Source: Candidatus Pacearchaeota archaeon
Lineage (GTDB): Archaea; Nanobdellota; Nanobdellia; Pacearchaeales; GW2011-AR1
Assembly (NCBI GenBank): GCA_019659125.1
Contig: JAIFVX010000001.1
Span: 182,097 to 246,096 of the forward strand
Direction of reading: 5' to 3'
Length of the DNA stretch: 64,000 bases
Positions within the stretch are counted from its first letter, which is position 1. Each line of letters begins with the position of its first letter. Of this stretch, positions 1 to 64,000 are shown piece by piece. A program made the translations under genes and the position numbers. Below the pieces are notes generated by a model. The model had not been told where the DNA came from. It did not search any database and saw only the letters and a program-made list of their open reading frames with translations.

Positions 1-142
1 GATCTTCAAACTTAACTTTCCACTGATTATCCCACATCTTTTTTCTTTTTGCACTGCACTTTAAACAGTATTTCCTCACAAAACGTGCATTGGGATTAAC
101 ATCAAATTCGGCTTTGCAATCAAAACATTTCTTGGTTTTCAT
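1..142 (-). CDS. Partial small zinc-ribbon protein (C-terminus outside window)
   Basis: The reverse strand reads from an ATG at 142 for 47 codons and runs off the left edge without a stop. The visible protein has two CxxC pairs about 18 residues apart (CFDC, then CLKC) followed by a basic stretch (SAKRKK). This is the pattern of a small zinc ribbon, typically DNA-, RNA- or protein-binding. A TATA-like TTTTTTAAAT lies about 25 bases upstream of the ATG, as for other genes here. The exact role is unknown because the C-terminus is missing. Confidence 0.65.
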   Translation of the reverse strand, partial: MKTKKCFDCKAEFDVNPNARFVRKYCLKCSAKRKKMWDNQWKVKFED

Positions 143-172
143 ATGATAAATATAGGATTGAGATTTAAAAAA

Positions 173-631
173 CTATTGTGAAAATTCATATAAAAGATGC
201 AACTCTAGATCTTCTAAAGGGACCGCTAAACCTATCTGAGATGTAATATCGCTAGCAAGCTTTGACTTTAAAGATGATAATATGTTCATAGGAGGAAGAG
301 CCTTAGCGTTAGTAACATAACTTTCATTTGCCACTGCATAGCCTACCAATGCTTCGAGAGGTTTCCCAGCATTAAGCTCGCCTAACTCACTATCTACTCC
401 TAAAACCTTTACACCAAGAATTGGACTATCCAAGTTAATGGAGTTAGACATGGCCATAAATCCATCTAAGAATTGATACTTGTTTGGGTTATCTTCTCTA
501 ATAGTAATTATTTTATTGTTTAGTCTGTAAAGAAGATGAATGGGTTCTTTGTCTATTTTAGGATTAGAATCTATTCTTTCAATTGGAAAACGCTTCCCCA
601 AAACCACATAAATTTCTCCTTGTGTCCCCAT
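173..631 (-). CDS. Hypothetical protein, 152 aa
   Basis: I do not recognise this protein. It is soluble-looking, with no membrane segment or signal peptide and mixed alpha/beta composition. A TTTAAATA box lies about 25 bases before the ATG at 631, supporting that start and leaderless transcription. It lies between the partial zinc-ribbon gene and a tRNA-Ser gene on the same strand. No catalytic motif is evident. The reading frame is long and intact, and the only competing frame overlaps a tRNA. Confidence 0.6.
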   Translation of the reverse strand: MGTQGEIYVVLGKRFPIERIDSNPKIDKEPIHLLYRLNNKIITIREDNPNKYQFLDGFMAMSNSINLDSPILGVKVLGVDSELGELNAGKPLEALVGYAVANESYVTNAKALPPMNILSSLKSKLASDITSQIGLAVPLEDLELHLLYEFSQ

Positions 632-679
632 AGCTATCGCTTCAGTTTAAGGTATTTAAATCCTCTTAAAAGTATTCAC

Positions 680-760
680 GCCCGGACCAGGAATCGAACC
701 TGGATATCCCGAAGGAAACGAGTTTTCGAGACTCGCGCAGTACCATTGTGCCATCCGGGC
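680..760 (-). tRNA. tRNA-Ser (anticodon CGA)
   Basis: The reverse strand folds into a complete class II tRNA of 81 nt. The acceptor stem is GCCCGGA/TCCGGGC. The anticodon stem CGAGT/ACTCG encloses the loop CTCGAAA, giving anticodon CGA. There is a long variable arm of about 15 nt, and a T arm CCAGG-TTCGATT-CCTGG. The long variable arm and anticodon identify serine. No intron and no encoded CCA are present. Confidence 0.95.
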
Positions 761-796
761 TCAATAAAAAAGAGAAAACAGGGTTCTTAAATCGTT

Positions 797-1117
797 CTAC
801 AAGCCATACTCACGCAGCTCGTCATCACGCCAGTCATAATCAACTGTATCTTTAGGAAGAAACTCATGATAAGGAATTGTTACTCGCTCTTGAATATCGA
901 TCTTTCCATTGCGAGGAGAAAGATGAGACTTCTTTATTTCCAGTTCAACAATATTTCCATCTCTTCGACCTCGAAAAACGCTATAGAAAGGTGTTGTTTC
1001 CCCTATATAGAGAGCCTTCTTAATACGTGTTCCTAGACGATCGTGTACAAAATCAACAACATCACCTACATGTAAAGAATCTAGATCTTTTTGCGTTGTA
1101 ATGGGTTTCGTGTTCAT
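797..1117 (-). CDS. Hypothetical protein, 106 aa
   Basis: This small protein is rich in charged residues and beta-prone segments (DVVDFV, ALYIGE, YSVFRG), suggesting a compact beta-barrel-like fold. It has no membrane segment and no motif I can tie to a family. The ATG at 1117 gives the whole frame. It is divergent from the small gene at 1187, with a short AT-rich intergenic region between them. Confidence 0.55.
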   Translation of the reverse strand: MNTKPITTQKDLDSLHVGDVVDFVHDRLGTRIKKALYIGETTPFYSVFRGRRDGNIVELEIKKSHLSPRNGKIDIQERVTIPYHEFLPKDTVDYDWRDDELREYGL

Positions 1118-1186
1118 GAAAATAGAATTATATGAAACTATTAATAGCTTGCGATAGATTTATATCTGAAAAAACGTTACATCCTT

Positions 1187-1417
1187 ATGAAAAATCCGAG
1201 GTTTGTTTCTCAGGCAATGTACAAGCAGCACATGAAGATATGGCTTGCCTTCAATAAAGAGCCATTTACCGTTTCTCAGCTTGAAAAAGTGGTGGGAAAA
1301 ATAAAATCAAAGGAAGTTCTCAAAACGCTGCTTAAAGGAAAGCTCATAAAGAAAAAGAGAAACAGCACGAAGTATACTGCCACACAATCTCGAGATAGTC
1401 TAGGAATTAGGAAATAA
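1187..1417 (+). CDS. Small winged-helix-like protein, 76 aa
   Basis: This is a very basic 76-residue protein. Its pattern of helix (SQAMYKQHMKIWLAF), helix (TVSQLEKVVG) and helix (SKEVLKTLLKGKLI), followed by a basic strand-like tail, resembles a minimal winged helix DNA-binding fold. A TATA-like ATTTATATC lies about 25 bases before the ATG. The 3' end overlaps the convergent cyclophilin gene by 11 bases. The fold is inferred by eye only. Confidence 0.5.
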   Translation: MKNPRFVSQAMYKQHMKIWLAFNKEPFTVSQLEKVVGKIKSKEVLKTLLKGKLIKKKRNSTKYTATQSRDSLGIRK

Positions 1418-1952
1418 TTTCAGCTTTTGTGATAACGACAGGAGTTTCAGGCTTATCATTCATATCTGTTTCTACTTTTGCAATGGCATCAATCACATCC
1501 ATACCTGCAATGACCTTGCCAAATGCGGGATGCTTTGAGTCAAGGAAATTATTGTTAACAAGGTTGATAAAGAATTGGCTTCCTCCCGTGTTGGGACCAG
1601 CATTAGCCATAGAGATTGTTCCCCTGTTATTCTTGTTTCCGCCAGCATGGGTAAATTCATCCTTGATGGTGTAACCAGGACCTCCTGTCCCAGTTCCTTT
1701 CGGATCTCCTCCCTGAATCATAAACCCATCAATAACTCTATGGAATATGACGCCGTTATAGAACCCTTGTCTCACAAGCTTCTCAAAATTTCCTGCAGTA
1801 ATAGGCATATCGCTATACAATTCAATAGTAATATCTCCCTTAGTGGTATGCAAGACGACTCTTGTTCCTGGTGTTGTGTTCATCATATAAGCAGCAGCTC
1901 CAATGATCAGGAGAATAAGTATCCCTATATAAATTAAAGCTTTCTTTTTCAT
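1407..1952 (-). CDS. Membrane-anchored cyclophilin-type peptidyl-prolyl cis-trans isomerase
   Basis: Catalyses cis-trans isomerisation of proline peptide bonds to assist folding. The N-terminus has a basic MKKK and a hydrophobic segment (IYIGILILLIIGAAAYMM), so the catalytic domain should lie outside the membrane. The cyclophilin core is complete and of the short bacterial/archaeal type: FHRVIDGFMIQGGDP, GTISMANAGPNTGGSQFFI and HPAFGKVIAGMDV. These carry the expected Arg, Phe, Gln and second Phe active-site residues. I chose the ATG at 1952 over the one at 1967, because a TTATATAG box lies about 25 bases ahead of 1952 and MKKK is a typical signal start. Confidence 0.93.
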   Translation of the reverse strand: MKKKALIYIGILILLIIGAAAYMMNTTPGTRVVLHTTKGDITIELYSDMPITAGNFEKLVRQGFYNGVIFHRVIDGFMIQGGDPKGTGTGGPGYTIKDEFTHAGGNKNNRGTISMANAGPNTGGSQFFINLVNNNFLDSKHPAFGKVIAGMDVIDAIAKVETDMNDKPETPVVITKAEIIS

Positions 1953-2026
1953 ACTGCAGAAATACAAAAGAAACTATATAAGCCTAGCGTAGAAATCTCT
2001 ATATAATCATCAATCTTCTCTAAATT

Positions 2027-2716
2027 ATGGATGTCCAAGACAAAGTGATTATTATTACAGGAGCATCGCAAGGGATTGGCCTTGCAACAGCCAAGCACCT
2101 TGCTCAAAAAGGGGCAAAAGTCGTGCTTGCAGCTCGATCTGAGGACACGTTAAAGAATCTGGAAAAGGAAATCCCTCATTCTCTAGCTGTTAAAACCGAT
2201 GTCACAAAAGAGAGCGATATACACAATCTCATCACTATAACCCTTAAAAAATTTGGTAGAATAGACATTCTTATCAACAATGCGGGACAAGGAATATATG
2301 ATTCCGTAGAAAAAATTGACCTTGAAAACTTCAAGAAGATTATGGACCTAAATGTCTATAGCGTCATCAAGCTCATGCAGGCAGTCATTCCCCAAATGAA
2401 GAAGCAAGGAGGTGGCATGATCATCAATGTAGGTTCAGGTGTGACAAAGCTCCATATTCCGGGTCTTGGAGGTTATTCTGCAACAAAATATGCTCTCAAC
2501 ACACTTTCTTTTATTGCCCGACAAGAACTAGAAAAAGACAACATAATTGTAAGTGTAATAACGCCAGGATTAACCGCAACAAAGTTCGGTGAGAACGCAA
2601 TTGGCAAACGTCCAAGTTGGGCAAACAGACCTATGCCTGAGGCAGACACCGCAGAGAAAGTAGCTCAAAGAATCGCAGAGCTCATAGACTCCGAAGACGC
2701 AGAGTTGGTTGTTTAA
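2027..2716 (+). CDS. Short-chain dehydrogenase/reductase (SDR family)
   Basis: An NAD(P)-dependent oxidoreductase of the classical SDR type, substrate unknown. The Rossmann glycine motif TGASQGIG is near residue 12, NNAG near residue 83, and catalytic YSATK near residue 150, with an upstream Ser in the INVGSG region. Length (229 aa) is slightly below the usual 240-260 aa; the C-terminal substrate lid is short. A CTATATAATC box lies about 30 bases before the ATG. The stop overlaps the convergent YdeI-like gene by 4 bases. Confidence 0.92.
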   Translation: MDVQDKVIIITGASQGIGLATAKHLAQKGAKVVLAARSEDTLKNLEKEIPHSLAVKTDVTKESDIHNLITITLKKFGRIDILINNAGQGIYDSVEKIDLENFKKIMDLNVYSVIKLMQAVIPQMKKQGGGMIINVGSGVTKLHIPGLGGYSATKYALNTLSFIARQELEKDNIIVSVITPGLTATKFGENAIGKRPSWANRPMPEADTAEKVAQRIAELIDSEDAELVV

Positions 2717-3267
2717 CCTAGGAAATTCTTCCTGTTCTCCAAAGCCCGCTTGACAACAGCCTCAACTCTCTTTTCCTTTGTTACAGCTTGCTTTGCTCCT
2801 GCAATCCAGCGAAGATAGGTTCTTCGATAAGACGGAGCAAACTTCATAAAATTTTCATAGGCGCCTCGTTCTTGCAATATCTTTTTCAGATCCGAAGGAA
2901 CATCTCCCGTTGTAGGAAGTCCTGCATCGATCGTTGGTTTCTTCAGTCCTTCTTTATACATCTTCAAGCCATGGGGAGACATCTTCCCTTCTCTTATTAA
3001 TCGCCGTGCGTATTTCAAGGTCGCAGAACTCCATCGACTATTCTTTCCTCGTGGAGAAAAATTCCTGATGTATCGCTCGTCATCAAGTCTCTTGATAGTC
3101 GTGTCAATCCATCCAAAGCAGATTGCCTCATCCATAGATTCCTTATGGGTCAACGAGGGCTTACCAGTATTCTTCTTATATTTGATCAAGGCAACTGATT
3201 TTTCCTTGAGATGATTCTTCTTCAACCATTCCCTCCACTCTTTTCTGCTTTTGGCATAAAATTGCAT
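2713..3267 (-). CDS. YdeI/OmpD-associated family protein
   Basis: The sequence matches the bacterial YdeI-like family: FYAKSRKEWREWLKKNH at the start, SMDEAICFGWIDTTIKR in the middle, then RNFSPRGKNSRWS. A central DVPSDLKKIL segment and a C-terminal Lys/Arg-rich helix with the R-YLRWI-AKQ pattern follow. The molecular function is poorly known; some members are linked to bacteriocin or peptide resistance. I start at the ATG at 3267 rather than 3339, because a TATA-like GTATACATT sits about 25 bases upstream and the extra 24 residues do not look like the family. Confidence 0.85.
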   Translation of the reverse strand: MQFYAKSRKEWREWLKKNHLKEKSVALIKYKKNTGKPSLTHKESMDEAICFGWIDTTIKRLDDERYIRNFSPRGKNSRWSSATLKYARRLIREGKMSPHGLKMYKEGLKKPTIDAGLPTTGDVPSDLKKILQERGAYENFMKFAPSYRRTYLRWIAGAKQAVTKEKRVEAVVKRALENRKNFLG

Positions 3268-3341
3268 ATCCTTAGAGAGAATGTATACTTTTAATCTTTT
3301 ATAAAAGCAAACTATTAAAAGAAGTCTGAACATACACACGT

Positions 3342-3632
3342 ATGGAAAAAGAAAGAAGGAGAGAATTCCAAATCATTCTTGGTTCAGCCCTATCAGTGTT
3401 GGCAATAGGGACAGTTATCTATCATTTTGTTGAGCACTGGACTTGGCTTGATTCATTGTATTTCTCAGTCGTCACCTTGGCAACCGTCGGCTATGGAGAC
3501 CTTTCCCCGCATACAGCGGCAGGGAAGATATTCACTATGATCTACATCATAACTGGCATAGGGATTATCCTTGAATTTGTGAATGCATTGACAAAGCGAA
3601 GAATAGAACGCCGTCTTAAGAATGAAAAATAA
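3342..3632 (+). CDS. Two-transmembrane potassium channel subunit
   Basis: A 96-residue pore subunit. The first helix is IILGSALSVLAIGTVIYHF. A pore loop carries the K+ selectivity filter TVGYGD, followed by a second helix, IFTMIYIITGIGIILEF, and a basic tail. This is the minimal KcsA-like layout without a C-terminal RCK domain; channels of this type assemble as tetramers in the cytoplasmic membrane. It is divergent from the YdeI-like gene. The stop lies 2 bases before the tRNA-Ser gene on the opposite strand. Confidence 0.92.
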   Translation: MEKERRREFQIILGSALSVLAIGTVIYHFVEHWTWLDSLYFSVVTLATVGYGDLSPHTAAGKIFTMIYIITGIGIILEFVNALTKRRIERRLKNEK

Positions 3633-3634
3633 AC

Positions 3635-3715
3635 GCTGGCGGTAGGAATCGAACCCACACATCCTTGCGGAAACTTGCTCTCCAAGCAAGCGAGCTACCA
3701 CTGCTCAACGCCAGC
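3635..3715 (-). tRNA. tRNA-Ser (anticodon GGA)
   Basis: The reverse strand gives an 81-nt class II tRNA. The acceptor stem is GCTGGCG/CGCCAGC. The anticodon stem CTTGC/GCAAG has loop TTGGAGA, giving anticodon GGA. The variable arm is long (TTTCCGCAAGGATGT), and the T arm is GTGGG-TTCGATT-CCTAC with one G-T pair. No intron. This is the second serine tRNA in 3 kb and reads a different codon box from the first. Confidence 0.95.
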
Positions 3716-3822
3716 ATAAACTGTGCTAGAAAAGAGGACTTTTAAGCGTTGTGATATATACACTAAAACATATAGCTTCCAGTTGGAGAACCTTTAAATA
3801 AGACTTTCATTCTAGTTCAAGG

Positions 3823-5607
3823 ATGGGTGAAAAAAAGAGACTGATGAATAATTTCTCAGAAGAGGATGAAGAACTTATCCGTTCATTCCTTTTCACCAAT
3901 CCTCACGGAGACGACAGCTTCATCTATCCACAGCCTCTTATCGCCGGAGAAGAGCTCTCACCGTTGATGTCGGCATATTCGAGAACGCATATACCGATGC
4001 AAGATCGAGTGTTGCAGTTTCTTGATGTTGCGAAAGTTGAACAGACAAAAGCGATACTCCCTCTTATCAAACCTCTTATGGAAACATTCCGCCTACCTGA
4101 TGGAACACTGAAGATCTCTCAAAGGACTGCCGATTTTAATCAAGAATGGGTCCTTGCCCATGGACACTCATCAATCAAGGAAGAGACTGCTCTTTTCGGC
4201 CACACTGAAAATATATCTGATATAACGGGAAAGAAAATAACCGGTCATCCACTCATTAAGCCACAAGTAAAATCAACACGATATATCTCATACAAATCAG
4301 TCATGGACTTGGCCCTCACTGATGAGGATGTTAGATCGTTGCCAAATAGCGGGAAGTTCTTTGAATATATCGATGGTATGAGCAAAAAGTATCTTGCTCT
4401 TACCGAAGAACTGGCTGGAAAAGTGCATGCTCACCCCTATACTGCGCATACAATAGAATTCTTAAGAAAACCTGAAAATATTGAAAAGGTTGTACAATCA
4501 GATATAAGAAAAGAGCAAAGGAAGGATAGATCATTCCAGCCAGACGACTCGTGGATAACCAGAGCACGAGAAAAAGTCTACAAGAGTCTGGAAGGGGAAG
4601 AGGCTCTAAAAGATATAAGAAAATTTGTTCTTGACTCATCGCGTAGCTATCTTACCGCAGCAACAAGAACATCGATGGGATATTCTGTTGATGCACGAAC
4701 ACTTGAAGAAGTAATTACCGACTTGCTGTCAAGCCCGAGAATAGAAGACCAAAAGCGTGGTCAATCAATCTGGAATGAAGCTAAGAAACTAGCTCCTGTC
4801 TTAATGGGTGAGAAAAGCCATGTGAAAGTTGATATGTGGAAAGTAAATAATGAGAAGGAATTGCGTGGATACCTCCAAGAAAACCTCCTCTTTGGATCCC
4901 TAGAGCCAAGAAATCATGGCAATCCAAAAGTGAACATGATTACGCCAAAAACAATGGAGATGTATAACGACCGATTCAATGCAGCACTGGTAGTGTTTCC
5001 TTACACCGATGCCTCCCTTTCAGATATCATGCATACATTAACAAATAATAATGTAAATGACATCCTTGAAAAAGCTCACAAGTATAGAGGAGAACATGAT
5101 GTCCTTCATCCTGCGATCTCTCATGGAGGACTTATGTTTGAGCTTACAATGGGATATCATGGATATAGAGACACCTTCAGACACCGAAAAGGATCACGAT
5201 CTACACAATTATTAACGACACGATTAGGATTCGAAACTCCTGCAATACTAAAAGCATTCGGCATGGAGAAAGGATATGAACAAGACATGAAAGTGGCAGC
5301 TGATCTCTATGAAGAGGCGCGAAAGACAAGTCCTCACACTGCTGAAAAGGTAGTTCCCTTTGGAGCAATTTGCAGGGCACTACATTCATGGCAGCCAAAC
5401 CAAGTAGGATATATAGGAAAATTGAGGAGCAATATCGAGACTGGTAATAGGACGTATGTAGAAAAGACACGAGAGATGATGGATGCTGTATCAAAAATCA
5501 TGCCTGAAACTGCCAAATATTTCAAATTCGACACTCGTGAATACCCTCCAGAACTATGGAAGAAAGGGTATGGATGGTATGACTCAATTCAAGGAGGAAA
5601 ACAATGA
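3823..5607 (+). CDS. Double-length ThyX-like (FAD-dependent thymidylate synthase superfamily) protein, 594 aa
   Basis: Both halves carry ThyX-like signatures. In the first half, HGHSS at residues 113-117 is followed by an ENIS segment and STRYISY at 151-157. In the second half, RDTFRHRKGSRS (about 448-460) resembles the ThyX motif RHRxxSxxxxSxR. The C-terminus (LRSNIE to MPETAKYF) resembles the ThyX C-terminal helix. Classical ThyX makes dTMP from dUMP with methylene-tetrahydrofolate, FAD and NADPH and is only about 220-250 aa long, so this is a tandem form. Here it heads a four-gene overlapping operon with kinase and phosphatase genes, pointing to pyrimidine nucleotide synthesis or modification. 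A CCTTTAAATAAG box precedes the ATG by about 30 bases. Whether it is a true thymidylate synthase is uncertain. Confidence 0.75.
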   Translation: MGEKKRLMNNFSEEDEELIRSFLFTNPHGDDSFIYPQPLIAGEELSPLMSAYSRTHIPMQDRVLQFLDVAKVEQTKAILPLIKPLMETFRLPDGTLKISQRTADFNQEWVLAHGHSSIKEETALFGHTENISDITGKKITGHPLIKPQVKSTRYISYKSVMDLALTDEDVRSLPNSGKFFEYIDGMSKKYLALTEELAGKVHAHPYTAHTIEFLRKPENIEKVVQSDIRKEQRKDRSFQPDDSWITRAREKVYKSLEGEEALKDIRKFVLDSSRSYLTAATRTSMGYSVDARTLEEVITDLLSSPRIEDQKRGQSIWNEAKKLAPVLMGEKSHVKVDMWKVNNEKELRGYLQENLLFGSLEPRNHGNPKVNMITPKTMEMYNDRFNAALVVFPYTDASLSDIMHTLTNNNVNDILEKAHKYRGEHDVLHPAISHGGLMFELTMGYHGYRDTFRHRKGSRSTQLLTTRLGFETPAILKAFGMEKGYEQDMKVAADLYEEARKTSPHTAEKVVPFGAICRALHSWQPNQVGYIGKLRSNIETGNRTYVEKTREMMDAVSKIMPETAKYFKFDTREYPPELWKKGYGWYDSIQGGKQ

Positions 5608-6257
5608 ATATAGAATTGGTTAGAAAGATTCCTTTTGAGGAGCTTGAAAAGATGGTTCGCTCGGTTCCTATAAATCAAAAGAATTTCGATGGCACTCCAG
5701 TATTAGTCTATGAAAAAGCAGACATAAGTCTCAAGCGATTAAGAGTCGATCAGGTAAACCCACCGACCTTCTATCTCCTCAGGAAAAACCTTGACTTTCA
5801 GGGTGAACTCCACGAATACATGAAAACAAACTATAACATCGATACACTCAATCTTGAAGGTGCCCTTGAACTAAAAAACCATGATACACATCAAGGATGG
5901 ACGCTAACACCCCCTATTATTGAAGTAGTTCCGAAAACAGTGAAATATGTCCCAAAGAGAGGAGAATTAGAATATAATGATGACGTAAAAGTCCAAATCC
6001 CCCTCATTAATGACGGAGCACATAGAGTTGCCCTTGCACGACAGCTGGGAAAAGAATTCACAGGATTGTATATCTCGGGGGCTCCTGAAGAATATCCGTA
6101 TTATGCGCATCCTAACGGATGGGATCGCGTGAAGATTGTAGATGATGTTCCAAAAACGAAACCAGAAAAGAAATTCTACACACTAGATAATTGCTATGCA
6201 CTCTATAGAGACTTTGGAGTTCTTGGATGTGGTGCTCCTCGTAATCTAGGAAAATAA
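5604..6257 (+). CDS. ParB/Srx-fold-like protein of the ThyX operon, 217 aa
   Basis: The ATG overlaps the ThyX-like stop by 4 bases (ATGA), indicating translational coupling. The segment LINDGAHRVALARQLGKEF (about residues 133-151) resembles the D/NGxHR motif of the ParB/sulfiredoxin fold, which binds nucleotides such as CTP or ATP. The rest is unfamiliar. The C-terminus has a GCGAP motif containing its only clear Cys pocket. In phages with hypermodified thymine, ParB-like proteins accompany base-modifying kinases; a similar role here is inference. It could equally be a scaffold protein for the operon. Confidence 0.6.
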   Translation: MNIELVRKIPFEELEKMVRSVPINQKNFDGTPVLVYEKADISLKRLRVDQVNPPTFYLLRKNLDFQGELHEYMKTNYNIDTLNLEGALELKNHDTHQGWTLTPPIIEVVPKTVKYVPKRGELEYNDDVKVQIPLINDGAHRVALARQLGKEFTGLYISGAPEEYPYYAHPNGWDRVKIVDDVPKTKPEKKFYTLDNCYALYRDFGVLGCGAPRNLGK

Positions 6258-6874
6258 TGGCAAAACTTATTCATATTGTTGGTCCGTCAGGAACAGGAAA
6301 GTCCACAGTTCACACAGCAATCCATGGTAGGCTTGTTAATGAGAGATATAACGTAGACGCCCTTGTGGAGCCTGGTGGAGTGTTACGCGATTTCATTCTC
6401 AATTACAGAAGAAGAAAAGATAAGAGTGCTCTGGTTGAGACTGCTCTTTTTTCAACAGCTCGGCTGAAGATGTACGAAGATCTGATTCTTCCTAGAATGA
6501 ATCAAAAAGACCTCATATTCCTCTCTGATAGGGGTCTTCCTGAAACCTATGTCTACCAAGGATTTCTTGGAGGAGTACCACTCGAGACTATCAAGGAAAT
6601 GAATAAACATATCCCGAACTCTGATTTGTATATTGCGTGTATAGCTGACGGGGAGAAGGCTTACGCACGTCTTAAGGCGCGAGCGGAAAGAACGCAGGAA
6701 GAATTGTCATCCAATGAAACTCCAGAAAAAATAAATCGCCTTTCTCGATACTTTTCTCAATTAGGAGACATACTTCCTAATGTCCATATTCTAGACATGA
6801 GTGACGTATCTGAAGAAGAGGCTGCACACAGGTGTTATAATATAATTAAACCAATACTTCCATCCAATGAATAA
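6257..6874 (+). CDS. Thymidylate-kinase-like P-loop kinase
   Basis: The Walker A motif GPSGTGKST is at residues 9-17. A DRGLPETYVYQG segment (about residue 94) resembles the DR(Y/S) substrate-binding motif of thymidylate and deoxynucleoside kinases. A lid-like region with Arg residues (RLKARAERTQEEL) follows. Length is 205 aa, usual for dTMP kinase. It starts one base inside the stop of the preceding gene. It may phosphorylate dTMP, or a modified pyrimidine mono-nucleotide produced by the ThyX-like protein; the substrate cannot be told from the sequence. Confidence 0.75.
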   Translation: MAKLIHIVGPSGTGKSTVHTAIHGRLVNERYNVDALVEPGGVLRDFILNYRRRKDKSALVETALFSTARLKMYEDLILPRMNQKDLIFLSDRGLPETYVYQGFLGGVPLETIKEMNKHIPNSDLYIACIADGEKAYARLKARAERTQEELSSNETPEKINRLSRYFSQLGDILPNVHILDMSDVSEEEAAHRCYNIIKPILPSNE

Positions 6875-7529
6875 TCTGAGAGCACTAGGATTCGACCTTG
6901 ACAAGACACTTTACAAGCCGAACGATGAGATAGACAAAAAGATCCAGGACTATGCATGCGAACAAGCAAGCAAATATCTTGGCAGTCCTTATATATCCGT
7001 ACGAGAAAAATTTGCAGAACAACTTCAAGCACTTAATAGTGGCAGGCGAGCAATCATGAGTTTAGGAGTTCCTGAAGAAGAAGCACGAGGCATGATACAA
7101 GAAGGCCTTGAGAATGCTGACATTAGCTCTACTCTTGAACGTGATGAACGATTAGCATCGCTTATTGAAAAAGCTTCTAGGCGGTATAAGACCTTTCTCA
7201 TAACAGGTAGTAGGGAAAGTCTATCAGACAAAAAATTAGAGGCATTAGGTATCAACAAAAACTTGTTCTATCCACAACTCTATTCGGGTGTAGAACATAA
7301 GCGAGAGAATGGGGCTGCATTCAGGTATGTCTCAGATATACTCGGAATTCCATTGGAAGAAATGATGTTTGTTGGTGACAGAGAATCAGTTGATATCATC
7401 CCTGCAAATGCACTCGGCATGAAAACAGCAATTGTTAATGCGCAGTCAGCTCATGCAACGTATCAGCTTAATGAGATATATGATTTAGAAAAGATATTGT
7501 TTGAAATTAACCTTTCATCTCAATCTTAA
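6867..7529 (+). CDS. HAD-superfamily phosphatase
   Basis: Hydrolyses phosphate esters through a phospho-aspartate. Motif I is DLDKT (D10, D12, T14), motif II is ITGS, and motif IV is FVGDRESVD followed by the usual GMKTAIVN. A helical cap lies between motifs I and II. At 220 aa it is a typical small nucleotidase or sugar-phosphatase type. It overlaps the kinase gene by 8 bases and closes the ThyX-like operon, so a nucleotide substrate is likely. Its 3' end overlaps the convergent uS10 gene by 23 bases. Confidence 0.85.
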   Translation: MNNLRALGFDLDKTLYKPNDEIDKKIQDYACEQASKYLGSPYISVREKFAEQLQALNSGRRAIMSLGVPEEEARGMIQEGLENADISSTLERDERLASLIEKASRRYKTFLITGSRESLSDKKLEALGINKNLFYPQLYSGVEHKRENGAAFRYVSDILGIPLEEMMFVGDRESVDIIPANALGMKTAIVNAQSAHATYQLNEIYDLEKILFEINLSSQS

Positions 7530-7815
7530 TCTGTACAGATCGAGGAATTTGAAGTTTCATAATAGGGTGTAAAATTCTATCTTCAGCAGGTATGTCAATG
7601 ATTCTTCGGTGCACTCGCATCTCAAATCGGTCAAAGGTTGCAGTACCATTTCCACACGGTGATTTTCGTGTAGTGACTTTCAATCTTCGTGTTGGCAATG
7701 GAATAGGTCCTCGCATCAAGACTCCAGCTCTTGCTGTTATATCCTTGATTGACTCCATCACGATGTTAAGCGGACCGATGTCAATGCTGCTCAGCTTGAT
7801 TCTAACCTTTGCCAT
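7507..7815 (-). CDS. rps10: 30S ribosomal protein uS10
   Basis: Small-subunit ribosomal protein of the 3' head domain. The sequence has the archaeal/eukaryotic features GPIPLPTRRLKVTTRKSP and DRFEMRVHRRIIDI, and ends with VQIKIEMKG. Length 102 aa is normal. I prefer the second ATG (MAKVRI) at 7815. A GCTTTAAAAACC box lies about 25-30 bases upstream. It stands alone rather than next to the elongation factor 1A gene, as in many archaea. Confidence 0.96.
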   Translation of the reverse strand: MAKVRIKLSSIDIGPLNIVMESIKDITARAGVLMRGPIPLPTRRLKVTTRKSPCGNGTATFDRFEMRVHRRIIDIPAEDRILHPIMKLQIPRSVQIKIEMKG

Positions 7816-7860
7816 CATCCGTGAAGAGAAAAGCGGTTTTTAAAGCTTGCTGTGAGAAAA

Positions 7861-7920
7861 TAAGGTGGGCCCGGCATGCCGCTACGCCGGACCCTTTCAT
7901 CTCAGCCATGTGAGATGAAT
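7861..7920 (-). ncRNA. Candidate structured RNA with two hairpins
   Basis: Two perfect inverted repeats lie side by side in the uS10/antiporter intergenic region. One has 9-bp arms at 7897-7904 plus flank and 7911-7919 (TTCATCTCA/TGAGATGAA, 6-nt loop). The other has 9-bp GC-rich arms at 7867-7875 and 7886-7894. In the GC arm the one non-Watson-Crick pair is G-U only if the minus strand is transcribed; on the plus strand it would be C-A. A TATA-like TCTTAAAAAC at about 7941-7950 on the minus strand would start transcription near 7920. No known RNA family was recognised. Confidence 0.4.
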
Positions 7921-7995
7921 ATGATAAGGAAAGAGAGAGGTGTATGTTTTTAAGAGTTGCGATACATATTTAAAAACTCTTTTCCAGGGGAGTGC

Positions 7996-9684
7996 ATGCA
8001 AGAGGTGCTGTTACTCATAAGTCTTATCTTAGGTGTAGCTTCATTTGTTACTATTCTCACTCGTCTCATAAAGCAACCTCCTATTATTGCTTATCTTATT
8101 GCAGGTGTTCTTGTGGGTCCCCTTTTCTTTAACTTCATCAGTCCAGGAACAGCAAACTCTGAAAGCATCCAGCTCTTCGCCCATATGGGCATTGCCCTGC
8201 TTCTGTTTATTGTAGGTCTTAGCCTTGATATCAGAGTACTCAAGGAGATAGGCATTGTTTCTACCTTTGCCGGCCTCACTGAAGTAACAGCAACTGCACT
8301 CTGTACATTTGCCATTGCGCTTGCTCTTGGTTTCAACTCAGTGCCTGCGCTCTATCTCGCGGTAGCGCTCTCCTTCTCCTCAACCGTGTTAGTGGTAAAG
8401 ATCCTTTCAGACAAGAAAGAGATGGACACCCTGCATGCGAGGATAGCAGTGGGAATTTTAATCGTGGAAGACTTTGTTGCAGCCATAGCTTTGATGGTAG
8501 TTCCTGCGCTGCAAAGCAATGACCTTATGCCGATCATGCTTTCAATAGGAAAAGCTATTATCGTTATATTTCTCATCTTCGTATTTTCCCTCGCGATATT
8601 GCAGAAGGCCTTGCACTATCTTGCTGCTTCACAAGAAGTTCTCTTCCTATTTGGAATTGCATGGGCCCTTCTCATTGCCTCTTTATTTGACTATCTTGGA
8701 TTTTCCTTGGAGATCGGAGCATTGATCGCGGGAATGTCACTTGCATCAAGCAGATATACACTCGAGCTAGGAGGGAAGATAAAACCATTACGAGATTTCT
8801 TCATCGTCCTTTTCTTTGTTTTCTTTGGCAGCCAGCTAACGGGAACGATAACAGGCACGCTCATTATGGAAGCGATAATATTGTCAGCATTCATCATTGT
8901 AGGGAAGCCTCTTATCATCATGTCCATTCTAAGGTTGTTTGGCTACAAGAAGAGGACAAACTTCCTTACGGGAGCAAGCCTTGCGCAAATAAGCGAATTC
9001 TCTCTTATCCTTGTACTTCTCGGATACACACAGGGCATCCTTCCTCAAGAGCTCATGAGCCTCGCCGTTCTTATTTCCTTGATAACGATCGGAGTAAGCA
9101 GCTACAGCATCTACTATGCACATTCAATTTTCGACAAGATCTCCCATCTGCTCAATATCTTTGAAGGGAAACGGCATGAAAGAAGAATCCTTGAAGAGGA
9201 ATCATTTGATGTGGTATTATTCGGATACCATCGAATAGGCCAAAGTCTACTGCAGGCATTGCAAGCCATGAATAAAAAGTTCATCGTTGTAGACTACAAC
9301 CCTAAGACGATCATAGAACTAAGCAGGAAAGGTATAAACTGTGTCTATGGGGATGCAAGGGATCGTGAGTTCGTTAGTGAATTGAAACTAAACAAGGCTT
9401 CCTTTGTTATATCCACAATCCCTGACAGCGAGTCTAATATCACCATCAAAGAAAGGATGGAAGAGATAGGATCAAAAGCAATTTTCATCGCCACCGCAGA
9501 ACACATGCAGACGGCCCTCGATTTGTATGAAAAGGGAGTTGACTATGTTGTCATTCCTCATCTTCTTGGAGGAAAGTATCTTGCCTCAATGCTAGGCCAG
9601 TATAAGCTAGATAGTGAAAAGTATAAGCATGCTGGAAAAGAGCACACAAAAGAACTCAAGAAGGAAGCCAAAGGCTATATTTAG
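7996..9684 (+). CDS. Kef-type cation/proton antiporter with TrkA-N (RCK) domain
   Basis: A CPA2-family monovalent cation:proton antiporter in the membrane. About twelve hydrophobic helices fill residues 1-385, including the family segments LFIVGLSLDI, SFSSTVLVVK and GASLAQISEFSL. A cytoplasmic Rossmann-type RCK_N domain follows (about 400-520), beginning VVLFGYHRIGQ and continuing with IVVDYNP and VYGDARD, which binds NAD(H) or nucleotides to gate transport. The C-terminal tail is Lys-rich. I use the ATG at 7996 rather than an upstream TTG, because a TATTTAAAAACTC box lies about 25 bases before it. Confidence 0.93.
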   Translation: MQEVLLLISLILGVASFVTILTRLIKQPPIIAYLIAGVLVGPLFFNFISPGTANSESIQLFAHMGIALLLFIVGLSLDIRVLKEIGIVSTFAGLTEVTATALCTFAIALALGFNSVPALYLAVALSFSSTVLVVKILSDKKEMDTLHARIAVGILIVEDFVAAIALMVVPALQSNDLMPIMLSIGKAIIVIFLIFVFSLAILQKALHYLAASQEVLFLFGIAWALLIASLFDYLGFSLEIGALIAGMSLASSRYTLELGGKIKPLRDFFIVLFFVFFGSQLTGTITGTLIMEAIILSAFIIVGKPLIIMSILRLFGYKKRTNFLTGASLAQISEFSLILVLLGYTQGILPQELMSLAVLISLITIGVSSYSIYYAHSIFDKISHLLNIFEGKRHERRILEEESFDVVLFGYHRIGQSLLQALQAMNKKFIVVDYNPKTIIELSRKGINCVYGDARDREFVSELKLNKASFVISTIPDSESNITIKERMEEIGSKAIFIATAEHMQTALDLYEKGVDYVVIPHLLGGKYLASMLGQYKLDSEKYKHAGKEHTKELKKEAKGYI

Positions 9685-10016
9685 GAAGTTTGATACTTAG
9701 GTTCTGTTCTTCTTGGGAAAAATACATCTATCCCTTCAACATCGCTGAGGGCTTCTCCACCATGTTTTTCGTAAGGATCAATAAACACAGCATCCCATTT
9801 TTTCATAATATGCGTTTGCTTATCTACATAGAATTTAAATTTTCCCTTTAATAGAATAGTTATTTGTTCACTTTCATGCCCATCATCATGAAACTTATAG
9901 CCTTTCTTCCCATTAAATTTCATAATTGTCACATTATCTGTATGAAATATACGGTTTAACTCTCCCTGCCAAACATGCTTCATTAAAGTCAGTTCATCAA
10001 AATTAAACCACTTCAT
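9681..10016 (-). CDS. Small cupin-domain protein
   Basis: A 111-residue single-domain cupin. It has the first cupin motif as FHDDGHESEQITILLKGKF (His, His, Glu metal-ligand pattern) and a second motif near DPYEKHGGEAL. Such proteins bind a metal and act as sugar isomerases, dioxygenases or small-molecule sensors; nothing specifies which here. The stop overlaps that of the antiporter gene by 4 bases on the opposite strand. Confidence 0.85.
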   Translation of the reverse strand: MKWFNFDELTLMKHVWQGELNRIFHTDNVTIMKFNGKKGYKFHDDGHESEQITILLKGKFKFYVDKQTHIMKKWDAVFIDPYEKHGGEALSDVEGIDVFFPRRTEPKYQTS

Positions 10017-10100
10017 AACCTTATGTAAAAGCCATACTTTTATACCTTTCTTAAACTCTACAAAGGCTATATTTAAATAACCTTTCTAATTTATTTGGGA

Positions 10101-11384
10101 ATGATTGATATTAAGCTCATTCGAGAGAATGCTTCTGAAGTAAAAGACAATATCAAGAAAAAAGGCCAGCTTGATAAGATAAAACTGGTCGATGAAATCA
10201 AGAAAAAAGATGAGGAATGGAGAAAGCTTAAGCAAGAGGCAGATACGCTACGAGCAGAGAGGAATTCTATATCGAAAGAAATCAGCGAGAAGAAGAAGGC
10301 TGGAAAGAATGCTGATGCGCTCTTAAAGAAAGCAAAGAAAATACCTGAAGATATCGAGGAAATAGAATCAAAGATGAATCAGGAAGAGCAGAAGATTTCA
10401 GAAATGCTCTCAAAGATACCTAACCTCATGCATCACTCTGTTCCTCATGGAAAGAATAGCGCTGAAAATGTAGAGCTTGAGAAAATAGGAAAACCTAAGA
10501 AATTTGACTTTCCAATTAAGAATCATGCGGAGCTTGGAGAAACGCTCGACATACTTGATTTCGATGCATCTGCAAAAACCTCTGGAAATGGATTCTATTA
10601 CATGCAAGGGGATCTTGCATTGCTCAATCAGGCATTGATTAGGTTTGCGATAGATTCTATGGTTGCAAAGAAGTATGAATACGTTGAAACTCCTCTGATG
10701 GTTCGCAGCGGAGTCATAGACAATGTAACTGATCTCAACGACAAAAAGAACCAGATCTATAAGATTGAGGGAGAAGATGAGTATCTCATTGGAACAAGTG
10801 AACATTCATTGATAGGAAGATATATTGATACTATACTTCCCGAAAGTAAGCTCCCCATAAAGCAGACAAGTTATTCTATGTGTTTCAGGAAAGAGATTGG
10901 AAGCCATGGTATTGATGAGAAAGGATTGTTCAGAACCCATCAGTTCAACAAGATAGAGATGATTACCATCTGCAAGCCTGAAGAGTCTATGAAGCACTAT
11001 GAGGAAATGAAAAGTATTACCGTAGAGATCTTCAAGGCCCTTGGAATCCCCATCCGCGTATTAGCAATATCATCCGGCGATTTGGGAGATCTGAAACACA
11101 TTCAAGTAGATATAGAAGCATGGTCTCCTAGAAAACAAGAGTACTTTGAGGTTGGCTCATGCTCAAATCTTACCGATGCGCAAGCCAGGAAGCTCAAGAT
11201 ACGTGTCGATGGCAGAGGCCAGAGATACACTCCCCATACACTTAACAACACTGCTATCGCAACCTCACGAGCATTAGTGGCCATTATGGAGAACTATCAG
11301 AATAAAGACGGATCAATTGATATCCCCAAGGTCCTTGTGCCTTTCATGCACGGCAAGACCAAGATTGAAAAGAAAAAGAATTAA
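10101..11384 (+). CDS. serS: Seryl-tRNA synthetase
   Basis: Charges tRNA-Ser with serine; two tRNA-Ser genes lie a few kb upstream. The N-terminal residues 1-110 form the long antiparallel coiled coil that reads the serine tRNA long arm. The class II core follows, with motif 2 (MCFRKEIGSHGIDEKGLFRTHQFNKIE) and motif 3 (ALVAIMENYQ preceded by NNTAIATSR). It is the common, bacterial-like form rather than the rare methanogen type. The ATG at 10101 gives MIDIKLIREN, the family's usual start; a CTATATTTAAATAACC box lies upstream. Confidence 0.96.
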   Translation: MIDIKLIRENASEVKDNIKKKGQLDKIKLVDEIKKKDEEWRKLKQEADTLRAERNSISKEISEKKKAGKNADALLKKAKKIPEDIEEIESKMNQEEQKISEMLSKIPNLMHHSVPHGKNSAENVELEKIGKPKKFDFPIKNHAELGETLDILDFDASAKTSGNGFYYMQGDLALLNQALIRFAIDSMVAKKYEYVETPLMVRSGVIDNVTDLNDKKNQIYKIEGEDEYLIGTSEHSLIGRYIDTILPESKLPIKQTSYSMCFRKEIGSHGIDEKGLFRTHQFNKIEMITICKPEESMKHYEEMKSITVEIFKALGIPIRVLAISSGDLGDLKHIQVDIEAWSPRKQEYFEVGSCSNLTDAQARKLKIRVDGRGQRYTPHTLNNTAIATSRALVAIMENYQNKDGSIDIPKVLVPFMHGKTKIEKKKN

Positions 11385-11911
11385 TCTTTAAAGTAAAAAT
11401 TACCTTTATAGTTAGGAATATCTCTCGTTAAATCTCTTTTCTTTACGGCTGATCGGTCAACTGGTTTTCCGCCGATCCATAATGGGAACATATCAATAGG
11501 GAAGCTATCATATTCTTTTGTTATGTCTAGTGCTTCTCCTACATTTCCAGGTCCTTGATAAAACTCAGATCTTCCCCGAGAGTCTTTAATATGTGCTGCA
11601 ACCAAAGTAATACAAGAAGGCTTGCACACTCCTAGTGTCGCGATATCAAGTAAATTCTTACCAAATTTATTGCTAACGCTCATTAAACCTGGGGGATACT
11701 GAGCTCCTTCAGACATAGAGTCTGCTTTACCTTCATAGGCCGCTACTTCATAGATTCTAGCATAGACAGGACATCTCCTGCTTGATCGTTCAAATACAAG
11801 TACTCTTCCTAGTAGATCCTGAGCGACTTCATCAGCATGTCGAGCAAAGAAGTCTCTAGTTATTTTAGTGCTCTTATGGGGAATTTGAAATGATTCCATT
11901 TTATTTACCAT
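11381..11911 (-). CDS. 3-methyladenine DNA glycosylase (AAG/MPG)-fold protein with altered active site
   Basis: The fold is recognisable: DLLGRVLVFE, then ARIYEVAAYEGKADS, and later YQGPGNVGEALDI, which match LG-x-LV, (I)VETEAYxGxxD and the GPGxLxxALGI motif of AAG enzymes. These flip out and excise alkylated purines. By eye, the catalytic Glu in ETEAY aligns with Ala here, and the conserved active-site His just after it aligns with Glu. The Tyr-rich YVYxxYG motif is replaced by LLDIATLG. It may bind DNA without cutting the glycosidic bond. The ATG at 11911 is about 30 bases from the TATA box shared with the SNF2 operon. Length is 176 aa. The stop overlaps serS by 4 bases. Confidence 0.75.
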   Translation of the reverse strand: MVNKMESFQIPHKSTKITRDFFARHADEVAQDLLGRVLVFERSSRRCPVYARIYEVAAYEGKADSMSEGAQYPPGLMSVSNKFGKNLLDIATLGVCKPSCITLVAAHIKDSRGRSEFYQGPGNVGEALDITKEYDSFPIDMFPLWIGGKPVDRSAVKKRDLTRDIPNYKGNFYFKD

Positions 11912-11936
11912 TACAGAGGTACAACTATTCGTAACC

Positions 11937-11944
11937 TTTATAAA
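11937..11944. promoter_or_regulatory. Palindromic TATA box serving divergent genes
   Basis: TTTATAAA is its own reverse complement. It lies about 26 bases before the ATG at 11967 (SNF2 ATPase) and about 30 bases before the ATG at 11911 on the other strand (AAG-like protein). Both distances match the leaderless spacing seen elsewhere in the window. One box may therefore fire in both directions and co-express the two transcripts. Confidence 0.6.
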
Positions 11945-11966
11945 CATTATGGTGGCTCTCTACTAT

Positions 11967-14900
11967 ATGGAAAATAAGCACAAATATAGAAACTTCCAGG
12001 AGTATTGCGTAGAACAGATTAGAGTTGGTAATACCTATGCTTCCCGATTTCTTAAGGATGGAAAAAATGCTCTTGCTCTTGCTTTAGATGAAGGGAGAAA
12101 AAAATTACAGAGATACGAAAGTCAACAGCAGCACGAGCATGCTGGTAAGCTTCGAGGAGCTATAGAAAGAGCAGAAGAGAAAGGAATGATTGATGGAAGT
12201 TTTGAAATGACATATGAGGGTGCCGAGAGAATATACCAAAAAGTAAGAACTATTGTCGAAAAGAAGGGTGCAGAAAGAAACACTGATTATATGAATGTTT
12301 TCGATGCATTTGACCCCATCGCAGACCATGATCTTATAGCAACAGGAATATTTTGCCTGATTCCTGAAGTACGTGAGAAAGTAGGAAATAAGCTTGAGAA
12401 CCTCTATCGAGTTGTTCTAAATGTCGGAGCTGCAAAGAGAAAAGGATACTCTCTTCCTATGAAAGAACGTTCTGAGAAAAAGCAAGAAGACTCTATTATT
12501 TCAGCTTCGCTGGAGAGGCTTATTGCAGCCTTGCCAAAAATAGAAACCTCGGAAGAACAACAGTATCATAAGATGCTGAAAGTTCTTATTGAAAAGAAAA
12601 TTGAGAGAGAGGTATTTCCGCTGTTTCAGAAAGATGCCGGAAATGCGTTTAATTCATTTAATAGAAAAATACGAGAAGAGAAAAACGATAATCTAAGGGA
12701 AGCGTATACGAGATTAAAAGACGTTTATGAAGGATACTCTGCATTTAAAGCAGAAGAGGTTAATCAGGAATTCATAGACCCTGAAACTAAAAGAAAAGGA
12801 GTTCTTCCCTCACTGCACCAAAAAATTGCTATCTATCATTCAGTAAATGAGGAAAAGTTTGGTATTTTTGATGGATGCGGCACAGGAAAGACGGCTATTG
12901 GAGTGCTTACACAACCCCTTGTTGAAAAGAAATTAAAAGAAGAGGGAAAAGAATTTAGGAGAGCAGTAGTGGTATGTCCAAACGCTGGAAAGAAAACATG
13001 GAAGAAAGGGTTAACAGGAAATGATGCCGAACGATATCTTGCTGATCGACAGGATATCGCTGTAATAAACGGTGAGCAGAAGACTCCTGAGTTTCTTGCA
13101 AGTCTTCGCGATAAAAGATGGATTGTAACAAATTACGAGCAACTTACAACAAAAGTTGGTGAAGGAGAGAAGACCTTTGCGGAAGAACTTGCAGGTATGG
13201 GAGTAGATTATGTAATTTTTGATGAATGTCATCATATTAAGGGGTTAAGAACACAAACACCTAATGGTGCGCCTACACAAAGTGCAGCCGCAAGAATACT
13301 AGGACATAATGCACGATTTGTCTCGCTTCTTTCAGGCTCGCCCATCCCAGACAGCCTTAAAGATTACGCCGTGTTATACCATTTGCTCAACCCTCAGATC
13401 TGTCCAGATCCAAATAAGTTCGATGAATTATATCAAAACAACCCTAGAATACTATATACATTCGTAAATGAGAAAACCATTAGAAGAACGTCAGAAGCTA
13501 TTAATGAAGATCTTGATTGGAATGAACTTGAAGAGTTAGTTGAGTTAGATGATGTTCAAAGAACGCTCTACAATCATATTATCGAGTTTAGACCAGGAAA
13601 CTGGATGAATCAGGCACGAAAAGCCCTTCTTGACCCTAGACTCGTTGATCCAGAAGTAATTCAGAGAGCAGGTTTAATAGGAAAAATAGGAGTCGAGAAT
13701 TCGGCTAAATACAAGAGTCTTGAAAACCTATTGGTGAAGCCTGACGGCCCTATCTCTAAACAAGAGAAATTTATTATATTCTCAAGTATGTACAAAGAAG
13801 GTGTAACAAACTCAGACAATGAAGAGTTAAGGAACAGATATGATAAATTGGGTCTTTCTGAAGAGTATACGAGACTGGGACTAAATCAATCCTTAGATCA
13901 GATTCTTAAGAGCAATATAGAAAAGAAGCTAGGAAGAAAGGTCAACATAGGCCTTATCGATGGAGATGTTAAAAATATAGAAGATAGAGAGGCAATAGTA
14001 GATAGGCTTAACCACGATCTTGATGGAATTCTCTGCACTACCGATACAGGAGGAGAAAGTCTTAACTTTACACCTGCAAACCATGCATTCTTCCTTGATG
14101 ATGATTATACGCCAAAGACCAATGAGCAAGCAATAGCGAGACTTGTGAGAAAGGGACAGACAAAAAAAGTCAATATCTGGCACCTGCGTGGTAAAGACAC
14201 TCTCGATGAAAAACTTACCGATTATGTAGAAAAGAAAGCAATCATCATTAAAACAGCTCTTGATGGATATCCCCTTACCAAGGAAGAAAAAGAATTACTC
14301 GAAGATACTCAAGGAAGAAAACTAGGAGATTTGATCAAAAGAAGTGTCGGAGGTATCTCTATCAATGTCCTTGATGCTACAATAGACGCTATTGATGACT
14401 TCGAGTCAAGAAAGAGAAGCAGAGGAAGAGGAGAACAGAGAGCACGAGGAAGCATGGAGTATGAAACAACTGACGCTCAAAGAGTAACCCAATGGATCGG
14501 AAAAGATCCTCTTAATTGCTGGAGTGACCCGCAATTCGTTGAACTCTACATGAATGTGCTCCCTAATCTGTCAGTTCCCGTTATTCATAGAGCAAAAATA
14601 TGCGATCTTATAGGTAGAGCAAAGAAAGGAGAAGTAGATTTCCCAAGGAAGGTACTTTCAGAGGGGTCTGGCCCATCACTTCTCTACAACGCATACCAGG
14701 AGCTAAAAGGAATTGTAAAGGTAAATGGTCACAAGGTTCCAACCATATTTGACAGAGACATCTCACAACTTATGTTGGACAAAGGAAATAACCCTAATAA
14801 AATACTGGGAAATATGACTGGAGAGAATAGCTTAGTTAAAGCATCATCATTTGACATGGTTGATCACGAATCAATCACACTTCTCAGAAATCCCGATGAG

Positions 14901-15419
14901 GTAAAAAACACATTACTAGAAGCAAATAGGGTACTGAAACCAAAGGGTACACTAGAGATTGTACTCAAGAACAAGAGATTCCTTGATAGCTTTTATCCAG
15001 GTCTTGAAAAGCTGGGCTTTGAACTTATTACAGGAAAAGAAGAAGGATTCTCTCTTAGTAAACCTGCATTTAAGAGATTACGAGCAGAGCAGGGAGAGCA
15101 CTTTGCAGAAAGTTACGCATCAAAACTAGCCAATACACGAGTGATTATCGCCCGAAAAGAAGCGGCTCCTGCACAGGTTGATGCAAATGATCTATGGTTT
15201 GGAACCATGGGGTATGAAGAGGAAAAGAAGGAAGACCATCAAGAGAAAGAAGTCATTGCATTACATCCTTCAGAATCACGAAACATCATCATGCCGCGAA
15301 GTAGAAGAAAAGGAGCGAAACCAAGACTTTTACGACAGAATGTAATAGAACCTAACCTTCAATACAATGTAGATTCGCGCGGTGTTGTTCAAGAAATAAA
15401 AAAATTAGGAGGAAAATAA
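11967..15419 (+). CDS. SNF2-family ATPase with C-terminal methyltransferase-like domain
   Basis: Residues about 1-285 form a charged alpha-helical N-terminal region. A SNF2/SF2 ATPase follows: Walker A GCGTGKT near residue 305, DECHH Walker B near 419, SGSP motif III near 457, CTTDTGGESLNF motif V near 695, and QAIARLVRKGQ motif VI near 720. That last motif is typical of SNF2 and not of DEAD helicases. Such ATPases translocate on double-stranded DNA and remodel protein-DNA complexes. Residues about 830-1070 look like a class I methyltransferase fold, with VLSEGSGPS where motif I would be, then SSFDMVDHESITLL and EANRVLKPKGTLEIVL. The motif I glycines are poor, so it may be inactive. It heads an operon with five repeat proteins; an in-frame GGAGG at its 3' end serves the next gene. 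I start at 11967 on TATA spacing. Confidence 0.85.
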   Translation: MENKHKYRNFQEYCVEQIRVGNTYASRFLKDGKNALALALDEGRKKLQRYESQQQHEHAGKLRGAIERAEEKGMIDGSFEMTYEGAERIYQKVRTIVEKKGAERNTDYMNVFDAFDPIADHDLIATGIFCLIPEVREKVGNKLENLYRVVLNVGAAKRKGYSLPMKERSEKKQEDSIISASLERLIAALPKIETSEEQQYHKMLKVLIEKKIEREVFPLFQKDAGNAFNSFNRKIREEKNDNLREAYTRLKDVYEGYSAFKAEEVNQEFIDPETKRKGVLPSLHQKIAIYHSVNEEKFGIFDGCGTGKTAIGVLTQPLVEKKLKEEGKEFRRAVVVCPNAGKKTWKKGLTGNDAERYLADRQDIAVINGEQKTPEFLASLRDKRWIVTNYEQLTTKVGEGEKTFAEELAGMGVDYVIFDECHHIKGLRTQTPNGAPTQSAAARILGHNARFVSLLSGSPIPDSLKDYAVLYHLLNPQICPDPNKFDELYQNNPRILYTFVNEKTIRRTSEAINEDLDWNELEELVELDDVQRTLYNHIIEFRPGNWMNQARKALLDPRLVDPEVIQRAGLIGKIGVENSAKYKSLENLLVKPDGPISKQEKFIIFSSMYKEGVTNSDNEELRNRYDKLGLSEEYTRLGLNQSLDQILKSNIEKKLGRKVNIGLIDGDVKNIEDREAIVDRLNHDLDGILCTTDTGGESLNFTPANHAFFLDDDYTPKTNEQAIARLVRKGQTKKVNIWHLRGKDTLDEKLTDYVEKKAIIIKTALDGYPLTKEEKELLEDTQGRKLGDLIKRSVGGISINVLDATIDAIDDFESRKRSRGRGEQRARGSMEYETTDAQRVTQWIGKDPLNCWSDPQFVELYMNVLPNLSVPVIHRAKICDLIGRAKKGEVDFPRKVLSEGSGPSLLYNAYQELKGIVKVNGHKVPTIFDRDISQLMLDKGNNPNKILGNMTGENSLVKASSFDMVDHESITLLRNPDEVKNTLLEANRVLKPKGTLEIVLKNKRFLDSFYPGLEKLGFELITGKEEGFSLSKPAFKRLRAEQGEHFAESYASKLANTRVIIARKEAAPAQVDANDLWFGTMGYEEEKKEDHQEKEVIALHPSESRNIIMPRSRRKGAKPRLLRQNVIEPNLQYNVDSRGVVQEIKKLGGK

Positions 15420-16763
15420 ATGAAAAATAAACTAGAAGTGTTCCTAGATCAATATAATGAAGGCAAACATGCTGCCGAAGATGAGCTTCTGAGGGAGAAT
15501 AGAAAAAAGGATAGGAAACCTAATGGATATTGGAACTATATGGAGCATGTCATACAAGAGGTTCGAAGAGTTATGTATGAAAACGACTGGACTGAATTAC
15601 CTGATCATAACGACTTAGTAAAAAGAGGATATGGCTATCTATCGGGTGCGATCAAAAAACAGGGAGGATATCACTCACTCAGAAAGAAACTAGGACACAA
15701 AGCTAAAATCGTAACGTCGCGCTATTGGGAAGATTTCAACAGGGTTGAGCGTGAAGCCAAGAAAATTATGAAAAGGCATAATTTTGACATTTTGCCAGGT
15801 TGTCAAACTTTATCAAAACTCGGATATGGTAGTTTTGCAGTTGGAGTTATAAAATATCATGGGGGGCTAAGGATATTGCGTTCAAAACTTGGTCAGGAGC
15901 AGATCGCACGAGAACCCGGAACATGGTCTGATTTACAAAGAACGATTACAGAAACAAAAAAAGTGATGAGGAAATTAGGTACGGATACGTTACCTCCGGC
16001 CAATAAGCTAAATAAAAAAGGATTTGGATACCTAGTAAAAGCAATTACCCGGCATTATGGGGGATTTAGAAAATTCAGAGAAGAGCTCGGAGAAGAGCAG
16101 TTACAAATAGAAAAAGGAACCTGGCTAGATATCAATTACGGAATACAAAAGGCCAAGGAAGTCATGAAGGAAAATCATCTAGACAGTTTGCCCAATTATC
16201 TTAAATTAAAGGAATTGGGGCATAGCGATTTGTCTGCAGCTATTCATAGACATTATGGAGGGTTTAGGAAATTTAGGGAAACATTGGGGCAGGGCCAGAA
16301 GAAGTTAGGAGAAGGTATCCTGAAAGATCAAGGATATGTTATCAAACAATTAGAGGCTATTGCAAGAGAACATCACCTGGAAGTACTTCCTAGCACTTAT
16401 TTTCTAAGAAATCATAGTCATTCTAGTCTTGCAGCAGCAGTCACAAAATATCATGGTGGAATGAGAAAGTTGCGTGCCGATGCAGGGGAACAGCAAGTGA
16501 AGCATGAAGAAGGATATTGGATGGATATTAAGAACGTTGCAAAAGAGGTGCTCGTGATTATGAAGAAGCACGGATTTACAGAACTTCCAAGTCAAAGAAA
16601 GCTCACAGAGTTAGAATATACAGCCATTGCGAGTTGTATAAGTCAACACTGGAGCTTTCCCGAGTTAAGAAAACAGCTTGCTGCTTACCTATCACAAGAG
16701 CCCATCACTCATGCGCTTGAAGGTCTTTTAGAGTCATATGCAGGAGAAAGCCATGGAGAATAG
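15420..16763 (+). CDS. Six-repeat modular protein 1 of the SNF2 operon
   Basis: A 447-residue protein with an N-terminal tag (LEVFLDQYNEG), six tandem repeats of about 66 residues, and a C-terminal tag (LEGLLESYAGE). Each repeat has an aromatic start (GYW, GTW), a helix with an EAK/ETK core, LP about 25 residues in, a GY/GF turn, an A(I/V) helix ending YHGG or HYGG, then RxxLG(Q/E). No enzymatic motif is present. The layout resembles the homing-endonuclease-associated (HNH) repeat, a small helical DNA-binding unit; this is comparison by eye. GGAGG at 15408-15412 lies 7 bases before the ATG. The 3' end overlaps the next gene by 11 bases. Confidence 0.8.
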   Translation: MKNKLEVFLDQYNEGKHAAEDELLRENRKKDRKPNGYWNYMEHVIQEVRRVMYENDWTELPDHNDLVKRGYGYLSGAIKKQGGYHSLRKKLGHKAKIVTSRYWEDFNRVEREAKKIMKRHNFDILPGCQTLSKLGYGSFAVGVIKYHGGLRILRSKLGQEQIAREPGTWSDLQRTITETKKVMRKLGTDTLPPANKLNKKGFGYLVKAITRHYGGFRKFREELGEEQLQIEKGTWLDINYGIQKAKEVMKENHLDSLPNYLKLKELGHSDLSAAIHRHYGGFRKFRETLGQGQKKLGEGILKDQGYVIKQLEAIAREHHLEVLPSTYFLRNHSHSSLAAAVTKYHGGMRKLRADAGEQQVKHEEGYWMDIKNVAKEVLVIMKKHGFTELPSQRKLTELEYTAIASCISQHWSFPELRKQLAAYLSQEPITHALEGLLESYAGESHGE

Positions 16764-19206
16764 AATAGAGACGTTCTTAGAAATATATAACTCTGACGAA
16801 GGCACTGAGAAAGATGAAGTGCTGAAAGAAGAAAGAAGAAAGCAAAGAGAATATTGGAAAAGCTGGGAAAACGTAAGCACTGCCTTACAGAACATTACTA
16901 AGGAACTAGGACATTTTCCAACGCAGAAAGAAATTACACAGTCGCAATATATCGGTTTAATGTATGGGATTTCTCGTTACCATAATAACCTCTATACGGC
17001 AACTCTCAAAATGGGACACACGCCAACGCAGGGAGAACGAGGACACTGGAAAAAGTGGGAGAATGTTGAGAAGGAATTAAAAGGTATGATTGAACAATTA
17101 GGACATTATCCCTCCTATACTGAAATTAGAAAGTTAAAAGGATCAATCACAAGCGCGATTGATAAGCATCACGGAGGGTATAATAATACCAGGGCGAGGA
17201 TGGGTTTTGACCTCTCACGAAGAGAGCCAGGTTATTGGGAGAGTAGTGAAAATGTTGTAAAAGAAGCTAAAAGTGTTATGAAAAAATATGGTTTTGATGA
17301 ATTGCCTGATGCAAACAAACTTACTGAATTGGGAGAGACACAGTTGATCGGAGGCATTTCTTCATATGGGGGATTCAAAAAAGTAAGAAGATTGCTTGGC
17401 GAAGAACAGCGGTATGCAGATGTAGGCACGTGGCATAATCTCGAAAATTGTATTAAAAAGGCACAAGAAATAAAAAGAGAGCTAGGGGTGAAAACTCTTC
17501 CATCGACGAATATTCTTCAGGATCACGGATACGGAGCTTTCGTAGCAGGCATACAAGCACATCACGGAGGCATTGTTGAATTCAGGAAAAAGCTAGGTGA
17601 ACAGCAGCTAAAAAGAGAATCGGGAATATGGAGAAGTCTAGAATATACAATACAAGAAGCAAAGAAATTTCTTGAAGAGAAGGGCTTAGAAGTCCTGCCA
17701 GGACAAAGCACTATACAAAATTCAGGTTACAGTGGACTTGTGGCAGCTATTAATCTCTATCATGGAGGACTAAAAGAGTTTGAACCGAAGTTCTATCAAG
17801 CAATAGGCAAGTCTGTTGACAAGTCTCTTCTTAGACGAAGAGAGAAAGTCGTTAACATCCCGAAAGAAACATTAGAAAGAGAGTATAATCAAGAGAAAAT
17901 GACTCAATCAGAAATTGCTGAAAAACACGATTGTGCTATACCTGCTATAAAGAGATTGATGGACGAGCATGGAATAAAGACAAGAAATACTAGCGAGTAT
18001 CATCGACCCGATGGATTCATCGAGCCTAAGAAGAGTGAATTAAGGCAATGGTATGTAAAAGAGGAAAAAAGCTTGAGGGAGATAGGAGATGAATTAGGCG
18101 TATCCCGAAGAGTCGTACAAGGATTTATGGAAAAATATGATATTCCCATACGATCTAATAGAACGTTTGAAGAATTACTGAAAAAAATTGAAAAATCGGA
18201 GCTTGAGAACTATTACATAGATAAAAGAATGACTCCTGTACAGGTAGCGGATAAACTCGGAGTCAGTGGCCCAACGGTAAAGAAACTGCTTGAATATCAT
18301 GAAATACCCATGCGGAACATCTCACAAGCCCGTCTAAGAAAAGGAGTACAATTACCAACAAAAGAGGAGCTTGTTCGCCTGTATGTTCAAGAGAGAAAGA
18401 ATACGGTTGAAATTGGAGAGATTTTGGGCATATCAAACCCCACTGTGGGGATTCTCTTAAGAAAACACGATATAGAAGTAAGAAACAAAAAGGGAATCTA
18501 TGATAATAAAAAGACAAGAAAAGAGACTATATATGAGCTTCTTACTATTTCTGGTAAAAATCCAGAAAAACTAGTTATACGGGATTTTCAAAATTATCAA
18601 CGTGATGATGGCACTTGTTTTATCGGTCTTTTAGGATGGTATCAGAGAAATTACGAGTGCACCCCGACACAAGCTAAAAATAAGATGTTACAGGAGCTAG
18701 TAGGTTGCACTGCCCTTCATGAACCTAAACGAGCAAAAAGGGTTTCACTTAATGAAGTTGACTCATGGGATAAATTAAAGAAGAAAATTAATGAACTGTT
18801 TAGAGATCATCCTGAGTTAAAAAGAGAGATGCCTGGATCCGCATGGTTAAGGAAAAATGGATACACATTCATAGGAAGAGCTGCACCCTTATATGGAGGT
18901 ATGGCTAGTATTCGAGATAAATTAGGGCAACCTCAAATGAGAGTAGAGAATGGAAAATGGAAGGAATTCAACGCTGTGAAAGCCGAACTTCAAAGAATAA
19001 TTGACACACATGATGAATTGGAAGGTTTTGCTCCATCAGGAAATTGGCTTAATGAGCATGGTTATTCTTATCTTACAAGCGCAATTAAAAGATATCATGG
19101 TCATTATAGTGTATTTGTAGAAAAGTTTGAAAAAGCAAGTGGAATTTCAAAAGAAAGTAATCTTGAAGGTTTACTAGGCAATTATATTGGAGGGAACGAT
19201 GACTGA
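16753..19206 (+). CDS. Modular protein 2: repeats plus four tandem helix-turn-helix units
   Basis: The 817-residue protein begins with tag IETFLEIYNSD and then five of the repeats (residues about 32-365). Four tandem HTH units follow (about 375-575), each about 45-60 residues: EIAEKHDCAIPAIKRLM, EIGDELGVSRRVVQGFM, QVADKLGVSGPTVKKLL and EIGEILGISNPTVGILL, each closed by a GI/DI-x-x-R-(N/S) end. A unique segment (about 580-660), two more repeats of a GFAPSGNWL type, and the C-terminal tag LEGLLGNYIGG follow. HTH units strongly suggest sequence-specific DNA binding. AGGAG at 16742-16746, inside gene 1, precedes the chosen ATG by 6 bases. It overlaps the next gene by 8 bases. Confidence 0.8.
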   Translation: MENRIETFLEIYNSDEGTEKDEVLKEERRKQREYWKSWENVSTALQNITKELGHFPTQKEITQSQYIGLMYGISRYHNNLYTATLKMGHTPTQGERGHWKKWENVEKELKGMIEQLGHYPSYTEIRKLKGSITSAIDKHHGGYNNTRARMGFDLSRREPGYWESSENVVKEAKSVMKKYGFDELPDANKLTELGETQLIGGISSYGGFKKVRRLLGEEQRYADVGTWHNLENCIKKAQEIKRELGVKTLPSTNILQDHGYGAFVAGIQAHHGGIVEFRKKLGEQQLKRESGIWRSLEYTIQEAKKFLEEKGLEVLPGQSTIQNSGYSGLVAAINLYHGGLKEFEPKFYQAIGKSVDKSLLRRREKVVNIPKETLEREYNQEKMTQSEIAEKHDCAIPAIKRLMDEHGIKTRNTSEYHRPDGFIEPKKSELRQWYVKEEKSLREIGDELGVSRRVVQGFMEKYDIPIRSNRTFEELLKKIEKSELENYYIDKRMTPVQVADKLGVSGPTVKKLLEYHEIPMRNISQARLRKGVQLPTKEELVRLYVQERKNTVEIGEILGISNPTVGILLRKHDIEVRNKKGIYDNKKTRKETIYELLTISGKNPEKLVIRDFQNYQRDDGTCFIGLLGWYQRNYECTPTQAKNKMLQELVGCTALHEPKRAKRVSLNEVDSWDKLKKKINELFRDHPELKREMPGSAWLRKNGYTFIGRAAPLYGGMASIRDKLGQPQMRVENGKWKEFNAVKAELQRIIDTHDELEGFAPSGNWLNEHGYSYLTSAIKRYHGHYSVFVEKFEKASGISKESNLEGLLGNYIGGNDD

Positions 19207-19654
19207 GAGAAAACCTCGCGGTTACTGGGAGGATTTTAAGAACGTCAAAGAAGAGCTTAAAAAAGTAATTAGCAAGCTCGGGCATTTTCCCGTTCAAAGA
19301 GAGCTAAGCGAGGTTGGTAATTCATCTATAATAGCGGCTTTAACTAAATATCATGGGGGTTTAAACGCAGGAAGAGAACGAATGGGATATGATTCAACTA
19401 CTAGATCTCACGGATACTGGAAAGACTGGAAAAATTTAGTAAACGAGCTACAGCCGATCTATGAAACGTTAGGAAACTATCCTACAGCGTATAAACTAAG
19501 GAAAATGGGGCATGTTTCTCTGGAAGCAGCCATTCACCAGTATCATGGAGGATCACAGTCGGTGAAAGAAAGATTCTTAGCGGCAATAGGAGAAAAAGAG
19601 ATCACTGTCGAGTCAATCTTAGATGGTTATGTTGGAGGACCACATGCCAGATAG
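19199..19654 (+). CDS. Small two-repeat protein 3 of the SNF2 operon
   Basis: A 151-residue protein that starts MTERKPRGYW without the N-terminal tag. It holds two repeats of the shorter LGHFP/LGNYP subtype (about 63 residues, ending YHGGLNAGRERMGY and YHGGSQSVKERF) and ends with the C-terminal tag VESILDGYVGG. The GGAGGG that encodes the preceding gene's terminal Gly-Gly lies 4 bases before this ATG. It is paralogous to the last gene of the operon (start 21172). Probably a partner or adaptor of the larger repeat proteins. Confidence 0.75.
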   Translation: MTERKPRGYWEDFKNVKEELKKVISKLGHFPVQRELSEVGNSSIIAALTKYHGGLNAGRERMGYDSTTRSHGYWKDWKNLVNELQPIYETLGNYPTAYKLRKMGHVSLEAAIHQYHGGSQSVKERFLAAIGEKEITVESILDGYVGGPHAR

Positions 19655-21179
19655 AATAGAAAATTTACTTGATGCTTATGTAGATGGAAAGAGAGCCAGA
19701 AGAGACTCTGCTCTACAGGATGATAAAACAAGAAAGCCTAATGGCTACTGGAATAATATCAAGAATATAGTAAAAGAAGCTCGTACCTTCAAGAAGAAGC
19801 ACAAACTCAAACAATTGCCTGGAGCAACAACAATACGTGAACTTGGAGGGAACACTTTGGTTGCGGCAATAATGCATCACGTAGGTATGAGAAAATTTAG
19901 AGATACGATGGGGGAAGAACAGCGAGAAGCAGAAAAAGGAGTATGGAAAAACAAAGATTATGCACTTCAAGAAGCCAGACGGATTATGCACGAAAACAAT
20001 CTTACATCTCTCCCTAGCCAGTACACATTAAATCAAATGAAACAGGGAGGGTTGGTGAGAGCAATCCAAATCTATCATGGAGGGTTTAGAAAGTTCAGAG
20101 ATGATCTAGGGCAATCCCAGGTCTTAAGGAAAAGAGGATTATGGAATAATATAAGATATGTGCTAAAAGAAGCCCGTGTTATAAAAGAGAGACACGGATT
20201 TAAGCAGCTACCTGGAGGAGAAACTCTTGCTAAACTCGGGTATTCCGCATTTAACAATGCGGTCTGGAAATATCACGGAGGTATGAATAATATAAGAAAG
20301 AAACTAGATGAAGAGTTGCCAAGAACAGATTCTTCTTTATTAAAAGATGAGACATATATTCTAAAACAAGCGAGAAAGATAATGAGAGATGAAGGATATG
20401 AGACCTTACCAGGTCACGACTCTCTCTATAAAAAAGGATATGCAAGTTTTACCAATGCTGTGAATAGACATCATGGAGGAATCGCAGCAATACGAAAGAA
20501 GCTTGGACAAGAAATTAACAGAAAGTCCAACTCGTATTGGAAAAAATGGAGGAATGTTCATAATGCATTAAAAGAAATAGTAAATGAATTAGGGCATTTT
20601 CCTAAACAAAAGGAATTACAAAAAAGAGAAAGTTCAATAGCTGCGGCTATAACCTTACATCATGGAGGGATGAATACAGTGAGAGAGAAAATGGGATATG
20701 AAAGGACAAAATTAGATAATGGATTCTATAAAGACTCAAAAAACATTGAGCAAGATATGCAAAAAATAATTAAGACTCACACAGAATTGCAAGGAACTCT
20801 TCCTTCTGCTCACTGGCTGCAAAAAAACGGCTACGCCTCCTTATCTAATGGCATTCGCCAAATCTACGGTAGCTATGGCGAGTATAGAAAACAGAAAGGA
20901 TTGCCTGAAAGCTTGCAAGTTGAACTAGGAAGATGGAAAGACCTTGAATTTACATTACAACAGGCGCAAGAATTCATGGAGGAAGAGGGGTTAACAGAGT
21001 TGCCAGGAAGCTGGACTATGAATAGGAAAGGATATAGCTCATTAGGCGCGGCTATTACAAAATATCATGGTGGAATAAAGAAATTCAGAGAAAGACTATA
21101 CCTCCGTATTGGAAAAAGCCCTCCCTCCTCACAACTAGAATCAGTGTTATTGGAATATGCTGGAGGGAACGATGACTAG
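19644..21179 (+). CDS. Seven-repeat modular protein 4 of the SNF2 operon
   Basis: The 511-residue protein has an N-terminal tag (IENLLDAYVDG), seven repeats and a C-terminal tag (LESVLLEYAGG). Repeats 1-4 and 7 are of the standard LP type, repeat 5 is the short LGHFP type, and repeat 6 is the GTLPSAHWLQKNGY type, so all three subtypes occur in one protein. There is no HTH array or catalytic motif. GGAGG at 19634-19638 inside the previous gene acts as the likely ribosome binding site for the ATG at 19644. The final 16 bases before and over the next start are the same as at the gene 2/gene 3 junction. Confidence 0.8.
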   Translation: MPDRIENLLDAYVDGKRARRDSALQDDKTRKPNGYWNNIKNIVKEARTFKKKHKLKQLPGATTIRELGGNTLVAAIMHHVGMRKFRDTMGEEQREAEKGVWKNKDYALQEARRIMHENNLTSLPSQYTLNQMKQGGLVRAIQIYHGGFRKFRDDLGQSQVLRKRGLWNNIRYVLKEARVIKERHGFKQLPGGETLAKLGYSAFNNAVWKYHGGMNNIRKKLDEELPRTDSSLLKDETYILKQARKIMRDEGYETLPGHDSLYKKGYASFTNAVNRHHGGIAAIRKKLGQEINRKSNSYWKKWRNVHNALKEIVNELGHFPKQKELQKRESSIAAAITLHHGGMNTVREKMGYERTKLDNGFYKDSKNIEQDMQKIIKTHTELQGTLPSAHWLQKNGYASLSNGIRQIYGSYGEYRKQKGLPESLQVELGRWKDLEFTLQQAQEFMEEEGLTELPGSWTMNRKGYSSLGAAITKYHGGIKKFRERLYLRIGKSPPSSQLESVLLEYAGGNDD

Positions 21180-21627
21180 GAGACCTAGAGGATATTATCA
21201 AGATTTTCAGAACATTGAGCGAGAGCTAAAAGAAATTGCGGCTCATGTAGGATATTATCCAAGATATGTAGATATAAGAGAACTAGGAAGGACAAGTCTG
21301 GCAGCCGCTATAGATAAGTATTATGGTGGATTAAATAAAGTTAGAAAGAGATTGAAATACAAATCTCATACTACGAGACCAAGGGGATTTTGGAATAAAA
21401 AAGGAAATGTCATCAGAGAAGCCAAATTTATTATAATTAATCATAATCTGTCGGAGTTACCCAACGAAGCCACACTGCGCAAGATGGGATATGGTGGTTT
21501 TACATATGCAGTATATAAGATGTATGGAGGTATTCCTGCTTTGAGAAAAGAACTTGGACAGACTTCTAGAATAGATACAAAAAGCAAATTAACCTCTTTA
21601 TTGGAGCAATATGCAGGATCTAGTTAG
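21172..21627 (+). CDS. Small two-repeat protein 5, last gene of the SNF2 operon
   Basis: A 151-residue protein beginning MTRRPRGYY, with one short-type repeat (VGYYP, YYGGLNKVRKRLKY) and one standard repeat (LSELP, MYGGIPALRKELGQ), ending in the tag LTSLLEQYAGSS. The same two-repeat design follows gene 2, suggesting that a large-plus-small pair was duplicated. No gene follows on this strand, and here the tag's GG codons are not GGAGG. The tag residues L-LL-x-x-Y-A-G persist anyway, so they are conserved for the protein and not only for the ribosome site. The stop overlaps the convergent flavoprotein gene by 4 bases. Confidence 0.75.
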   Translation: MTRRPRGYYQDFQNIERELKEIAAHVGYYPRYVDIRELGRTSLAAAIDKYYGGLNKVRKRLKYKSHTTRPRGFWNKKGNVIREAKFIIINHNLSELPNEATLRKMGYGGFTYAVYKMYGGIPALRKELGQTSRIDTKSKLTSLLEQYAGSS

Positions 21628-22658
21628 AACCTATATCTAAACATCTTCTCTTTCTCAATAACTGTCTTCATTATTCCAGGAATAAACCCGGTGAGAACAA
21701 AGTTATTCCAGACAAAAATGCCTGTATGCTTTCCAAGACTGATGACAAGAGGTGTCTTCTTATCAATATAAGTTTCCAAGGGTTTATTATACTCTAATGC
21801 GAAGATGTTATCGACAGCAACTCTCGCCTGTCTCTCGGCATTCTGGGCAGTCTTCTCCACAGCCCGATCATTGACGTCTCCTGCCGAGAAGATGTTCTCA
21901 TATCCATTGACCTGGAGGTGCTCGTTAACCATGATTTGATTCCTCTTATTTAAAACATTTTTAAGATGCTTCTCTAAAAAGGAGAAATTGGGAACAATTC
22001 CCGTGCACATGAATGCCAGGTCTGCAGCGATCTTAGTGCCCTTATTGGTAATGAATTTGTTTCCCTTGGCTTTTGAAACCATCTCATTAAATACCATGTG
22101 CACACCATGAGAAGAAAGGAATGCGCGTGCATAATCCCTAGCTCTTTTAGGATTTCTTTCAATAAGCTCTTCCATTGCATGAGCGATAGTAATATGCTTA
22201 TCTGGATAATAAGTACATAACTCTCCTGCAAGCTCCACACCTACAAGACCTCCGCCAATAATAAGGATATTCTGTGCTTTCTCAACCTGTCTATGTACTG
22301 CTCTAAGCTCGATTGCTCGCGTTGAGCTTATGATATTCTTTTCCTTGAAAGGAGCCGAATAACTTGATCCAGAACAAATAATCAAGTAGTCGAACGGGTG
22401 TTTCTTTCCATGTACGGTAACATCTTTCTTAGAAACTTCAGTTACCTCTCCTATGACTATCTCTGCCCTGTGAAGATAATGACTATGTACTACCTGGATT
22501 TTCCGTATATGTGCAGGATCGACGATAGTCCGTAAGACTCCAGGTGTAAATTCAAAATAGTCCTTGTTATCAATAAGTGTTACTGAAAAATCCTTTTCTA
22601 GATGCCTAGCGCAATATGCGCCTGCAAATCCTCCTCCAATAACAATAACCCTTTTCAC
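21624..22658 (-). CDS. Type II NADH dehydrogenase-like FAD/NAD(P) flavoprotein
   Basis: A two-dinucleotide-binding-domain flavoprotein. FAD is bound by GGGFAGAYCARHLE at the N-terminus. A second Rossmann motif, IIGGGLVGVELAGEL, is near residue 150 for NAD(P)H. The late FAD motif IFSAGDVND is near residue 262. The NYFEFTPGVL-like segment (DNKDYFEFTPGVL) is typical of NDH-2/AIF-type proteins. At 344 aa it is shorter than most NDH-2 (about 400 aa). Likely a membrane-peripheral NAD(P)H:quinone or other electron-transfer oxidoreductase. The DoxX gene lies upstream on the same strand, but they are 60 bases apart. Confidence 0.88.
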   Translation of the reverse strand: MKRVIVIGGGFAGAYCARHLEKDFSVTLIDNKDYFEFTPGVLRTIVDPAHIRKIQVVHSHYLHRAEIVIGEVTEVSKKDVTVHGKKHPFDYLIICSGSSYSAPFKEKNIISSTRAIELRAVHRQVEKAQNILIIGGGLVGVELAGELCTYYPDKHITIAHAMEELIERNPKRARDYARAFLSSHGVHMVFNEMVSKAKGNKFITNKGTKIAADLAFMCTGIVPNFSFLEKHLKNVLNKRNQIMVNEHLQVNGYENIFSAGDVNDRAVEKTAQNAERQARVAVDNIFALEYNKPLETYIDKKTPLVISLGKHTGIFVWNNFVLTGFIPGIMKTVIEKEKMFRYRF

Positions 22659-22718
22659 CTATAAAAAAAGAGACGTATATATATAAAACTAATGAAAAAA
22701 ATAAAACAAAGTGTCTTG

Positions 22719-23099
22719 TTATCTGCTTTTGACAGACATCGCGCCTGGACCTGTTAATATGAGGCTCACTAGCGATGCTATTGTAAGCAAGTGGAAAAAT
22801 ACCCCTAACCAGTTTCCATTTGCTCCTGGAATTGCAAAGAACAATGTTGCTACAGCAATGATTATTATCAAAGGCCATGCGGTGTATTTAACTTTCCATC
22901 CAACTAGAACTGAAATACCAAATACAACTTCTGAGAGAGCAACAATCCATCCTAAAAACGTAGCCATAGGCCATCCTGCAAGCATAGGAACGATTGTATT
23001 TCCAACACCATTCATGATCTTTCCTGATCCTGTGTAAAGAAACATAAGTCCCAATACAAGTCTTAAAAGAAACGGTGCATATTTGTGTGATTCTACCAT
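22719..23099 (-). CDS. DoxX-family membrane protein
   Basis: A 126-residue protein with four hydrophobic helices. It has the DoxX family start LLRLVLGLMFLYTGSGKI, followed by MATFLGWIVALSEVVFGISVLVG and a final WLGVFFHLLTIASLVSLI. DoxX relatives are quinone-linked subunits (thiosulfate:quinone oxidoreductase) or redox-stress membrane proteins; the partner here may be the neighbouring flavoprotein. A strong AAAGGAGGT Shine-Dalgarno sequence lies about 6 bases before the ATG, which is unusual for a first gene in this mostly leaderless genome. Confidence 0.88.
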   Translation of the reverse strand: MVESHKYAPFLLRLVLGLMFLYTGSGKIMNGVGNTIVPMLAGWPMATFLGWIVALSEVVFGISVLVGWKVKYTAWPLIIIIAVATLFFAIPGANGNWLGVFFHLLTIASLVSLILTGPGAMSVKSR

Positions 23100-23199
23100 A
23101 AATTACCTCCTTTCACGAAGAATTAAACAATACAGCCAGGTGGACTATTTAAATATTAATAATCGATATGTATTTAAATGAATATATGCATTTCTATGG

Positions 23200-23613
23200 A
23201 TGCTAGCTAGCAGAAAAAGAAGTTTTCTAATTATCTATTTTATTGTCATATTATTCTTAAGTTATGTAATAATTGTAGGGTCAAGCCAGATATTTAGTCC
23301 ATCTTCATTAAGCAAAATATCAAGTTTTAAAGGAGCCCTTTCTATGATCCTATTACTCTTAGCACTATTTTTACCTATATTATTATCGATGTATTTAGGA
23401 TGGGGAAAAGGTTTACTAATTGGAAGTATAATAGGAATTTTATATAATGGTATATTTACATTCCTTCTTCTCTCTGATGTGTTCAATGCCTGTACTGACG
23501 GATGTGGTTTACTCAATCTTATTCTTTTCATTCCAAGTATAGTCATATTTTCTATCTCTTTAATTATTTTGGGAAAATTTTGGTCTAGAAACAGGTCAAC
23601 CAGAAAGCTGTAG
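23200..23613 (+). CDS. Four-helix membrane protein of unknown function, 137 aa
   Basis: I recognise no family. Four hydrophobic segments are visible: FLIIYFIVILFLSYVIIVG, ALSMILLLLALFLPILLSM, LLIGSIIGILYNGIFTFLLL and LLNLILFIPSIVIFSISLII. A CTDGCG motif lies in the third loop and the tail is basic. A TATTTAAATG box precedes the ATG. Its end overlaps the convergent helicase gene by 18 bases. Confidence 0.65.
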   Translation: MLASRKRSFLIIYFIVILFLSYVIIVGSSQIFSPSSLSKISSFKGALSMILLLLALFLPILLSMYLGWGKGLLIGSIIGILYNGIFTFLLLSDVFNACTDGCGLLNLILFIPSIVIFSISLIILGKFWSRNRSTRKL

Positions 23614-25548
23614 ATCCCTTACAGCATCAAGAACCCTTGAATCAGGAGAAAGCACATACACATGATCATCCTTTGATCTCAATGCCCTATAAATTCTCTG
23701 TAAGAATTCCCGTCTAGCCTTATCCTTATAGAATTCCCAGAAATACTCTCCATGTGTCTTCTGAAGAATCTTCCAGAATGTCCCCTGAATATTAGGGTTG
23801 GGGTATTTAGTAAAGATGACTGAATTGCATACATCACCAGGAAAGTCTACTCCTCGAGAGCACTTTGTTGTGAACAGTGAATCCTGAAGTTTTGCCTTGA
23901 AGAGCGAAATAAGCCTGCCCTCCCTGTCATCTCCCTGTAATTGCTTTAACTTTTCCCGAGACATAAGATTAAACAGTTCTTTTTCCTGTATTTCTTGTTC
24001 TGTAGGCAAGTCTTCAAAGGCATTTACATGAATAAGCACCGGCTTCTTTGATTTACTCATGCATGCAGAAAGGGATTTCAGATAATCACTACGTGAATGC
24101 TTTCCAGAAGAGAAGTTAGCATATTTACAGTCAAACTCTTTTCCAGTCCGTAGAATCTCAATCGTTCCCTGTCCAAGAGTCTCAGCCTCAACAATCTTGA
24201 AGTCATCTAAACCAAAGATATCATGTAACACCTCTGGAGAGTGGAGGGTCCCTGACATCAGCACGAGTACCTTATTCTTATCTACAATCTCTTTGAACCG
24301 CTTTGATAAATTGGTAGTAACTATATTCACATACAAGTCCTTTTCATCTCGCCTATAGGTAAGATACGTTTCATCAAAGAAATCCTTGAACATGTAGGCT
24401 GCCTCAAGTGCCTTGTTGGCATAATTTGTCTCATCAAGCACAACTTCAGCTCCAATATCAGAATTCTTGAGCAATAATTCAAAAATCTTCTGCACCTTAG
24501 TCTCACTAATGGGAAAAATCTGATTCTCATCAACACCTAACGCCTGCTTATTTCGCTCTTCAAGCTTAATGAGATCAAGAATGGTCTGAACAGCTTCTTG
24601 CGCTTCTACCTTCTCAGGAAGGATCAGCTTCAGACCTCCCATCAATCGTGTGAGATTAACCTCTGATTGAGTTGAAAAATTATCCAAAAACTCATCAGCC
24701 TCATCAATGATCTCAACATCTGTTGCTGGTTTTCTGTTTAAAGCAACTTCAATCTTGTATTTGGCAGCGTTGAAAATCAAGACATCAGCATCAAGGTATG
24801 CCTGATACTGATCGTAATAAGAACATCCTTCTTTTCGGTGATAAAAAACAAATTCCCTTTCTTCAAGTCCTTTATAGCGTTTCTTCCGTGCCCCTTTCAA
24901 GGGAAGTTCAATTTCTGCAGGGGCAATAGGGCTCCAATAGGGATTGGCAGGAGCAACTGAAATCCTCCTGAGGTTTTTTATTTCAGGTTCCATTTTGCTC
25001 ATGATATAGGGATTGTTTTTATAATACTCCCGTAGTAATTCAGAGTTCTTTTCATGAAATGAAATGTTTTCAGGAAGAAGAGGATCAGCGCATGAGATTC
25101 CCGGTTTTATGATTGAATCGTGATTTTCCCTTCCCGTAAGCATGGCAATCTTCATCTTCCGTGCTCCTTTGATGACATATTTCCTGCTCGTATAATCCTC
25201 CTCATACTGCTTCTGCAGGCCCTTGACCGGAACGACTATAGATGCCCTACCAAGTTTTCGGGCGATATTAAGCGCTATAGCGGACTTTCCTGTTCCACAG
25301 ACACCGTGAATGAAAATAATCTTCGTCCCATCTTTAGCAAGGTTAACAACTTCATTCACCACGTCCTCTTGGGTCTTTCCATTAGAAAAGAGAAGAGGAG
25401 AAAGTAGCCTTCCATGCTCATGAAGACTCCAGGCAGCATCATCTACCTGTTGGAGAGTCTCCTCACGAGGTGATGAAGGAAATACATCGAGCTTCAGCTC
25501 GTCCACACTTATCAGTTTCCCTTGAGAATCAAATTTCATCCTCTCCAT
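23596..25548 (-). CDS. XPD/DinG-like superfamily 2 helicase
   Basis: A DNA helicase-like ATPase of 650 aa. Walker A is HGVCGTGKSA (about residue 82) and the Walker B DEAD box is IIDEADEFLDNF (about residue 280). LVLMSGTLHSPEVL is motif III/IV, and QRIYRALRSKDDH is motif VI near the C-terminus, the XPD/Rad3/DinG arrangement. XPD has four Cys between motif I and motif II that hold an iron-sulfur cluster; only two Cys (GISC, EGCSYY) are present here, so the cluster is probably lost. Likely role in DNA repair or RNA-DNA unwinding. A CTTTTAAAC box lies upstream of the ATG. Confidence 0.82.
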   Translation of the reverse strand: MERMKFDSQGKLISVDELKLDVFPSSPREETLQQVDDAAWSLHEHGRLLSPLLFSNGKTQEDVVNEVVNLAKDGTKIIFIHGVCGTGKSAIALNIARKLGRASIVVPVKGLQKQYEEDYTSRKYVIKGARKMKIAMLTGRENHDSIIKPGISCADPLLPENISFHEKNSELLREYYKNNPYIMSKMEPEIKNLRRISVAPANPYWSPIAPAEIELPLKGARKKRYKGLEEREFVFYHRKEGCSYYDQYQAYLDADVLIFNAAKYKIEVALNRKPATDVEIIDEADEFLDNFSTQSEVNLTRLMGGLKLILPEKVEAQEAVQTILDLIKLEERNKQALGVDENQIFPISETKVQKIFELLLKNSDIGAEVVLDETNYANKALEAAYMFKDFFDETYLTYRRDEKDLYVNIVTTNLSKRFKEIVDKNKVLVLMSGTLHSPEVLHDIFGLDDFKIVEAETLGQGTIEILRTGKEFDCKYANFSSGKHSRSDYLKSLSACMSKSKKPVLIHVNAFEDLPTEQEIQEKELFNLMSREKLKQLQGDDREGRLISLFKAKLQDSLFTTKCSRGVDFPGDVCNSVIFTKYPNPNIQGTFWKILQKTHGEYFWEFYKDKARREFLQRIYRALRSKDDHVYVLSPDSRVLDAVRDLQLSG

Positions 25549-25584
25549 GATAGTTTTCTGAACTAAGAGTTTAAAAGAATTGCG

Positions 25585-25950
25585 CTAATCTCTTTCAATT
25601 GAAATAGCGTTCTTAGCGTCCGATATAACAATTCTGTTAGGAACAGCTCGCTTTATAACTCTATCAAGCGTAGCAATATAAATGCCATGTTTTCCCTTGG
25701 CAATCAATCCTTCATCTACTGATGTTCCTCCAAGCTTCATCTTCTTTATCTTTCGTGTCTCAAAGAGCGTAAAAGCTAGGTCAATAGCAACTCTATCTGC
25801 ATGAGCAACATTCAACCGTAAATCTTTCAGCTCGTCCATGACCTCTCGAGGCAATACAGGACTAAACCCTTGTTCCTTCAGTTCGGAAATAAAGTCAATA
25901 TTTTTTCTCAGGCATGAAATGATAAAACTACTGTCTAAAAGAACTTCCAT
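25585..25950 (-). CDS. PIN-domain ribonuclease-like protein
   Basis: A 121-residue PIN domain beginning MEVLLDSSFIISCL (first acidic residue D7), with REVMDEL (second acidic) and a late ATLDRVIKR / ISDAKN segment. This resembles the FCF1/VapC9-like archaeal proteins that process or cleave RNA. No antitoxin gene is adjacent on this strand, so a housekeeping rRNA-processing role is possible. I use the ATG at 25950, about 25 bases after a TTAATATAGC box, rather than an upstream GTG. Confidence 0.8.
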   Translation of the reverse strand: MEVLLDSSFIISCLRKNIDFISELKEQGFSPVLPREVMDELKDLRLNVAHADRVAIDLAFTLFETRKIKKMKLGGTSVDEGLIAKGKHGIYIATLDRVIKRAVPNRIVISDAKNAISIERD

Positions 25951-26028
25951 CACTCAAAGAAGAGAGAATGCTATATTAACCTTGCGATGTAAACAAACGT
26001 TTATATATTCTCCAAGGTTTTTCCAGCG

Positions 26029-26586
26029 ATGGAAGAGCCAGAGCATATTGCTCAAGTCCTCGAGGGTGTAAAAAAAGGGTTGATGCAGCAAGATTCAGCG
26101 TTGCTTAAGGAATTATCGAATCAGACTATCCACTGCGCATGTACAGTTCAGGATATAGGAAGCATTACGATCGCAGTCCTTGTCTATGCCCTGAGCAAGC
26201 TTGTCGAGCGGAAGGATTATGCAAAAGTAAGGAACTGGGGAGTGTTTGTGAAGAGATTTAATTCTTTCCTTGATCTTGCAATAAAAGCTGCAAAGGATGA
26301 TAATGAAAAGAAATATGAAGAGTACCTGGCCCAGGCACGGAGGGCTCTCACCTCTATATCGGTCAATCTCAAACCATATATTGAAGAGGTAATCCATAAG
26401 GCTTCCATCAACAAGGCATCAAAAGTCTATGAGCATGGAATTTCTCTCGGTCAGACATCCCATATTCTTGGTGTTACTCAATGGGAGCTTACAGAATATA
26501 TGGGGCAGTCTCAACGAGGAGAAGAATACAACCGGACACTTGATGTCAGGAAAAGAGCAAAAACAGCGCTGGAGTTCTTTTCATGA
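26029..26586 (+). CDS. Helical partner protein of the downstream PIN protein
   Basis: A 185-residue, mostly helical protein; I do not recognise a named family. The last third has an HTH-like pattern (SLGQTSHILGVTQWELTEYM), so it may bind DNA or fold onto the partner nuclease. The stop overlaps the next start by 4 bases (ATGA), giving a two-gene operon with a PIN protein. That is the layout of toxin-antitoxin pairs, although this protein is larger than most antitoxins. A GTTTATATATTC box lies about 30 bases before the ATG. Confidence 0.7.
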   Translation: MEEPEHIAQVLEGVKKGLMQQDSALLKELSNQTIHCACTVQDIGSITIAVLVYALSKLVERKDYAKVRNWGVFVKRFNSFLDLAIKAAKDDNEKKYEEYLAQARRALTSISVNLKPYIEEVIHKASINKASKVYEHGISLGQTSHILGVTQWELTEYMGQSQRGEEYNRTLDVRKRAKTALEFFS

Positions 26587-27257
26587 AAGCATTGATTTTT
26601 GATTCCGGACCCATTATCAATCTTGCAATGAACGGTCTTCTCTCCGTATTGAGGGATTTGAAAAAGTCATTTGATGGAAAGTTTATTATTACCCAGGCTG
26701 TGAAATACGAGATCATTGACCGTCCTGTAGGAGTGTCTCGTTTTGAACTTGAAGCACTTATGGTAAAAAGCCTATTTGACTCAGGAGTGCTCGAGATGCC
26801 ATCTGAATTCGGTGTTGACGAAGAAGAGTTAAAGAAAGCAACTCAAAAACTCATGGAAAGCGCTAATCATTACGTACAGATAAAGGAAAAATGGATTCCT
26901 ATTGTAAGTGAAGCTGAAATGTCGTGCCTCGCCTTGAGTTCAGCACTAACAAAAAAGGGCATCACGAATCTTATCGCAATAGATGAGAGAACAACACGAA
27001 TTCTATCGGAAAATCCTGAAAACCTTGAAAAACTTCTCTCAGATAGGATGCATGAAAGAGCGACAATTATCAGAAAAGACATTTCACTCTTCTCAGGCTA
27101 CCGTTTTATAAGGTCTTCGGAAATAGTATATGTTGCCTACAAGAAAGGCCTCATTCCCCTACAAGGGAAAAAAGTTCTTGAAGCTCTTCTCTATGCAACA
27201 AAGTTCAAGGGAGCGGCCATCTCCTTTGAAGAAATTGATCAGCTGAAGAAACTCTAG
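26583..27257 (+). CDS. PIN-like nuclease domain protein, 224 aa
   Basis: The N-terminus MKALIFDSGPIINLAMNG has the PIN first-strand Asp. A conserved Glu lies in AVKYEIIDRP. SEAEMSCLALSSAL and LIAIDERTTR supply the later acidic residues, a pattern seen in larger archaeal PIN proteins. The C-terminal half (KGLIPLQGKKVLEALLYATKFKG) looks helical. Likely an RNA-cleaving enzyme controlled by the preceding gene product. The final stop overlaps the convergent surface-protein gene by 4 bases. Confidence 0.75.
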   Translation: MKALIFDSGPIINLAMNGLLSVLRDLKKSFDGKFIITQAVKYEIIDRPVGVSRFELEALMVKSLFDSGVLEMPSEFGVDEEELKKATQKLMESANHYVQIKEKWIPIVSEAEMSCLALSSALTKKGITNLIAIDERTTRILSENPENLEKLLSDRMHERATIIRKDISLFSGYRFIRSSEIVYVAYKKGLIPLQGKKVLEALLYATKFKGAAISFEEIDQLKKL

Positions 27258-29737
27258 TTCTCGCTTCTATCAGTCATGTTGTCACACCCTGAATCATACA
27301 AATCAATCTTTCCATCCCCATCGTTGTCTTTTCCATCATAACACTGTAAGATAGCTGGTAGATTAGGCTGAGTAATAGAACGTATGTCTGGAACATTATT
27401 TACAAAAACAGGAGTATACCCCATTTCCATCAACCGTCGTCCCTGGTCAACTCGTGCTTGTACTCCCCCAACGAGTCTATCATCGTGAATACGATACCAG
27501 AGTGATGCGCTTGGATTAAGATACGAGGCAAGAATAGCAGGGGATTTAGGCATATCTGCTTCAGTGTAGAGCTCGGGACCCATCCATACGTCAGCATCAC
27601 CATTGAAAATGTCTGATGTATAGACTTCCTGTGTTGATCGTATGGATGGTGCAAGCATCTTAATAGTTTTTAGGTAAAGATATCTTTGTATAGGAACTGC
27701 TTTGAATGCATCTAACCCGAGCTCAGTAGTACCCCTACTAAGAGCAAGCGAAAGTTCTCGTTTTACAAATTGCTGATGCGCTCTTCGTGAGAAATCAAGA
27801 TACTGGAGAGTAGGAGGTTCCCATTGGTCAGGGAAAGGAACCTGAAGAGTCCTTCCCCACCAGAATCCAAGGGAAATGCCGGACTGTCCCATTCGACTCA
27901 GGTTTGCCGCGCTATTGCTGACATTAGGCAACCAAAAGCTCTGCATATGAGGGGGATAGTTGAAGTCTTCATTCTCATATAACCCTCCGGCAGCCCATAC
28001 CATGTATCGCTTGTATCCTTTCGATTGAGATTCCGCTATCCAATAATCAACCAGAGGGCCCCATCCATATTTATCAACTCTTCCGATTTCCGGGGATCTA
28101 AAGGATGATATATATCGTCGAGGATTGTCTCTAAGAAGAGCCTGATCAATAGGTAAAGAAAAATCATTGTTAATATGGTAGATAGAGTCTGCCATAATAT
28201 CTGCTCTTACCGGTCTCCGATCGCGATCAGAAACAGTTCCTGTTCGTGGTCCATAGAGGCTTTCAAAGTATCTCTTATATGGCAATGCTGTAAAGATTGC
28301 ATTTCGAGGACTACTAAACCTGACAGAGATAGTATAATTTCTTATTGCTCCAGCTGAAATATTTCCTCTAATATCAGTCCTATTTATGGTGCCCCCATAG
28401 TGCGTAAGGTTGGCAGTTTGGACAAAGTTCATGAAGCGAACACTCCAGTATCCGTTGGGGTCAATGCCTGTCGGCGTTCCCACTGAGTCTATATAGACTC
28501 CAAACGTAGGATCATAGCCATATTCGAGGTAAGGGAACTCAAGCGCAACACCGCTTGCAAAAGTCCCATCATCAACAATAGAGATGGGGGAATAGACGTC
28601 AGCAACAGTATAGACTCCAACCCACACAAAATTCCCACCATAATACGTGCTCGGATTATCAATAACAAACGGCAGGTAACCAGCACCAGCACCTCCAATA
28701 AAGTTGGCTGGACCGCTCGTCTTATGTTTGATGCCGTAAAGAGTAAAATCAGGATGGTTGATAGGGGAACCTGTTGGATTCTTAAGCACAATATTGATAT
28801 CTACTCCTCCAGGTCGGGTAATAAATTTTTTAGTGACTTCCAACCCGGTTGTAGTCCCCATTAAAATCTGGAGGTCAGCCAAAGTCGTAGCTCCATTCTT
28901 TACCACACAATGAGCAACTTCTCCGTCGCAGGCTGTCGGAAAAGAAACGGGAAGCAGCATATCCTCATCGGCAGCATATTTCTGCGGAGAGACAGTTCCC
29001 TCAAAGTCATCATACGGAGAAAGGCAATTAGGATCCAGCATGTCTACAAGCCCATTGCCGTTATTGTCAATCCCGTCAGCACACTGGAACTTATAGTCAA
29101 CCCATTCGGTAACTCCGGAAGCAATACATCCATAATCAACTGTATCAATAAACCCATCACCATCATTGTCAACACCATCCGTGCATTCGGCACCGGGAAG
29201 GAAAACATAAATATAGGATTCTCCAGGTGCTTTATTGTTCGGCCCCGCTAATGAGCTTACTTGAGGGTTATCTTGTGCTTTCGGGATAAGACTAAGAGAA
29301 GGAGTAATTTCTTTTCCTTTGGAAGTAGAAAAGATAGGCACCAAAATAAGCCTGTGAAGCGTCGCTAAGGTATCTCCTGTGTAGTCAACAGTCACTTTCT
29401 TTTCTTCAAATTCAGCAAGAGTCGTGTTAACTCTGTGAGTGACGCTCGAGCCCTGATTATCTTCCATGATAAGATAGAATGCAATAGCTGAAGGAGAGTT
29501 TGATTTTCGCTTGATATTCATTTCAACAAGTTTTGAGTCACCGCTTGTACGGAAGTGCACCGAACTTGGTACGATGACATATTTCTCATTCCGCAATGTT
29601 ATGTCAATCTGGCCCTGAATGTCTTCTATAGGGGAGGTGACTCCGCGGATAATAATCCATAAAAGAACGACGGCAGCTAGCCCTAGAAGAATAAATAGCA
29701 CAGCGCTAAGAATCGTTGATAAACCTCTTTTTTCCAT
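27254..29737 (-). CDS. Secreted surface protein with pilin-like signal, Ca-binding DNDGDG motifs and a possible glycosidase domain
   Basis: The N-terminus MEKRGLSTILSAVLFILLGLAA-type sequence fits an archaeal pilin/class III signal (KRG before a hydrophobic helix). Three copies of a Cys-flanked DNxGDG or DNNGNG motif (about residues 188, 222, and near the end) resemble type 3 calcium-binding loops. The central region (about 480-790) has Trp/Tyr/Asp-rich segments such as ISLGFWWGRT and TELGLDAF, and VWMGPELYTEADM, which suggest a TIM-barrel-type carbohydrate-active domain; no family can be named. Length 827 aa. Probably exported and anchored at the cell surface, maybe on pilus-like structures. 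Confidence 0.65.
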   Translation of the reverse strand: MEKRGLSTILSAVLFILLGLAAVVLLWIIIRGVTSPIEDIQGQIDITLRNEKYVIVPSSVHFRTSGDSKLVEMNIKRKSNSPSAIAFYLIMEDNQGSSVTHRVNTTLAEFEEKKVTVDYTGDTLATLHRLILVPIFSTSKGKEITPSLSLIPKAQDNPQVSSLAGPNNKAPGESYIYVFLPGAECTDGVDNDGDGFIDTVDYGCIASGVTEWVDYKFQCADGIDNNGNGLVDMLDPNCLSPYDDFEGTVSPQKYAADEDMLLPVSFPTACDGEVAHCVVKNGATTLADLQILMGTTTGLEVTKKFITRPGGVDINIVLKNPTGSPINHPDFTLYGIKHKTSGPANFIGGAGAGYLPFVIDNPSTYYGGNFVWVGVYTVADVYSPISIVDDGTFASGVALEFPYLEYGYDPTFGVYIDSVGTPTGIDPNGYWSVRFMNFVQTANLTHYGGTINRTDIRGNISAGAIRNYTISVRFSSPRNAIFTALPYKRYFESLYGPRTGTVSDRDRRPVRADIMADSIYHINNDFSLPIDQALLRDNPRRYISSFRSPEIGRVDKYGWGPLVDYWIAESQSKGYKRYMVWAAGGLYENEDFNYPPHMQSFWLPNVSNSAANLSRMGQSGISLGFWWGRTLQVPFPDQWEPPTLQYLDFSRRAHQQFVKRELSLALSRGTTELGLDAFKAVPIQRYLYLKTIKMLAPSIRSTQEVYTSDIFNGDADVWMGPELYTEADMPKSPAILASYLNPSASLWYRIHDDRLVGGVQARVDQGRRLMEMGYTPVFVNNVPDIRSITQPNLPAILQCYDGKDNDGDGKIDLYDSGCDNMTDRSEN

Positions 29738-29775
29738 TCCAAACGAGATAACAAAAGAGCATATAAATAGTTAAT

Positions 29776-29845
29776 GGGCGCGGAGGGAATCGAACCCCCG
29801 AATAACGGGCTGGAGCCGTTCAGTTTACCACTAGCTTACGCACCC
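29776..29845 (-). tRNA. tRNA-Trp (anticodon CCA)
   Basis: The 70-nt reverse-strand sequence has acceptor GGGTGCG/CGCGCCC (one T-G pair), anticodon stem AACGG/CCGTT with loop CTCCAGC (anticodon CCA), and T arm GGGGG-TTCGATT-CCCTC. The D stem is weak. Many archaeal tRNA-Trp genes carry an intron with a C/D-box guide; this one has none. Confidence 0.93.
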
Positions 29846-29942
29846 ACATAATTAGCAGTTTTAGATGTGTTTTAAGCTTTACTACTTATACAAGTAACGA
29901 ATGATGATAAAACTTTATATATACACATTTTATATTTATAGA

Positions 29943-30350
29943 ATGACCTTTGATGATGTCGGTGAGGGAGATTCCCATAGTGGCTGCTTGCCTAAAGTAT
30001 TGGTTCTAGTTGGCTTAGGGGCCTTTGGAGCAACCCTTTATTGGGGTGGCCGAGAACAGAATAAATATTCTGACACAATACAACGTGTGAGACAAATAGC
30101 TGCCGGTGAGGACAATGTATGGACGACTCAGGAAAAGAAAGAATTCTTGAAAGAACTGAGAATAAAGGATACATTAATTGAAGGACAAGATATTCGTTTT
30201 TGGAAAACAGGCGATGAAACGGAAATTATCTCTCAATATAATCTTAGAGATGATGGAAAAATAATTTATGGCAAACCAATGAGTGCTACTGTATTAGGCA
30301 CAGTCGCAAACAGTCAATTAGAGAAGTATATTGCTGACCATAAAAAGTAA
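29943..30350 (+). CDS. Hypothetical single-helix membrane protein, 135 aa
   Basis: After an acidic N-terminus (MTFDDVGEGD), one hydrophobic segment (KVLVLVGLGAFGATLYWGG) is followed by a soluble charged domain of about 95 residues. No family recognised. The ATG at 29943 is chosen because CTTTATATATAC lies about 30 bases before it; the upstream ATGs at 29901 and 29904 fall inside or next to the promoter. Confidence 0.55.
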   Translation: MTFDDVGEGDSHSGCLPKVLVLVGLGAFGATLYWGGREQNKYSDTIQRVRQIAAGEDNVWTTQEKKEFLKELRIKDTLIEGQDIRFWKTGDETEIISQYNLRDDGKIIYGKPMSATVLGTVANSQLEKYIADHKK

Positions 30351-30710
30351 CTAATTATAATTCCAGAAGTTCAGCTTCCCTTTGCAATAAACCGGTGGAA
30401 TTCTCCCTGCGTTCTCTAAGACGAAGCCATGTAATCCCCATTCCTTAGAAGCACAGTGCTTGTCTTTATCATTCTCAAATTCTTTATCATTATTATACTT
30501 CTTAACATCAACAAGTGTTGCTTTTCCCACAATACAACCTGTAGGAAGAGTATCAAAACCAAATTTTTCCATGGCCTCCTGGTCAACGTTCTGGGAAGCG
30601 TGGATCAAAAACTCACCTCTAAACCGAGTGTTCCACTTCCTTAATTCTATAGTCTTTTTCCCTGACACAACCAGCTCGGCAAAAGGCTGTTTTAACGAGA
30701 GTGCTTTCAT
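30351..30710 (-). CDS. ASCH-domain protein
   Basis: The start MKALSLKQPFAELVVSGKKTIELRKWNT is the hallmark of the ASC-1 homology domain: GxKTIELR is the ligand-binding cleft motif. The ending GKLNFW is also typical. ASCH proteins bind RNA or nucleotides; EcoYqfB-type members hydrolyse N4-acetylcytidine. At 119 aa it is a stand-alone ASCH protein. It is convergent with the preceding membrane-protein gene and divergent from the His-rich gene. Confidence 0.85.
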   Translation of the reverse strand: MKALSLKQPFAELVVSGKKTIELRKWNTRFRGEFLIHASQNVDQEAMEKFGFDTLPTGCIVGKATLVDVKKYNNDKEFENDKDKHCASKEWGLHGFVLENAGRIPPVYCKGKLNFWNYN

Positions 30711-30760
30711 TGAAAATAGACGGGAACAAGATTTATAAACAAATTCTCCCTGAAAGTGCT

Positions 30761-31432
30761 ATGCCAAAAAAGAGTAAAAAAGAGCCGCAGCACAAGCATC
30801 CTGTTCATCATTCATTAGAGCATCAGATTAATCATTCTACTAAGAAGGAAGAGGAAAAACCTCATCACATTCACCATCATGTTGTTGAACAGCATAAGCA
30901 CGTGCATCACGAGCCTACCCCAGAGCATCATGTACATCACACTCCTCCTGCAGAACAACGCGCACCTATTCGAGATGTATCTCCCGCTCCCCATATACAT
31001 CATAAAGTGCATCATCACGCTCATCCAGCCCACCATGAATACCATGTCCAAGAACAGTCGTATGGAGGACCAATAGAAAAAGTAATTGTAGAGAATATGG
31101 TGCAGCTCCAGAAGATTAATACGGACCTGGCCGAAAAGTTTGACAGTCTCACCAAGCAAATCTCAGGTCTTCTTGCACTTTTTGAAACTACTGCCAGAAG
31201 CTTTGGAGAGCATCCTGCAATCCAGGCAACTGAAAAAGATAAGGCGTTCTTAGATAAGATAGACAAGCTTCTCGAGCAAAATAAAGTAATTGCAAAGGGT
31301 CTTACAATAATGGATGAGAGGATGAGGGAAAGAATTTATGGCGCTCCTGCAGAGCAGCAGAGGCCGCAACAGCAAGAACCGACGGAAGAGTTCAGACCTT
31401 CTTTGGGAAGCAGGCCGCTTCCTCGATTCTAA
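30761..31432 (+). CDS. Histidine-rich coiled-coil protein, 223 aa
   Basis: The first about 90 residues are very rich in His, with HHIHHH, HHAHPAHHEYH and similar runs, and Lys/Glu. Then comes an amphipathic helical region (VENMVQLQKINTDLAEKFDSLTKQI) likely to form a coiled coil, and a Pro/Gln-rich tail ending LPRF. The His-rich part could bind metal ions (zinc, nickel, copper) or DNA. The stop overlaps the next start by one base (TAATG), so the two are coupled. I use the ATG at 30761 (MPKKSKKE). No family is known to me. Confidence 0.65.
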   Translation: MPKKSKKEPQHKHPVHHSLEHQINHSTKKEEEKPHHIHHHVVEQHKHVHHEPTPEHHVHHTPPAEQRAPIRDVSPAPHIHHKVHHHAHPAHHEYHVQEQSYGGPIEKVIVENMVQLQKINTDLAEKFDSLTKQISGLLALFETTARSFGEHPAIQATEKDKAFLDKIDKLLEQNKVIAKGLTIMDERMRERIYGAPAEQQRPQQQEPTEEFRPSLGSRPLPRF

Positions 31433-32100
31433 TGCCTGAATCAGAGCTTGCAGGATTATTCTTAAAGGAATATGTACGATACCTCATCTATCATTCAAAG
31501 AAAGTGGTGTCTCCGCAAACACTTCTCCCTCATGAGCAGCCTCCAGTGCTAATAACAACTCCATTAACACATCCAAGTATGCCTGAGGAAAAACCTGAAG
31601 TCTATCACCCAAGTATGACGACGCAGCCACTACAACCACAAATACCTTCTATCCGGAGGCCTCTGCCACCACGAAGGCCAATGCCCATGCAGCATCCAAG
31701 CCCTTTCATGCCTCCTCGAGTGATACCTCCACAACTAAAGCAACCTCAACTTCCTCCACCTCTCCCTGCATATCAACCTTCAGAAGAGACAGCCCATGCA
31801 ACGGAGACCCTTGGCCTTACAAAGCTAAGTCAGTTTCTTGCTGATTCTGGAGTGATGATGATTGAATGCGCAGGTCCTGACAAGGCAGTTGTCGTAACAA
31901 AAGGAGGCGTCTTCCAAACAACATCTACAACCTTAAATGTTGAGGAAATAGATTCGATTATGAAAGAAATTTCAGAAAAGACAAAGATTCCTATTGTTCC
32001 AGGGATATTCAAGGCCGCACTAGGAAATCTTCTTATAACTGCTGTGGTCTCGGAGTTTGTAGGCACTCGTTTTATCATCCAGAAGCGTGGCCCACGATAA
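31432..32100 (+). CDS. Proline-rich protein with conserved C-terminal domain, 222 aa
   Basis: The N-terminal helix (ELAGLFLKEYVRYLIYHSKK) is followed by about 95 residues dominated by Pro and Gln and then a compact alpha/beta domain (LTKLSQFLADSGVMMIECAGPDKAVVV to SEFVGTRFIIQKR). The C-terminal domain looks structured and may be the family core; I do not recognise it. It is translationally coupled to the His-rich coiled-coil gene, so the two proteins probably work together, perhaps as a membrane-adjacent scaffold. Confidence 0.65.
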   Translation: MPESELAGLFLKEYVRYLIYHSKKVVSPQTLLPHEQPPVLITTPLTHPSMPEEKPEVYHPSMTTQPLQPQIPSIRRPLPPRRPMPMQHPSPFMPPRVIPPQLKQPQLPPPLPAYQPSEETAHATETLGLTKLSQFLADSGVMMIECAGPDKAVVVTKGGVFQTTSTTLNVEEIDSIMKEISEKTKIPIVPGIFKAALGNLLITAVVSEFVGTRFIIQKRGPR

Positions 32101-32131
32101 CACTTATAAAGATTTGACTGTGGTAGAGTAA

Positions 32132-32731
32132 ATGAAAGAGCTACACGAACTATACCAAAAACAAAAAGATACCATCCAAAAAAGGCTTCTAGAATTCAAG
32201 TCTTTAAGAGAGAAGGATTATATGAATGAGTTTCTCTTCTGTCTGTTAACTCCTCAAAGCAACGCACAGAGATGTTGGCAGGCAGTCGAAGAGATAGTAA
32301 AGCTGAAAAGAAAAGACAAATCATCCATTGCAAGAATCCTCAAGACAAGAACAAGGTTCCACAATAACAAGGCAGGTTATGTAGTACGGGGATTAAAGTC
32401 ATGGGATAAAATCCAGGCGATGCTCACGATGGATAATGTGTGGGAGTTAAGGAATACCTTGGCAGAGAACGTCAAAGGGTATGGGTTAAAAGAAGCAGGA
32501 CATTTTCTGAGGAACATAGGAAAGTCTGACAACAAGGTTGCAATCCTTGATAGGCACATTCTTAGGAACTTGAAAGCCCTCAATGTTATTGACGAAGAAT
32601 CAATAAGAAATAAGAAGCACTATCATGAGCTTGAACAAAAGTTTCTTTCATTCTCTACAAGAATAGGAATCCCTATTGATGAGCTTGATCTTTTCTTTTG
32701 GAGCAAGGAAAACGGGCAATTGTTCAAGTAG
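32132..32731 (+). CDS. Ogg2-type N-glycosylase/DNA lyase (8-oxoguanine)
   Basis: Removes 8-oxoguanine from DNA and nicks the abasic site. The N-terminal helix has LLTPQSNAQRCW. The helix-hairpin-helix with catalytic Lys is VKGYGLKEAGHFLRNIG, followed by AILDRHILRNL with the catalytic Asp. The C-terminal DELDLFFWSKENGQLFK is the conserved Ogg2 tail with the C-terminal Lys. Length 199 aa is typical of archaeal Ogg2. An ACACTTATAAAGA box is upstream. Confidence 0.92.
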   Translation: MKELHELYQKQKDTIQKRLLEFKSLREKDYMNEFLFCLLTPQSNAQRCWQAVEEIVKLKRKDKSSIARILKTRTRFHNNKAGYVVRGLKSWDKIQAMLTMDNVWELRNTLAENVKGYGLKEAGHFLRNIGKSDNKVAILDRHILRNLKALNVIDEESIRNKKHYHELEQKFLSFSTRIGIPIDELDLFFWSKENGQLFK

Positions 32732-32732
32732 G

Positions 32733-33260
32733 TTAAAGTCTCAATACCTGATGTGTAGGGGAAAAGCAGAACTTTCTGAAAAGATCAAAAATATTTGATG
32801 AAAGCCTTCCTTGGGGTCCGTGGGGAATCTCCTTCACAGAAGAAAGGATATGAATAAGTGGGGAATTATAACCTGCGTGCGCAACAAGCGGATGTGTCTC
32901 CTCCAAGTGTTCAACGTGAGGATCATGGAATATTTTATGGTATTTTTTTATAGCATCTTTCGGCATATTTCCTAATTTCTGACTAAGAGCATGCCTTACG
33001 TCATCAACACGATTCTTACGAACGACTGCATACAGGTGCAAAGCCACTTCGTCGCCCGTAGGAGAAGGTATCTCAAATCCGAATGTATAGTGAACGCCTT
33101 CAAAGCGCACAAGAAGATTGTTATCTCTTTCTATTAATTCATAGGGTGCTTCCCGAGAATTATTGCTCGTGAAATTGTCAAGGTGTGAAAAACGTGGTTT
33201 CCAGTATGAAGATTGAAGTTGGGAAAGAGCCCCTCTATCCAATCCGTGCTGTTTAACCAT
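32733..33260 (-). CDS. Hypothetical protein, 175 aa
   Basis: A soluble, His-rich (GVHYTFG, HDPHVEHLEETHPL) protein with a basic C-terminus. No family or catalytic motif is recognised. It is convergent with the Ogg2 gene (1 base apart) and divergent from the UMP kinase gene. The intact frame supports it as a real gene. Confidence 0.55.
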   Translation of the reverse strand: MVKQHGLDRGALSQLQSSYWKPRFSHLDNFTSNNSREAPYELIERDNNLLVRFEGVHYTFGFEIPSPTGDEVALHLYAVVRKNRVDDVRHALSQKLGNMPKDAIKKYHKIFHDPHVEHLEETHPLVAHAGYNSPLIHILSSVKEIPHGPQGRLSSNIFDLFRKFCFSPTHQVLRL

Positions 33261-33350
33261 GCAATCAGATGCTGTAGAAGCTTAAAAATCATGCTATACT
33301 CTAACATATATATCAATAAGGTTTAAATAAAAACATTCGTTCAATGCATC

Positions 33351-34034
33351 ATGAAAACGATGGTGATAAGCCTTGGAGGCTCATTGATTGTGCCTGAAAA
33401 GTTCGATTTGAAATTTCTTCATAAGTTCAAGAAGTGCCTGGGAAAATACGCGAGAAAATGGAAGTTCGTCATCACCTGTGGAGGAGGAGTCATAGCCAGA
33501 AAATACATCTCAGCATTAAAATATGAGGGAAAATCAGACTATGAGCTTTCCCTTGCAGGAATTAGAGCTACAAGGATGAATGCGCTCTTTATGATGCAGT
33601 TCTTTGGGAAAGCTGCCAATAAATCCCTCCCTCGGGACATGGAAGAGGTGAAGCACGAGCTTTCAAAGAGCAAAGTCGTTATCTGCGGAGCGCTCAGGTA
33701 TGCTCCCGATTCAACCTCTGATAGTACTGCGGCGCGACTTGCACATCATCTTAACACTGAATTCATCAACATGACAAATGTAAAAGGATTATATTCAGAG
33801 AACCCTGCAACGCATAAGGATGCAAAGTTTATCCCTCATGAATCATGGAGTGCATTTGAGAAAAGGGCTCTGGCAATACCTCATACACCTGGACAGCACT
33901 TTGTACTTGACCAGCAGGCAGCAGTCATTATTAGGCAAAATAAGATAAAGACATATATTATCGGAAAGGATCTTAAAAACCTTGAAAAAATTCTTGCAGG
34001 AAAGAAATTTATAGGCACATTGATAGCAGACTAG
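33351..34034 (+). CDS. pyrH: Archaeal-type uridylate kinase
   Basis: Phosphorylates UMP to UDP in pyrimidine synthesis. It belongs to the amino-acid-kinase fold: SLGGSLIVPEKFD (phosphate-binding N-terminus), TCGGGVIARKYI, DSTAARLAHHL and NMTNVKGLYSENP, as in archaeal PyrH. Length 227 aa is normal. It is directly followed, without a gap, by an RNase P protein gene, then PheS/PheT. Confidence 0.93.
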   Translation: MKTMVISLGGSLIVPEKFDLKFLHKFKKCLGKYARKWKFVITCGGGVIARKYISALKYEGKSDYELSLAGIRATRMNALFMMQFFGKAANKSLPRDMEEVKHELSKSKVVICGALRYAPDSTSDSTAARLAHHLNTEFINMTNVKGLYSENPATHKDAKFIPHESWSAFEKRALAIPHTPGQHFVLDQQAAVIIRQNKIKTYIIGKDLKNLEKILAGKKFIGTLIAD

Positions 34035-34412
34035 ATGACAAACACTCTTAAGATAGTCAAGGCACGAAATGATGAGTTTAATAGAAAAATGCTTGAACAA
34101 GGCGGATTCGATGTCCTTCTATCTCCTGAAGTGGGAGAAAGAAAGGATAGCCTACGGCAAATAGACTCAGGATTCAATCATGTGTTTGCCCATATTGCTG
34201 CGCGCAAAGGTATCTCCCTAGGAATTGATTGTCACAATCTGCGTACACTCAAAAAGAAAGAAAAGGCAATCCGATTAGCAAAAATACGGCAAAACATCGC
34301 TATTTGTAAGAAAGCCAAAGTTACGGTACAAGCTCTTAACTACAAGGATGCCCGTAATGCGAAAAGCCTTCTTTTAGTGCTTGGTGCAGCCACGCAAACA
34401 ATATCTTTTTAA
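34035..34412 (+). CDS. rnp3: RNase P protein component 3 (Rpp30), short form
   Basis: A protein subunit of RNase P, which matures tRNA 5' ends. The conserved block LRQIDSGFNHVFAHIAARKGISLGID and the Arg/Lys-rich LAKIRQNIAICKKAKV match archaeal Rnp3 (TIM-barrel fold). At 125 aa it is much shorter than most archaeal homologues (about 200-240 aa); the N-terminal strands and the final helices are missing. Reduced forms are known in small-genome archaea. The start follows the pyrH stop immediately. Confidence 0.85.
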   Translation: MTNTLKIVKARNDEFNRKMLEQGGFDVLLSPEVGERKDSLRQIDSGFNHVFAHIAARKGISLGIDCHNLRTLKKKEKAIRLAKIRQNIAICKKAKVTVQALNYKDARNAKSLLLVLGAATQTISF

Positions 34413-34434
34413 CCCTCTTTCCCGTTCCCAGACC

Positions 34435-35919
34435 ATGGACAAAAAAGCATCAGACATCATTGAACATCTCTCTCCCCTAGAAAGAAAAATAATCCCTTTC
34501 CTTAAACATCCCTTGAAGAAAATAGTAGGAGAAACAAAACTTGATGAGACATCAGTTATCAAGGGACTCCGTTTCCTTGAATCTAAGGGATTGCTATCAT
34601 TATCAACTTCAATAAGAAAGATTGTTGACCTTGGGACTAATGGAGTCTACTACAAGAAAAACCATCTTCCTGAAAGACAACTGATCCATATGCTAGAACA
34701 AAACAATCACCTTCCCTTTGAAGAGGCAAAAAAGCTTTCAAAGCTATCTGATAATGAATTCAAGGTTTCTCTTGGGGTATTAAAAAACAAGGGATTCATT
34801 ACTATCGCGAATGGAAAAGTTGCCCTCAATGTAGCACGTGAAGAACTCGTAAGGAGAACTCCCGAAGAACAGCTTCTTGAAATGCTTCCTCTTCCTCTCG
34901 AGCACTTGAGTGAAGAGCAGCGAGAAGTCCTGGAAGTGCTAAAGCAGAGAAAAGATATTGTCGAATTGCTAGAAGAAAGCGACGTCCATATCAAACTTAC
35001 ACCTCTAGGAGAAGAGTTTGCAGGCAAAGAAATAAACATAAATCTTATAGAGGAGATAACCCCTGAAGTTATTAAAACCTGGACAAAGAACAAGAAAGTA
35101 AGAAAATACGATCTTCAGGCGTCTGTCCCCAAGTTGTATGGAGGTAAACGGCATTTTGTTAATACTTCTGTTGAAAAAACAAGAAAAATCTGGACTGACA
35201 TGGGATTCAAGGAAATGCAGGGTCCTTTAACAGATACATCGTTCTGGGTATTTGACGCGCTTTTTACACCTCAGGATCACCCGGCGCGAGAAATGCAGGA
35301 TACATTCTTCATCAAGGACTGTACAGGCAAGATAAAAGATAGAAAGCTTATGCAGAATGTCAAGGAGATCCATGAAAAAGGATGGAACTATGTCTGGAAT
35401 GAGGATGTATCGAGAAAGATCGTATTACGCACTCATACAACATCCTTATCGGCAAGGACGCTAGCATCATTGCAGGAAAAGGACATGCCTGTTAAATTCT
35501 TCGCTATTGGGAAGGCATTTAGAAACGAGACTGTTGACTGGAACCATTCATTTGAGTTCTATCAGACAGAAGGCATTGTGGTTGACAAAAATGTTACCTT
35601 TGTAAACCTTCTTGGTTATCTTAAGGAGTTTTATAATAAGATGGGTTTTGAAAAAATAAGATTCAGGCCAAGTTTCTTCGCCTACACCGAACCTTCAGTA
35701 GAAATAGAGGTTTTCCATCCGGTTAAGAAAGAATGGATTGAACTTGGAGGTGGAGGGATGTTTAGGCCCGAAGTGACTATCCCCTTGCTAGGAAAGGCAA
35801 TTCCTGTCCTTGCCTGGGGCCAGGGACTTGATCGGATAATCCGAGATGTACACAAGATAAAAGATATTCGGGAAATGTATGCGAATGACATCCAGGAGCT
35901 AAGGAATAAGACAGTATAA
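34435..35919 (+). CDS. pheS: Phenylalanyl-tRNA synthetase alpha subunit
   Basis: Forms the catalytic half of the heterotetramer that charges tRNA-Phe. The N-terminal third (about 1-190) holds winged-helix DNA-binding-like domains of the archaeal/eukaryotic form. The class II core has motif 1 (MGFKEMQGPLTDTSFWVFDALFTPQDHP), motif 2 (FRNETVDWNHSFEFYQTEG) and motif 3 (GQGLDRI). Length 494 aa. The ATG at 34435 is chosen after a CTTTTTAACC box. The pheT ATG overlaps its stop by one base. Confidence 0.95.
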   Translation: MDKKASDIIEHLSPLERKIIPFLKHPLKKIVGETKLDETSVIKGLRFLESKGLLSLSTSIRKIVDLGTNGVYYKKNHLPERQLIHMLEQNNHLPFEEAKKLSKLSDNEFKVSLGVLKNKGFITIANGKVALNVAREELVRRTPEEQLLEMLPLPLEHLSEEQREVLEVLKQRKDIVELLEESDVHIKLTPLGEEFAGKEININLIEEITPEVIKTWTKNKKVRKYDLQASVPKLYGGKRHFVNTSVEKTRKIWTDMGFKEMQGPLTDTSFWVFDALFTPQDHPAREMQDTFFIKDCTGKIKDRKLMQNVKEIHEKGWNYVWNEDVSRKIVLRTHTTSLSARTLASLQEKDMPVKFFAIGKAFRNETVDWNHSFEFYQTEGIVVDKNVTFVNLLGYLKEFYNKMGFEKIRFRPSFFAYTEPSVEIEVFHPVKKEWIELGGGGMFRPEVTIPLLGKAIPVLAWGQGLDRIIRDVHKIKDIREMYANDIQELRNKTV

Positions 35920-37541
35920 TGGCAAACATACAATTTAATAGAAAGGAATTTGAAAAGCATCTAAAGCTTGATGAAAAAACAATAGAAAGGATAAGTTTGT
36001 TTGGGACTCCTGCAAAAATTTCTGAAGATCATCTTGAGATAGAGCTCTTCCCAAATAGACCTGATCTGATTCCTATGTATGGATTCATCAGAGCACTGAA
36101 AGCTTTTCTTGGAAAGGAACCAGGCATGAAATCATACAAGGTTATCAAGCCCGACCGAAACTATAAGATTAAAATCTCTCCCTCCGTAAAATCAATACGA
36201 CCATTTACTGCATGCGCCATTGTAAAAGGCTTGAAGTTCGACAATGAAAGGATAAAAGAGATTATAGCTATCCAAGAAAAGATCCATGCGACCTTGGGAA
36301 GGAATAGAAAGAAGCTTGCTCTCGGTGTCTACCCCTTAGATAAAATAAACCTGCCCATTTCTTATGAAGCACGAGATCCGGATAAAATAAAGTTCCATCC
36401 CCTTGGCTCGGAGAAAGAGATGTCGGGAAAAGAAATACTAGAGGATCATCCAACTGGCCGAGAATTTGCACACTTGCTGAAGGGACATGAGAAGTTTCCT
36501 GTATTTGTAGATGCAAAAGGAAAGATTCTCTCAATGCCTCCCATCATCAATAGCGCCGAGACGGGAAGAATTACAGAACAGACGCAGGATGTTTTCATAG
36601 AATGTTCCGGCTTCAACCAGCATCTGCTTAATAAAACACTCATCATTATCATCACAGCCCTATCTGATATGGGTGGAAAAATCCATGCAATGGAACTTGA
36701 TTATGGTAAAAAAGAGATAACTCCCGATATGACTGTTGAAAAGATGAAGATCTCTCTTGATGATGTGAATAAAACGCTTGGTCTTTCACTAAAGGAGAAA
36801 GATCTTGAAAAACTTCTTCCACGCATGGAATACGACTATAAGCAAGAATCTCTTAAGATTCCTCCCTGGAGGATTGATATCATGCACCCTGTAGATATCA
36901 TAGAGGATATTGCAATAGCATATGGTTATGCAAACCTTGTTCCTGTCGTACCTCAGATAGCAACACTGGGCGAGGAATCCCATGAATCTCAAGCAAAAGC
37001 CACTCTTTCAGAAATCCTCACAGGTCTTAATCTCCTTGAAATAACCTCATTCCATCTCATAAAGCACGACGAAATGAAAAGAATGAAAGTAGAATGTCTT
37101 GAACTTGAGGATTCAAAGACTGAATATAAATATCTAAGGCCGAACCTTCTCATTCCGGCGTTGCGAGTCTTTGCTGAAAACAAGGATCATGAATATCCTC
37201 AAAGGATATTTGAGCTAGGCACAGTATTCTCTGTCGATAAGAAACGCCTGACAGAATCTGGAATTCAAGAGAATGATAATCTACTTGTGGCCATAGCTCC
37301 TGGAAATTTCACTGAAATAAAGCAAATACTTGATTATCTGGCAAGAACATATAATGTTCATTACACGCTCGAGGAGTCATTCGTACCTGGATTGTTAGAA
37401 GGAAGGTCAGGAACATTATACCATGATAAAAAGATTATCGGATATCTAGGAGAGGTTCATCCTGAAACGCTCCAGGCATGGAATATTAAAATGCCACTAG
37501 CAGTCTTGGAATTATCGAGAGAATTTCTTCAGCCAAAATAG
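35919..37541 (+). CDS. pheT: Phenylalanyl-tRNA synthetase beta subunit
   Basis: The archaeal-type beta subunit (540 aa) has the B3/B4 editing-domain region (about 100-270, e.g. MPPIINSAETGRIT) and the B5 domain. It ends with the inactive class II core (PPWRIDIMHPVDIIEDIAIAYGY to PETLQAWNIKMPLAVLEL). It edits mis-charged Tyr-tRNA-Phe and completes the heterotetramer. It lies 1 base into the pheS stop. The gene end overlaps the next convergent frame by 13 bases. Confidence 0.95.
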   Translation: MANIQFNRKEFEKHLKLDEKTIERISLFGTPAKISEDHLEIELFPNRPDLIPMYGFIRALKAFLGKEPGMKSYKVIKPDRNYKIKISPSVKSIRPFTACAIVKGLKFDNERIKEIIAIQEKIHATLGRNRKKLALGVYPLDKINLPISYEARDPDKIKFHPLGSEKEMSGKEILEDHPTGREFAHLLKGHEKFPVFVDAKGKILSMPPIINSAETGRITEQTQDVFIECSGFNQHLLNKTLIIIITALSDMGGKIHAMELDYGKKEITPDMTVEKMKISLDDVNKTLGLSLKEKDLEKLLPRMEYDYKQESLKIPPWRIDIMHPVDIIEDIAIAYGYANLVPVVPQIATLGEESHESQAKATLSEILTGLNLLEITSFHLIKHDEMKRMKVECLELEDSKTEYKYLRPNLLIPALRVFAENKDHEYPQRIFELGTVFSVDKKRLTESGIQENDNLLVAIAPGNFTEIKQILDYLARTYNVHYTLEESFVPGLLEGRSGTLYHDKKIIGYLGEVHPETLQAWNIKMPLAVLELSREFLQPK

Positions 37542-37993
37542 TTCCTTTCTCTCTTAGTAAACCCATTAGGCTTCTTCATATGGTCCATGATAAGCTTGAA
37601 CTTGGGTTTCACACTCTTCCAGGTAGTGAATATCTTTTGAATGATACTTGCCTCTTTCTTCTCAGCATAGTCAATTTCAAGATCAAGTGAAAGTATACTG
37701 AGTTCTCCAAGAATAGTATATATGTCATCTATGATCTTCCTGTCATCCGCACTCATGGAACGTATATATGAGAAATAAATTCGCGGGGTATTAGTAGGGT
37801 TGATTAGCATCTCAAGAAACGTAAGAGAATTTACAACCTTTTCCATCATCATTTTCCGTATCACCCTCAATAATGTGTCACTTTCCCTCTCTATCTTGTC
37901 AATCTCAAAATCCTCATTCATCTCCTTGAATGAAGGAAGTTTATACTGTTTAGAAAGAGAAAGATACGCTTTCTGAAGGTCTTGTAGTTCCAT
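37529..37993 (-). CDS. Hypothetical helical protein, 154 aa
   Basis: An all-helical, charged protein (LQDLQKAYLSLSKQY, DTLLRVIRKMMMEKVVNSL) ending in KPNGFTKRERNYFG. It has no membrane helix or motif. Such conserved helical proteins are frequent in DPANN genomes, but I cannot assign a function. It is convergent with pheT. Confidence 0.55.
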   Translation of the reverse strand: MELQDLQKAYLSLSKQYKLPSFKEMNEDFEIDKIERESDTLLRVIRKMMMEKVVNSLTFLEMLINPTNTPRIYFSYIRSMSADDRKIIDDIYTILGELSILSLDLEIDYAEKKEASIIQKIFTTWKSVKPKFKLIMDHMKKPNGFTKRERNYFG

Positions 37994-38036
37994 ATCTCCC
38001 TCTGCATGACATACTATTTATACCTTTTCTAGAAAA

Positions 38037-39596
38037 TTAGATAGCTTGTGCTTGCACACTGTCAAATACAACCGAATTTGCATCGACAGTAGGGTCTTCA
38101 ACCCTGAGTCCGATGCCTCCATGTGGGGGAGCATTAGAAACCTCAGACCAGACCACTACGGCATTGTTCCAATAACAGCCCACATTGTTTCCTTTAATGG
38201 CAATGCCGACATGGCTATTATTAAAATCATCGATCGGGATCCTTACACCATCAAAATCAGTTCGCTGCTTATCTCTCACGCTCACAACAGAGACAAATCC
38301 TCCTACATATTTACACCCTACATAATTCTGGGAATCCTGGAATCGCCCGGTAAGCAGGATCCGTGAAGCATTGTTTTGTTCCAAATGCATGAAATATTGA
38401 TAATCAGTCCAGAGGTAGGAGCCGTCAAGATACACCATAGCACCGCTGCCGTCAGAGGTTGTTGTAATTGTGGCCTTGTCATTATTAACTTTTATCTTCC
38501 CCCATACGGGAATCCAGCGTTGTGAGTTTTCAAATGTCTCGACATATGGCAACGAGAGGGACTGTGCAGCCTCAACCGTGTTGAGCAATGTAGAGGCTGA
38601 TCCAATAGAATCTGCTGAAATTCTCATGACGAGATAGAAATCTTTATTCTCAGTGTTAAAGTTAGCCCGAAAGTCCTTATTAATGGCGGGCTTGAACTGA
38701 TAAAATACCATGTTGTATGCCTTGCTCGCAGCATCAAGCAAGAGGGTATCAGAACCGGGATAGTTCGTGTATCTCTGTCCAAACTCTCCAAAGGGAAGTG
38801 CAAAACCAATTGTTGATTGGTTGAACTCCCTGTCAAGTTGATTCTTGGATGTCTGCAGGTCGCTATTGATACGGTTAAAATATTCATCATTGGTTTCCAG
38901 CCGCTGCTGGACAGAAATCCACAACTTGTTTGTTAAATACGGACCCGGAGCAGAATCCAGTCCTGTTTGTATACGTCCGTGTCCTTGATAGCTATGTGAT
39001 TGAAGGTCCCATCTCCCGCTTGCAGCCATCTTATGCAATTCCTCTTTGTTTAGATAATACTTGCTTTCTTTGTCTAAGGATTGGCCGGTAATTACAAACA
39101 TAACAGCTGTATAATTAAGAGTTTTTAGGATGGGATCGGTATTATAGTAGCTGTCTTTAATCCCATCGTCAAAAGTAATAACAAATGATTTGGGGGGCAG
39201 AGATTGTTCACCTCGTAAGAATGAATAAAGCTGTTCAATAGTCACTGTCTGGTAGCCTGCCTTCTTAAGAGCAAACATATGCTCTTTGAATTGGGTGTAA
39301 GAAATTTTATAGCTTTCATTCGTATCTCCCGCAAGAGTACCATGGTAATTCAGAACCACAATGCTACTTGAGGAGGTTTCTTGCGTATTCTGGTGCTGAG
39401 GGAGGGGAATATCGAAGTTCTGATATTCTCTGGCAAGCTCTGATGGATCAACACTGACATATCTTTGTATCCCTCCAAGCCTTTGTTGAGATATGATTTC
39501 CTTCTTCCACGGAGAATACTGGATAAGAAGCATTGCAAATACGACTATAATAAGCAAAAATGCCAATACATCCCTGAATTTTCCTTGTTTGTTCAT
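38037..39596 (-). CDS. PgaB-like polysaccharide deacetylase with C-terminal beta-sandwich domain
   Basis: A membrane-anchored enzyme (N-terminal helix AFLLIIVVFAMLLIQ) with the NodB domain: VVLNYHGTLAG, TFDDGIKDSYY (metal-binding Asp pair) and LQSHSYQGHG (His ligands). It probably removes N-acetyl groups from an exported polysaccharide. The C-terminal ~170 residues (WGKIKVNNDKATITT to VEDPTVDANSVVFDSVQ) look like a concanavalin-type beta-sandwich. It is translationally coupled to the glycosyltransferase gene (ATGA overlap at 39593-39596), which justifies the second ATG as start. 519 aa. Confidence 0.85.
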   Translation of the reverse strand: MNKQGKFRDVLAFLLIIVVFAMLLIQYSPWKKEIISQQRLGGIQRYVSVDPSELAREYQNFDIPLPQHQNTQETSSSSIVVLNYHGTLAGDTNESYKISYTQFKEHMFALKKAGYQTVTIEQLYSFLRGEQSLPPKSFVITFDDGIKDSYYNTDPILKTLNYTAVMFVITGQSLDKESKYYLNKEELHKMAASGRWDLQSHSYQGHGRIQTGLDSAPGPYLTNKLWISVQQRLETNDEYFNRINSDLQTSKNQLDREFNQSTIGFALPFGEFGQRYTNYPGSDTLLLDAASKAYNMVFYQFKPAINKDFRANFNTENKDFYLVMRISADSIGSASTLLNTVEAAQSLSLPYVETFENSQRWIPVWGKIKVNNDKATITTTSDGSGAMVYLDGSYLWTDYQYFMHLEQNNASRILLTGRFQDSQNYVGCKYVGGFVSVVSVRDKQRTDFDGVRIPIDDFNNSHVGIAIKGNNVGCYWNNAVVVWSEVSNAPPHGGIGLRVEDPTVDANSVVFDSVQAQAI

Positions 39597-40927
39597 CCTC
39601 GATGCCAAATGCTTTTATTGATGGTGAGTGCGGAATAAAATATGAGCCAGGAAAGAACAAGTGTTGAGAATATGCTCATCAAGGGTCTATAGTACCATCC
39701 GGAGGCATTGGGATTATCTATCTTAAAGTAAATCCCGTACAGTGAACCTACGAAAAGAATCCCGCTGAGGTAAAATATACCTGATAACATGCTTCCTCTC
39801 AAGGGAAGATAGATGAGGTGACGGAGAGCTATGAAAGGGCCTATAAGAGCGAATAATGCTCCAAGATAATATTTAGCGGCCGCTACTTTAGGCTTCCTCC
39901 AATAGAAAGTCCCTGTGAAAAAGAGGCTTCGTATGAAGCTTTTCTTCCATCGTATATGCTGGCGAAGAACTTTCTTGAAGGTGTTTGGGACAACGGTCCA
40001 AACTTTTGCAGACTTGCAATACATGACCTTCCAGTCACGAGGAGGATAATCAACCTCGTAGACAAACGGAGAATGAGCATACTTTTTCTTTAATTTGTGT
40101 CCAATATACATGTTCCCTAGAACATATCCTGTAAGCTGCCTATCAGTTGCGAATCGAAATTCTTTTCCTAGAAACGTGTCGTTTTCCCAAGCAGGAATAT
40201 AATTGTAGATGGCCTCCCGCCTGAACACCGCAAGAGGTCCTGAAACGCAACACACACTGTTATAGGCACTCTCAAATGCCTTCTTTACAGAAAATTGAGT
40301 TTCATACCAGCTATCCTGGACTTTTGTAATCAGATTCTCATCAGCATTCAATGCCCGAGCATGCCCTGAGACTGCACCGACTAAAGGATCATGGATAAAA
40401 ATCTCAATAACTCTCTCAATTGCATCAGGGGCGACAACAGAGTCGCTGTCGGTAAACACAAAGATCTCACCCTTGGCAACCCTTACTCCCTGACCAATTG
40501 CTTTCTTTTTCCCGACATTTTTAGTAAGATTGATCACCTTAACACCTTTTATCCCCTGATATTGCTTAAGGATTTCCTTTGTCGAATCAGTGCTTGCGTC
40601 ATTGACGACAATGATTTCCTTGTTTTTATACGTAGAATTAATCAGGGAATCCATACATGGCTTTATGACGTCACCGTCATTGTAGACGGCAAATACACAA
40701 GAAATAAGTGGTTTTTTATGAGTCGATCTACTCTTGATCGCTTCATAGGGATCCTGGTACTTGACATAGGTTATGAAAAAGGTGAAGAAAACAACGGTTG
40801 TTACGGTAACCCCGTAAAGAAAAAGAACAAGATGATTATGGTTTGTGTAATATATCTTTCCCAGTACGAGCAATGCGATTGCCGAGAGCATCAGGAAGAT
40901 GAAGAAGTGTTTTATGGCTCTCTTCAT
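39593..40927 (-). CDS. PgaC-like processive glycosyltransferase (GT2)
   Basis: Builds a beta-linked polysaccharide at the membrane. There are two helices at the N-terminus, then the GT2 domain (CVFAVYNDGDVIKPCMDSL; VVNDASTDSTKEIL; DSDSVVAPDAIE), a QxxRW-like motif (QHIRW), and further membrane helices at the C-terminus. The combination matches PNAG synthase PgaC and related chitin/hyaluronan synthases. It sits between the nucleotide-sugar dehydrogenase and the deacetylase, implying one extracellular polysaccharide pathway. Confidence 0.88.
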   Translation of the reverse strand: MKRAIKHFFIFLMLSAIALLVLGKIYYTNHNHLVLFLYGVTVTTVVFFTFFITYVKYQDPYEAIKSRSTHKKPLISCVFAVYNDGDVIKPCMDSLINSTYKNKEIIVVNDASTDSTKEILKQYQGIKGVKVINLTKNVGKKKAIGQGVRVAKGEIFVFTDSDSVVAPDAIERVIEIFIHDPLVGAVSGHARALNADENLITKVQDSWYETQFSVKKAFESAYNSVCCVSGPLAVFRREAIYNYIPAWENDTFLGKEFRFATDRQLTGYVLGNMYIGHKLKKKYAHSPFVYEVDYPPRDWKVMYCKSAKVWTVVPNTFKKVLRQHIRWKKSFIRSLFFTGTFYWRKPKVAAAKYYLGALFALIGPFIALRHLIYLPLRGSMLSGIFYLSGILFVGSLYGIYFKIDNPNASGWYYRPLMSIFSTLVLSWLIFYSALTINKSIWHRG

Positions 40928-40943
40928 GGTGTACCGTGGTAAA

Positions 40944-42224
40944 TTATGATCCGCGCCCTATTCCGCGGTAATATATCTGCGTCGTATCTATCATAGATTT
41001 ATCAAGGCAGTTCCTTCCATCAATGATGACTTTAACGTTCTTCCAATCTTTTATAGAAAGGAAGTCCTTGTGCCCTGTCGCAACGATAATGCCGGTACAA
41101 TTGGTGAGGATAGAGTTTAGGGCTGAGTCTGAATGTCCATTGCAGTATGGATCATGACAGAGCACGCGTGCCCCTAACTTGACAAGCTCTTTCTTTATCT
41201 CTAATGCAGGGCTCTCACGCATGTCCCCAGAGTTTGCCTTGTATGAAAGTCCCAAAATGCCCACAGTGGCTCCCTTGATAGGAATTCCTGATTGTTTCAA
41301 TCCCGCGACAAGTTTATCCACGGTGTATTTGGGCATATGATTATTGACGTTTCGGGCAATTTTAAGCAGTTTATGATTGAACCCCAGATCCTTTGCCTTG
41401 GAGATGAGATAGTAGGGATCAACAGGAATACAATGGCCTCCAACGCCGCACCCAGGATAGTGGGGCATGAACGCAAATGGTTTATTGGAAGCTCCCTTTA
41501 ATACTTCCATGATATCGATTCCCATGACGTCAAAGCATTGTGCAAGCTCATTGACATACGCGATATTGATATCTCTGAATGTATTTTCAACAATTTTTGT
41601 TGCCTCAGCGGCTTTTATAGAAGAGACCTCGTTGACCGAAGCATTGATGAATGATCGGTAGAAATCAGCAATTCTTTTAGTTCCTGCCGATGTTAGTGCT
41701 CCAATGTTACGGGGAATGTTGTAGACATTCCAGTCTTCATCTCCAGGATTGATTCTCTCAGGGCAATGCGCAAGCTCAAAGTCAATGCCTCCCTTGAGAC
41801 CTGTTGATTCTAAGATAGGAAGCACAACTTCTTCGCAAATACCTGGATTGACCGTGGATTCAAGAATGATAGTCTGCCCCTCACGAAGATGTGCTGCAAT
41901 GCTTTCGCTTGCCTGGATGACAGGAGTAAGATCCGGTTTATGCTTGTGATCTACAGGAGTAGGAACGCAGACAATAATATAGTCCATAGTCTTAAGGACT
42001 GAAGAATCAGTCGTGGCATAGATGGAAACTTCCTTGATGTCTTTCTCTGCCCGCTTATCATCAATAGGAGATATCCTTTTGTTTATCTTGTCTATCTTTG
42101 TAGAATCAATGTCGAAGGCATAGACTTCGTATTTCTTGCTGACACCGATGGCGCATGCGAGAGGAAATCCCACATAACCCATGCCGATAACGGCTACACG
42201 TGGTAAAACTTTTAGTACATTCAT
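40944..42224 (-). CDS. UDP-sugar (WecC/UDP-ManNAc-type) dehydrogenase
   Basis: Oxidises a UDP-linked amino sugar to a uronic acid using NAD+. The Rossmann start is VAVIGMGYVGFPLA. The catalytic Cys lies in GCGVGGHCIPVDPYYL, with Lys in the NTFRDINIAYVNE region and CVPTPVD before it. Length 426 aa. The sequence is closer to UDP-N-acetyl-mannosamine/GlcNAc dehydrogenases than to UDP-glucose dehydrogenase by the HCERI/HCPERI region. It lies 16 bases upstream of the glycosyltransferase and probably supplies its substrate or a branch sugar. Confidence 0.9.
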   Translation of the reverse strand: MNVLKVLPRVAVIGMGYVGFPLACAIGVSKKYEVYAFDIDSTKIDKINKRISPIDDKRAEKDIKEVSIYATTDSSVLKTMDYIIVCVPTPVDHKHKPDLTPVIQASESIAAHLREGQTIILESTVNPGICEEVVLPILESTGLKGGIDFELAHCPERINPGDEDWNVYNIPRNIGALTSAGTKRIADFYRSFINASVNEVSSIKAAEATKIVENTFRDINIAYVNELAQCFDVMGIDIMEVLKGASNKPFAFMPHYPGCGVGGHCIPVDPYYLISKAKDLGFNHKLLKIARNVNNHMPKYTVDKLVAGLKQSGIPIKGATVGILGLSYKANSGDMRESPALEIKKELVKLGARVLCHDPYCNGHSDSALNSILTNCTGIIVATGHKDFLSIKDWKNVKVIIDGRNCLDKSMIDTTQIYYRGIGRGS

Positions 42225-42536
42225 TCGAGATTCTTGAGGAAATTTAGAAAATGCTTAGAAAAAACTTTAGAAGCATTTATAATGTACTATAGTCGCTCGA
42301 GTATTTATAGCTTTCTATTCTAAAGCACATACTTCATTATCGTCGATAAATATGAATCGTTCAAGTGATGCTAGAAAATAAAATGAGACACATGAGTAGA
42401 ATATGTGAACCAGCGTCGATGATTCCATCATCGGAAACTCCCAGGTACATGTAATACACAGTTGCAACAGCAGGAAAGGTGTTTATGCGGCATAAGAAAC
42501 TAGTACTATAATGCCAATCTTCTATAAATAACTTTC
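42225..42536. other. 312-base intergenic region: promoter sequence and little else
   Basis: On the minus strand, a CATTATAAATGC box near 42276 probably drives the dehydrogenase-glycosyltransferase-deacetylase operon with a leader of about 45 bases. A small hairpin (GATGA-TTCCA-TCATC) lies near 42418-42436. No open reading frame longer than about 21 codons, no tRNA and no clear sRNA box pair were seen. The region is probably regulatory spacer. Confidence 0.5.
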
Positions 42537-45185
42537 TTATGGTGTTATTTCACGGACACTCATCTTCTTGTAGATCAATCCGTCTGTACCAACACCATCG
42601 CTTCTCCAATAGACTGCAATATTTGGCTTTCCTGATTCGCTTCCAGCGCGGTTATTGCTGTTAGTCAATTTCATCGCAGGATTGATTCCTGAAGCACAAG
42701 CAGTTCCACCGACTGCGAAGTTACTTCCTGTGTCCTCAAACTCATTTACTTTCACCCAGGTTCCGCCGTTAAGGCCGTCGGTGGTGTCCATGTACAATTC
42801 TAACTTGACATTTCCATTCGGCAAATCATACACTACATATTTGTATCCGATCCATACATTCTTAGGCAATCCTCCAGTCCAGAACTGCTTGCTTGCGACA
42901 ACGCTTGAACTTGGATGTCGTGTCTCTTTCTCAAAGTCTATTTTTCCGTCGTATCTCATTCGAGCATCGACTCCTCGCGTATCACACCCATCAATATTTT
43001 CATTACCCGTAGTGCCATGATTGGTCCTAGCCACGCCTTCAATCCCTCCCCAAGGAGTACTACTGTCGGCAATCCTCATTGCATAGACAGTCATCTCGAC
43101 ATTTCCCCAACTGTTAGCAATGTTTAATGCAGGGTCATGAATATACATTCTAGGCGTAGATCCAGAGATCTTGAATAATCCCTTTCCATCGACTTTGAAG
43201 CTTGCATCACCATGGTTGGGGTCGAACCACGTATCATAAGGGTCCTTATCATCAAAGTTTCTTGCAATACCATTGTCCCAGGTTGAAAACCATTCCTTTC
43301 CGGAGGTCTTGTAAACCTCTTTGATTCCAAATTTATCGATTCCTGAAGTTAATGGTGGAGGCAATGTTATACCAACACTAGGAGTGCTAACGCTAACATT
43401 ATTAGTATAAGCCGAATTACCAACGCTGTTATAAGCACTAACCCTATAAGTAGTATTTGTTCCTGGAGGAACAGAGTCGAAAAAGGTTTTTACGTTAGAG
43501 CCCACAGTACCAATTACCTGGAACAGACTATTTGCTCGCTCAATCTTGAACCCCTGTTCACTATCTGAAGAGTCATCCCACATCAAATTCACTCCGCTAA
43601 TATTAGTTGTTGCCCGCAGGTTTGTCGGAGCAGAGGGTACAGAATTTCCTGTTATCACTCCACTGCCCTCGTATAATGCCTTGACTTCAGAAGCACTCAA
43701 TGCTCTATTGTAAACTTTGACATCATCGATAGATCCCTTGAAATAACTGTTTCCATCTCGTGTACCTATCTGGAGAGGAGCATTCCCATTTCCAGGAGTC
43801 ATTCCTGAAGTGGAGTCGCTGTCTTTCAGAACTCCATTCTTGTATAACTGCACTTTACTTCCATCGTAGACTCCAACCAGATGTACCCATTGGCCCACTG
43901 CAAGCGGTTCCTGGACGTAGCTTCCGATACCATTCCCACCGTTCAAGTCAAAGATATAGAAACTTAATCGATTTCCTCGCCCCTCGCTGTTGGAGGAATT
44001 ATACTGTCTGAACACGAATTCATGGTTTCCTGTTGCCCCCTTTCCTAATAAATGAATGTAATCCTTTCCACTTCCCTCACCGACAAAGTTTGTTGCTCCG
44101 ACCTTCATCCAAAATGCTACCGTAAATCTATTGGTAGTAATAGGACTCAGATCATTTGAGTCAGCCACCGTGATCTTGTCATTCACTCCGTCAAATTCAA
44201 ATGCTCCATCGCCATTCTTTCCTCCAGTGCTGCTCCAAGTCGCCCCTGAAACACTCCCATTATGATTCCTGCCTGAAAGATCATTAACAGTTTGGCTGTT
44301 TTCGTTGAACATAAAATGCAATACAGAAGTTGTATCTCCAGAGACAGTCGTATTATGAATAGGATTAGGTGTAGTAGTATTAGTGGTGTTAACAGGAGGC
44401 TGCTGTTGAGGCTGTCCTGCATAGAGTGCCTGAATCTCATTCTTAGTTAATGCTCTATTATAGATCTTGAGCTCATCCATCGATCCCTTGAAGTAGCTGC
44501 TTCCTCCTCGTGTACCGAGCTCAAGAGGAGCCTTTCCATTTGCGGGGACAACTCCTGTCACGGCAGTGTTTCCCCTCAAGACTCCATTCTTCCATATCTG
44601 AATATGACTGCCATTATAGACAGCGGTAAGATACATCCATTCTCCATTTTGTATTGGTTCTTGAACGTACGTGGCCACTCCCGTTCCTCCGGCCAAATTG
44701 TATAATGAAAAACTTATTTTATTGGCATTAGTACCTGAACTGTTGAACTGTCGAAGCACGAATTCATGGTTTCCTGTTGCCCCCTTTCCGAGGATATTAA
44801 TATAATTACTTTGAGAACCCTCTCCTACGAATGCAGTCCTATCGACTCTTAACCAGATAGAGATGCTAAAAGCTCCAGTAGCGCTAGGACTCAGATCATT
44901 TGAGTCAGCCACCGTGATCTTGTCATTCACTCCGTCAAATTCAAATGCTCCATCGCCATTCTTTCCTCCAGCCTTATTCCAGACTGCTCCAGACACAACA
45001 CCGCTATGGCTACCGGCAAAGTCATGCACACTCTTATCGTTCTCTCCAAACTGCGACTCATTATTAAATCTAAAGTGCAACACGCTTCCATCTGCAGTCG
45101 CTGCATTCGCGTTTCCCCAGAGCATCATCGCACCGAGACACACAAGCACAGTCCAGACAATCACACCTCGCACACTCTTTTTCAT
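42537..45185 (-). CDS. Exported protein with two LamG domains, FN3 and a polysaccharide-lyase-like C-terminal domain
   Basis: The signal peptide is [18 protein letters not shown] to NANA. Two LamG/concanavalin domains follow (about 30-250 and 290-500; [38 protein letters not shown]). A fibronectin III domain (about 510-600; [20 protein letters not shown]) precedes a C-terminal beta-jelly-roll (about 620-880) resembling polysaccharide lyase or alginate-lyase-like domains. It probably binds or trims the cell's own polysaccharide. A CTTTATATAGG box is about 27 bases upstream and a shared AGACCCCTTTAAATA element lies beyond it (see the separate entry). 882 aa. Confidence 0.8.
44142..44227. repeat. 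86-bp direct repeat, copy 1 (LamG-coding)
   Basis: Identical over 86 bases to 44886-44971, encoding the same stretch of two LamG domains in the same protein. The copy is exact even at third codon positions, indicating recent gene conversion or duplication. A 32-bp core of it also occurs at 45820-45851 in the next gene. Confidence 0.9.
44886..44971. repeat. 86-bp direct repeat, copy 2 (LamG-coding)
   Basis: Second copy of the exact repeat at 44142-44227, in the first LamG domain of the 882-residue protein. Flanking LamG-coding sequence is clearly diverged, which localises the homogenisation to this block. Confidence 0.9.
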
Positions 45186-45238
45186 ACCAGGCGGGAAAAA
45201 ATTTCCTATATAAAGTTTTGCATTTCTCTACAATTTGT

Positions 45239-45253
45239 AGACCCCTTTAAATA
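45239..45253 (-). promoter_or_regulatory. Shared promoter element (copy 1) upstream of the LamG/lyase gene
   Basis: The 15-mer AGACCCCTTTAAATA occurs here and at 46145-46159, each time exactly 23 bases from a CTATATAAAG/CTATATAAGG TATA box (45206-45215 and 46112-46121). Read in the gene's direction the element is upstream of the TATA box. It could be a regulator site or part of a duplicated promoter. Confidence 0.55.
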
Positions 45254-45308
45254 TTTTTATTTAAAAATAAATCAATAAAACAGGATAAATCCAGGTGAAT
45301 GCAGAAAA

Positions 45309-46091
45309 TTAATGTCCAAGATGGTAAAGGGATTGTATCTCGGACTGTGTTAAAGCACGGTTATACACCCTCATCTCATCCATCGATCCCTTGAAGTAGC
45401 TGCTTCCATCAGACGTACCAAGAGTAAGAGGAGCCTTTCCATTTGCGGGGACAATGTGATAGTCTTTGACATTATCCTGGTCCTTAAGCACTCCATTCTT
45501 CCATATCTGCACATGGGTTCCGTCATACACTCCTGTAAGAAACATCCATTCACCCTTAATGATAGGTTCCTGGACGTAACTTCCAGATCCAAGGCCTCCA
45601 TCAAGATTGAACATATAGAAGCTGATCCGGTTATTCCTCTTCTCATTGTTGGAACTATTGTATTGCCTGAATACAAACTCATGGTTGCCTGATGAAGATT
45701 TTCCAAGGAAATGCACATAGTCCTTGTGACTTCCCTCACCTACGAAGCTTGTTCTATCAAATTTTACCCAAAGAGATACAGTAAATGCGTTCGTAGTACT
45801 CGGGCTAAGGTCATTGGCATCAGCCACCGTGATCTTGTCATTCACTCCGTCGAACTGGTATGCCCCGACTCCGTCTGTCCTACTGAACAAGGCCCCAGAG
45901 GCACTGCCGAGGTGACTTCCCGCCAGATCGTGCACCTCTCCTTGCTTTTCTCCAAGAGATGCCCAATTATTGAACTTGAAATAGAGAACGTTCCCTCTAC
46001 TTAAGTCCAAAGCACTCCCTAGCATACTCAGCATAACCACGAGAGCTATGCCAAACAGACTAAGCACCATCTTTCTCCCCATCTTTTTCAT
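45309..46091 (-). CDS. Exported single-LamG-domain protein
   Basis: A signal-like N-terminus (MKKMGRKMVLSLFGIALVVML) followed by one LamG domain closely similar to those of the neighbouring 882-residue protein ([50 protein letters not shown]). The protein is 260 residues. It is likely cell-surface carbohydrate-binding. I use the ATG at 46091, about 25 bases after a CCTTATATAGCG box, instead of 46103. A duplication of the neighbour's LamG domain is the likely origin. Confidence 0.85.
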   Translation of the reverse strand: MKKMGRKMVLSLFGIALVVMLSMLGSALDLSRGNVLYFKFNNWASLGEKQGEVHDLAGSHLGSASGALFSRTDGVGAYQFDGVNDKITVADANDLSPSTTNAFTVSLWVKFDRTSFVGEGSHKDYVHFLGKSSSGNHEFVFRQYNSSNNEKRNNRISFYMFNLDGGLGSGSYVQEPIIKGEWMFLTGVYDGTHVQIWKNGVLKDQDNVKDYHIVPANGKAPLTLGTSDGSSYFKGSMDEMRVYNRALTQSEIQSLYHLGH

Positions 46092-46144
46092 ACACGGCCG
46101 CATAATTTTCGCTATATAAGGTTTTCCATTTTATCGGCGGAAAC

Positions 46145-46159
46145 AGACCCCTTTAAATA
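46145..46159 (-). promoter_or_regulatory. Shared promoter element (copy 2) upstream of the single-LamG gene
   Basis: Second copy of AGACCCCTTTAAATA, 23 bases from the TATA box at 46112-46121. The divergent PAP2 gene starts 35 bases away on the other side and has its own TATA-like AATTTAAAAAC at about 46164-46174. Confidence 0.55.
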
Positions 46160-46193
46160 GAAAATTTAAAAACTGCCATTCCCTACACCTGGC

Positions 46194-46679
46194 ATGATCG
46201 ATCTAACCCAGGTGATGAAGGCGATAACCACCATAGGAAATCCATTAGTACTTCTATCCCTTATTATTGTATTCTTCCTTGTCCTTCATCTAAAGAAGAA
46301 AGATATGAGGGTGGCCGCACTTGCACTTGGGGGCGGCCTGGTACTAGAACAAATCCTTAAGTTCTCCATTCAGAGACAAAGACCGGACCACCCTGTAATC
46401 AAGGCAATTGGCTACAGCTTCCCGAGTGGTCACGCAATGATGTCCATGATTTTTTTCGGGCTTATTATGTATCTATTCTCACACTCAATAAGAAGCAAAG
46501 CATACCGAATACTCTTCATTATGGCAAACTGCCTCCTCATCCTCTTAATAGGGATAAGCCGAGTCTACCTCGGCGTCCACTACATAACTGATGTCATCGG
46601 GGGCTTTATCATAGGCCTAGTCTGGCTGCTTACCTCAATTAAGATTGTAAAACATCTAAGAAAGAAGAGTAATAACTAA
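46194..46679 (+). CDS. PAP2-family membrane phosphatase
   Basis: An integral membrane lipid phosphatase of 161 aa with about five helices. It carries the PAP2 tripartite signature: KFSIQRQRP (KX6RP type), PSGH in YSFPSGHAMMS, and SRVYLGVHYITDV (SRX5HX3D type). It may recycle a polyprenyl or isoprenoid lipid carrier pyrophosphate for the neighbouring polysaccharide genes. The ATG follows a TATA-like AATTTAAAAAC by about 25 bases. Confidence 0.92.
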   Translation: MIDLTQVMKAITTIGNPLVLLSLIIVFFLVLHLKKKDMRVAALALGGGLVLEQILKFSIQRQRPDHPVIKAIGYSFPSGHAMMSMIFFGLIMYLFSHSIRSKAYRILFIMANCLLILLIGISRVYLGVHYITDVIGGFIIGLVWLLTSIKIVKHLRKKSNN

Positions 46680-46915
46680 TCGCCAGCGCGATTGATAAGA
46701 TGAATATCTCGTTCAAAAGACCTAGGGGCAATATATGCAACGGCGAGAGACACTCTGAAATATTTTGAAGGATCTTCTCGCCCCAAGGCATCATAAAGTG
46801 CTTGTGCAGTATAACTTGCAGTTCTTCCAGGAATATTCATACGAATAGGCTCTCCGTTAAACGAGGGGAGAGGATCTTCATTTTTTCCCGTGTAGGTAGA
46901 GATAAAGCTTCCCAT
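46676..46915 (-). CDS. Hypothetical protein, 79 aa or longer
   Basis: The frame from ATG 46915 reads MGSFISTYTGKNEDPLPS and ends RDIHLINRAGD. The frame stays open further upstream to about 46984 (residues KRAEDGNPVKHYFGVPLING), which look protein-like. The real start could therefore be a non-ATG codon; no ATG exists there. No family is assigned; a passing similarity to the IMP cyclohydrolase family was considered but is not convincing. It overlaps the PAP2 gene end by 4 bases. Confidence 0.5.
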   Translation of the reverse strand: MGSFISTYTGKNEDPLPSFNGEPIRMNIPGRTASYTAQALYDALGREDPSKYFRVSLAVAYIAPRSFERDIHLINRAGD

Positions 46916-47001
46916 TCCATTAATAAGAGGAACTCCAAAATAATGCTTGACAGGATTTCCATCCTCAGCACGTTTGATAATACCAAGTAGCCAGATAATT
47001 C

Positions 47002-47328
47002 ATGAAAGAACTCTATGAGCGCTTGGATTCTGCCTCTACTGAAGGAGAAAGATTAAGACTGATAAACAATTTTCTTAAAGATTCCATTACTATACCTGAA
47101 AAAGAAAGGCTGACTAGGCTAAAGTCTATGACATACGAACTATCCAGAGTACCTTTCTTTGTAGGATTTAAGTATAAGAACCGTGGAGTTGAGAATCAAG
47201 AAACGTTAGACTATGTCTTAGGAATATCCCTCGATGATAATCTTTTAATGTTGGAATCACAAGGCACTTTATTCTGGGAGCATGCGCGATGGTATGCGCC
47301 TCCTGTAGAAACCCTGCCCGGTTCCTAA
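47002..47328 (+). CDS. Hypothetical protein, 108 aa
   Basis: A small soluble protein with an acidic helical N-terminal half (ELYERLDSASTEGERLRLINNF) and a C-terminal half with two Trp and YAPP. No motif recognised. Divergent from the preceding small gene, with a short shared promoter region. Confidence 0.5.
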   Translation: MKELYERLDSASTEGERLRLINNFLKDSITIPEKERLTRLKSMTYELSRVPFFVGFKYKNRGVENQETLDYVLGISLDDNLLMLESQGTLFWEHARWYAPPVETLPGS

Positions 47329-47389
47329 TCATTTTAATTCGGGAATCAGGAGCTTTCAAAAACCCATAAAACATTTATCAAAGAAAAAA

Positions 47390-48031
47390 TTACCTGGGTC
47401 CAAAAATCTGGGCATTATGCTTTTTCGCCAGATCAGAAAACCACTTTTTATACATTAATTTCCCTTCATCTTCAAGGTTCTGATTGAGTGTTAATTTAAG
47501 AAGATTAGGCCTAATAATCAATCCGTCCGCCATCTCATCGCCATAATTATAACCTGTAAAATGATGATGGGTTATCCATAAATCCCCTCCAATCACTTGA
47601 TAATCATTTTTCAACAATGCACCCAGCAGGTGATCTCTAAAATGTTCAAATCCCTCAGGCGCCTCATTCATATAACCAAAATCGAATCTAAGAGTATGTA
47701 TTTTCCCTCCTTCAAACAATGTATGCAATCCTCTGTCTCTTCCTTCAATAGGATCACACAATAACGGATTGTCATCCCTCTCCGAAGAAAAGTTATTACT
47801 ATTAAAATTATATAAAAACTTTGCTCTCGTGTCTGGGATTACATGATTTTTCTTGCAATCGGAAACATATTTTTCACCATCATCGCGAGAAGATGGAACT
47901 AGTATCCCATGTGCCATAAAAGTAACATTTCCATACATTGGAGGAATAGGGAACCCTTCTAGAACTTCAGCCTTCATCTTAGGGCTATGAAGTTGCACGA
48001 CATAAATTCCCTCATCAACTTTAGTAACCAT
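47390..48031 (-). CDS. Hypothetical protein, 213 aa
   Basis: Soluble, mixed fold, with His-rich segments (THHHFTGYNYG) and conserved-looking GDLWI and RFDFGY. No signal peptide or membrane helix. I do not recognise a family. It lies next to tRNA-Thr on the same strand. Confidence 0.55.
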   Translation of the reverse strand: MVTKVDEGIYVVQLHSPKMKAEVLEGFPIPPMYGNVTFMAHGILVPSSRDDGEKYVSDCKKNHVIPDTRAKFLYNFNSNNFSSERDDNPLLCDPIEGRDRGLHTLFEGGKIHTLRFDFGYMNEAPEGFEHFRDHLLGALLKNDYQVIGGDLWITHHHFTGYNYGDEMADGLIIRPNLLKLTLNQNLEDEGKLMYKKWFSDLAKKHNAQIFGPR

Positions 48032-48089
48032 AAATCTGAATAATACCTTCGTTTATAATCATTCTTGCATTAGAAAGTATATTTCCTAA

Positions 48090-48161
48090 GCCTCTACCGA
48101 GAATTGAACTCGGGACCTCAGCATTACCAATGCTGCGCTCTAACCGCTGAGCTATAGAGGC
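48090..48161 (-). tRNA. tRNA-Thr (anticodon GGT)
   Basis: The 72-nt reverse-strand sequence folds fully: acceptor GCCTCTA/TAGAGGC, D arm GCTCAGCGGTTAGAGC, anticodon stem CAGCA/TGCTG with loop TTGGTAA (anticodon GGT), T arm CCGAG-TTCAATT-CTCGG. No intron. Confidence 0.96.
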
Positions 48162-48193
48162 ATAGTGGATGATGCAAAAAACCATATAAAAAG

Positions 48194-48409
48194 CTATGGA
48201 TGTGTAGCATTAGAAGCAGGCAGCCAGTCAGACCTGACAACAAAAGCAGTCAGCGTCTTTGCATGAGCCGTAAGTGTATCTAACCATGATATATAAAGGC
48301 GTGAAAAAAGATTCAAATCCTCTGCTTTCCCAAGATGAAGATTATAATTGCTGATAATGGAGAATGCTCCGATAAGCAAGAACATGACTGCTACAACAAC
48401 AAGTCTCAT
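48194..48409 (-). CDS. Small membrane protein, 71 aa
   Basis: One hydrophobic N-terminal helix (VVVAVMFLLIGAFSIIS), then a segment SRLYISWLDTLTAHAKTLTAFVV that is similar to the partner gene. Its start overlaps the stop of the upstream gene by 4 bases (ATGA). The two are likely a coupled pair, maybe two forms of one small membrane module. Function unknown. Confidence 0.6.
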   Translation of the reverse strand: MRLVVVAVMFLLIGAFSIISNYNLHLGKAEDLNLFSRLYISWLDTLTAHAKTLTAFVVRSDWLPASNATHP

Positions 48410-48768
48410 GGTAAGGTGCTATTGGTGAAATTAAATCCCCATTCTTGATGAATAGTGTATCCTGAGATTCGAACCATCGTATGGAGGACTCCGCCCAGCC
48501 ATGAAAGATAAACCCTCCCTGCAGAGAGGACTCCTGAAGCAGTCTTCAAATCAAGATGATAACTTGTATAGACCTGACGGATAGTAAAGACGAAAAACAG
48601 GAAAATAGCTAAGAAGGCAATGAGTCCAAATCTATGTCTTACTTCCTTATATTTTACGAGCAAAAATGCTAATACGATAACACCTCCAATAATAAGCCAA
48701 CTTAACATCCGCAATGAAGAGAAAATTTCTATAAAAACCTTTGCCTGCAAAACTTTAAAAGACATCAT
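48406..48768 (-). CDS. Small membrane protein, 120 aa, paralogue-like partner
   Basis: Two hydrophobic helices (SWLIIGGVIVLAFLLV and FGLIAFLAIFLFFVFTI) followed by SAGRVYLSWLGGVLHTMVRI, which parallels SRLYISWLDTLTAHAK of the downstream gene. Both end with Asn/Ser/Thr-rich, Pro-ending tails (NFTNSTLP; ASNATHP). Function unknown. The ATG at 48768 or 48765 can serve. Confidence 0.6.
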   Translation of the reverse strand: MMSFKVLQAKVFIEIFSSLRMLSWLIIGGVIVLAFLLVKYKEVRHRFGLIAFLAIFLFFVFTIRQVYTSYHLDLKTASGVLSAGRVYLSWLGGVLHTMVRISGYTIHQEWGFNFTNSTLP

Positions 48769-48783
48769 CCATAGTCTTAATAA

Positions 48784-48855
48784 AGCCCCGTAGTCTAGTG
48801 GTCAAGGATACGGCCCTCTGGCGGCTGTGACCCCGGTTCGAATCCGGGCGGGGCT
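48784..48855 (+). tRNA. tRNA-Gln (anticodon CTG)
   Basis: A 72-nt tRNA with a seven-pair acceptor AGCCCCG/CGGGGCT that includes an A1-T72 pair, as in archaeal tRNA-Gln. The D arm is GTCTAGTGGTCAAGGA. The anticodon stem CGGCC/GGCTG (one G-T pair) has loop CTCTGGC, giving anticodon CTG. The T arm is CCCGG-TTCGAAT-CCGGG. It shares a near-identical 5' half with tRNA-Glu 1.3 kb away. No intron. Confidence 0.92.
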
Positions 48856-48861
48856 ATAAAA

Positions 48862-49425
48862 ATGAAGAGGTTATTCAAGTATCGCTATCCTAAGCTGACG
48901 CTCTTAATCATACTTGTCGCTGTAGCCTATTATTTATTTACCATTCCTACAGTCGTTCTTTATCTTTCATCCTTAGGAAATCTAAAATACTGGGGAATAC
49001 TCATCGCAGGTCTGCTCTTTTCATTTGGATTCTCAACACCCTTTGCTGTCGGTCTCTTTCTCACGCTCAAGCCAGACAATATTCTTCTTGCAGCCATCAT
49101 TGGAGGAGCGGGAGCCATGCTCTCAGACCTTTCGATATTTAGTTTCATTCGGCTGACATTCATGGATGAATTCCAGAGGCTTGAAAAAGTAAAACCTGTT
49201 GCATTCATGGAAAGGGAGTTTCACCAAATACTTCCAAAAAGATTGCAGAGATATCTACTCTATGCGTGCGCAGGATTCATTATCGCATCACCATTACCTG
49301 ACGAGCTTGGCGTCACACTGCTTTCAGGCTTCAGCACAATTAAAACGAGATCATTCATACTCTTCAGCTTCATCTTCAACGCACTAGGAATATTTTTAAT
49401 GTTCCTCTTAGGAAAGGTACTCTAG
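48862..49425 (+). CDS. Membrane protein, 187 aa, unknown function
   Basis: About five hydrophobic segments (LTLLIILVAVAYYLFTI; YWGILIAGLLFSFGFSTPFAVGLFL; NILLAAIIGGAGAMLSDLS; LLYACAGFIIASPLPDELG; FILFSFIFNALGIFLMFLL) with a charged middle loop. The pattern GAMLSDLSIF and ASPLPDELGVTLLSG is reminiscent of small DedA/SNARE-associated-like proteins, but I cannot assign it. It follows tRNA-Gln by 6 bases. Confidence 0.65.
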   Translation: MKRLFKYRYPKLTLLIILVAVAYYLFTIPTVVLYLSSLGNLKYWGILIAGLLFSFGFSTPFAVGLFLTLKPDNILLAAIIGGAGAMLSDLSIFSFIRLTFMDEFQRLEKVKPVAFMEREFHQILPKRLQRYLLYACAGFIIASPLPDELGVTLLSGFSTIKTRSFILFSFIFNALGIFLMFLLGKVL

Positions 49426-49427
49426 AA

Positions 49428-49778
49428 TTAATCCTCTTGAATTTCCTGAATAACTGATGTCAAGATGATATCAAAACGAACATTGACAGGAAGCATGAGC
49501 CCACTTTCTGTAACGTGTCTTCCTACGATATGTCTTCCTACTGATGGAGACTGGTCAAGAAACTTTGGTAGATCGTCATAGGGAATGCTATCTCTTTCTC
49601 CTTTCTTGTAAAAGGCAATTTCCACACCAACATCAACGAATTCAATCTTATCCCTATCCAGAAAACCAACGATTTTATACAACTTTCCCTCCAGTTCTCC
49701 GCGATTTCCCGTGATGACATCAAAACCCTCGATCTTTCGTGTAGAATACTCTGAATGTCTCGTGCAATAAACAACCAT
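49428..49778 (-). CDS. Hypothetical protein, 116 aa
   Basis: Beta-rich small protein (VVYCTRHSEYST; YKIVGFLDRDKIEFVDVGVEIAFYK) with an RHIVGRHVTESG segment. No family recognised. Convergent with the preceding membrane protein gene (2-base gap). Confidence 0.5.
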   Translation of the reverse strand: MVVYCTRHSEYSTRKIEGFDVITGNRGELEGKLYKIVGFLDRDKIEFVDVGVEIAFYKKGERDSIPYDDLPKFLDQSPSVGRHIVGRHVTESGLMLPVNVRFDIILTSVIQEIQED

Positions 49779-49837
49779 ACAAAAGGAAGATAAAATTGAT
49801 TAATAAGTATTATTATGATAGAATAATAGCGAGACGT

Positions 49838-50029
49838 TTACTTGTATGACTGAAAATATGAAGACCTTGGGTCATACGGCCTCGTCTGTGTTGCCCTATA
49901 AGCTGCTTTACCACCAATCAAGAGAGATTTAATAAGATTATGGTTAACAATAGATTCAATCGTGTCCATTGCTGCTTGCTCTAGAGCATTTCTTTCTTCT
50001 TCACTAATCTTTCTGTCTTTTTCTTCCAT
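49838..50029 (-). CDS. Small hypothetical protein, 63 aa
   Basis: Very acidic/charged helix (MEEKDRKISEEERNALEQAAMDTIESIV) followed by a basic Ser/Tyr-rich tail. It is preceded by an AATAATAAATC/TATTTAAA-type AT-rich stretch on the minus strand. Plausible small gene, unknown function. Confidence 0.45.
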   Translation of the reverse strand: MEEKDRKISEEERNALEQAAMDTIESIVNHNLIKSLLIGGKAAYRATQTRPYDPRSSYFQSYK

Positions 50030-50106
50030 ACTATGAGATAATAAATCATCTATTTAAAATAATCGAATCACAACCCTTTTAAACCTCCCTTCTATTCCTG
50101 TGCTAG

Positions 50107-50276
50107 GCTCTTGTAGTCTAGTGGTCAAGGACAGTGCCCTCTCGAACTGCCGAAGTTTGAATCGTCGAGATAATAACTTCAGTCCTCTCTAGGACAGGTA
50201 CTTTATCCGATGTCTGCCTTTTTTTGGCACGGCAACGGAGAACGGCGCAGACCCGGGTTCAAATCCCGGCAGGAGC
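50107..50276 (+). tRNA. tRNA-Glu (anticodon CTC) with a 98-nt intron
   Basis: Exon 1 is 50107-50144 and exon 2 is 50243-50276 (38 + 34 = 72 nt). Acceptor GCTCTTG/CAGGAGC, anticodon stem GTGCC/GGCGC with 34-36 CTC, and T arm CCGGG-TTCAAAT-CCCGG are complete after removing the intron at the canonical 37/38 site. Around the junction TCTC can pair with GAGA and TGCCG with CGGCA, giving a bulge-helix-bulge-like splice signal for the archaeal endonuclease. The intron itself has further hairpins (GTCCT-CTCT-AGGAC; GAAGTT/AACTTC; GCC-T7-GGC). A TATA-like CTTTTAAAC lies about 30 bases upstream. Confidence 0.92.
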
Positions 50277-50321
50277 ATTCTATCACCATAAAGCTTAAGA
50301 AATAAAGAAAGGTAAAGGAAC

Positions 50322-50807
50322 ATGCTCGAAGGAAAAGTCTATCAATTGAATATAAAGGCAGAGATACAAGGACAGAGAGGTATCCCTAAGTTTTCCATAG
50401 ACATGGCAAAAATAATGAAAGAGGGAGTGACTGGAGACTACAATAGGCATAGATATGAATCACTAGGGGGAGATCTCGATCAAGCAATTCTCATCATGCC
50501 TCTAGAGATGATTCAAGAATTAAACAAGGAAGGTTGGCCGATATCTGCAGGAGATATTGGAGAAAATATTACGACACAAGGGATCGCCTATGATGATTTC
50601 AAGCCTGGAGACAGCTATCAGATTGGCAAGGCAATCGTGCAGATATCTCGAGCATGCGTGCCCTGTAAGAACCTTGCAGTCCTTTCCTATGTAGGAAAGG
50701 AAAGAAAAGTAGAATTCGTCAAAACCATGCTAAAACGTAGGGGATGGTATGCAAGCGTTGTCCAAGAAGGAATGGTGCAACGGGGCGACGATATTCTAAG
50801 AATATAA
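50322..50807 (+). CDS. MOSC-domain protein
   Basis: A YiiM-like MOSC domain protein of 161 aa. GDIGENITTQGI is the family motif, preceded by DYNRHRYESLGGDLDQAILI, and SRACVPCKNL supplies the conserved cysteine that in MOSC enzymes binds molybdenum cofactor sulfur. It may take part in sulfur or molybdenum transfer, or reduce N-hydroxylated compounds. It starts 46 bases after the tRNA-Glu gene. Confidence 0.9.
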   Translation: MLEGKVYQLNIKAEIQGQRGIPKFSIDMAKIMKEGVTGDYNRHRYESLGGDLDQAILIMPLEMIQELNKEGWPISAGDIGENITTQGIAYDDFKPGDSYQIGKAIVQISRACVPCKNLAVLSYVGKERKVEFVKTMLKRRGWYASVVQEGMVQRGDDILRI

Positions 50808-50815
50808 TAAAAGAG

Positions 50816-53800
50816 TTAGCTCAAGTTATAAGGTAGAGATTGTTGTGAAGCTATAATCGACAATGCACGCTTGTGTCGTATGTGGCGAATCAAGAGAGCA
50901 CTAACAACATATCCAATAACAAGAGCAACTATTCCGAGAATTATTACAATAGAGATTTTGGCATTCTTAACAACAGAGTCGATAATACGTCTGAAGGAAG
51001 ATGGACCTTTTGTTGATTCGCTAGAATTTGTTGATGAGGATTCATTGCTCTCTGGAGTAATGGAAGATCCTGGTGAAGCAGGAATCGTAGTATTCATAGT
51101 TGAATTCGTCACATTTCGAGGCACAACAGCAGCTCCGCCTCCGCCACCACTTCCTCCTGAACTTCCACTGCTTCCACTGCCAGAACTCACACTGATAGCA
51201 AAGAAGACCCGAACGCTATCATTCCTGTTTCCAGAACTGTCATTCGCATAGACTGTAAAGTTGTAATTGCCGTTAGCAATGCTTGAATTCGTGTTGGTGA
51301 ATGAAAGGTTGTTTGTCGTTGTCATGGTGACGTTACTCCTTCCTCCTGAAAGGCTATATTGTACAAACCCTTGTTCATCCAAACTGACATCAAAATCAAT
51401 GTTTGAAGTACTATACGTTGTGTTGCCGGGAGTATTGACCGTTACTTGAGGAGTGGTCGTGTCAACAACCGCGAACGTCATTCGAGTGGTAAAGTTGACA
51501 TTCCCGGCTGAATCATTTGCATAGACTGCCCAAATATTAGTACCAGCAGTGCTGGTAATTCCAGTTATATTTGTGCCACAGGCAACAGTAGTATTGGTAG
51601 CTCCTGAATTCAAAGAATACCAGCACGCCTGCACATTAATATCAGAAACGCTATAATTGAATGCGCTGATTGCATTGTTATAGGTTGTGTTCTGCGGGTA
51701 GGTAATGTTGACTGAAGGCTGAATGGTATCGATGACAATTGTCCTTGTTTCAGTGCGATTGATAGTGTTAAGTGTATCAAGAGCTGTGGCATTGAAATAG
51801 TAGACTCCGTCTGCTGCCACCGATATATTGACAAAGTTAGGTGATGTCGCTCTTACAGTTGTGTTTACAAGGCTTGTGGAATTGATAAGGTTGATAGTGA
51901 TATTCGCTAGATTAGTATCTGAAGCAGTCACATTAATAATAATCCATCGTCGAGAGACAAAACTTCCGTTACTGTCGGTGGGAGAGACATATTGGATGCC
52001 CGGAGTAATGGAATCAACAAAGAATGTTCGCGTACTGCTGTTCGTGTTGCCTCCTGAATCATTAACATAGACAGTCCATGTATTCGATCCTTCTGAACTT
52101 GATAGCCCTGTGACATTGCTTCCACACGTGATAGTAGTATTGGTAGCTCCGAGGTTGAGCGAGTACCAGCAGGCTTGAGTACTTGCATCAACAAGGGTAT
52201 AATTAAGAGCAGTCTGTATTGATGTATACGTTGTGTTTAAAGGATATGTGAGATTGACAACAGGGAACGTCGTATCGATGCTAAAGACAACAGATGCCGT
52301 ATCATTCCTGTTGCCTGCTGAGTCATTCGCATAGACTTTGAAGGTATAACTTCCATCACGAATGCTAGAGTTCGTTCTATTAAAGGTAATATTATTGGTA
52401 CTTGCCATAGTATAGTTTGTTGCTCCATTCGTAAGAGTGAAAAGAACTGTACCAACTTCATTCAGAGAAACATTAAAGTTGAACGATGCATTGGCATAGG
52501 TAGTATTGGAAGGCACAGTAATGTTGACAAGAGGTGCCGTGCTATCTGCAGTAGTAATAGTGACTGTTCGTGTCTCAGTGCGGTTTTGGTTGTTGGCGCT
52601 GTCAGTAGCAGTCGCATTGAAGTAATAGACTCCATTCGCCAGCCCAGTATAATTAATGAGGAATGGAGAGGTTATTGATGTGTTTGACTGATTGAGGAAG
52701 CCTGAAGCATTGAACAGATTGATGGTAATGTTGACCAGGTTTGTGTCTGAAGCGGTGACGTTGATGACAATGTTACTTCGAGTCAGCGTTGAACCATTGG
52801 TTTCAGTTAGAGTCCCATACAAGGGTATAGGGAGTGTAGAATCAAATATAACACTATTGTTAGAACTCGCAAAGGCGCTATTGCTTGAATTATCTGCAGC
52901 CAGATAATTCCAGAAGTAAGTTCCTTCTCGTGGAAGGGTGATGCTAATGTTCGTCGCATTAGAAGTGCCATTAAGAGTTCTTGATGTAGTATTTAACAAA
53001 GAGGTAGAGTTCCAGAGGTAGAGTGTTGCGTTCTTTAGCTGATAGTCATCTGTAAAGCTCGCACTGAAGTTGGTTGCATTGCTGGTGACAAAGCTTCCGT
53101 TGCTCGGAGCAAGCAAGGTGACAGAGGGAGCAGTAGTGTCGTTCGCATTGGAAGCAATTTCAAATCCTGCTTTGATGTAGGTGTTGACTGAATCAGCTGT
53201 ATAACTGGAATTCCAGTTGAATCTTGACTGATTTATAGCCTTCGCTAAGAATCCTCCATATGATGTATTCGACTCTCCCAAGGAAGCCATATAAGTTGAA
53301 ATGCTTCTGTTTGGGGAAACATACGTAATCTGTGTGTTGTTAGATAATGTCTCGTTAGCCAATGATATCCACTGAGTATAGTTCTTGTCTACACTATCGA
53401 CATTGAACCATGTGCTGACGCTTCGTGTCGTATAATACTTGTTCCCTGAGAAGCTAATATTTGTAAGATTCTCTGTAAGGGCCATCTGCTCTCCTTGAGC
53501 AGCTCCCTGGAAGCTATTATTACTAACAGAGGTATTCTTGTATCGTGATACGTCTGTTATGCTTAACATAAGTGCTTTCCAGTCATACACCGTGTTATTT
53601 ATAATCTGTGTATTAGTAAGTGCAAAATCATTTAAGGCAAAAGCGTACGTATTTGTCGTATAGGTTTGATGAATAAGATAGTTGTTTTTTATTATCCCTT
53701 TATCAAAACTGCCCATGCCGATACCCTGGCTGAGAGGGCTGGCTCGGTCGTCCACACCGCCCATATTGATCAGGACATTTTCAGTTATATTCCCATCAAC

Positions 53801-56518
53801 AAAGGCTAGCGTATCTTCATCAGAAGTGGTAGGAGTCATATTGACAATATGCCCCCCCAGGCTTACTCCTATCTCGTCGCCACTGTAAAGATTGTTGATT
53901 ACTGAAAATCCAAAGAAACTCCTGTTGGTTGTTGCTGCGAATTTAGTCCCCATGCACGAAGCGTTTAGTAAAATGTTATTCCTTACAATAATATTCCTCA
54001 ATTCATTAAGATAAAAGTTATGGTTAAATGTCGTGGCAATAGCTCCTGTAGAAACTTCATTCCATCCGTTATGATAGAGGAAATTTTCCTCAAGAAGGAG
54101 TCCATCGACACCAAATATGTACATTCCCTGAGAGTGAGCGCCGGTTGAACCTGGATGATCATACACAATGGTACAGCGTCTCATCGTAATGTTTTTCGCA
54201 TTGTAGGTACCGTCAACATCCTGAATTATATTGCTCGCGTAATAGCTTATCTTGCAATCTTCCAGAAGAAGATTGTAAGTTCCATAAGTAACAATAATTC
54301 CGTCATAAGAAGAGTTTGCTCCACCTATTCCTTCGACGTAATCAGAAGAAGAAGGGTCTCGTGCGGAAGCATACAATTCAAAGCCAACAAAGGCGGTATA
54401 ATTCATACGATCCATGGTTATCCCACTAGAGCGCTGTCCCGTCCGCAGCATGGGCCGTACCGTCGAATTTCCATAACTTCCCATGACCATCATTTCACTA
54501 GCTCCTCTCCCCGATTTACCCCATGGCTCAAAACTCTCGTTGTACCATTTGTCTCCCCGTTTTAAGAGCAACCAGTCAGGATAGCCGTTTCGAAGTAATG
54601 CATACGCAGTAGAAAGATTCTTCTTGGGTCCATCAGTACCATTCCATTCAGGGGAATAACCACTCCATGAATCATTACCGGTCGTATTACTGACAAAAAC
54701 GACAAGGGCATCACTGCTTCTATCAAAGGTTGTCCACCCGTTTTTCTCAGAGAGGTTTCCTGCTCTCTCGCTCGTGTCACTAGCTCCATAGCATCCAAGG
54801 TCCTGCTGCCAGTCTGTCAGCCTGTCGCCATCATTGTCAATATTGTCATTGCATGCAGTCAGATTGCTAAAATAAACAGTCCAATTGCTTGAATTGTATG
54901 CAGTATTACTACTGTTGTCACTCACCCGATAATTCCAGAAGAATGTGCCCTTATAAGGAAGCGTTATCGAAAGATTAGTGCTGTTGCTAGTTCCTGTAAT
55001 GTTGGTTGTATTGGTCAATATCAGGCTTCCGGTACTATTCCATAGGCTAAGAGTCACGTTTTTTAATTGGATATTGTCGCTGAAGTTAGCAAAGAAAGAC
55101 GTTATGTTTGCAGTTGTTGAACTGTCATTCGTGGTAATCACAGTGCCATTCAGAGGAGAGATAAGAAGCGCAGAAGGAGGGTTAAGGTCGTTGTTAGTGT
55201 AAGTAAGAGTAAAATTGCTTGCGTTCCATGCAGTGTTGCTTGAATTGTCGGATGAGTAATAGTTCCAATAGTAAGTATCGGGCCGAGGAAGTGTAACGCT
55301 TATGTTGGTTGCATTATTGCTTCCGTTGAGAGTCAGTGAAGTGGTGTTGACAAGCGTTGATGCATTCCAAATGTACAAGGTAGAATTTTTCAACTGATAG
55401 TCATCGCTGAAGTTAGCAGCAAAAAAGTTGGCGCTTAACGTTGTCAGAGTGCCGTTAGGAGGTGCAAGCAGGTTGACAACAGGGGCGCTTATATCGGGAG
55501 TGCTCAGAATGACAATCCGTTGCTCGGTCTGGTTTTTATTGCTGTTGTTATCAACAGCATACGCAGTGAATGTGTGCTGTCCTGCAGATAAAGAAGTAAA
55601 ATTATACGAATATCGATTGGCAGTCGCATTGAAGAGGGCGGAAACTTCTGTATTGTTCAAGCTTCTATTGAAGACAATCACCTCATCAAGGGATCCGTTC
55701 CATGCGTTGCCCGCAGAACAGAATGAAGGTGTCCTGCAGCCAATGCCCATGCCATCGCTTGGAGGGCCGTTGAACTGGTCAAAGGCGGCAATTGAGAGTG
55801 TTGTGTTCTGGACTCCATTGACGTAGAGCCGCAACACACCGTCGTTCTTGCTGTAGGAACACACGGCATGATACCATGTGCTGACTGCAGGAGTAAAGGC
55901 TGCATTCGTTTGATAGATGTACGAGGTGCTGTTGCGCAGGTTGCATACCACACTGCTACCCTCATAGGTAAGAGCAAAGGACAAGGCACCCATCTCGAAG
56001 ATATAGACCGTTCCTGATGCAGAAGGCTGCCTGTTCAGCCACAAGGATGCGGTAAAGCCTTCACTTTCGTTCCGCTGCAGAGGGTAGGAAGGAAGGGAAA
56101 TGATGCTGCTATTGCCATTAAACGTGAAGGATGCGTTGAACTTTCCTGATGCATTCTGGAATGCCCTGCTCGAATTGCTTGCGTTGGTGCTGTAGCTTGA
56201 TGAGTCAATAACTCCATTCGTGCTGTTGATGTCGTCCATCCTGAGCCATAGTTTTACCGTTCTATCAAAGTCAACAAACGTATAAAGTAATGATGCAGTG
56301 GTATTACTTGAGACATTGACATAGATGCTCGTTGCGGTCTGTGAAGAGCCATTCGCAGGCGTGGGTGTGGTAAAATTCACAGTTGGATATGCAGAGACCA
56401 GCAACATCACTAGAACAACACTAAGAAGAGTGAAAATAATTAGGAAAATACCACTAGTTGTTAGTCTCCCATACCTGTCATTAACAAATATTCCCACGCC
56501 TTTTTTTTGCTTGTGCAT
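50816..56518 (-). CDS. Giant cell-surface protein, 1900 aa
   Basis: N-terminal membrane helix (TSGIFLIIFTLLSVVLVMLLV), then a LamG domain (about 80-300), Ig-like repeats of the VNLLAPPNGT-type (about 340-545), and a Cys-flanked DNDGDR calcium-type motif (about 560). A parallel beta-helix region follows (about 700-1130), with NNxxx turns such as IIVRNNILLNAS and GIIKNNYLI. Further Ig-like repeats (about 1190-1790; TAPSVTLLAPSNGS-type) lead to a Ser/Gly-rich linker, a C-terminal membrane helix (ISIVIILGIVALVIGYVVSALLI) and a basic tail. The many N-x-S/T sites suggest heavy glycosylation. Probable adhesin or S-layer-associated protein, anchored at both ends; the beta-helix may bind carbohydrate. 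Confidence 0.8.
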   Translation of the reverse strand: MHKQKKGVGIFVNDRYGRLTTSGIFLIIFTLLSVVLVMLLVSAYPTVNFTTPTPANGSSQTATSIYVNVSSNTTASLLYTFVDFDRTVKLWLRMDDINSTNGVIDSSSYSTNASNSSRAFQNASGKFNASFTFNGNSSIISLPSYPLQRNESEGFTASLWLNRQPSASGTVYIFEMGALSFALTYEGSSVVCNLRNSTSYIYQTNAAFTPAVSTWYHAVCSYSKNDGVLRLYVNGVQNTTLSIAAFDQFNGPPSDGMGIGCRTPSFCSAGNAWNGSLDEVIVFNRSLNNTEVSALFNATANRYSYNFTSLSAGQHTFTAYAVDNNSNKNQTEQRIVILSTPDISAPVVNLLAPPNGTLTTLSANFFAANFSDDYQLKNSTLYIWNASTLVNTTSLTLNGSNNATNISVTLPRPDTYYWNYYSSDNSSNTAWNASNFTLTYTNNDLNPPSALLISPLNGTVITTNDSSTTANITSFFANFSDNIQLKNVTLSLWNSTGSLILTNTTNITGTSNSTNLSITLPYKGTFFWNYRVSDNSSNTAYNSSNWTVYFSNLTACNDNIDNDGDRLTDWQQDLGCYGASDTSERAGNLSEKNGWTTFDRSSDALVVFVSNTTGNDSWSGYSPEWNGTDGPKKNLSTAYALLRNGYPDWLLLKRGDKWYNESFEPWGKSGRGASEMMVMGSYGNSTVRPMLRTGQRSSGITMDRMNYTAFVGFELYASARDPSSSDYVEGIGGANSSYDGIIVTYGTYNLLLEDCKISYYASNIIQDVDGTYNAKNITMRRCTIVYDHPGSTGAHSQGMYIFGVDGLLLEENFLYHNGWNEVSTGAIATTFNHNFYLNELRNIIVRNNILLNASCMGTKFAATTNRSFFGFSVINNLYSGDEIGVSLGGHIVNMTPTTSDEDTLAFVDGNITENVLINMGGVDDRASPLSQGIGMGSFDKGIIKNNYLIHQTYTTNTYAFALNDFALTNTQIINNTVYDWKALMLSITDVSRYKNTSVSNNSFQGAAQGEQMALTENLTNISFSGNKYYTTRSVSTWFNVDSVDKNYTQWISLANETLSNNTQITYVSPNRSISTYMASLGESNTSYGGFLAKAINQSRFNWNSSYTADSVNTYIKAGFEIASNANDTTAPSVTLLAPSNGSFVTSNATNFSASFTDDYQLKNATLYLWNSTSLLNTTSRTLNGTSNATNISITLPREGTYFWNYLAADNSSNSAFASSNNSVIFDSTLPIPLYGTLTETNGSTLTRSNIVINVTASDTNLVNITINLFNASGFLNQSNTSITSPFLINYTGLANGVYYFNATATDSANNQNRTETRTVTITTADSTAPLVNITVPSNTTYANASFNFNVSLNEVGTVLFTLTNGATNYTMASTNNITFNRTNSSIRDGSYTFKVYANDSAGNRNDTASVVFSIDTTFPVVNLTYPLNTTYTSIQTALNYTLVDASTQACWYSLNLGATNTTITCGSNVTGLSSSEGSNTWTVYVNDSGGNTNSSTRTFFVDSITPGIQYVSPTDSNGSFVSRRWIIINVTASDTNLANITINLINSTSLVNTTVRATSPNFVNISVAADGVYYFNATALDTLNTINRTETRTIVIDTIQPSVNITYPQNTTYNNAISAFNYSVSDINVQACWYSLNSGATNTTVACGTNITGITSTAGTNIWAVYANDSAGNVNFTTRMTFAVVDTTTPQVTVNTPGNTTYSTSNIDFDVSLDEQGFVQYSLSGGRSNVTMTTTNNLSFTNTNSSIANGNYNFTVYANDSSGNRNDSVRVFFAISVSSGSGSSGSSGGSGGGGGAAVVPRNVTNSTMNTTIPASPGSSITPESNESSSTNSSESTKGPSSFRRIIDSVVKNAKISIVIILGIVALVIGYVVSALLIRHIRHKRALSIIASQQSLPYNLS

Positions 56519-56583
56519 AATACCTATTTGTATGCCAAATTGTCTTTAAAAATATATATAAACCTGCGATTTCTCTCCTAGGG

Positions 56584-56946
56584 ATGAAGACAGATAGGGA
56601 AATACCTTCCGTGATTCTTAAACAGGGAAAATTTGAATCAAGGGAAGGAAAAGTTCATGGGATGGCCAAGGTAATCCAGTCGCATGGGGCGCGAAAGGTC
56701 ATGTTGGAAAAATTCAAGATAAATACATATGAGGGAGTCCATCTTGCCCTTACCCCACCCCACTTTGTTGATGTTCTTCTTGAAGAGGCACTTGTGGACC
56801 TAGGGGAATTGAGAAAGAAAAAGATGGATTACCTCATTGATGAACTTACCAATATTGATCTTTATAGTGTCGTTACGCTCATCAACCTGCAGCAAAGGAT
56901 TGTCCTGGGGGAAGCCCAGCTCCTTGACGTGAAGAAATCTTCGTAA
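56584..56946 (+). CDS. Hypothetical protein, 120 aa
   Basis: Soluble mixed alpha/beta protein (VILKQGKFESREGKVHGMAKVIQSHG; YEGVHLALTPPHFVDVLLEEALVDLG). No known family recognised. It is divergent from the giant surface-protein gene and shares an AT-rich promoter region (ATATATATAAACC) with it. The next gene, disA, lies 132 bases downstream. Confidence 0.55.
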   Translation: MKTDREIPSVILKQGKFESREGKVHGMAKVIQSHGARKVMLEKFKINTYEGVHLALTPPHFVDVLLEEALVDLGELRKKKMDYLIDELTNIDLYSVVTLINLQQRIVLGEAQLLDVKKSS

Positions 56947-57078
56947 CTCCTGGGTAAATGCAGAGGAAAAATCAAAAAAATACCGACAATAAGAATTATT
57001 TTCCCGTCGATAAAACTGGTTTTTTCTGAAATAAAAATTTAAATACTTGTTTCTCCTGAAAAATAAAGAAAAAGAGAT

Positions 57079-58149
57079 ATGGACGAGAAAAAAGAAGTGC
57101 AAGGAACAATTCTGCCCCCTGCCCCTGATAATACTAAAGCCTCCGAAGACGAGTTTTTTTCGGTGTTGAAAACAGTAGCACCTGGAACGCATCTGAGATC
57201 AGCCCTGGACGGTGCTTTGAAAACAGGTAAGGGAGCGTTAATTGTTGTGGAAAATGAGAAAGTTCTCCCTATCCTTGATGGAGGGTTCAGAGTCAATTGC
57301 CGATTTACTCCACAAAGATTGATTGAGCTCACAAAGATGGATGGTGCTATTATTATTGCAAAAGATACCAAGAAAATAAATTATGCGAACGTTCTTCTCA
57401 CTCCCGACAGCAAAATAAAAACCTTGGAGACAGGAACAAGGCATAAGGCAGCAGAAAGGACAGCTAAGCAGACAGGGACGCTTGTCATCGCTATCTCAGA
57501 AAGAAAAAACGAGATTACTCTTTTCTATAAGAACATCCGTTATCCTCTGAAAAGCACTGATGAAATACGAAGAAAAGCCAATGAGCATATACAACTTATT
57601 GAAAAACAGAGAGAGCTGTTCGATAGGCATATAGAACGCCTTAATAGGCTTGAGTTGCGAAACTATCCGAGTCTTAACCAAGCGATCCAGGTCCTACAGA
57701 AAGGAAGGTTTATTCAAAAAATTTCATATGACTTGAGAAAGCACATCATTGAGCTTGGAAACGAGGGGACTCTTCTTAAAACCAGATTGAAAGAGATAAC
57801 CTCAGGAGTTGAAAAGGAAACGAATTTAGTCATAAAAGACTATACGAACGTTGATGTGAAAAAATCAAAAATATTACTCGACAGCCTTTCTTATGATGAA
57901 ATCCTTGATCCTGACAATATCATGAAAGCTCTTGCATTGGAAAACCCAATAGTTGTCTCTTATATCAAGGGATGGAGAATACTTTCAAAAAGCTCTCTCT
58001 CAGAAGCTGAGATAGCGACACTTATTAGAGAAATGGGAAGTCTGGGTAATGCTATACACTCCAATATAAAGTCATATTCTATCCTATTAGGAGAAGAAAA
58101 GGCGCAAGTGTTCAAAGAAGAGATAGAGAGAATAAAGTTGAATGCTTAA
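57079..58149 (+). CDS. disA: DisA-like diadenylate cyclase (DNA integrity scanning)
   Basis: Makes the second messenger c-di-AMP from two ATP. The N-terminal diadenylate cyclase domain (about 20-150) has the DGA motif at residues 88-90 and RHKAAERTAKQTG at 121-133, where bacterial DisA has RHR. It is followed by the helical linker domain (about 165-270) and a C-terminal helix-hairpin-helix region (SLSEAEIATLIREMGSLGNAIHS). At 356 aa it matches the full length of bacterial DisA (about 360). Archaea usually carry the unrelated-architecture DacZ, so this is likely a transferred bacterial-type gene. A TTTAAATAC box lies upstream. Confidence 0.88.
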   Translation: MDEKKEVQGTILPPAPDNTKASEDEFFSVLKTVAPGTHLRSALDGALKTGKGALIVVENEKVLPILDGGFRVNCRFTPQRLIELTKMDGAIIIAKDTKKINYANVLLTPDSKIKTLETGTRHKAAERTAKQTGTLVIAISERKNEITLFYKNIRYPLKSTDEIRRKANEHIQLIEKQRELFDRHIERLNRLELRNYPSLNQAIQVLQKGRFIQKISYDLRKHIIELGNEGTLLKTRLKEITSGVEKETNLVIKDYTNVDVKKSKILLDSLSYDEILDPDNIMKALALENPIVVSYIKGWRILSKSSLSEAEIATLIREMGSLGNAIHSNIKSYSILLGEEKAQVFKEEIERIKLNA

Positions 58150-58307
58150 TCAGAGCCTTCTCTGTAATAGGAATTCGATTTCTCAGATGGAGGATGATAC
58201 TCATGCTTCAACTCAGTAGTAATGGAAGGATTATATTGAACAGAAGAGCTTTCATCCTCTAAGTCGCTCACATCAACAATGCGTTTGTTTTGATACTGTC
58301 GTTTCAT
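58146..58307 (-). CDS. Small acidic protein, 53 aa
   Basis: An ATG at 58307 opens a 53-codon frame ending TAA at 58146, with acidic (DVSDLEDESSS) and Tyr/Pro-rich (HEYHPPSEKS) parts. An ATTTAAATAAC box lies about 25-30 bases before the start, as for confident genes here. It overlaps the disA stop by 4 bases convergently, like many neighbouring gene pairs. Disordered; function unknown. Confidence 0.5.
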   Translation of the reverse strand: MKRQYQNKRIVDVSDLEDESSSVQYNPSITTELKHEYHPPSEKSNSYYREGSD

Positions 58308-58331
58308 AAATCCCTGATAAAAAAAGGTTAT

Positions 58332-59081
58332 TTAAATCTTTAGCTTTCCCTTCTGCCAATCTCTGATAATCTGGAGAGCTGTCCTCCGTTCATCCACTTT
58401 TCCACCCTTGACAAGATATCCTTTCTTCATCCCAATATTGAAAAGCAGCTCATCGCTATCTTCGCCCTCTAAAACCCCTCCTACATATCGTTCTAATGCT
58501 TTCCTATCCCTCTCGCAAACATATTCGATAATCTCTGCTGCAACGAGCTCCGGATTCCTGAGATCCTCAGGATTCTTTGCTCCGATGACTCCTAGCTTCA
58601 GTTCAGGGTCATCCATATCGATGACACCGGGTGAATCAAGGATTTTGAGACTTCCAGCCCGAATAAACTGTATACCTTTGGTAGTTCCCGCAATAGGGGA
58701 CATGAGCGCGCGTTTGCGGCGAGCTAAAGCGTTAATGAGTGCAGATTTTCCTACATTTGGATACCCTACAATGCCTACCTTTAATGTTTTCTTCTTCAGC
58801 CTTTTTCCAATAATATGTAATTCTCTTCGTAGGTCTGAGATGCCTACATTCTGAGTCGCAGCAGCGAAAAATGCATGAGGATATTGTCGTTTAATATCAT
58901 CTTGCTTTTCTACAGGAACAAGGTCGATCTTGTTAAGGACCAGAACGACTTCCTTACCGCTTCTGTCTAAGAGTTCTTGAACCTCCATATTCCGAGACAT
59001 TTCAGGCATCCGAGCATCCACCACAAACACGACTGCATCTGCCTCCCCCACAACCTTCTTGACTACAAACCAAAATGCCAT
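58332..59081 (-). CDS. Circularly permuted GTPase (YlqF/RbgA-like)
   Basis: A GTPase with permuted motif order: NKIDL (G4) comes first, then GYPNVGKSALINAL (G1), GTTKG (G2) and DSPGVID (G3). This is the YawG/YlqF family of ribosome assembly GTPases (large subunit maturation). The N-terminus ADAVVFVVDARMP is typical. At 249 aa it lacks the extended RNA-binding tail of some members but has a short helical C-terminus ending KGKLKI. Confidence 0.92.
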   Translation of the reverse strand: MAFWFVVKKVVGEADAVVFVVDARMPEMSRNMEVQELLDRSGKEVVLVLNKIDLVPVEKQDDIKRQYPHAFFAAATQNVGISDLRRELHIIGKRLKKKTLKVGIVGYPNVGKSALINALARRKRALMSPIAGTTKGIQFIRAGSLKILDSPGVIDMDDPELKLGVIGAKNPEDLRNPELVAAEIIEYVCERDRKALERYVGGVLEGEDSDELLFNIGMKKGYLVKGGKVDERRTALQIIRDWQKGKLKI

Positions 59082-59154
59082 GACAGAATGAGGAAAAACC
59101 AGCTTATAAGTATATCTTCGATAAGTTTATATCCAAGCTTTTATTTAGGATGCA

Positions 59155-59898
59155 ATGCCTGGATTCGACAGTCAAAAGGTTCTTGAGATAATTTTACAGG
59201 AAGCCCCTATTCAAACAAATAGACGGTCTGAAATCCGCCCCCCTAAGGCTCCGTGGTGGAAAGGCAAGAAAGTTCCAATTTATGCATACTACTATAACCA
59301 GGGTATCAAAGATCCCGAACTATCGTACGATCGGATTAAGCATCCTCTACAAACAACTCCTCATTCAACCCTGTGTGAGGTATACTCATTCTGGGAAAGT
59401 CACCCCAATGTACAGAGACTTCTTAATCGACTGACAAAAGAAAAAGAGATGCACGGCAAGGTTCTCTACCAAGGCCCATGTTTGAAAATAAATGATATAC
59501 CGATACCTGAAGATGTTATCGTGAGAACAAGGCTAGGAGAAGGATACCATTTCTTTCTTTCTGCCAGCCATTTTGCAGATCACTTCAATTGGACCTGTGA
59601 AAAATTAAGTTATGAACCAAGAATTATTTATGATTCAAGCATAGTACAGATTAACAAAAAAGCCATTATGGAAATAGGTGATGAAAAGATATCAATCGAT
59701 ATAGTAATCCCAGAGCCGCTAAAAATCAATCTCCTGGATGAAGATCCAACACTTGCTCAGGCCATGGAAGCAGTCACTAGGGCTTATAGAAGGATTAAAA
59801 TGAAGTTGCATTCCCAACAATACACAGTCTATAGAGCCGAAACAGTGAAGGGTGAGAAATTCTACCAGGCCAGGGTTAATGGCAGCAAACCTTTATAA
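59155..59898 (+). CDS. Hypothetical protein, 247 aa
   Basis: Soluble protein with Trp/Pro-rich start (RPPKAPWWKGKKVPIYAYYY), mixed middle and a basic C-terminus (AYRRIKMKLHSQQY). No signal or membrane segment, no catalytic motif, and no recognised family. Its start follows a GTTTATATCC box by about 25 bases. eL41 starts 23 bases after it. Confidence 0.55.
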   Translation: MPGFDSQKVLEIILQEAPIQTNRRSEIRPPKAPWWKGKKVPIYAYYYNQGIKDPELSYDRIKHPLQTTPHSTLCEVYSFWESHPNVQRLLNRLTKEKEMHGKVLYQGPCLKINDIPIPEDVIVRTRLGEGYHFFLSASHFADHFNWTCEKLSYEPRIIYDSSIVQINKKAIMEIGDEKISIDIVIPEPLKINLLDEDPTLAQAMEAVTRAYRRIKMKLHSQQYTVYRAETVKGEKFYQARVNGSKPL

Positions 59899-59920
59899 AC
59901 CGATTTTTTCTTGACAACCT

Positions 59921-60037
59921 ATGAAGAGATCCTCACGAAGATGGAAGAAAAAGGGGCAAATGCGCTGGAAATGGCAAAGAAAGCGCCTTAGAAAGGAAAA
60001 GAGAAAGCGAAGACTGCACAGAATGAGATCTGCTTAA
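59921..60037 (+). CDS. rpl41e: Ribosomal protein eL41 (38 aa)
   Basis: A 38-codon gene whose product is almost entirely Arg, Lys, Trp and Gln (MRWKWQRKRLRKEKRKRR), the sequence pattern of eL41, the smallest ribosomal protein, a single long basic helix at the subunit interface. A CCTTTATAAACC box lies about 28 bases before the ATG at 59921. It is 14 or so residues longer at the N-terminus than the usual 25-residue archaeal/eukaryotic protein; an internal ATG (MRWKW) could be an alternative start. Confidence 0.85.
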   Translation: MKRSSRRWKKKGQMRWKWQRKRLRKEKRKRRLHRMRSA

Positions 60038-60091
60038 TAATTCTTGTAAAATCATACAAATCTTTATAAAAAGCCATGTCAAACCTCTTGT

Positions 60092-61063
60092 ATGTCACAA
60101 ACAGAGATATGGACTGAAAAATTCAGACCCTCGAAATTTGAAGATGTAGTAGGGCAACAAGAGATCATTAAGCGCGTCAAGTCCCTCGTACAATCAATGA
60201 ACATACCTCACCTGATGTTGGCAGGGCCGGCAGGGACTGGAAAGTCAACTCTTGCTTTAATCATTGTCAAGGAATTATTCGGGGAGCGATGGAGAGAAAA
60301 CTATCTTGAATTGAACGCATCCGATGAGCGAGGTATTGATGTCGTGCGTCAGAAAGTAAAAGACTTCGCTCGAACAAAAGCGATTGAAAATGTCCCTTTC
60401 AAAGTCATCTTCCTTGACGAAGCGGATGCATTAACACGAGAGGCGCAACAAGCATTGCGAAGGACCATGGAAAACTACACCAATACATGCCGATTCATCA
60501 TGTCATGTAACTATTCAAGCAAGATCATTGATCCTATTCAATCGCGATGCGTCGTCTTCAGATTCAAATTGCTTGAAAAAAAAGACATCTCTATTGTCAT
60601 AAAAAAGATTGCTGATCAGGAAAAGCTCAAGATGGGAGAGAACGCTTTTGAAGCCCTGTATGAATCAAGTGAAGGTGATTGTAGAAGGGTCATTAACCTT
60701 CTCCAAGCCACAGCATCAATATCTCCTGACATAACTTCTGAAATGATAAAGATGATTAGCGCCGAGGCAAAACCTCGGGAGATAAAGGTAGTTCTTGATT
60801 ATGCCCTTGCAGGAGACTTCCTCAATGCTCGGGATAAGTTATTGGATGTCATGCTTAAGGAAAGTGTTGCAGGAACTGATATCATCAAAGCAATCCAGAA
60901 GGAGATATGGAATCTTCAGATAGAGCCTGAAATCAAGGTAAGGCTGACGGAAAAAACAGGGGAAGCCGAATTCAGAATGATTGAGGGCAGCGATGAATTC
61001 GTTCAATTACAAGCTCTTCTTGCTTCATTCGTCCTCGCTGGCCAGGGCAAAGCAACCGCATAA
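60092..61063 (+). CDS. rfcS: Replication factor C small subunit
   Basis: Clamp-loader ATPase subunit that opens PCNA onto primed DNA. It has the RFC start IWTEKFRPSKFEDVVGQ, Walker A GPAGTGKST, the RFC box FLDEADALTREAQQALRRTME, and sensor 1 FIMSCNY followed by SRC in the expected order. Length 323 aa is typical. A TTTATAAAAAG box lies upstream. The next gene starts one base into its stop. Confidence 0.96.
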   Translation: MSQTEIWTEKFRPSKFEDVVGQQEIIKRVKSLVQSMNIPHLMLAGPAGTGKSTLALIIVKELFGERWRENYLELNASDERGIDVVRQKVKDFARTKAIENVPFKVIFLDEADALTREAQQALRRTMENYTNTCRFIMSCNYSSKIIDPIQSRCVVFRFKLLEKKDISIVIKKIADQEKLKMGENAFEALYESSEGDCRRVINLLQATASISPDITSEMIKMISAEAKPREIKVVLDYALAGDFLNARDKLLDVMLKESVAGTDIIKAIQKEIWNLQIEPEIKVRLTEKTGEAEFRMIEGSDEFVQLQALLASFVLAGQGKATA

Positions 61064-61401
61064 TGGGAATAAAAGTTGAATTCAATCCAGATCTAGCGCT
61101 AAGAAAATATCATACCGAAAAAAGGAATGATGCAGAATGCCTTCCAAATAAATTAGAGGAAGGAAAAGAATACCATTTTCTTAAAAAAGGACAAAGAAAT
61201 TACTGGCTTGAAGGAGAGATTCCTTTAGTAGAGACGCAGGGAAATGAACGGTTAACTCGTCCTCTTGCGGCAATAAGAATACTAGAAGCAACACATTATA
61301 TAAGAAATGGAGAGATATGGACTAAAGGAAAGTACAAAGTAATAGAATCTTACAACTCTAATGATCAGACAATCCATTTTGAAGGTCTTAAAAGAAGATG
61401 A
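61063..61401 (+). CDS. Unknown protein between rfcS and rfcL, 112 aa
   Basis: It starts at the ATG overlapping the rfcS stop by one base, and its stop overlaps the rfcL start by 4 bases, so it is inside the clamp-loader operon and co-translated. The protein is basic/acidic mixed with beta-prone strands (RNYWLEGEIPLVET; TKGKYKVIESYN). I recognise no family. Its position suggests a role with RFC or the replisome, but no direct evidence exists. Confidence 0.65.
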   Translation: MGIKVEFNPDLALRKYHTEKRNDAECLPNKLEEGKEYHFLKKGQRNYWLEGEIPLVETQGNERLTRPLAAIRILEATHYIRNGEIWTKGKYKVIESYNSNDQTIHFEGLKRR

Positions 61402-62567
61402 ATGATAAAGAAAGTTTTACAGAGAAATACAGGCCGGAAAAGAGTTCAGAAATAGTAGGGCAAGAGAAAGCAGTCGTTGAGGTGAAGGACTTCCTTAAGA
61501 ATTTCCCAAAAAAGAAAGCATTAATGATCTATGGTCCTGCAGGAACAGGGAAAACATCACTTGCCCTTGCAGTTGCAAGAGAAAATAATCTTGAGATCTT
61601 AGAGTTAAACTCGTCAGACTTGCGAAATAGGGTAAAGTTAGAGCAGACTTTAAAGCCAGCAAGTGAGCAACTTAGTCTTTTCAAGAAAAGCAAGATAATT
61701 CTTATGGATGAAGTCGATGGTGTCACAGGAAGCGATATAGGTGGAATTCCCGAACTGGTAAGAGTCATTACCATTAGCAGATATCCAATTATAATGACGT
61801 GCAATGACGCCTGGCAGTCAAAACTCTCCCCGGTAAGAGCAAAATCAAAGATGGTTGAGATGAAGGCTCTCGATAAAACGACAATAGCACGAATTCTCCA
61901 GAATGTGGCCGGAAAAGAGGATATAAAGAAAGACTCAACATTTTTCGCACAAATTGCGGCGAAATCACAAGGAGATGTAAGGGCCGCCTTAAATGACTTG
62001 CAGTCCTATGTGTCAGGAGAGAATATCCTTGTTGACATAACTGAAAAAAGGGATGTGGAAGATACTATCTTTAACATTTTACGAAGAATATTCAAAGAGA
62101 GAGGTAACTTCCTTGACTTGTTCGACACAACAACTATGTCTCTTGACGAGATATTATTGTGGATTGAAGAAAACATTCCTCGCGAATATAAAAACGAAGC
62201 ATTGACGAAAGCATACCATGCCCTGGGCAGCGCAGATGTCTTTCGAGGCAGGATTTATAGGAATCAATCATGGAGATTCCTCATCTACCAGAATATCTTC
62301 CAAAGCGCAGGCGTTTCCTACTCAAAGAAGACATCCCTACAAGGATTCACCAAGTATGAAAGGCCAAAGAGAATCTTGAAGATATGGATGCACAATCAAA
62401 AGACCGAGAAGAAGAAAACCATCGCACGAAAATATGCCACGTTGGTCCATTGCTCCTTCAAGCGAGCACTGAGAGACTTTGAGCTCCTCAAGCCAATCAT
62501 TCGGCAGGAATCAGTTCAAAAGCAACTGAAGCTTTCCGACGAAGAGCTCGAATTTCTTAAGAAATAA
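61398..62567 (+). CDS. rfcL: Replication factor C large subunit
   Basis: The large clamp-loader subunit. It opens FTEKYRPEKSSEIVGQEKAV, then Walker A GPAGTGKTS, DEVDGVTGSDIGGIPEL (Walker B region) and MTCNDAWQSKLSPVR (sensor 1). It ends with a helical C-terminus (SDEELEFLKK). At 389 aa it lacks the long C-terminal extension and PIP box of many archaeal RfcL (often 450-500 aa). It forms the loader with RfcS. Confidence 0.95.
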   Translation: MNDKESFTEKYRPEKSSEIVGQEKAVVEVKDFLKNFPKKKALMIYGPAGTGKTSLALAVARENNLEILELNSSDLRNRVKLEQTLKPASEQLSLFKKSKIILMDEVDGVTGSDIGGIPELVRVITISRYPIIMTCNDAWQSKLSPVRAKSKMVEMKALDKTTIARILQNVAGKEDIKKDSTFFAQIAAKSQGDVRAALNDLQSYVSGENILVDITEKRDVEDTIFNILRRIFKERGNFLDLFDTTTMSLDEILLWIEENIPREYKNEALTKAYHALGSADVFRGRIYRNQSWRFLIYQNIFQSAGVSYSKKTSLQGFTKYERPKRILKIWMHNQKTEKKKTIARKYATLVHCSFKRALRDFELLKPIIRQESVQKQLKLSDEELEFLKK

Positions 62568-62575
62568 GAAATATT

Positions 62576-62971
62576 TTAGTTATTGACAAGCTTCCTAAAC
62601 AATCTTGGCTTAAATTTTCCGATACCTCGTTGCCCAAGAGTATAAATCGTTCCAAATTCGATATCGAAGTAATCGTGTGATGATATTCTCGCCAATTCTC
62701 TACAATCTCTCATCATATTCTTATAAGTGATATAATAAGAAGATTCTGAATCTATCGCTAATTTAACATTATGGGCAGTTTCAACAATATCAACACCAAG
62801 TTCTAAGGGAGAACATTCATCGGCCCTCATAATAGCCTCTTTAACACCTTTACAAACTAAGAGTGTATGAGCAACGTAGAACAATCCATCTTTTTCAATG
62901 AGAGTCGAAGGATTCTTACTAAGAGGTATAATGAAATACTCTTTATCTCCAATGATTTGTGTGTCAGCCAC
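62576..62971 (-). CDS. Hypothetical protein, 131 aa
   Basis: Soluble, with a His/Asp-containing strand pattern (DKEYFIIPLSKNP; HTLLVCKGVKEAIM) and a basic C-terminus. No family recognised. It is convergent with rfcL and lies just downstream of the superoxide dismutase on the same strand. Confidence 0.55.
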   Translation of the reverse strand: MADTQIIGDKEYFIIPLSKNPSTLIEKDGLFYVAHTLLVCKGVKEAIMRADECSPLELGVDIVETAHNVKLAIDSESSYYITYKNMMRDCRELARISSHDYFDIEFGTIYTLGQRGIGKFKPRLFRKLVNN

Positions 62972-63001
62972 AAAAAATCAATTAAGAAACGCTATTTAAA
63001 T

Positions 63002-63691
63002 CTATTTGAAATGAGCCTTGAAAAGCTCATCAACCTTCTTCCAATTAATCACATTCCAGAATGCATTGATATAATCAGCTCTCTTATTTTGATACTTCAA
63101 GTAATACGCATGTTCCCACACATCGATGCCGAGGATAGGAATCTTTCCTTCTATTAAAGGAGAATCCTGATTGGCCGTGCTCATAACATACAACTGTGGC
63201 ACTTTAACTTCAGCATGCTCATATTGTGTCTCACCTCCATTCTTATGGGTAAAGTGTTTGATGCCAGGAGGATCAATGACAAGCCATGCCCAGCCGCTAC
63301 CGAATCGGCCCAAAGCGGCATCGGTAAATGCCTGCTTAAACTTATCAAAGCTCTCAAACCTTTTCTTGATTTCATCAATGACTTTCCCTTTCATTTCCTT
63401 GTCCTGGGTATTGTTCGTCATTAACTGCCAAAACAAGCTATGATTAGCATGTCCTCCGCCATGGTTTCGCACTGCAGTTCTAATTGACTCAGGGATCGAG
63501 TTAAGATTCTTCAGCAGTTCCTCTACAGGCATGTTATGGAACTTCTCACCTTCGGGCTTGTGGATAGCCTCATTCAGCTTGTCAATGTACGTCTGGTGAT
63601 GCTTAGTATAATGGATCTCCATCGTCTTGGCATCGATGTAAGGCTCTAGGGAGTCATATGCATACGGAAGTTTAGGAAGTGTATGTTGCAT
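63002..63691 (-). CDS. sod: Fe/Mn superoxide dismutase
   Basis: Converts superoxide to oxygen and peroxide. Sequence features: [16 protein letters not shown] (first metal His), [13 protein letters not shown] (second His), [10 protein letters not shown], and [19 protein letters not shown] with the last Asp and His metal ligands. Length 229 aa is typical. The ATG at 63691 is chosen over 63745, because GATTTATAAGATT lies about 25-30 bases upstream and [10 protein letters not shown] is the family start. Confidence 0.95.
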
Positions 63692-63785
63692 AGCAAGAAA
63701 AGGCGTTTCAATCTTATAAATCTTCTTACACCTGGATATATACATCAGCGTAAAACTTAAATAAAAGCGCTACCTCTAGAAAAGA

Positions 63786-64000
63786 TGAGCTCTACACAAG
63801 GAACTCAAAAAGAGTCAATCGGACACTATCTCAGTCAAAAATTAGGAGGGAAAATTTTACCTCTTTCAGATACATGTGACCGTCTTGAATTGGAAAACAT
63901 TGACGTTCAGTCGGCGAGCCATATAGCTCCATTACTCGATAAGCACTATAGAGAGCAAGGCTTTATCCCTACTCCAATGACTCTTAATTGTCCTGATCAT
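63786..64000 (+). CDS. Partial protein, N-terminal 71 aa (3' end outside window)
   Basis: An open frame from ATG 63786 runs to the right edge. The visible part is neutral, with a GGKILPLSDTCDRL segment and a Pro-rich middle. There is no recognisable motif in the visible residues. A TATA-like AAACTTAAATAAA lies about 25-30 bases upstream, divergent from sod. Confidence 0.55.

Follow-up and report, generated by a model that had tools for sequence, protein, structure and literature searches.

Type I restriction-modification systems (HsdR/HsdM/HsdS) unite a translocase, a methyltransferase and separate, exchangeable DNA-specificity proteins. The locus analysed here lies in a window, that is, the whole stretch of DNA under analysis, of 64,000 nucleotides, and likewise combines a translocase, a methyltransferase (MTase) and separate specificity-like proteins; however, translocase and MTase form a single SNF2 protein, several array-type adaptors are present per locus together with an additional MPG-fold protein, no HsdR nuclease is encoded, and the MTase lacks DNA-MTase motifs. 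The coupling of an SNF2 ATPase to a methyltransferase in one polypeptide is typical of the polyvalent-protein elements of phages and plasmids, such as the methylase-helicase dyad/DarB (Iyer et al. 2017, PMC5512222). The present protein shares this arrangement, but there an adenine methylase is found in mobile elements, whereas here a Methyltransf_11-type domain is accompanied by adaptors in chromosomal islands. With the PADLOC families DISARM DrmD, Zorya ZorD, Dpd DpdE, BREX BrxHI and Hma HmaA only the SNF2/SF2 core is alike, and the partner genes of these systems are missing; PADLOC matched no system, and the literature searched for this set of genes and for HNH_repeat contained no description of one. 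The set had looked undescribed in the preliminary description of this DNA, and the data support a real, coherent and previously undescribed group of genes.

The whole island (11385–21624) measures 10.24 kb and is placed precisely between serS and an NADH-dehydrogenase-like gene, which adjoin each other in the sister species G048, the empty site. It comprises an MPG/AAG-fold gene, divergent from an operon encoding the SNF2-MTase and five overlapping basic repeat proteins, with junctions, in the order SNF2/R1/R2/R3/R4/R5, of 0, -11, -5, -11 and -8 bp. Rechecking of the ORFs, repeats and domains confirmed the earlier observation on the locus overall, all seven ORFs being real, one on the minus and six on the plus strand. 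No nuclease domain was recognised in the operon proteins, and no integrase or transfer gene within the island. The first gene of the operon (11949–15419, plus strand; likely start 11967), here called the hub, encodes an SNF2 ATPase whose C-terminal part is a class-I methyltransferase domain, as had been proposed. Its SNF2 (SNF2-rel_dom) and helicase C (Helicase_C) domains exceed the Pfam cut-offs, and Walker A and B and motifs III, V and VI are present, as in SNF2 ATPases. The MTase-fold domain (approximately 14586–15158, plus strand) has the SAM motif I (EGSGPSLLY) and acidic motif II (DRD) of class-I SAM methyltransferases; taken alone, this end of the window protein is sub-threshold (Methyltransf_11 E=0.08), but lineage II relatives are above the Methyltransf_11 cut-off, and the domain is confirmed by its profile-profile homology to the lineage II/IV MTase (hhalign 96.7%, E=4.5e-10). 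The ATPase and SAM motifs are retained across hub lineages, with a degenerate SAM motif I in the G268 and SI075 hubs. The DPPY/NPPY and PCQ motifs of DNA MTases are absent from the hub MTase domain, and DNA may therefore not be its substrate. The AF2 model of the hub C-terminus, with the MTase domain, is poor (pLDDT 48) and no interpretation was drawn from it.

The adaptors, all on the plus strand, are R1 (15420–16763), with six HNH_repeat-type units; R2 (16753–19206), with seven units on either side of a sigma70-r4-like HTH array (17872–18486, residues 374–578); R3 (19202–19654), with two; R4 (19644–21179), with seven; and R5 (21172–21627), with two. An HMM built from the window repeat thus finds exactly the 24 copies (6+7+2+7+2) of about 66 residues that had been counted before, every domain with E <= 4e-8. 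The claim that the five proteins consist almost wholly of this repeat stands except for the HTH array of R2, which has homologues among the lineage II adaptors (G415, 37%), and R3 has 150 aa, counting from the ATG used here, not 151. The repeats belong to a named family, Pfam PF18780 HNH_repeat ('homing endonuclease associated repeat'), for which no unrelated role is documented, and differ from its described form in being arranged in 2-12-unit arrays with predicted docking tails and no endonuclease domain. R2 scores 29.6 bits against the curated cut-off of 26 and an SI075 adaptor 40.6 bits; R3 and R4 remain under the cut-off, yet are recognised by the window-repeat HMM. A two-repeat model is all helical (pLDDT 92.6), and variability is highest at positions 31, 32, 35, 43, 44 and 47, which correspond to the start of helix 2 and the exposed face of helix 3. 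Foldseek gave no match of this model in the PDB at E<=0.001, so no structural relative is claimed for the repeat, and the repeats matched no PDB sequence. The window adaptors are basic (pI 9.1-10.1). Family membership, the confident helical model and the variable helix-3 positions support the earlier view of the repeats as a probable DNA-binding-type module. Orthology of all adaptors between hosts was considered and rejected: R4 alone is orthologous, the other four having been turned over.

Comparison of the adaptor ends identified predicted C-terminal docking tails, HALEGLLESYAGESHGE in R1 (16710–16760), SNLEGLLGNYIGGNDD in R2 (19156–19203), ITVESILDGYVGGPHAR in R3 (19601–19651), SQLESVLLEYAGGNDD in R4 (21129–21176) and SKLTSLLEQYAGSS in R5 (21583–21624), all on the plus strand; in R1, R2 and R4 docking tails are predicted at both ends. 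Adaptors within one locus have a common short tail or C-terminal domain, which differs by hub lineage: LExLLxxYxGG in lineage I clade A, an MEVLKEILEELGDE-type tail on six of six adaptors in SI075, an LLESLLEEGG-type tail on most adaptors in G026, and a C-terminal domain of about 170 aa in place of the tail in lineage II. Moreover, shared DNA-binding-type arrays are found on differing predicted docking regions, as in the R2 HTH array and the G415 adaptor (E=3e-33) or the WYxxG repeats of G320 and G140 (E=2e-26). The common tails and the exchange of arrays suggest that the adaptors are interchangeable specificity subunits, which would dock on the hub, rather than the platform for a moving ATPase envisaged before; for a filament of repeats there is no evidence. 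The tracking of hub lineage by tail or C-terminal domain had not been noticed in the preliminary description.

Fourteen SNF2-MTase hubs were found, in four divergent lineages and all in Nanoarchaeota-type genomes, and archaea of the Woesearchaeota/Pacearchaeota type carry the three-part kit in four or more divergent versions. An MPG-fold gene lies next to 10 of the 12 evaluable hubs, and adaptors built of common, swappable arrays adjoin nearly all hubs; no MPG is present near the hub at the SI075 and G140 loci. SNF2, repeat or HTH proteins and MPG-fold protein recur together in many genomes, which runs counter to the refuting condition set in the preliminary description, a gene set nowhere conserved together. 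The distribution is sparse: at class level lineage I occurs in 5 of 378 genomes, at phylum level lineage II/IV-type hubs occur in 3 of 371, and at order level a lineage IV query was matched in 4 of 180; lineage III is present in 2 of 193 genomes. The loci are accompanied by neither a nuclease nor a known defence gene, and their defence-island context consists only of occasional toxin-antitoxin-like neighbours.

We give an even chance to the reading that these loci constitute a horizontally spread, modular hub-and-adaptor DNA-targeting system, which marks or silences selected DNA without cutting it. The hub would be a dsDNA translocase bearing a SAM-binding methyltransferase domain, with an inferred activity and substrate; the basic adaptors would read long DNA sites through their helical DNA-binding modules and dock on the hub via the lineage-specific tail or C-terminal domain, so that one hub could go to several targets; and the MPG-fold protein, which in most lineages is catalytically dead, may serve as reader or clamp at the hub's site of action by binding a base or flipping it. 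Selected DNA, probably foreign or mobile, would be marked or silenced by a logic like that of type I restriction-modification, without a recognisable nuclease. This reading is favoured by the empty site in the sister species, the sparse distribution and the recurrent three-part association in four hub lineages; by tails that track the hub, arrays swapped between docking regions and a helical repeat model with exposed-face variability; and by the basic adaptors, the retained ATPase and SAM motifs and the absent catalytic Glu. Against it stand the lack of DNA-MTase motifs, the stability of R4 between hosts, the absence of a nuclease or defence gene, the Glu kept by lineage III, the SI075 and G140 loci without a nearby MPG and the low-confidence MTase model. 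A bolder form, a new protein-programmed class in which an SNF2-methyltransferase effector, exchangeable tail-recruited arrays and an ex-glycosylase base-flipping reader would let archaea silence foreign DNA epigenetically and sequence-specifically, with neither RNA guides nor nucleases, is advanced tentatively, and would sooner be expected to prove wrong than right. CRISPR and restriction systems are under-represented in ultra-small archaea (PMC12988326); if the targeting reading is true, these organisms own nuclease-free, protein-programmed means of singling out DNA, the repeats are a new modular DNA-reading scaffold, of a use comparable to TALE arrays, the tail is a portable docking tag and the dead glycosylase a new case in which a repair enzyme has become a reader. 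The hub is relevant, too, to the proposal that SNF2-methylation couplings originated in prokaryotic conflict systems.

The conservation of R4 has to be weighed separately, since six of its seven repeats are reciprocal best matches, in order, to those of the orthologue in the distant host G068, and a stable target therefore fits better than fast-changing viruses. Together with the eukaryotic chromatin remodellers among the sequence relatives of SNF2, this speaks for a host chromosome organiser or regulator, in which adaptors at conserved chromosomal sites would recruit the SNF2-MTase and local chromatin or transcription would be remodelled; such a role is nevertheless unlikely, as the genes are carried by only a few percent of relatives and are missing in the sister species, the insertion is a discrete island and four of the five adaptors have been turned over. 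The precise island, the relatedness of the SNF2 core to the phage helicase family phrog_62 and an SNF2-MTase coupling typical of such elements (PMC5512222) would suit a mobile-element maintenance or anti-host module, like the polyvalent-protein methylase-helicase dyads of phages and plasmids. This is rather improbable, given that orthologues of the hub, R4 and MPG were absent from IMG/VR, INPHARED phages and PLSDB plasmids, where only generic SNF2 cores were matched, that the island is devoid of integrase and transfer genes, and that the MTase is not of the adenine type.

The MPG/AAG-fold protein (11381–11947, minus strand; likely start 11911, 176 aa) matches Pur_DNA_glyco (PF02245; E=8e-12, 45.3 bits against a cut-off of 27) and aligns with AAG entries of the PDB, which bears out the base-excision-glycosylase fold of the partner, but not its function in most lineages. 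In the window protein Ala takes the place of the catalytic Glu125 of human AAG (EVAAY, codon 11741–11743), relatives have EVAPW, EIAAY and EVSAW at this site, and every member found of lineages I, II and IV has Ala, Ser, Gly or Asp instead of the Glu; in lineage I, the AAG alignment shows substitutions at further pocket positions as well. Loss of the Glu everywhere was rejected, as lineage III retains it (ETEAF, ETEGF). Because it is missing in most lineages, the protein is, judged by its sequence, more likely a base-flipping reader than a glycosylase. Restriction-glycosylase logic is known for R.PabI, and a system in which adaptors direct the hub and the MPG-fold protein excises bases of the target DNA would agree with the Glu of lineage III and with the likeness of MTase and specificity-like adaptors to restriction-modification; the replacements in lineages I, II and IV and in the lineage I pocket make it quite doubtful. 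An alkylation-damage repair complex, with the SNF2 motor clearing proteins from lesions, accords with the adjoining MPG-fold and SNF2 genes but is very improbable, since the catalytic Glu is missing, the host genome has, at G000:C1:54231–54665, a separate canonical MPG with the Glu kept (ETEAY), and array adaptors, common tails and sporadic distribution are left unexplained. Taken as a whole, the earlier interpretation is retained for a coherent, DNA-related gene set and abandoned for the filament, the glycosylase role and the ATPase platform; the loss of the catalytic Glu had escaped it.

Between the divergent genes, TTTATAAA (11937–11944) is a probable common bidirectional TATA box, in line with the preliminary description. 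The octamer by itself occurs in the window no less often than chance predicts, and its meaning derives from position: it lies about 26 bp ahead of the likely true SNF2 start at 11967, the start aligned in homologues, and about 30 bp ahead of the likely MPG start at 11911, spacings that fit the expectation for leaderless archaeal genes. A similar box, CTTTATAAAC, is present at equal distance upstream of SNF2 in G320.

The adaptors, five repeat proteins (R1-R5; 15420..16763, 16753..19206, 19202..19654, 19644..21179 and 21172..21627, + strand), follow a SNF2 ATPase (11949..15419, +) in an operon that, like the open reading frames and coordinates of the preliminary description, proved to be real. 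The methyltransferase-like C-terminus reported for the ATPase is indeed an MTase-fold domain, and the glycosylase-fold partner on the opposite strand is an MPG/AAG-fold protein (11381..11947, −). A TTTATAAA box is situated between the probable start codons of the SNF2 (11967) and MPG-fold (11911) genes; the case for it relies on this position and not on rarity, the octamer per se being no rarer than chance within the window. The count of 24 repeat copies was exact; R2 is not made of this repeat alone, its residues 374-578 forming a sigma-r4-like HTH array. The repeat corresponds to Pfam PF18780 (HNH_repeat, 'homing endonuclease associated repeat'), with R2 above the curated cut-off and R3 and R4 as weak matches. 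An AF2 model of two repeats, built with 49 sequences from the window and its relatives, has four helices per unit (pLDDT 92.6) and gave no PDB match at E<=0.001. Entropy peaks at repeat positions 47, 32, 31, 35, 43 and 44, the high-entropy positions lying at the start of helix 2 and on the exposed face of helix 3, a pattern that HTH-type base reading would be expected to give, and one compatible with general surface drift as well.

Orthologues of the SNF2-MTase, termed the hub (35-53% identity; lineage I), occur in the relatives' genomes G006, G068, G320, G396, G268 and the near-identical pair SI039/SI075. Three further lineages, reached by an MPG-fold profile search and then with the hubs so found, carry different SNF2-MTases: II (G388, G415, G182), III (G533, G415) and IV (G026, G140, and G189, truncated by a contig end), the last two with two to three loci each; lineage names were coined here. 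The searches covered mainly Nanoarchaeota-type genomes, few of them complete, and genome_contigs once with the lineage I hub as sole query; hub-scan relatives bearing names were Candidatus Woesearchaeota, Candidatus Pacearchaeota and one 'uncultured archaeon'. The proposed check of whether ATPase, repeat proteins and glycosylase recur together had a positive outcome, the MPG-fold gene being in the same cluster at 10 of 12 judgeable hub loci; it was found neither in the 2.8 kb of upstream and 10 kb of downstream sequence covered at SI075 nor in G140, where only 0.7 kb of contig precedes the hub. The loci differ in the order and orientation of their genes, therefore the association is not a single inherited block. 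G415 bears lineage II and III loci in one genome (L074, L119), and in G070 (L072:6965-8353) a dead lineage II MPG-fold gene and an HTH adaptor, with no hub nearby, form an orphan pair or relic. In the sister species G048 (same genus; SerS 92% and NDH-like protein 77% identical to the host's) serS and the NDH-like gene are adjacent, and DNA homology ends at window 11384 and restarts at 21625; this makes the 10.24 kb a discrete gain, unless the sister has cleanly lost it. No mobility gene forms part of this island. The host assembly is 809 kb and 85.6% complete.

The organisation is very probably one of hub and adaptors, mainly because lineage-specific ends separate from exchangeable arrays. Adaptor C-termini tend to match one another within a locus: clade A of lineage I (window, G068, G320, G396) has an L-x-x-[FL]-[LI]-x-x-Y-[AVIL]-G-like tail, frequently recurring at the N-terminus, the SI075 clade a ...YADKEMEVLKEILEELGDE-like tail on 6/6 adaptors, and most G026 adaptors an LLESLLEEGG-like one, while lineage II adaptors share a C-terminal domain of ~170 aa, found again in G140 behind a different array. 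HTH arrays are common to lineages I and II, and 'WYxxG' repeats and HNH_repeat-type units to I and IV. R4 and one G068 adaptor are orthologous in register (six of the seven repeats are reciprocal, at 50-66% identity); R1, R2, R3 and R5 have no comparable counterpart. Weak N-terminal similarity between adaptors and MPG-fold protein in lineage III (BLAST E=0.003, tiny search) is only suggestive of docking at one site. SI075 adaptors (L028:6444-11998) are built of a ~40-residue 'NYAGMSRSEV...FYxxIxxxGF' repeat, which fits no curated Pfam family and resembles PHROG 20046 (function unknown). In G068, a 214-aa protein between hub and adaptors (L014:13092-13736, −) has an HxD...H pattern reminiscent of Fe(II)/2-oxoglutarate oxygenases, with Pfam DIOX_N at no better than E=0.057, and is possibly an extra DNA-modifying partner; a PIN/VapC-like ORF (L014:6544-6969, +) lies between adaptor genes in opposite orientation.

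The hub has intact ATPase motifs, and residues of SAM motifs I/II are retained across lineages, most clearly in G140 (DIGCGPGML) and lineage II (DIASGPFSL); the window MTase domain matches lineages II/IV (hhalign, 96.7% probability, E=4.5e-10). The hub MTase has no DPPY/PCQ motif, thus its substrate may not be DNA. At the position of Glu125, the established catalytic residue of human AAG (PDB entry 1EWN shows Gln), the window MPG-fold protein, here termed a pseudo-glycosylase, aligns Ala; residues there are A, A, A, S in lineage I, A, G, A, A in II and D in IV. E is retained in lineage III, as it is in the phylum's canonical MPGs, among them the one that the host itself has (ETEAY). A system of such composition matched nothing in PADLOC, PHROGs, NCBIfam or the literature searched; the logic resembles type I R-M, although here the nuclease is missing and a reader is added. 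There is about an even chance that the system selects DNA, probably foreign, by its sequence and marks or silences it.

Elsewhere in the window, an 827-aa protein (27254-29737, −) had zero Pfam matches at 1e-4. Two giant surface-type proteins of 1900 and 882 aa (50816-56518 and 42537-45185, both −) carry Laminin_G_3, the larger also with Ig-like domains.

Follow-up and report, generated by a model that had tools for sequence, protein, structure and literature searches.

Helical tags at the ends of proteins are already known from microcompartments and megasynthases. Among the latter, PKS/NRPS docking domains pair a C-terminus with an N-terminus in order. These domains are short regions located at the N- and C-termini of the subunits (PMC9113145), and microcompartment encapsulation peptides are described as short helical domains carried on a disordered linker by several proteins of one system (PMC12339742). 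Here we characterize an archaeal operon in which a tag of about 10 residues recurs on the proteins encoded downstream of an SNF2-family ATPase. Such an SNF2-tag system is apparently undescribed: literature searches found no description of it, and PADLOC, NCBIfam and Pfam name none of the proteins scanned as belonging to such a system.

The operon lies in a window of 64,000 nucleotides, by which we mean the whole stretch of DNA that was analysed, from a Candidatus Pacearchaeota archaeon (assembly GCA_019659125.1, called G000 below). Its features, in window coordinates, are the following, N-tag and C-tag denoting the tag at either terminus.

11381 to 11947, reverse strand: MPG/AAG homologue (PF02245, 8.1e-12), divergent neighbour of the SNF2 gene, with Ala at the catalytic Glu column.
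11949 to 15419, forward strand: SNF2-family ATPase, upstream of g1, PF00176 and PF00271 above cut-off, no tag at the C-terminus.
15420 to 16763, forward strand: g1, 447 aa, six repeats of ~65 aa, N- and C-tag.
15432 to 15464, forward strand: N-tag of g1, LEVFLDQYNEG.
16716 to 16745, forward strand: C-tag of g1, LEGLLESYAG, with embedded Shine-Dalgarno.
16753 to 19206, forward strand: g2, 817 aa, seven repeats flanking a helix-turn-helix array, N- and C-tag.
16765 to 16797, forward strand: N-tag of g2, IETFLEIYNSD.
19162 to 19194, forward strand: C-tag of g2, LEGLLGNYIGG.
19199 to 19654, forward strand: g3, 151 aa, two repeats, C-tag only.
19607 to 19639, forward strand: C-tag of g3, VESILDGYVGG, a low-confidence predicted separate helix (residues 137-145).
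19644 to 21179, forward strand: g4, 511 aa, seven repeats, N- and C-tag.
19656 to 19688, forward strand: N-tag of g4, IENLLDAYVDG.
21135 to 21167, forward strand: C-tag of g4, LESVLLEYAGG.
21172 to 21627, forward strand: g5, 151 aa, two repeats, C-tag only, final gene of the run.
21589 to 21618, forward strand: C-tag of g5, LTSLLEQYAG, without Shine-Dalgarno.

All eight peptides quoted in the initial annotation, three at N-termini and five at C-termini of g1-g5, were found in the window, and its statement that N-tags are confined to g1, g2 and g4 holds, g3 and g5 having none. The tags share a core of the form hydrophobic-x-x-hydrophobic-hydrophobic-x-x-Tyr/Leu, and the pattern [LIV][ET]x[FLIV]LxxY has eight matches among the 70 ATG-started window ORFs of at least 100 aa (20,637 residues), all of which are the tags themselves. 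A back-translated C-tag pattern, which demands Glu and Gly at positions 2 and 10, respectively, and therefore cannot match g5 or the N-tags, gave five matches across the 0.81-Mb assembly (85.6% complete); the C-tags of g1-g4 account for four of them, and the remaining one is out of frame of every listed ORF of at least 60 aa. Within these tests, the tags are confined to the g1-g5 operon.

The repeat of ~65 residues is present in 24 units in g1-g5, and in 37 when proteins of G038, G007 and G031 are added. Its closest Pfam family is PF18780, the homing endonuclease associated repeat (HNH_repeat), to which the likeness is distant: g2 passes the cut-off (29.6 versus 26 bits), g3 and g4 stay below it, g1 and g5 give no match, and no HNH nuclease family is listed for g1-g5. 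The resemblance to PF18780 and to helix-turn-helix proteins suggests that the repeat proteins bind DNA. The AlphaFold2 model of g3 (mean pLDDT 85.6, pTM 0.57) shows four helices per repeat and predicts the tag as its separate helix with a pLDDT of ~54-59, and that of g4 (mean pLDDT 76.2, pTM 0.34) predicts tag helices at residues 2-13 and 495-505 with a pLDDT of ~50-60. Fold searches with the g3 model gave weak results, the best E being 1.1 with Foldseek, and VIA-align pointing to a TetR DNA-binding region (Z 4.9, rmsd 4.0, 59 residues). The best match of the repeat profile to PDB sequences, a C-type lectin (E 1.1e-5), is made of six stretches of which none passes alone and was taken as chance; the same was done for weak PADLOC matches (mad1, 0.00016, on g2; Cas3, 0.0001, on g4), which likewise have no stretch passing alone.

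The same operon is present in other Woesearchaeota and Pacearchaeota. Searches for the SNF2 protein gave 3 of 200 genomes in the order at E 1e-40 and 5 of 378 in the class at E 1e-50, the source genome included in each, and 2 of 241 and 2 of 103 genomes in two further orders, the source genome not being among them; the order and class samples overlap, and many of these finds are the same genomes. Seven SNF2 loci came from a search of a genome contig collection (Candidatus Woesearchaeota, Pacearchaeota, uncultured archaeon). Scans of the genome and viral contig collections with the g4 protein returned no relative, and the SNF2 alignment had 10 distant matches in the viral contigs. The operon is rare and patchy. 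The G537 locus holds nothing more than SNF2, one tagged protein and an MPG homologue, the SNF2 gene of G038 lies beyond the contig, on which only an ORF resembling its end is present, and the last genes of G215 are on a second contig, whose end repeats that of the first. In G065, a 214-residue protein encoded between SNF2 and the first tagged gene (L029:13095-13736) is a candidate 2-oxoglutarate oxygenase (DIOX_N below cut-off, E 0.057), and two small opposite-strand genes between two tagged genes (L029:6328-6969) look by eye like a PIN-type toxin-antitoxin pair. The SI075 accessory proteins (L086:6444-11995) contain, besides the first repeat, a second one of ~50 residues (NYAGMSRSEV...FY...GF.DEVLP). 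In the window itself, a DinG-like helicase (PADLOC typeIV_DinG, E 5e-38) is encoded near the operon, at 23596-25548.

Across seven loci, 27 accessory proteins have a C-terminus that can be read, and 24 of them carry the C-tag (G000 5/5, G065 7/8, G331 3/3, G215 2/3, SI075 6/6, G537 1/1, G038 0/1). The three exceptions are G065 h, which is a last gene, G215 b2 and G038 b, in which a tag-like stretch stands ahead of a further domain. This count leaves aside the 214-residue G065 protein, which is untagged, and the downstream G537 MPG homologue (neither has the repeat or a helix-turn-helix), the G007 repeat protein, which runs off its contig, SI039_bin18 (L085), which as far as it goes has the same proteins as SI075, and a tagged G064 protein at a contig edge, where no SNF2 gene was found. 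N-tags, scored by inspection, occur on 11 of 29 N-termini (G000 3/5, G065 5/8, G215 3/3, other genomes 0), so that SI075 (six proteins), G331 (three) and G537 (one) have C-tags and no N-tags. In g4 and its G065 relative (protein c, 53% identical), both tags are at the same places. A tag also occurs internally, between repeats, in G065 b and G215 c, which looks like the fusion of two tagged genes. Homologues from other species lacking the tags would, according to the initial annotation, have refuted its proposal; relatives in other genera and families carry them.

The tag goes with the operon and not with the repeat, because it is absent from repeat proteins outside and present on a repeat-less protein of G331. 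The latter (G331b, 257 aa) has no match to the repeat profile and no Pfam family above cut-off, and its body is unlike those of the other tagged proteins (best E 0.24); the tagged protein of G537 (279 aa) is helix-turn-helix-like, also with no repeat match. Conversely, even a generous form of the motif is absent from all six repeat proteins outside such operons (G031, G066, G094, G188, G291 and G406, those of G291 and G406 being examined in this terminal-motif check only). The generous motif matches 4 of 65 background window ORFs and was fitted to the tagged set, which makes its contrast with the controls descriptive. No SNF2 relative was found at threshold in G066, G291 and G406 nor, among the matches listed, in G031, G094 and G188. 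Weak repeat matches in G198 (L064) gave no ORF passing the test. Two related possibilities would tie the tag to the repeat: it could be a shortened version of the helix SLxxAIxKYHGG, or a structural element capping the array. By position matrix, the tag matches the repeat best at register 38 when Gly-Gly is counted, and the predicted tag helix may pack on the repeats. That register is not special once Gly-Gly is removed; tags on repeat-less G331b and G537a and their absence from repeat arrays outside the operon also speak against this origin, which we regard as very improbable. Descent of the tag from a degenerate helix of the repeat was dropped, the likeness resting on Gly-Gly.

The wording of the tag differs among genomes: LExLLxxYxGG in G000, LExFLxEYVGG in G065, SLLEQYIGG in G331, LDILKQIVED in G215, MEVLKEILEELGD in SI075, LDDLIGDYL in G537 and IECLLEKYI in G064. 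Within genomes, the mean identity of the core tag is 0.48 (G000), 0.72 (G065), 0.85 (G331), 1.00 (G215) and 0.90 (SI075), against 0.28, 0.30, 0.35, 0.52 and 0.59, respectively, for the 66 residues that precede it, and the tag is the more identical part in 49 of 50 within-genome pairs. Between genomes, tag identity falls to a mean of 0.27 (250 pairs). The tags of G000 and G065 are as alike (0.46) as those within G000, so that a genome-specific wording is clear only between more distant genomes. Position 4 is Phe in 7/7 C-tags of G065 and in 0/5 of G000, despite the 53% identity of g4 and G065 c. For the 12 C-tags of these two genomes, columns 1, 2, 5 and 8 have identities of 0.83, 0.83, 1.0 and 1.0, compared with 0.03-0.32 for the preceding 24 columns.

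Recent tandem gene duplication could by itself make the tags alike, and in SI075 the data lean that way: identity reaches 59% in the stretches preceding the tags, and codons are shared slightly above chance (110 of 152 identical tag residues versus 90.6, p 0.017), which fits recent duplication in that genome. In G000 and G065, by contrast, bodies are 28-30% identical against 48-72% for the tags, the body of G331b is unlike the others, and codons are not shared above chance. In this comparison, from which the Shine-Dalgarno codon was left out and for which chance was obtained by simulation, identical tag residues share codons in 22 of 43 cases in G000 (simulated 16.8, p 0.10; p 0.010 with the Shine-Dalgarno codon included) and in 72 of 137 cases in G065 (simulated 74.9, p 0.62). 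Outside SI075, duplication is already unlikely, and as a general explanation we consider it improbable. Since codon sharing in G000 and G065 does not exceed chance, the tag core is conserved there as protein, and DNA-level conservation or gene conversion finds no support from codon sharing in these two genomes.

The nucleotide context of the C-tags raises the further question of whether they are a by-product of translational coupling, the codons of the gene junctions having to hold a Shine-Dalgarno. Shine-Dalgarno-like sites occupy or directly follow the Gly codons in g1-g4 and in 6 of the 7 tagged G065 genes, and the tail is often overlapped by a start codon. The tag core, however, lies upstream of the site, the pattern used finds no site in g5, G331b, G331c, the G215 tags, G537 and G064, relatives use other residues (LKEILEELGD), and N-tags and internal tags exist. 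The embedded Shine-Dalgarno thus largely explains the trailing Gly-Gly, and for the tag core coupling is already refuted and scarcely credible. The initial annotation had argued from the last gene that the tag is not only a by-product of this kind. Its conclusion is borne out by the tags on some last genes, at N-termini, at internal sites, on repeat-less proteins and in other genera and families; its example stands in part, g5 keeping the core without a Shine-Dalgarno while Gly-Gly has become Gly-Ser. Two last genes are without one or both glycines (g5 AGSS, G331c IEDS).

The SNF2 protein contains the SNF2 and helicase C domains above cut-off (PF00176 42.6 versus 24.9 bits, PF00271 39.4 versus 23.5), its alignment shows the motor motifs GCGTGKT and DECH, and it is 36-52% identical to the proteins of four other loci. 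Its C-terminal part gives a weak methyltransferase match (PF08241) below cut-off. It has its SNF2 motor in common with the defence helicases ZorD, DrmD, BrxHI and DpdE (PADLOC, E down to 9.4e-14), the best stretches falling mostly in the helicase part (residues ~420-860), and no other component of those systems was found among the seven proteins scanned. No tag is present at the C-termini of the SNF2 and MPG homologues. At the SNF2 C-terminus (window 15372-15416; L024, L029, L081, L082), a variable stretch is followed by a short conserved end motif unlike the tag, with G-x-V invariant in 5/5, and this may be a second docking motif. The N-terminus of the G215 SNF2 protein (L081:5230 onward) reads MAKELIETILDRYVASGK, which conforms to the tag pattern seen in G000 and not to the one of its own genome. 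In G629 (L139:552-4613), an SNF2 relative has accessory-repeat matches in its own motor region (residues 337-401 and 526-583), which suggests a direct fusion of motor and reader.

The second recurrent neighbour is the MPG homologue, which in four loci is without the catalytic Glu and adjoins the SNF2 gene or is one gene away. Besides the copy of the window, these are:

L081, 4711 to 5208: operon MPG homologue without catalytic Glu.
L082, 3604 to 4137: operon MPG homologue without catalytic Glu.
L088, 6567 to 7037: operon MPG homologue without catalytic Glu.

In the alignment, the position that is Gln in 1EWN, which we take to be the catalytic Glu of MPG, reads A/A/S/A in the four operon copies, in contrast to active methylpurine-DNA glycosylase. 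The 30 best-scoring non-operon copies of the class sample have Glu in 29 cases and a gap in the 30th, and an ordinary MPG copy is also encoded elsewhere in G000 and G331. No MPG homologue was found in the retrieved stretches of SI075 and G629, and the contigs of G065 and G007 end upstream at or inside the SNF2 gene. Judging from these residues, the operon copies are probably base-binding pseudoenzymes and may leave the bound base uncut.

The likely meaning of these observations is a tag that the accessory proteins share for docking or self-association, and docking is the reading that we favour, with some confidence: the tag would be an assembly motif through which the accessory proteins of one genome present a near-identical helix to one surface, most likely that of SNF2. 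The ATPase is the likeliest receptor because it is untagged at its C-terminus and because the G537 locus holds just SNF2, one tagged protein and an MPG homologue. Mechanistically, a helix of ~10 residues, separated by a linker and placed at the C-terminus (in some genomes also at the N-terminus) of accessory proteins of DNA-binding appearance, would act as a clip; by means of these clips the SNF2 ATPase would bring together repeat or helix-turn-helix proteins in varying combinations, and we infer that the resulting complex acts on DNA. Of the two arrangements proposed in the initial annotation, hub docking fits best. Head-to-tail docking as a general rule is unlikely because three genomes (SI075, G331 and G537) tag only C-termini; moreover, N-tags are missing from g3 and g5, and the tags at the two ends resemble each other instead of being complementary. 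The same features set the tags apart from PKS/NRPS docking domains, since tag ends that are alike (G000, G065, G215) or confined to C-termini form no complementary pairs. With encapsulation peptides the tags may share the plan of a short, here predicted, helix on a linker, at the C- or N-terminus; the carriers differ, looking DNA-binding and not metabolic.

The main rival to docking on SNF2 is that the tags bind each other, a self-associating helix (as a small bundle) clustering the accessory proteins without a separate receptor. N- and C-tags are indeed of the same form and on most partners, encapsulation peptides are described as forming trimeric bundles (PMC12339742), and in each of the five genomes tested the amphipathic moment is larger than the average of its shuffles, exceeding the 90th percentile only in SI075 and G215, being moderate in G000 and weak in G331 (0.27 versus 0.25 shuffled). 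Against this, the G537 locus has a single tagged protein, for which only homo-association would be possible, and shell genes (PF00936) are found in none of five genomes (completeness 85-100%). We hold self-association to be possible and rather doubtful.

Taking docking on SNF2 as the preferred reading, we tentatively picture, as a possibility on the doubtful side, a modular machine for DNA surveillance or remodelling in DPANN archaea, in which an SNF2 motor would be joined by exchangeable, tag-clipped and expanding repeat and helix-turn-helix proteins that read DNA and by a dead alkyl-base glycosylase as sensor, the coevolution of tag and receptor in each lineage keeping components from different lineages from mixing. 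Should the tag prove to be a docking helix, it would mark the members of one complex by sequence alone, even when their bodies are unrelated, and would define an undescribed SNF2-centred system in uncultured archaea. If this is true, these operons would also provide a natural set of lineage-specific tag-receptor pairs and, with the tag, a handle for deletion and swap tests.
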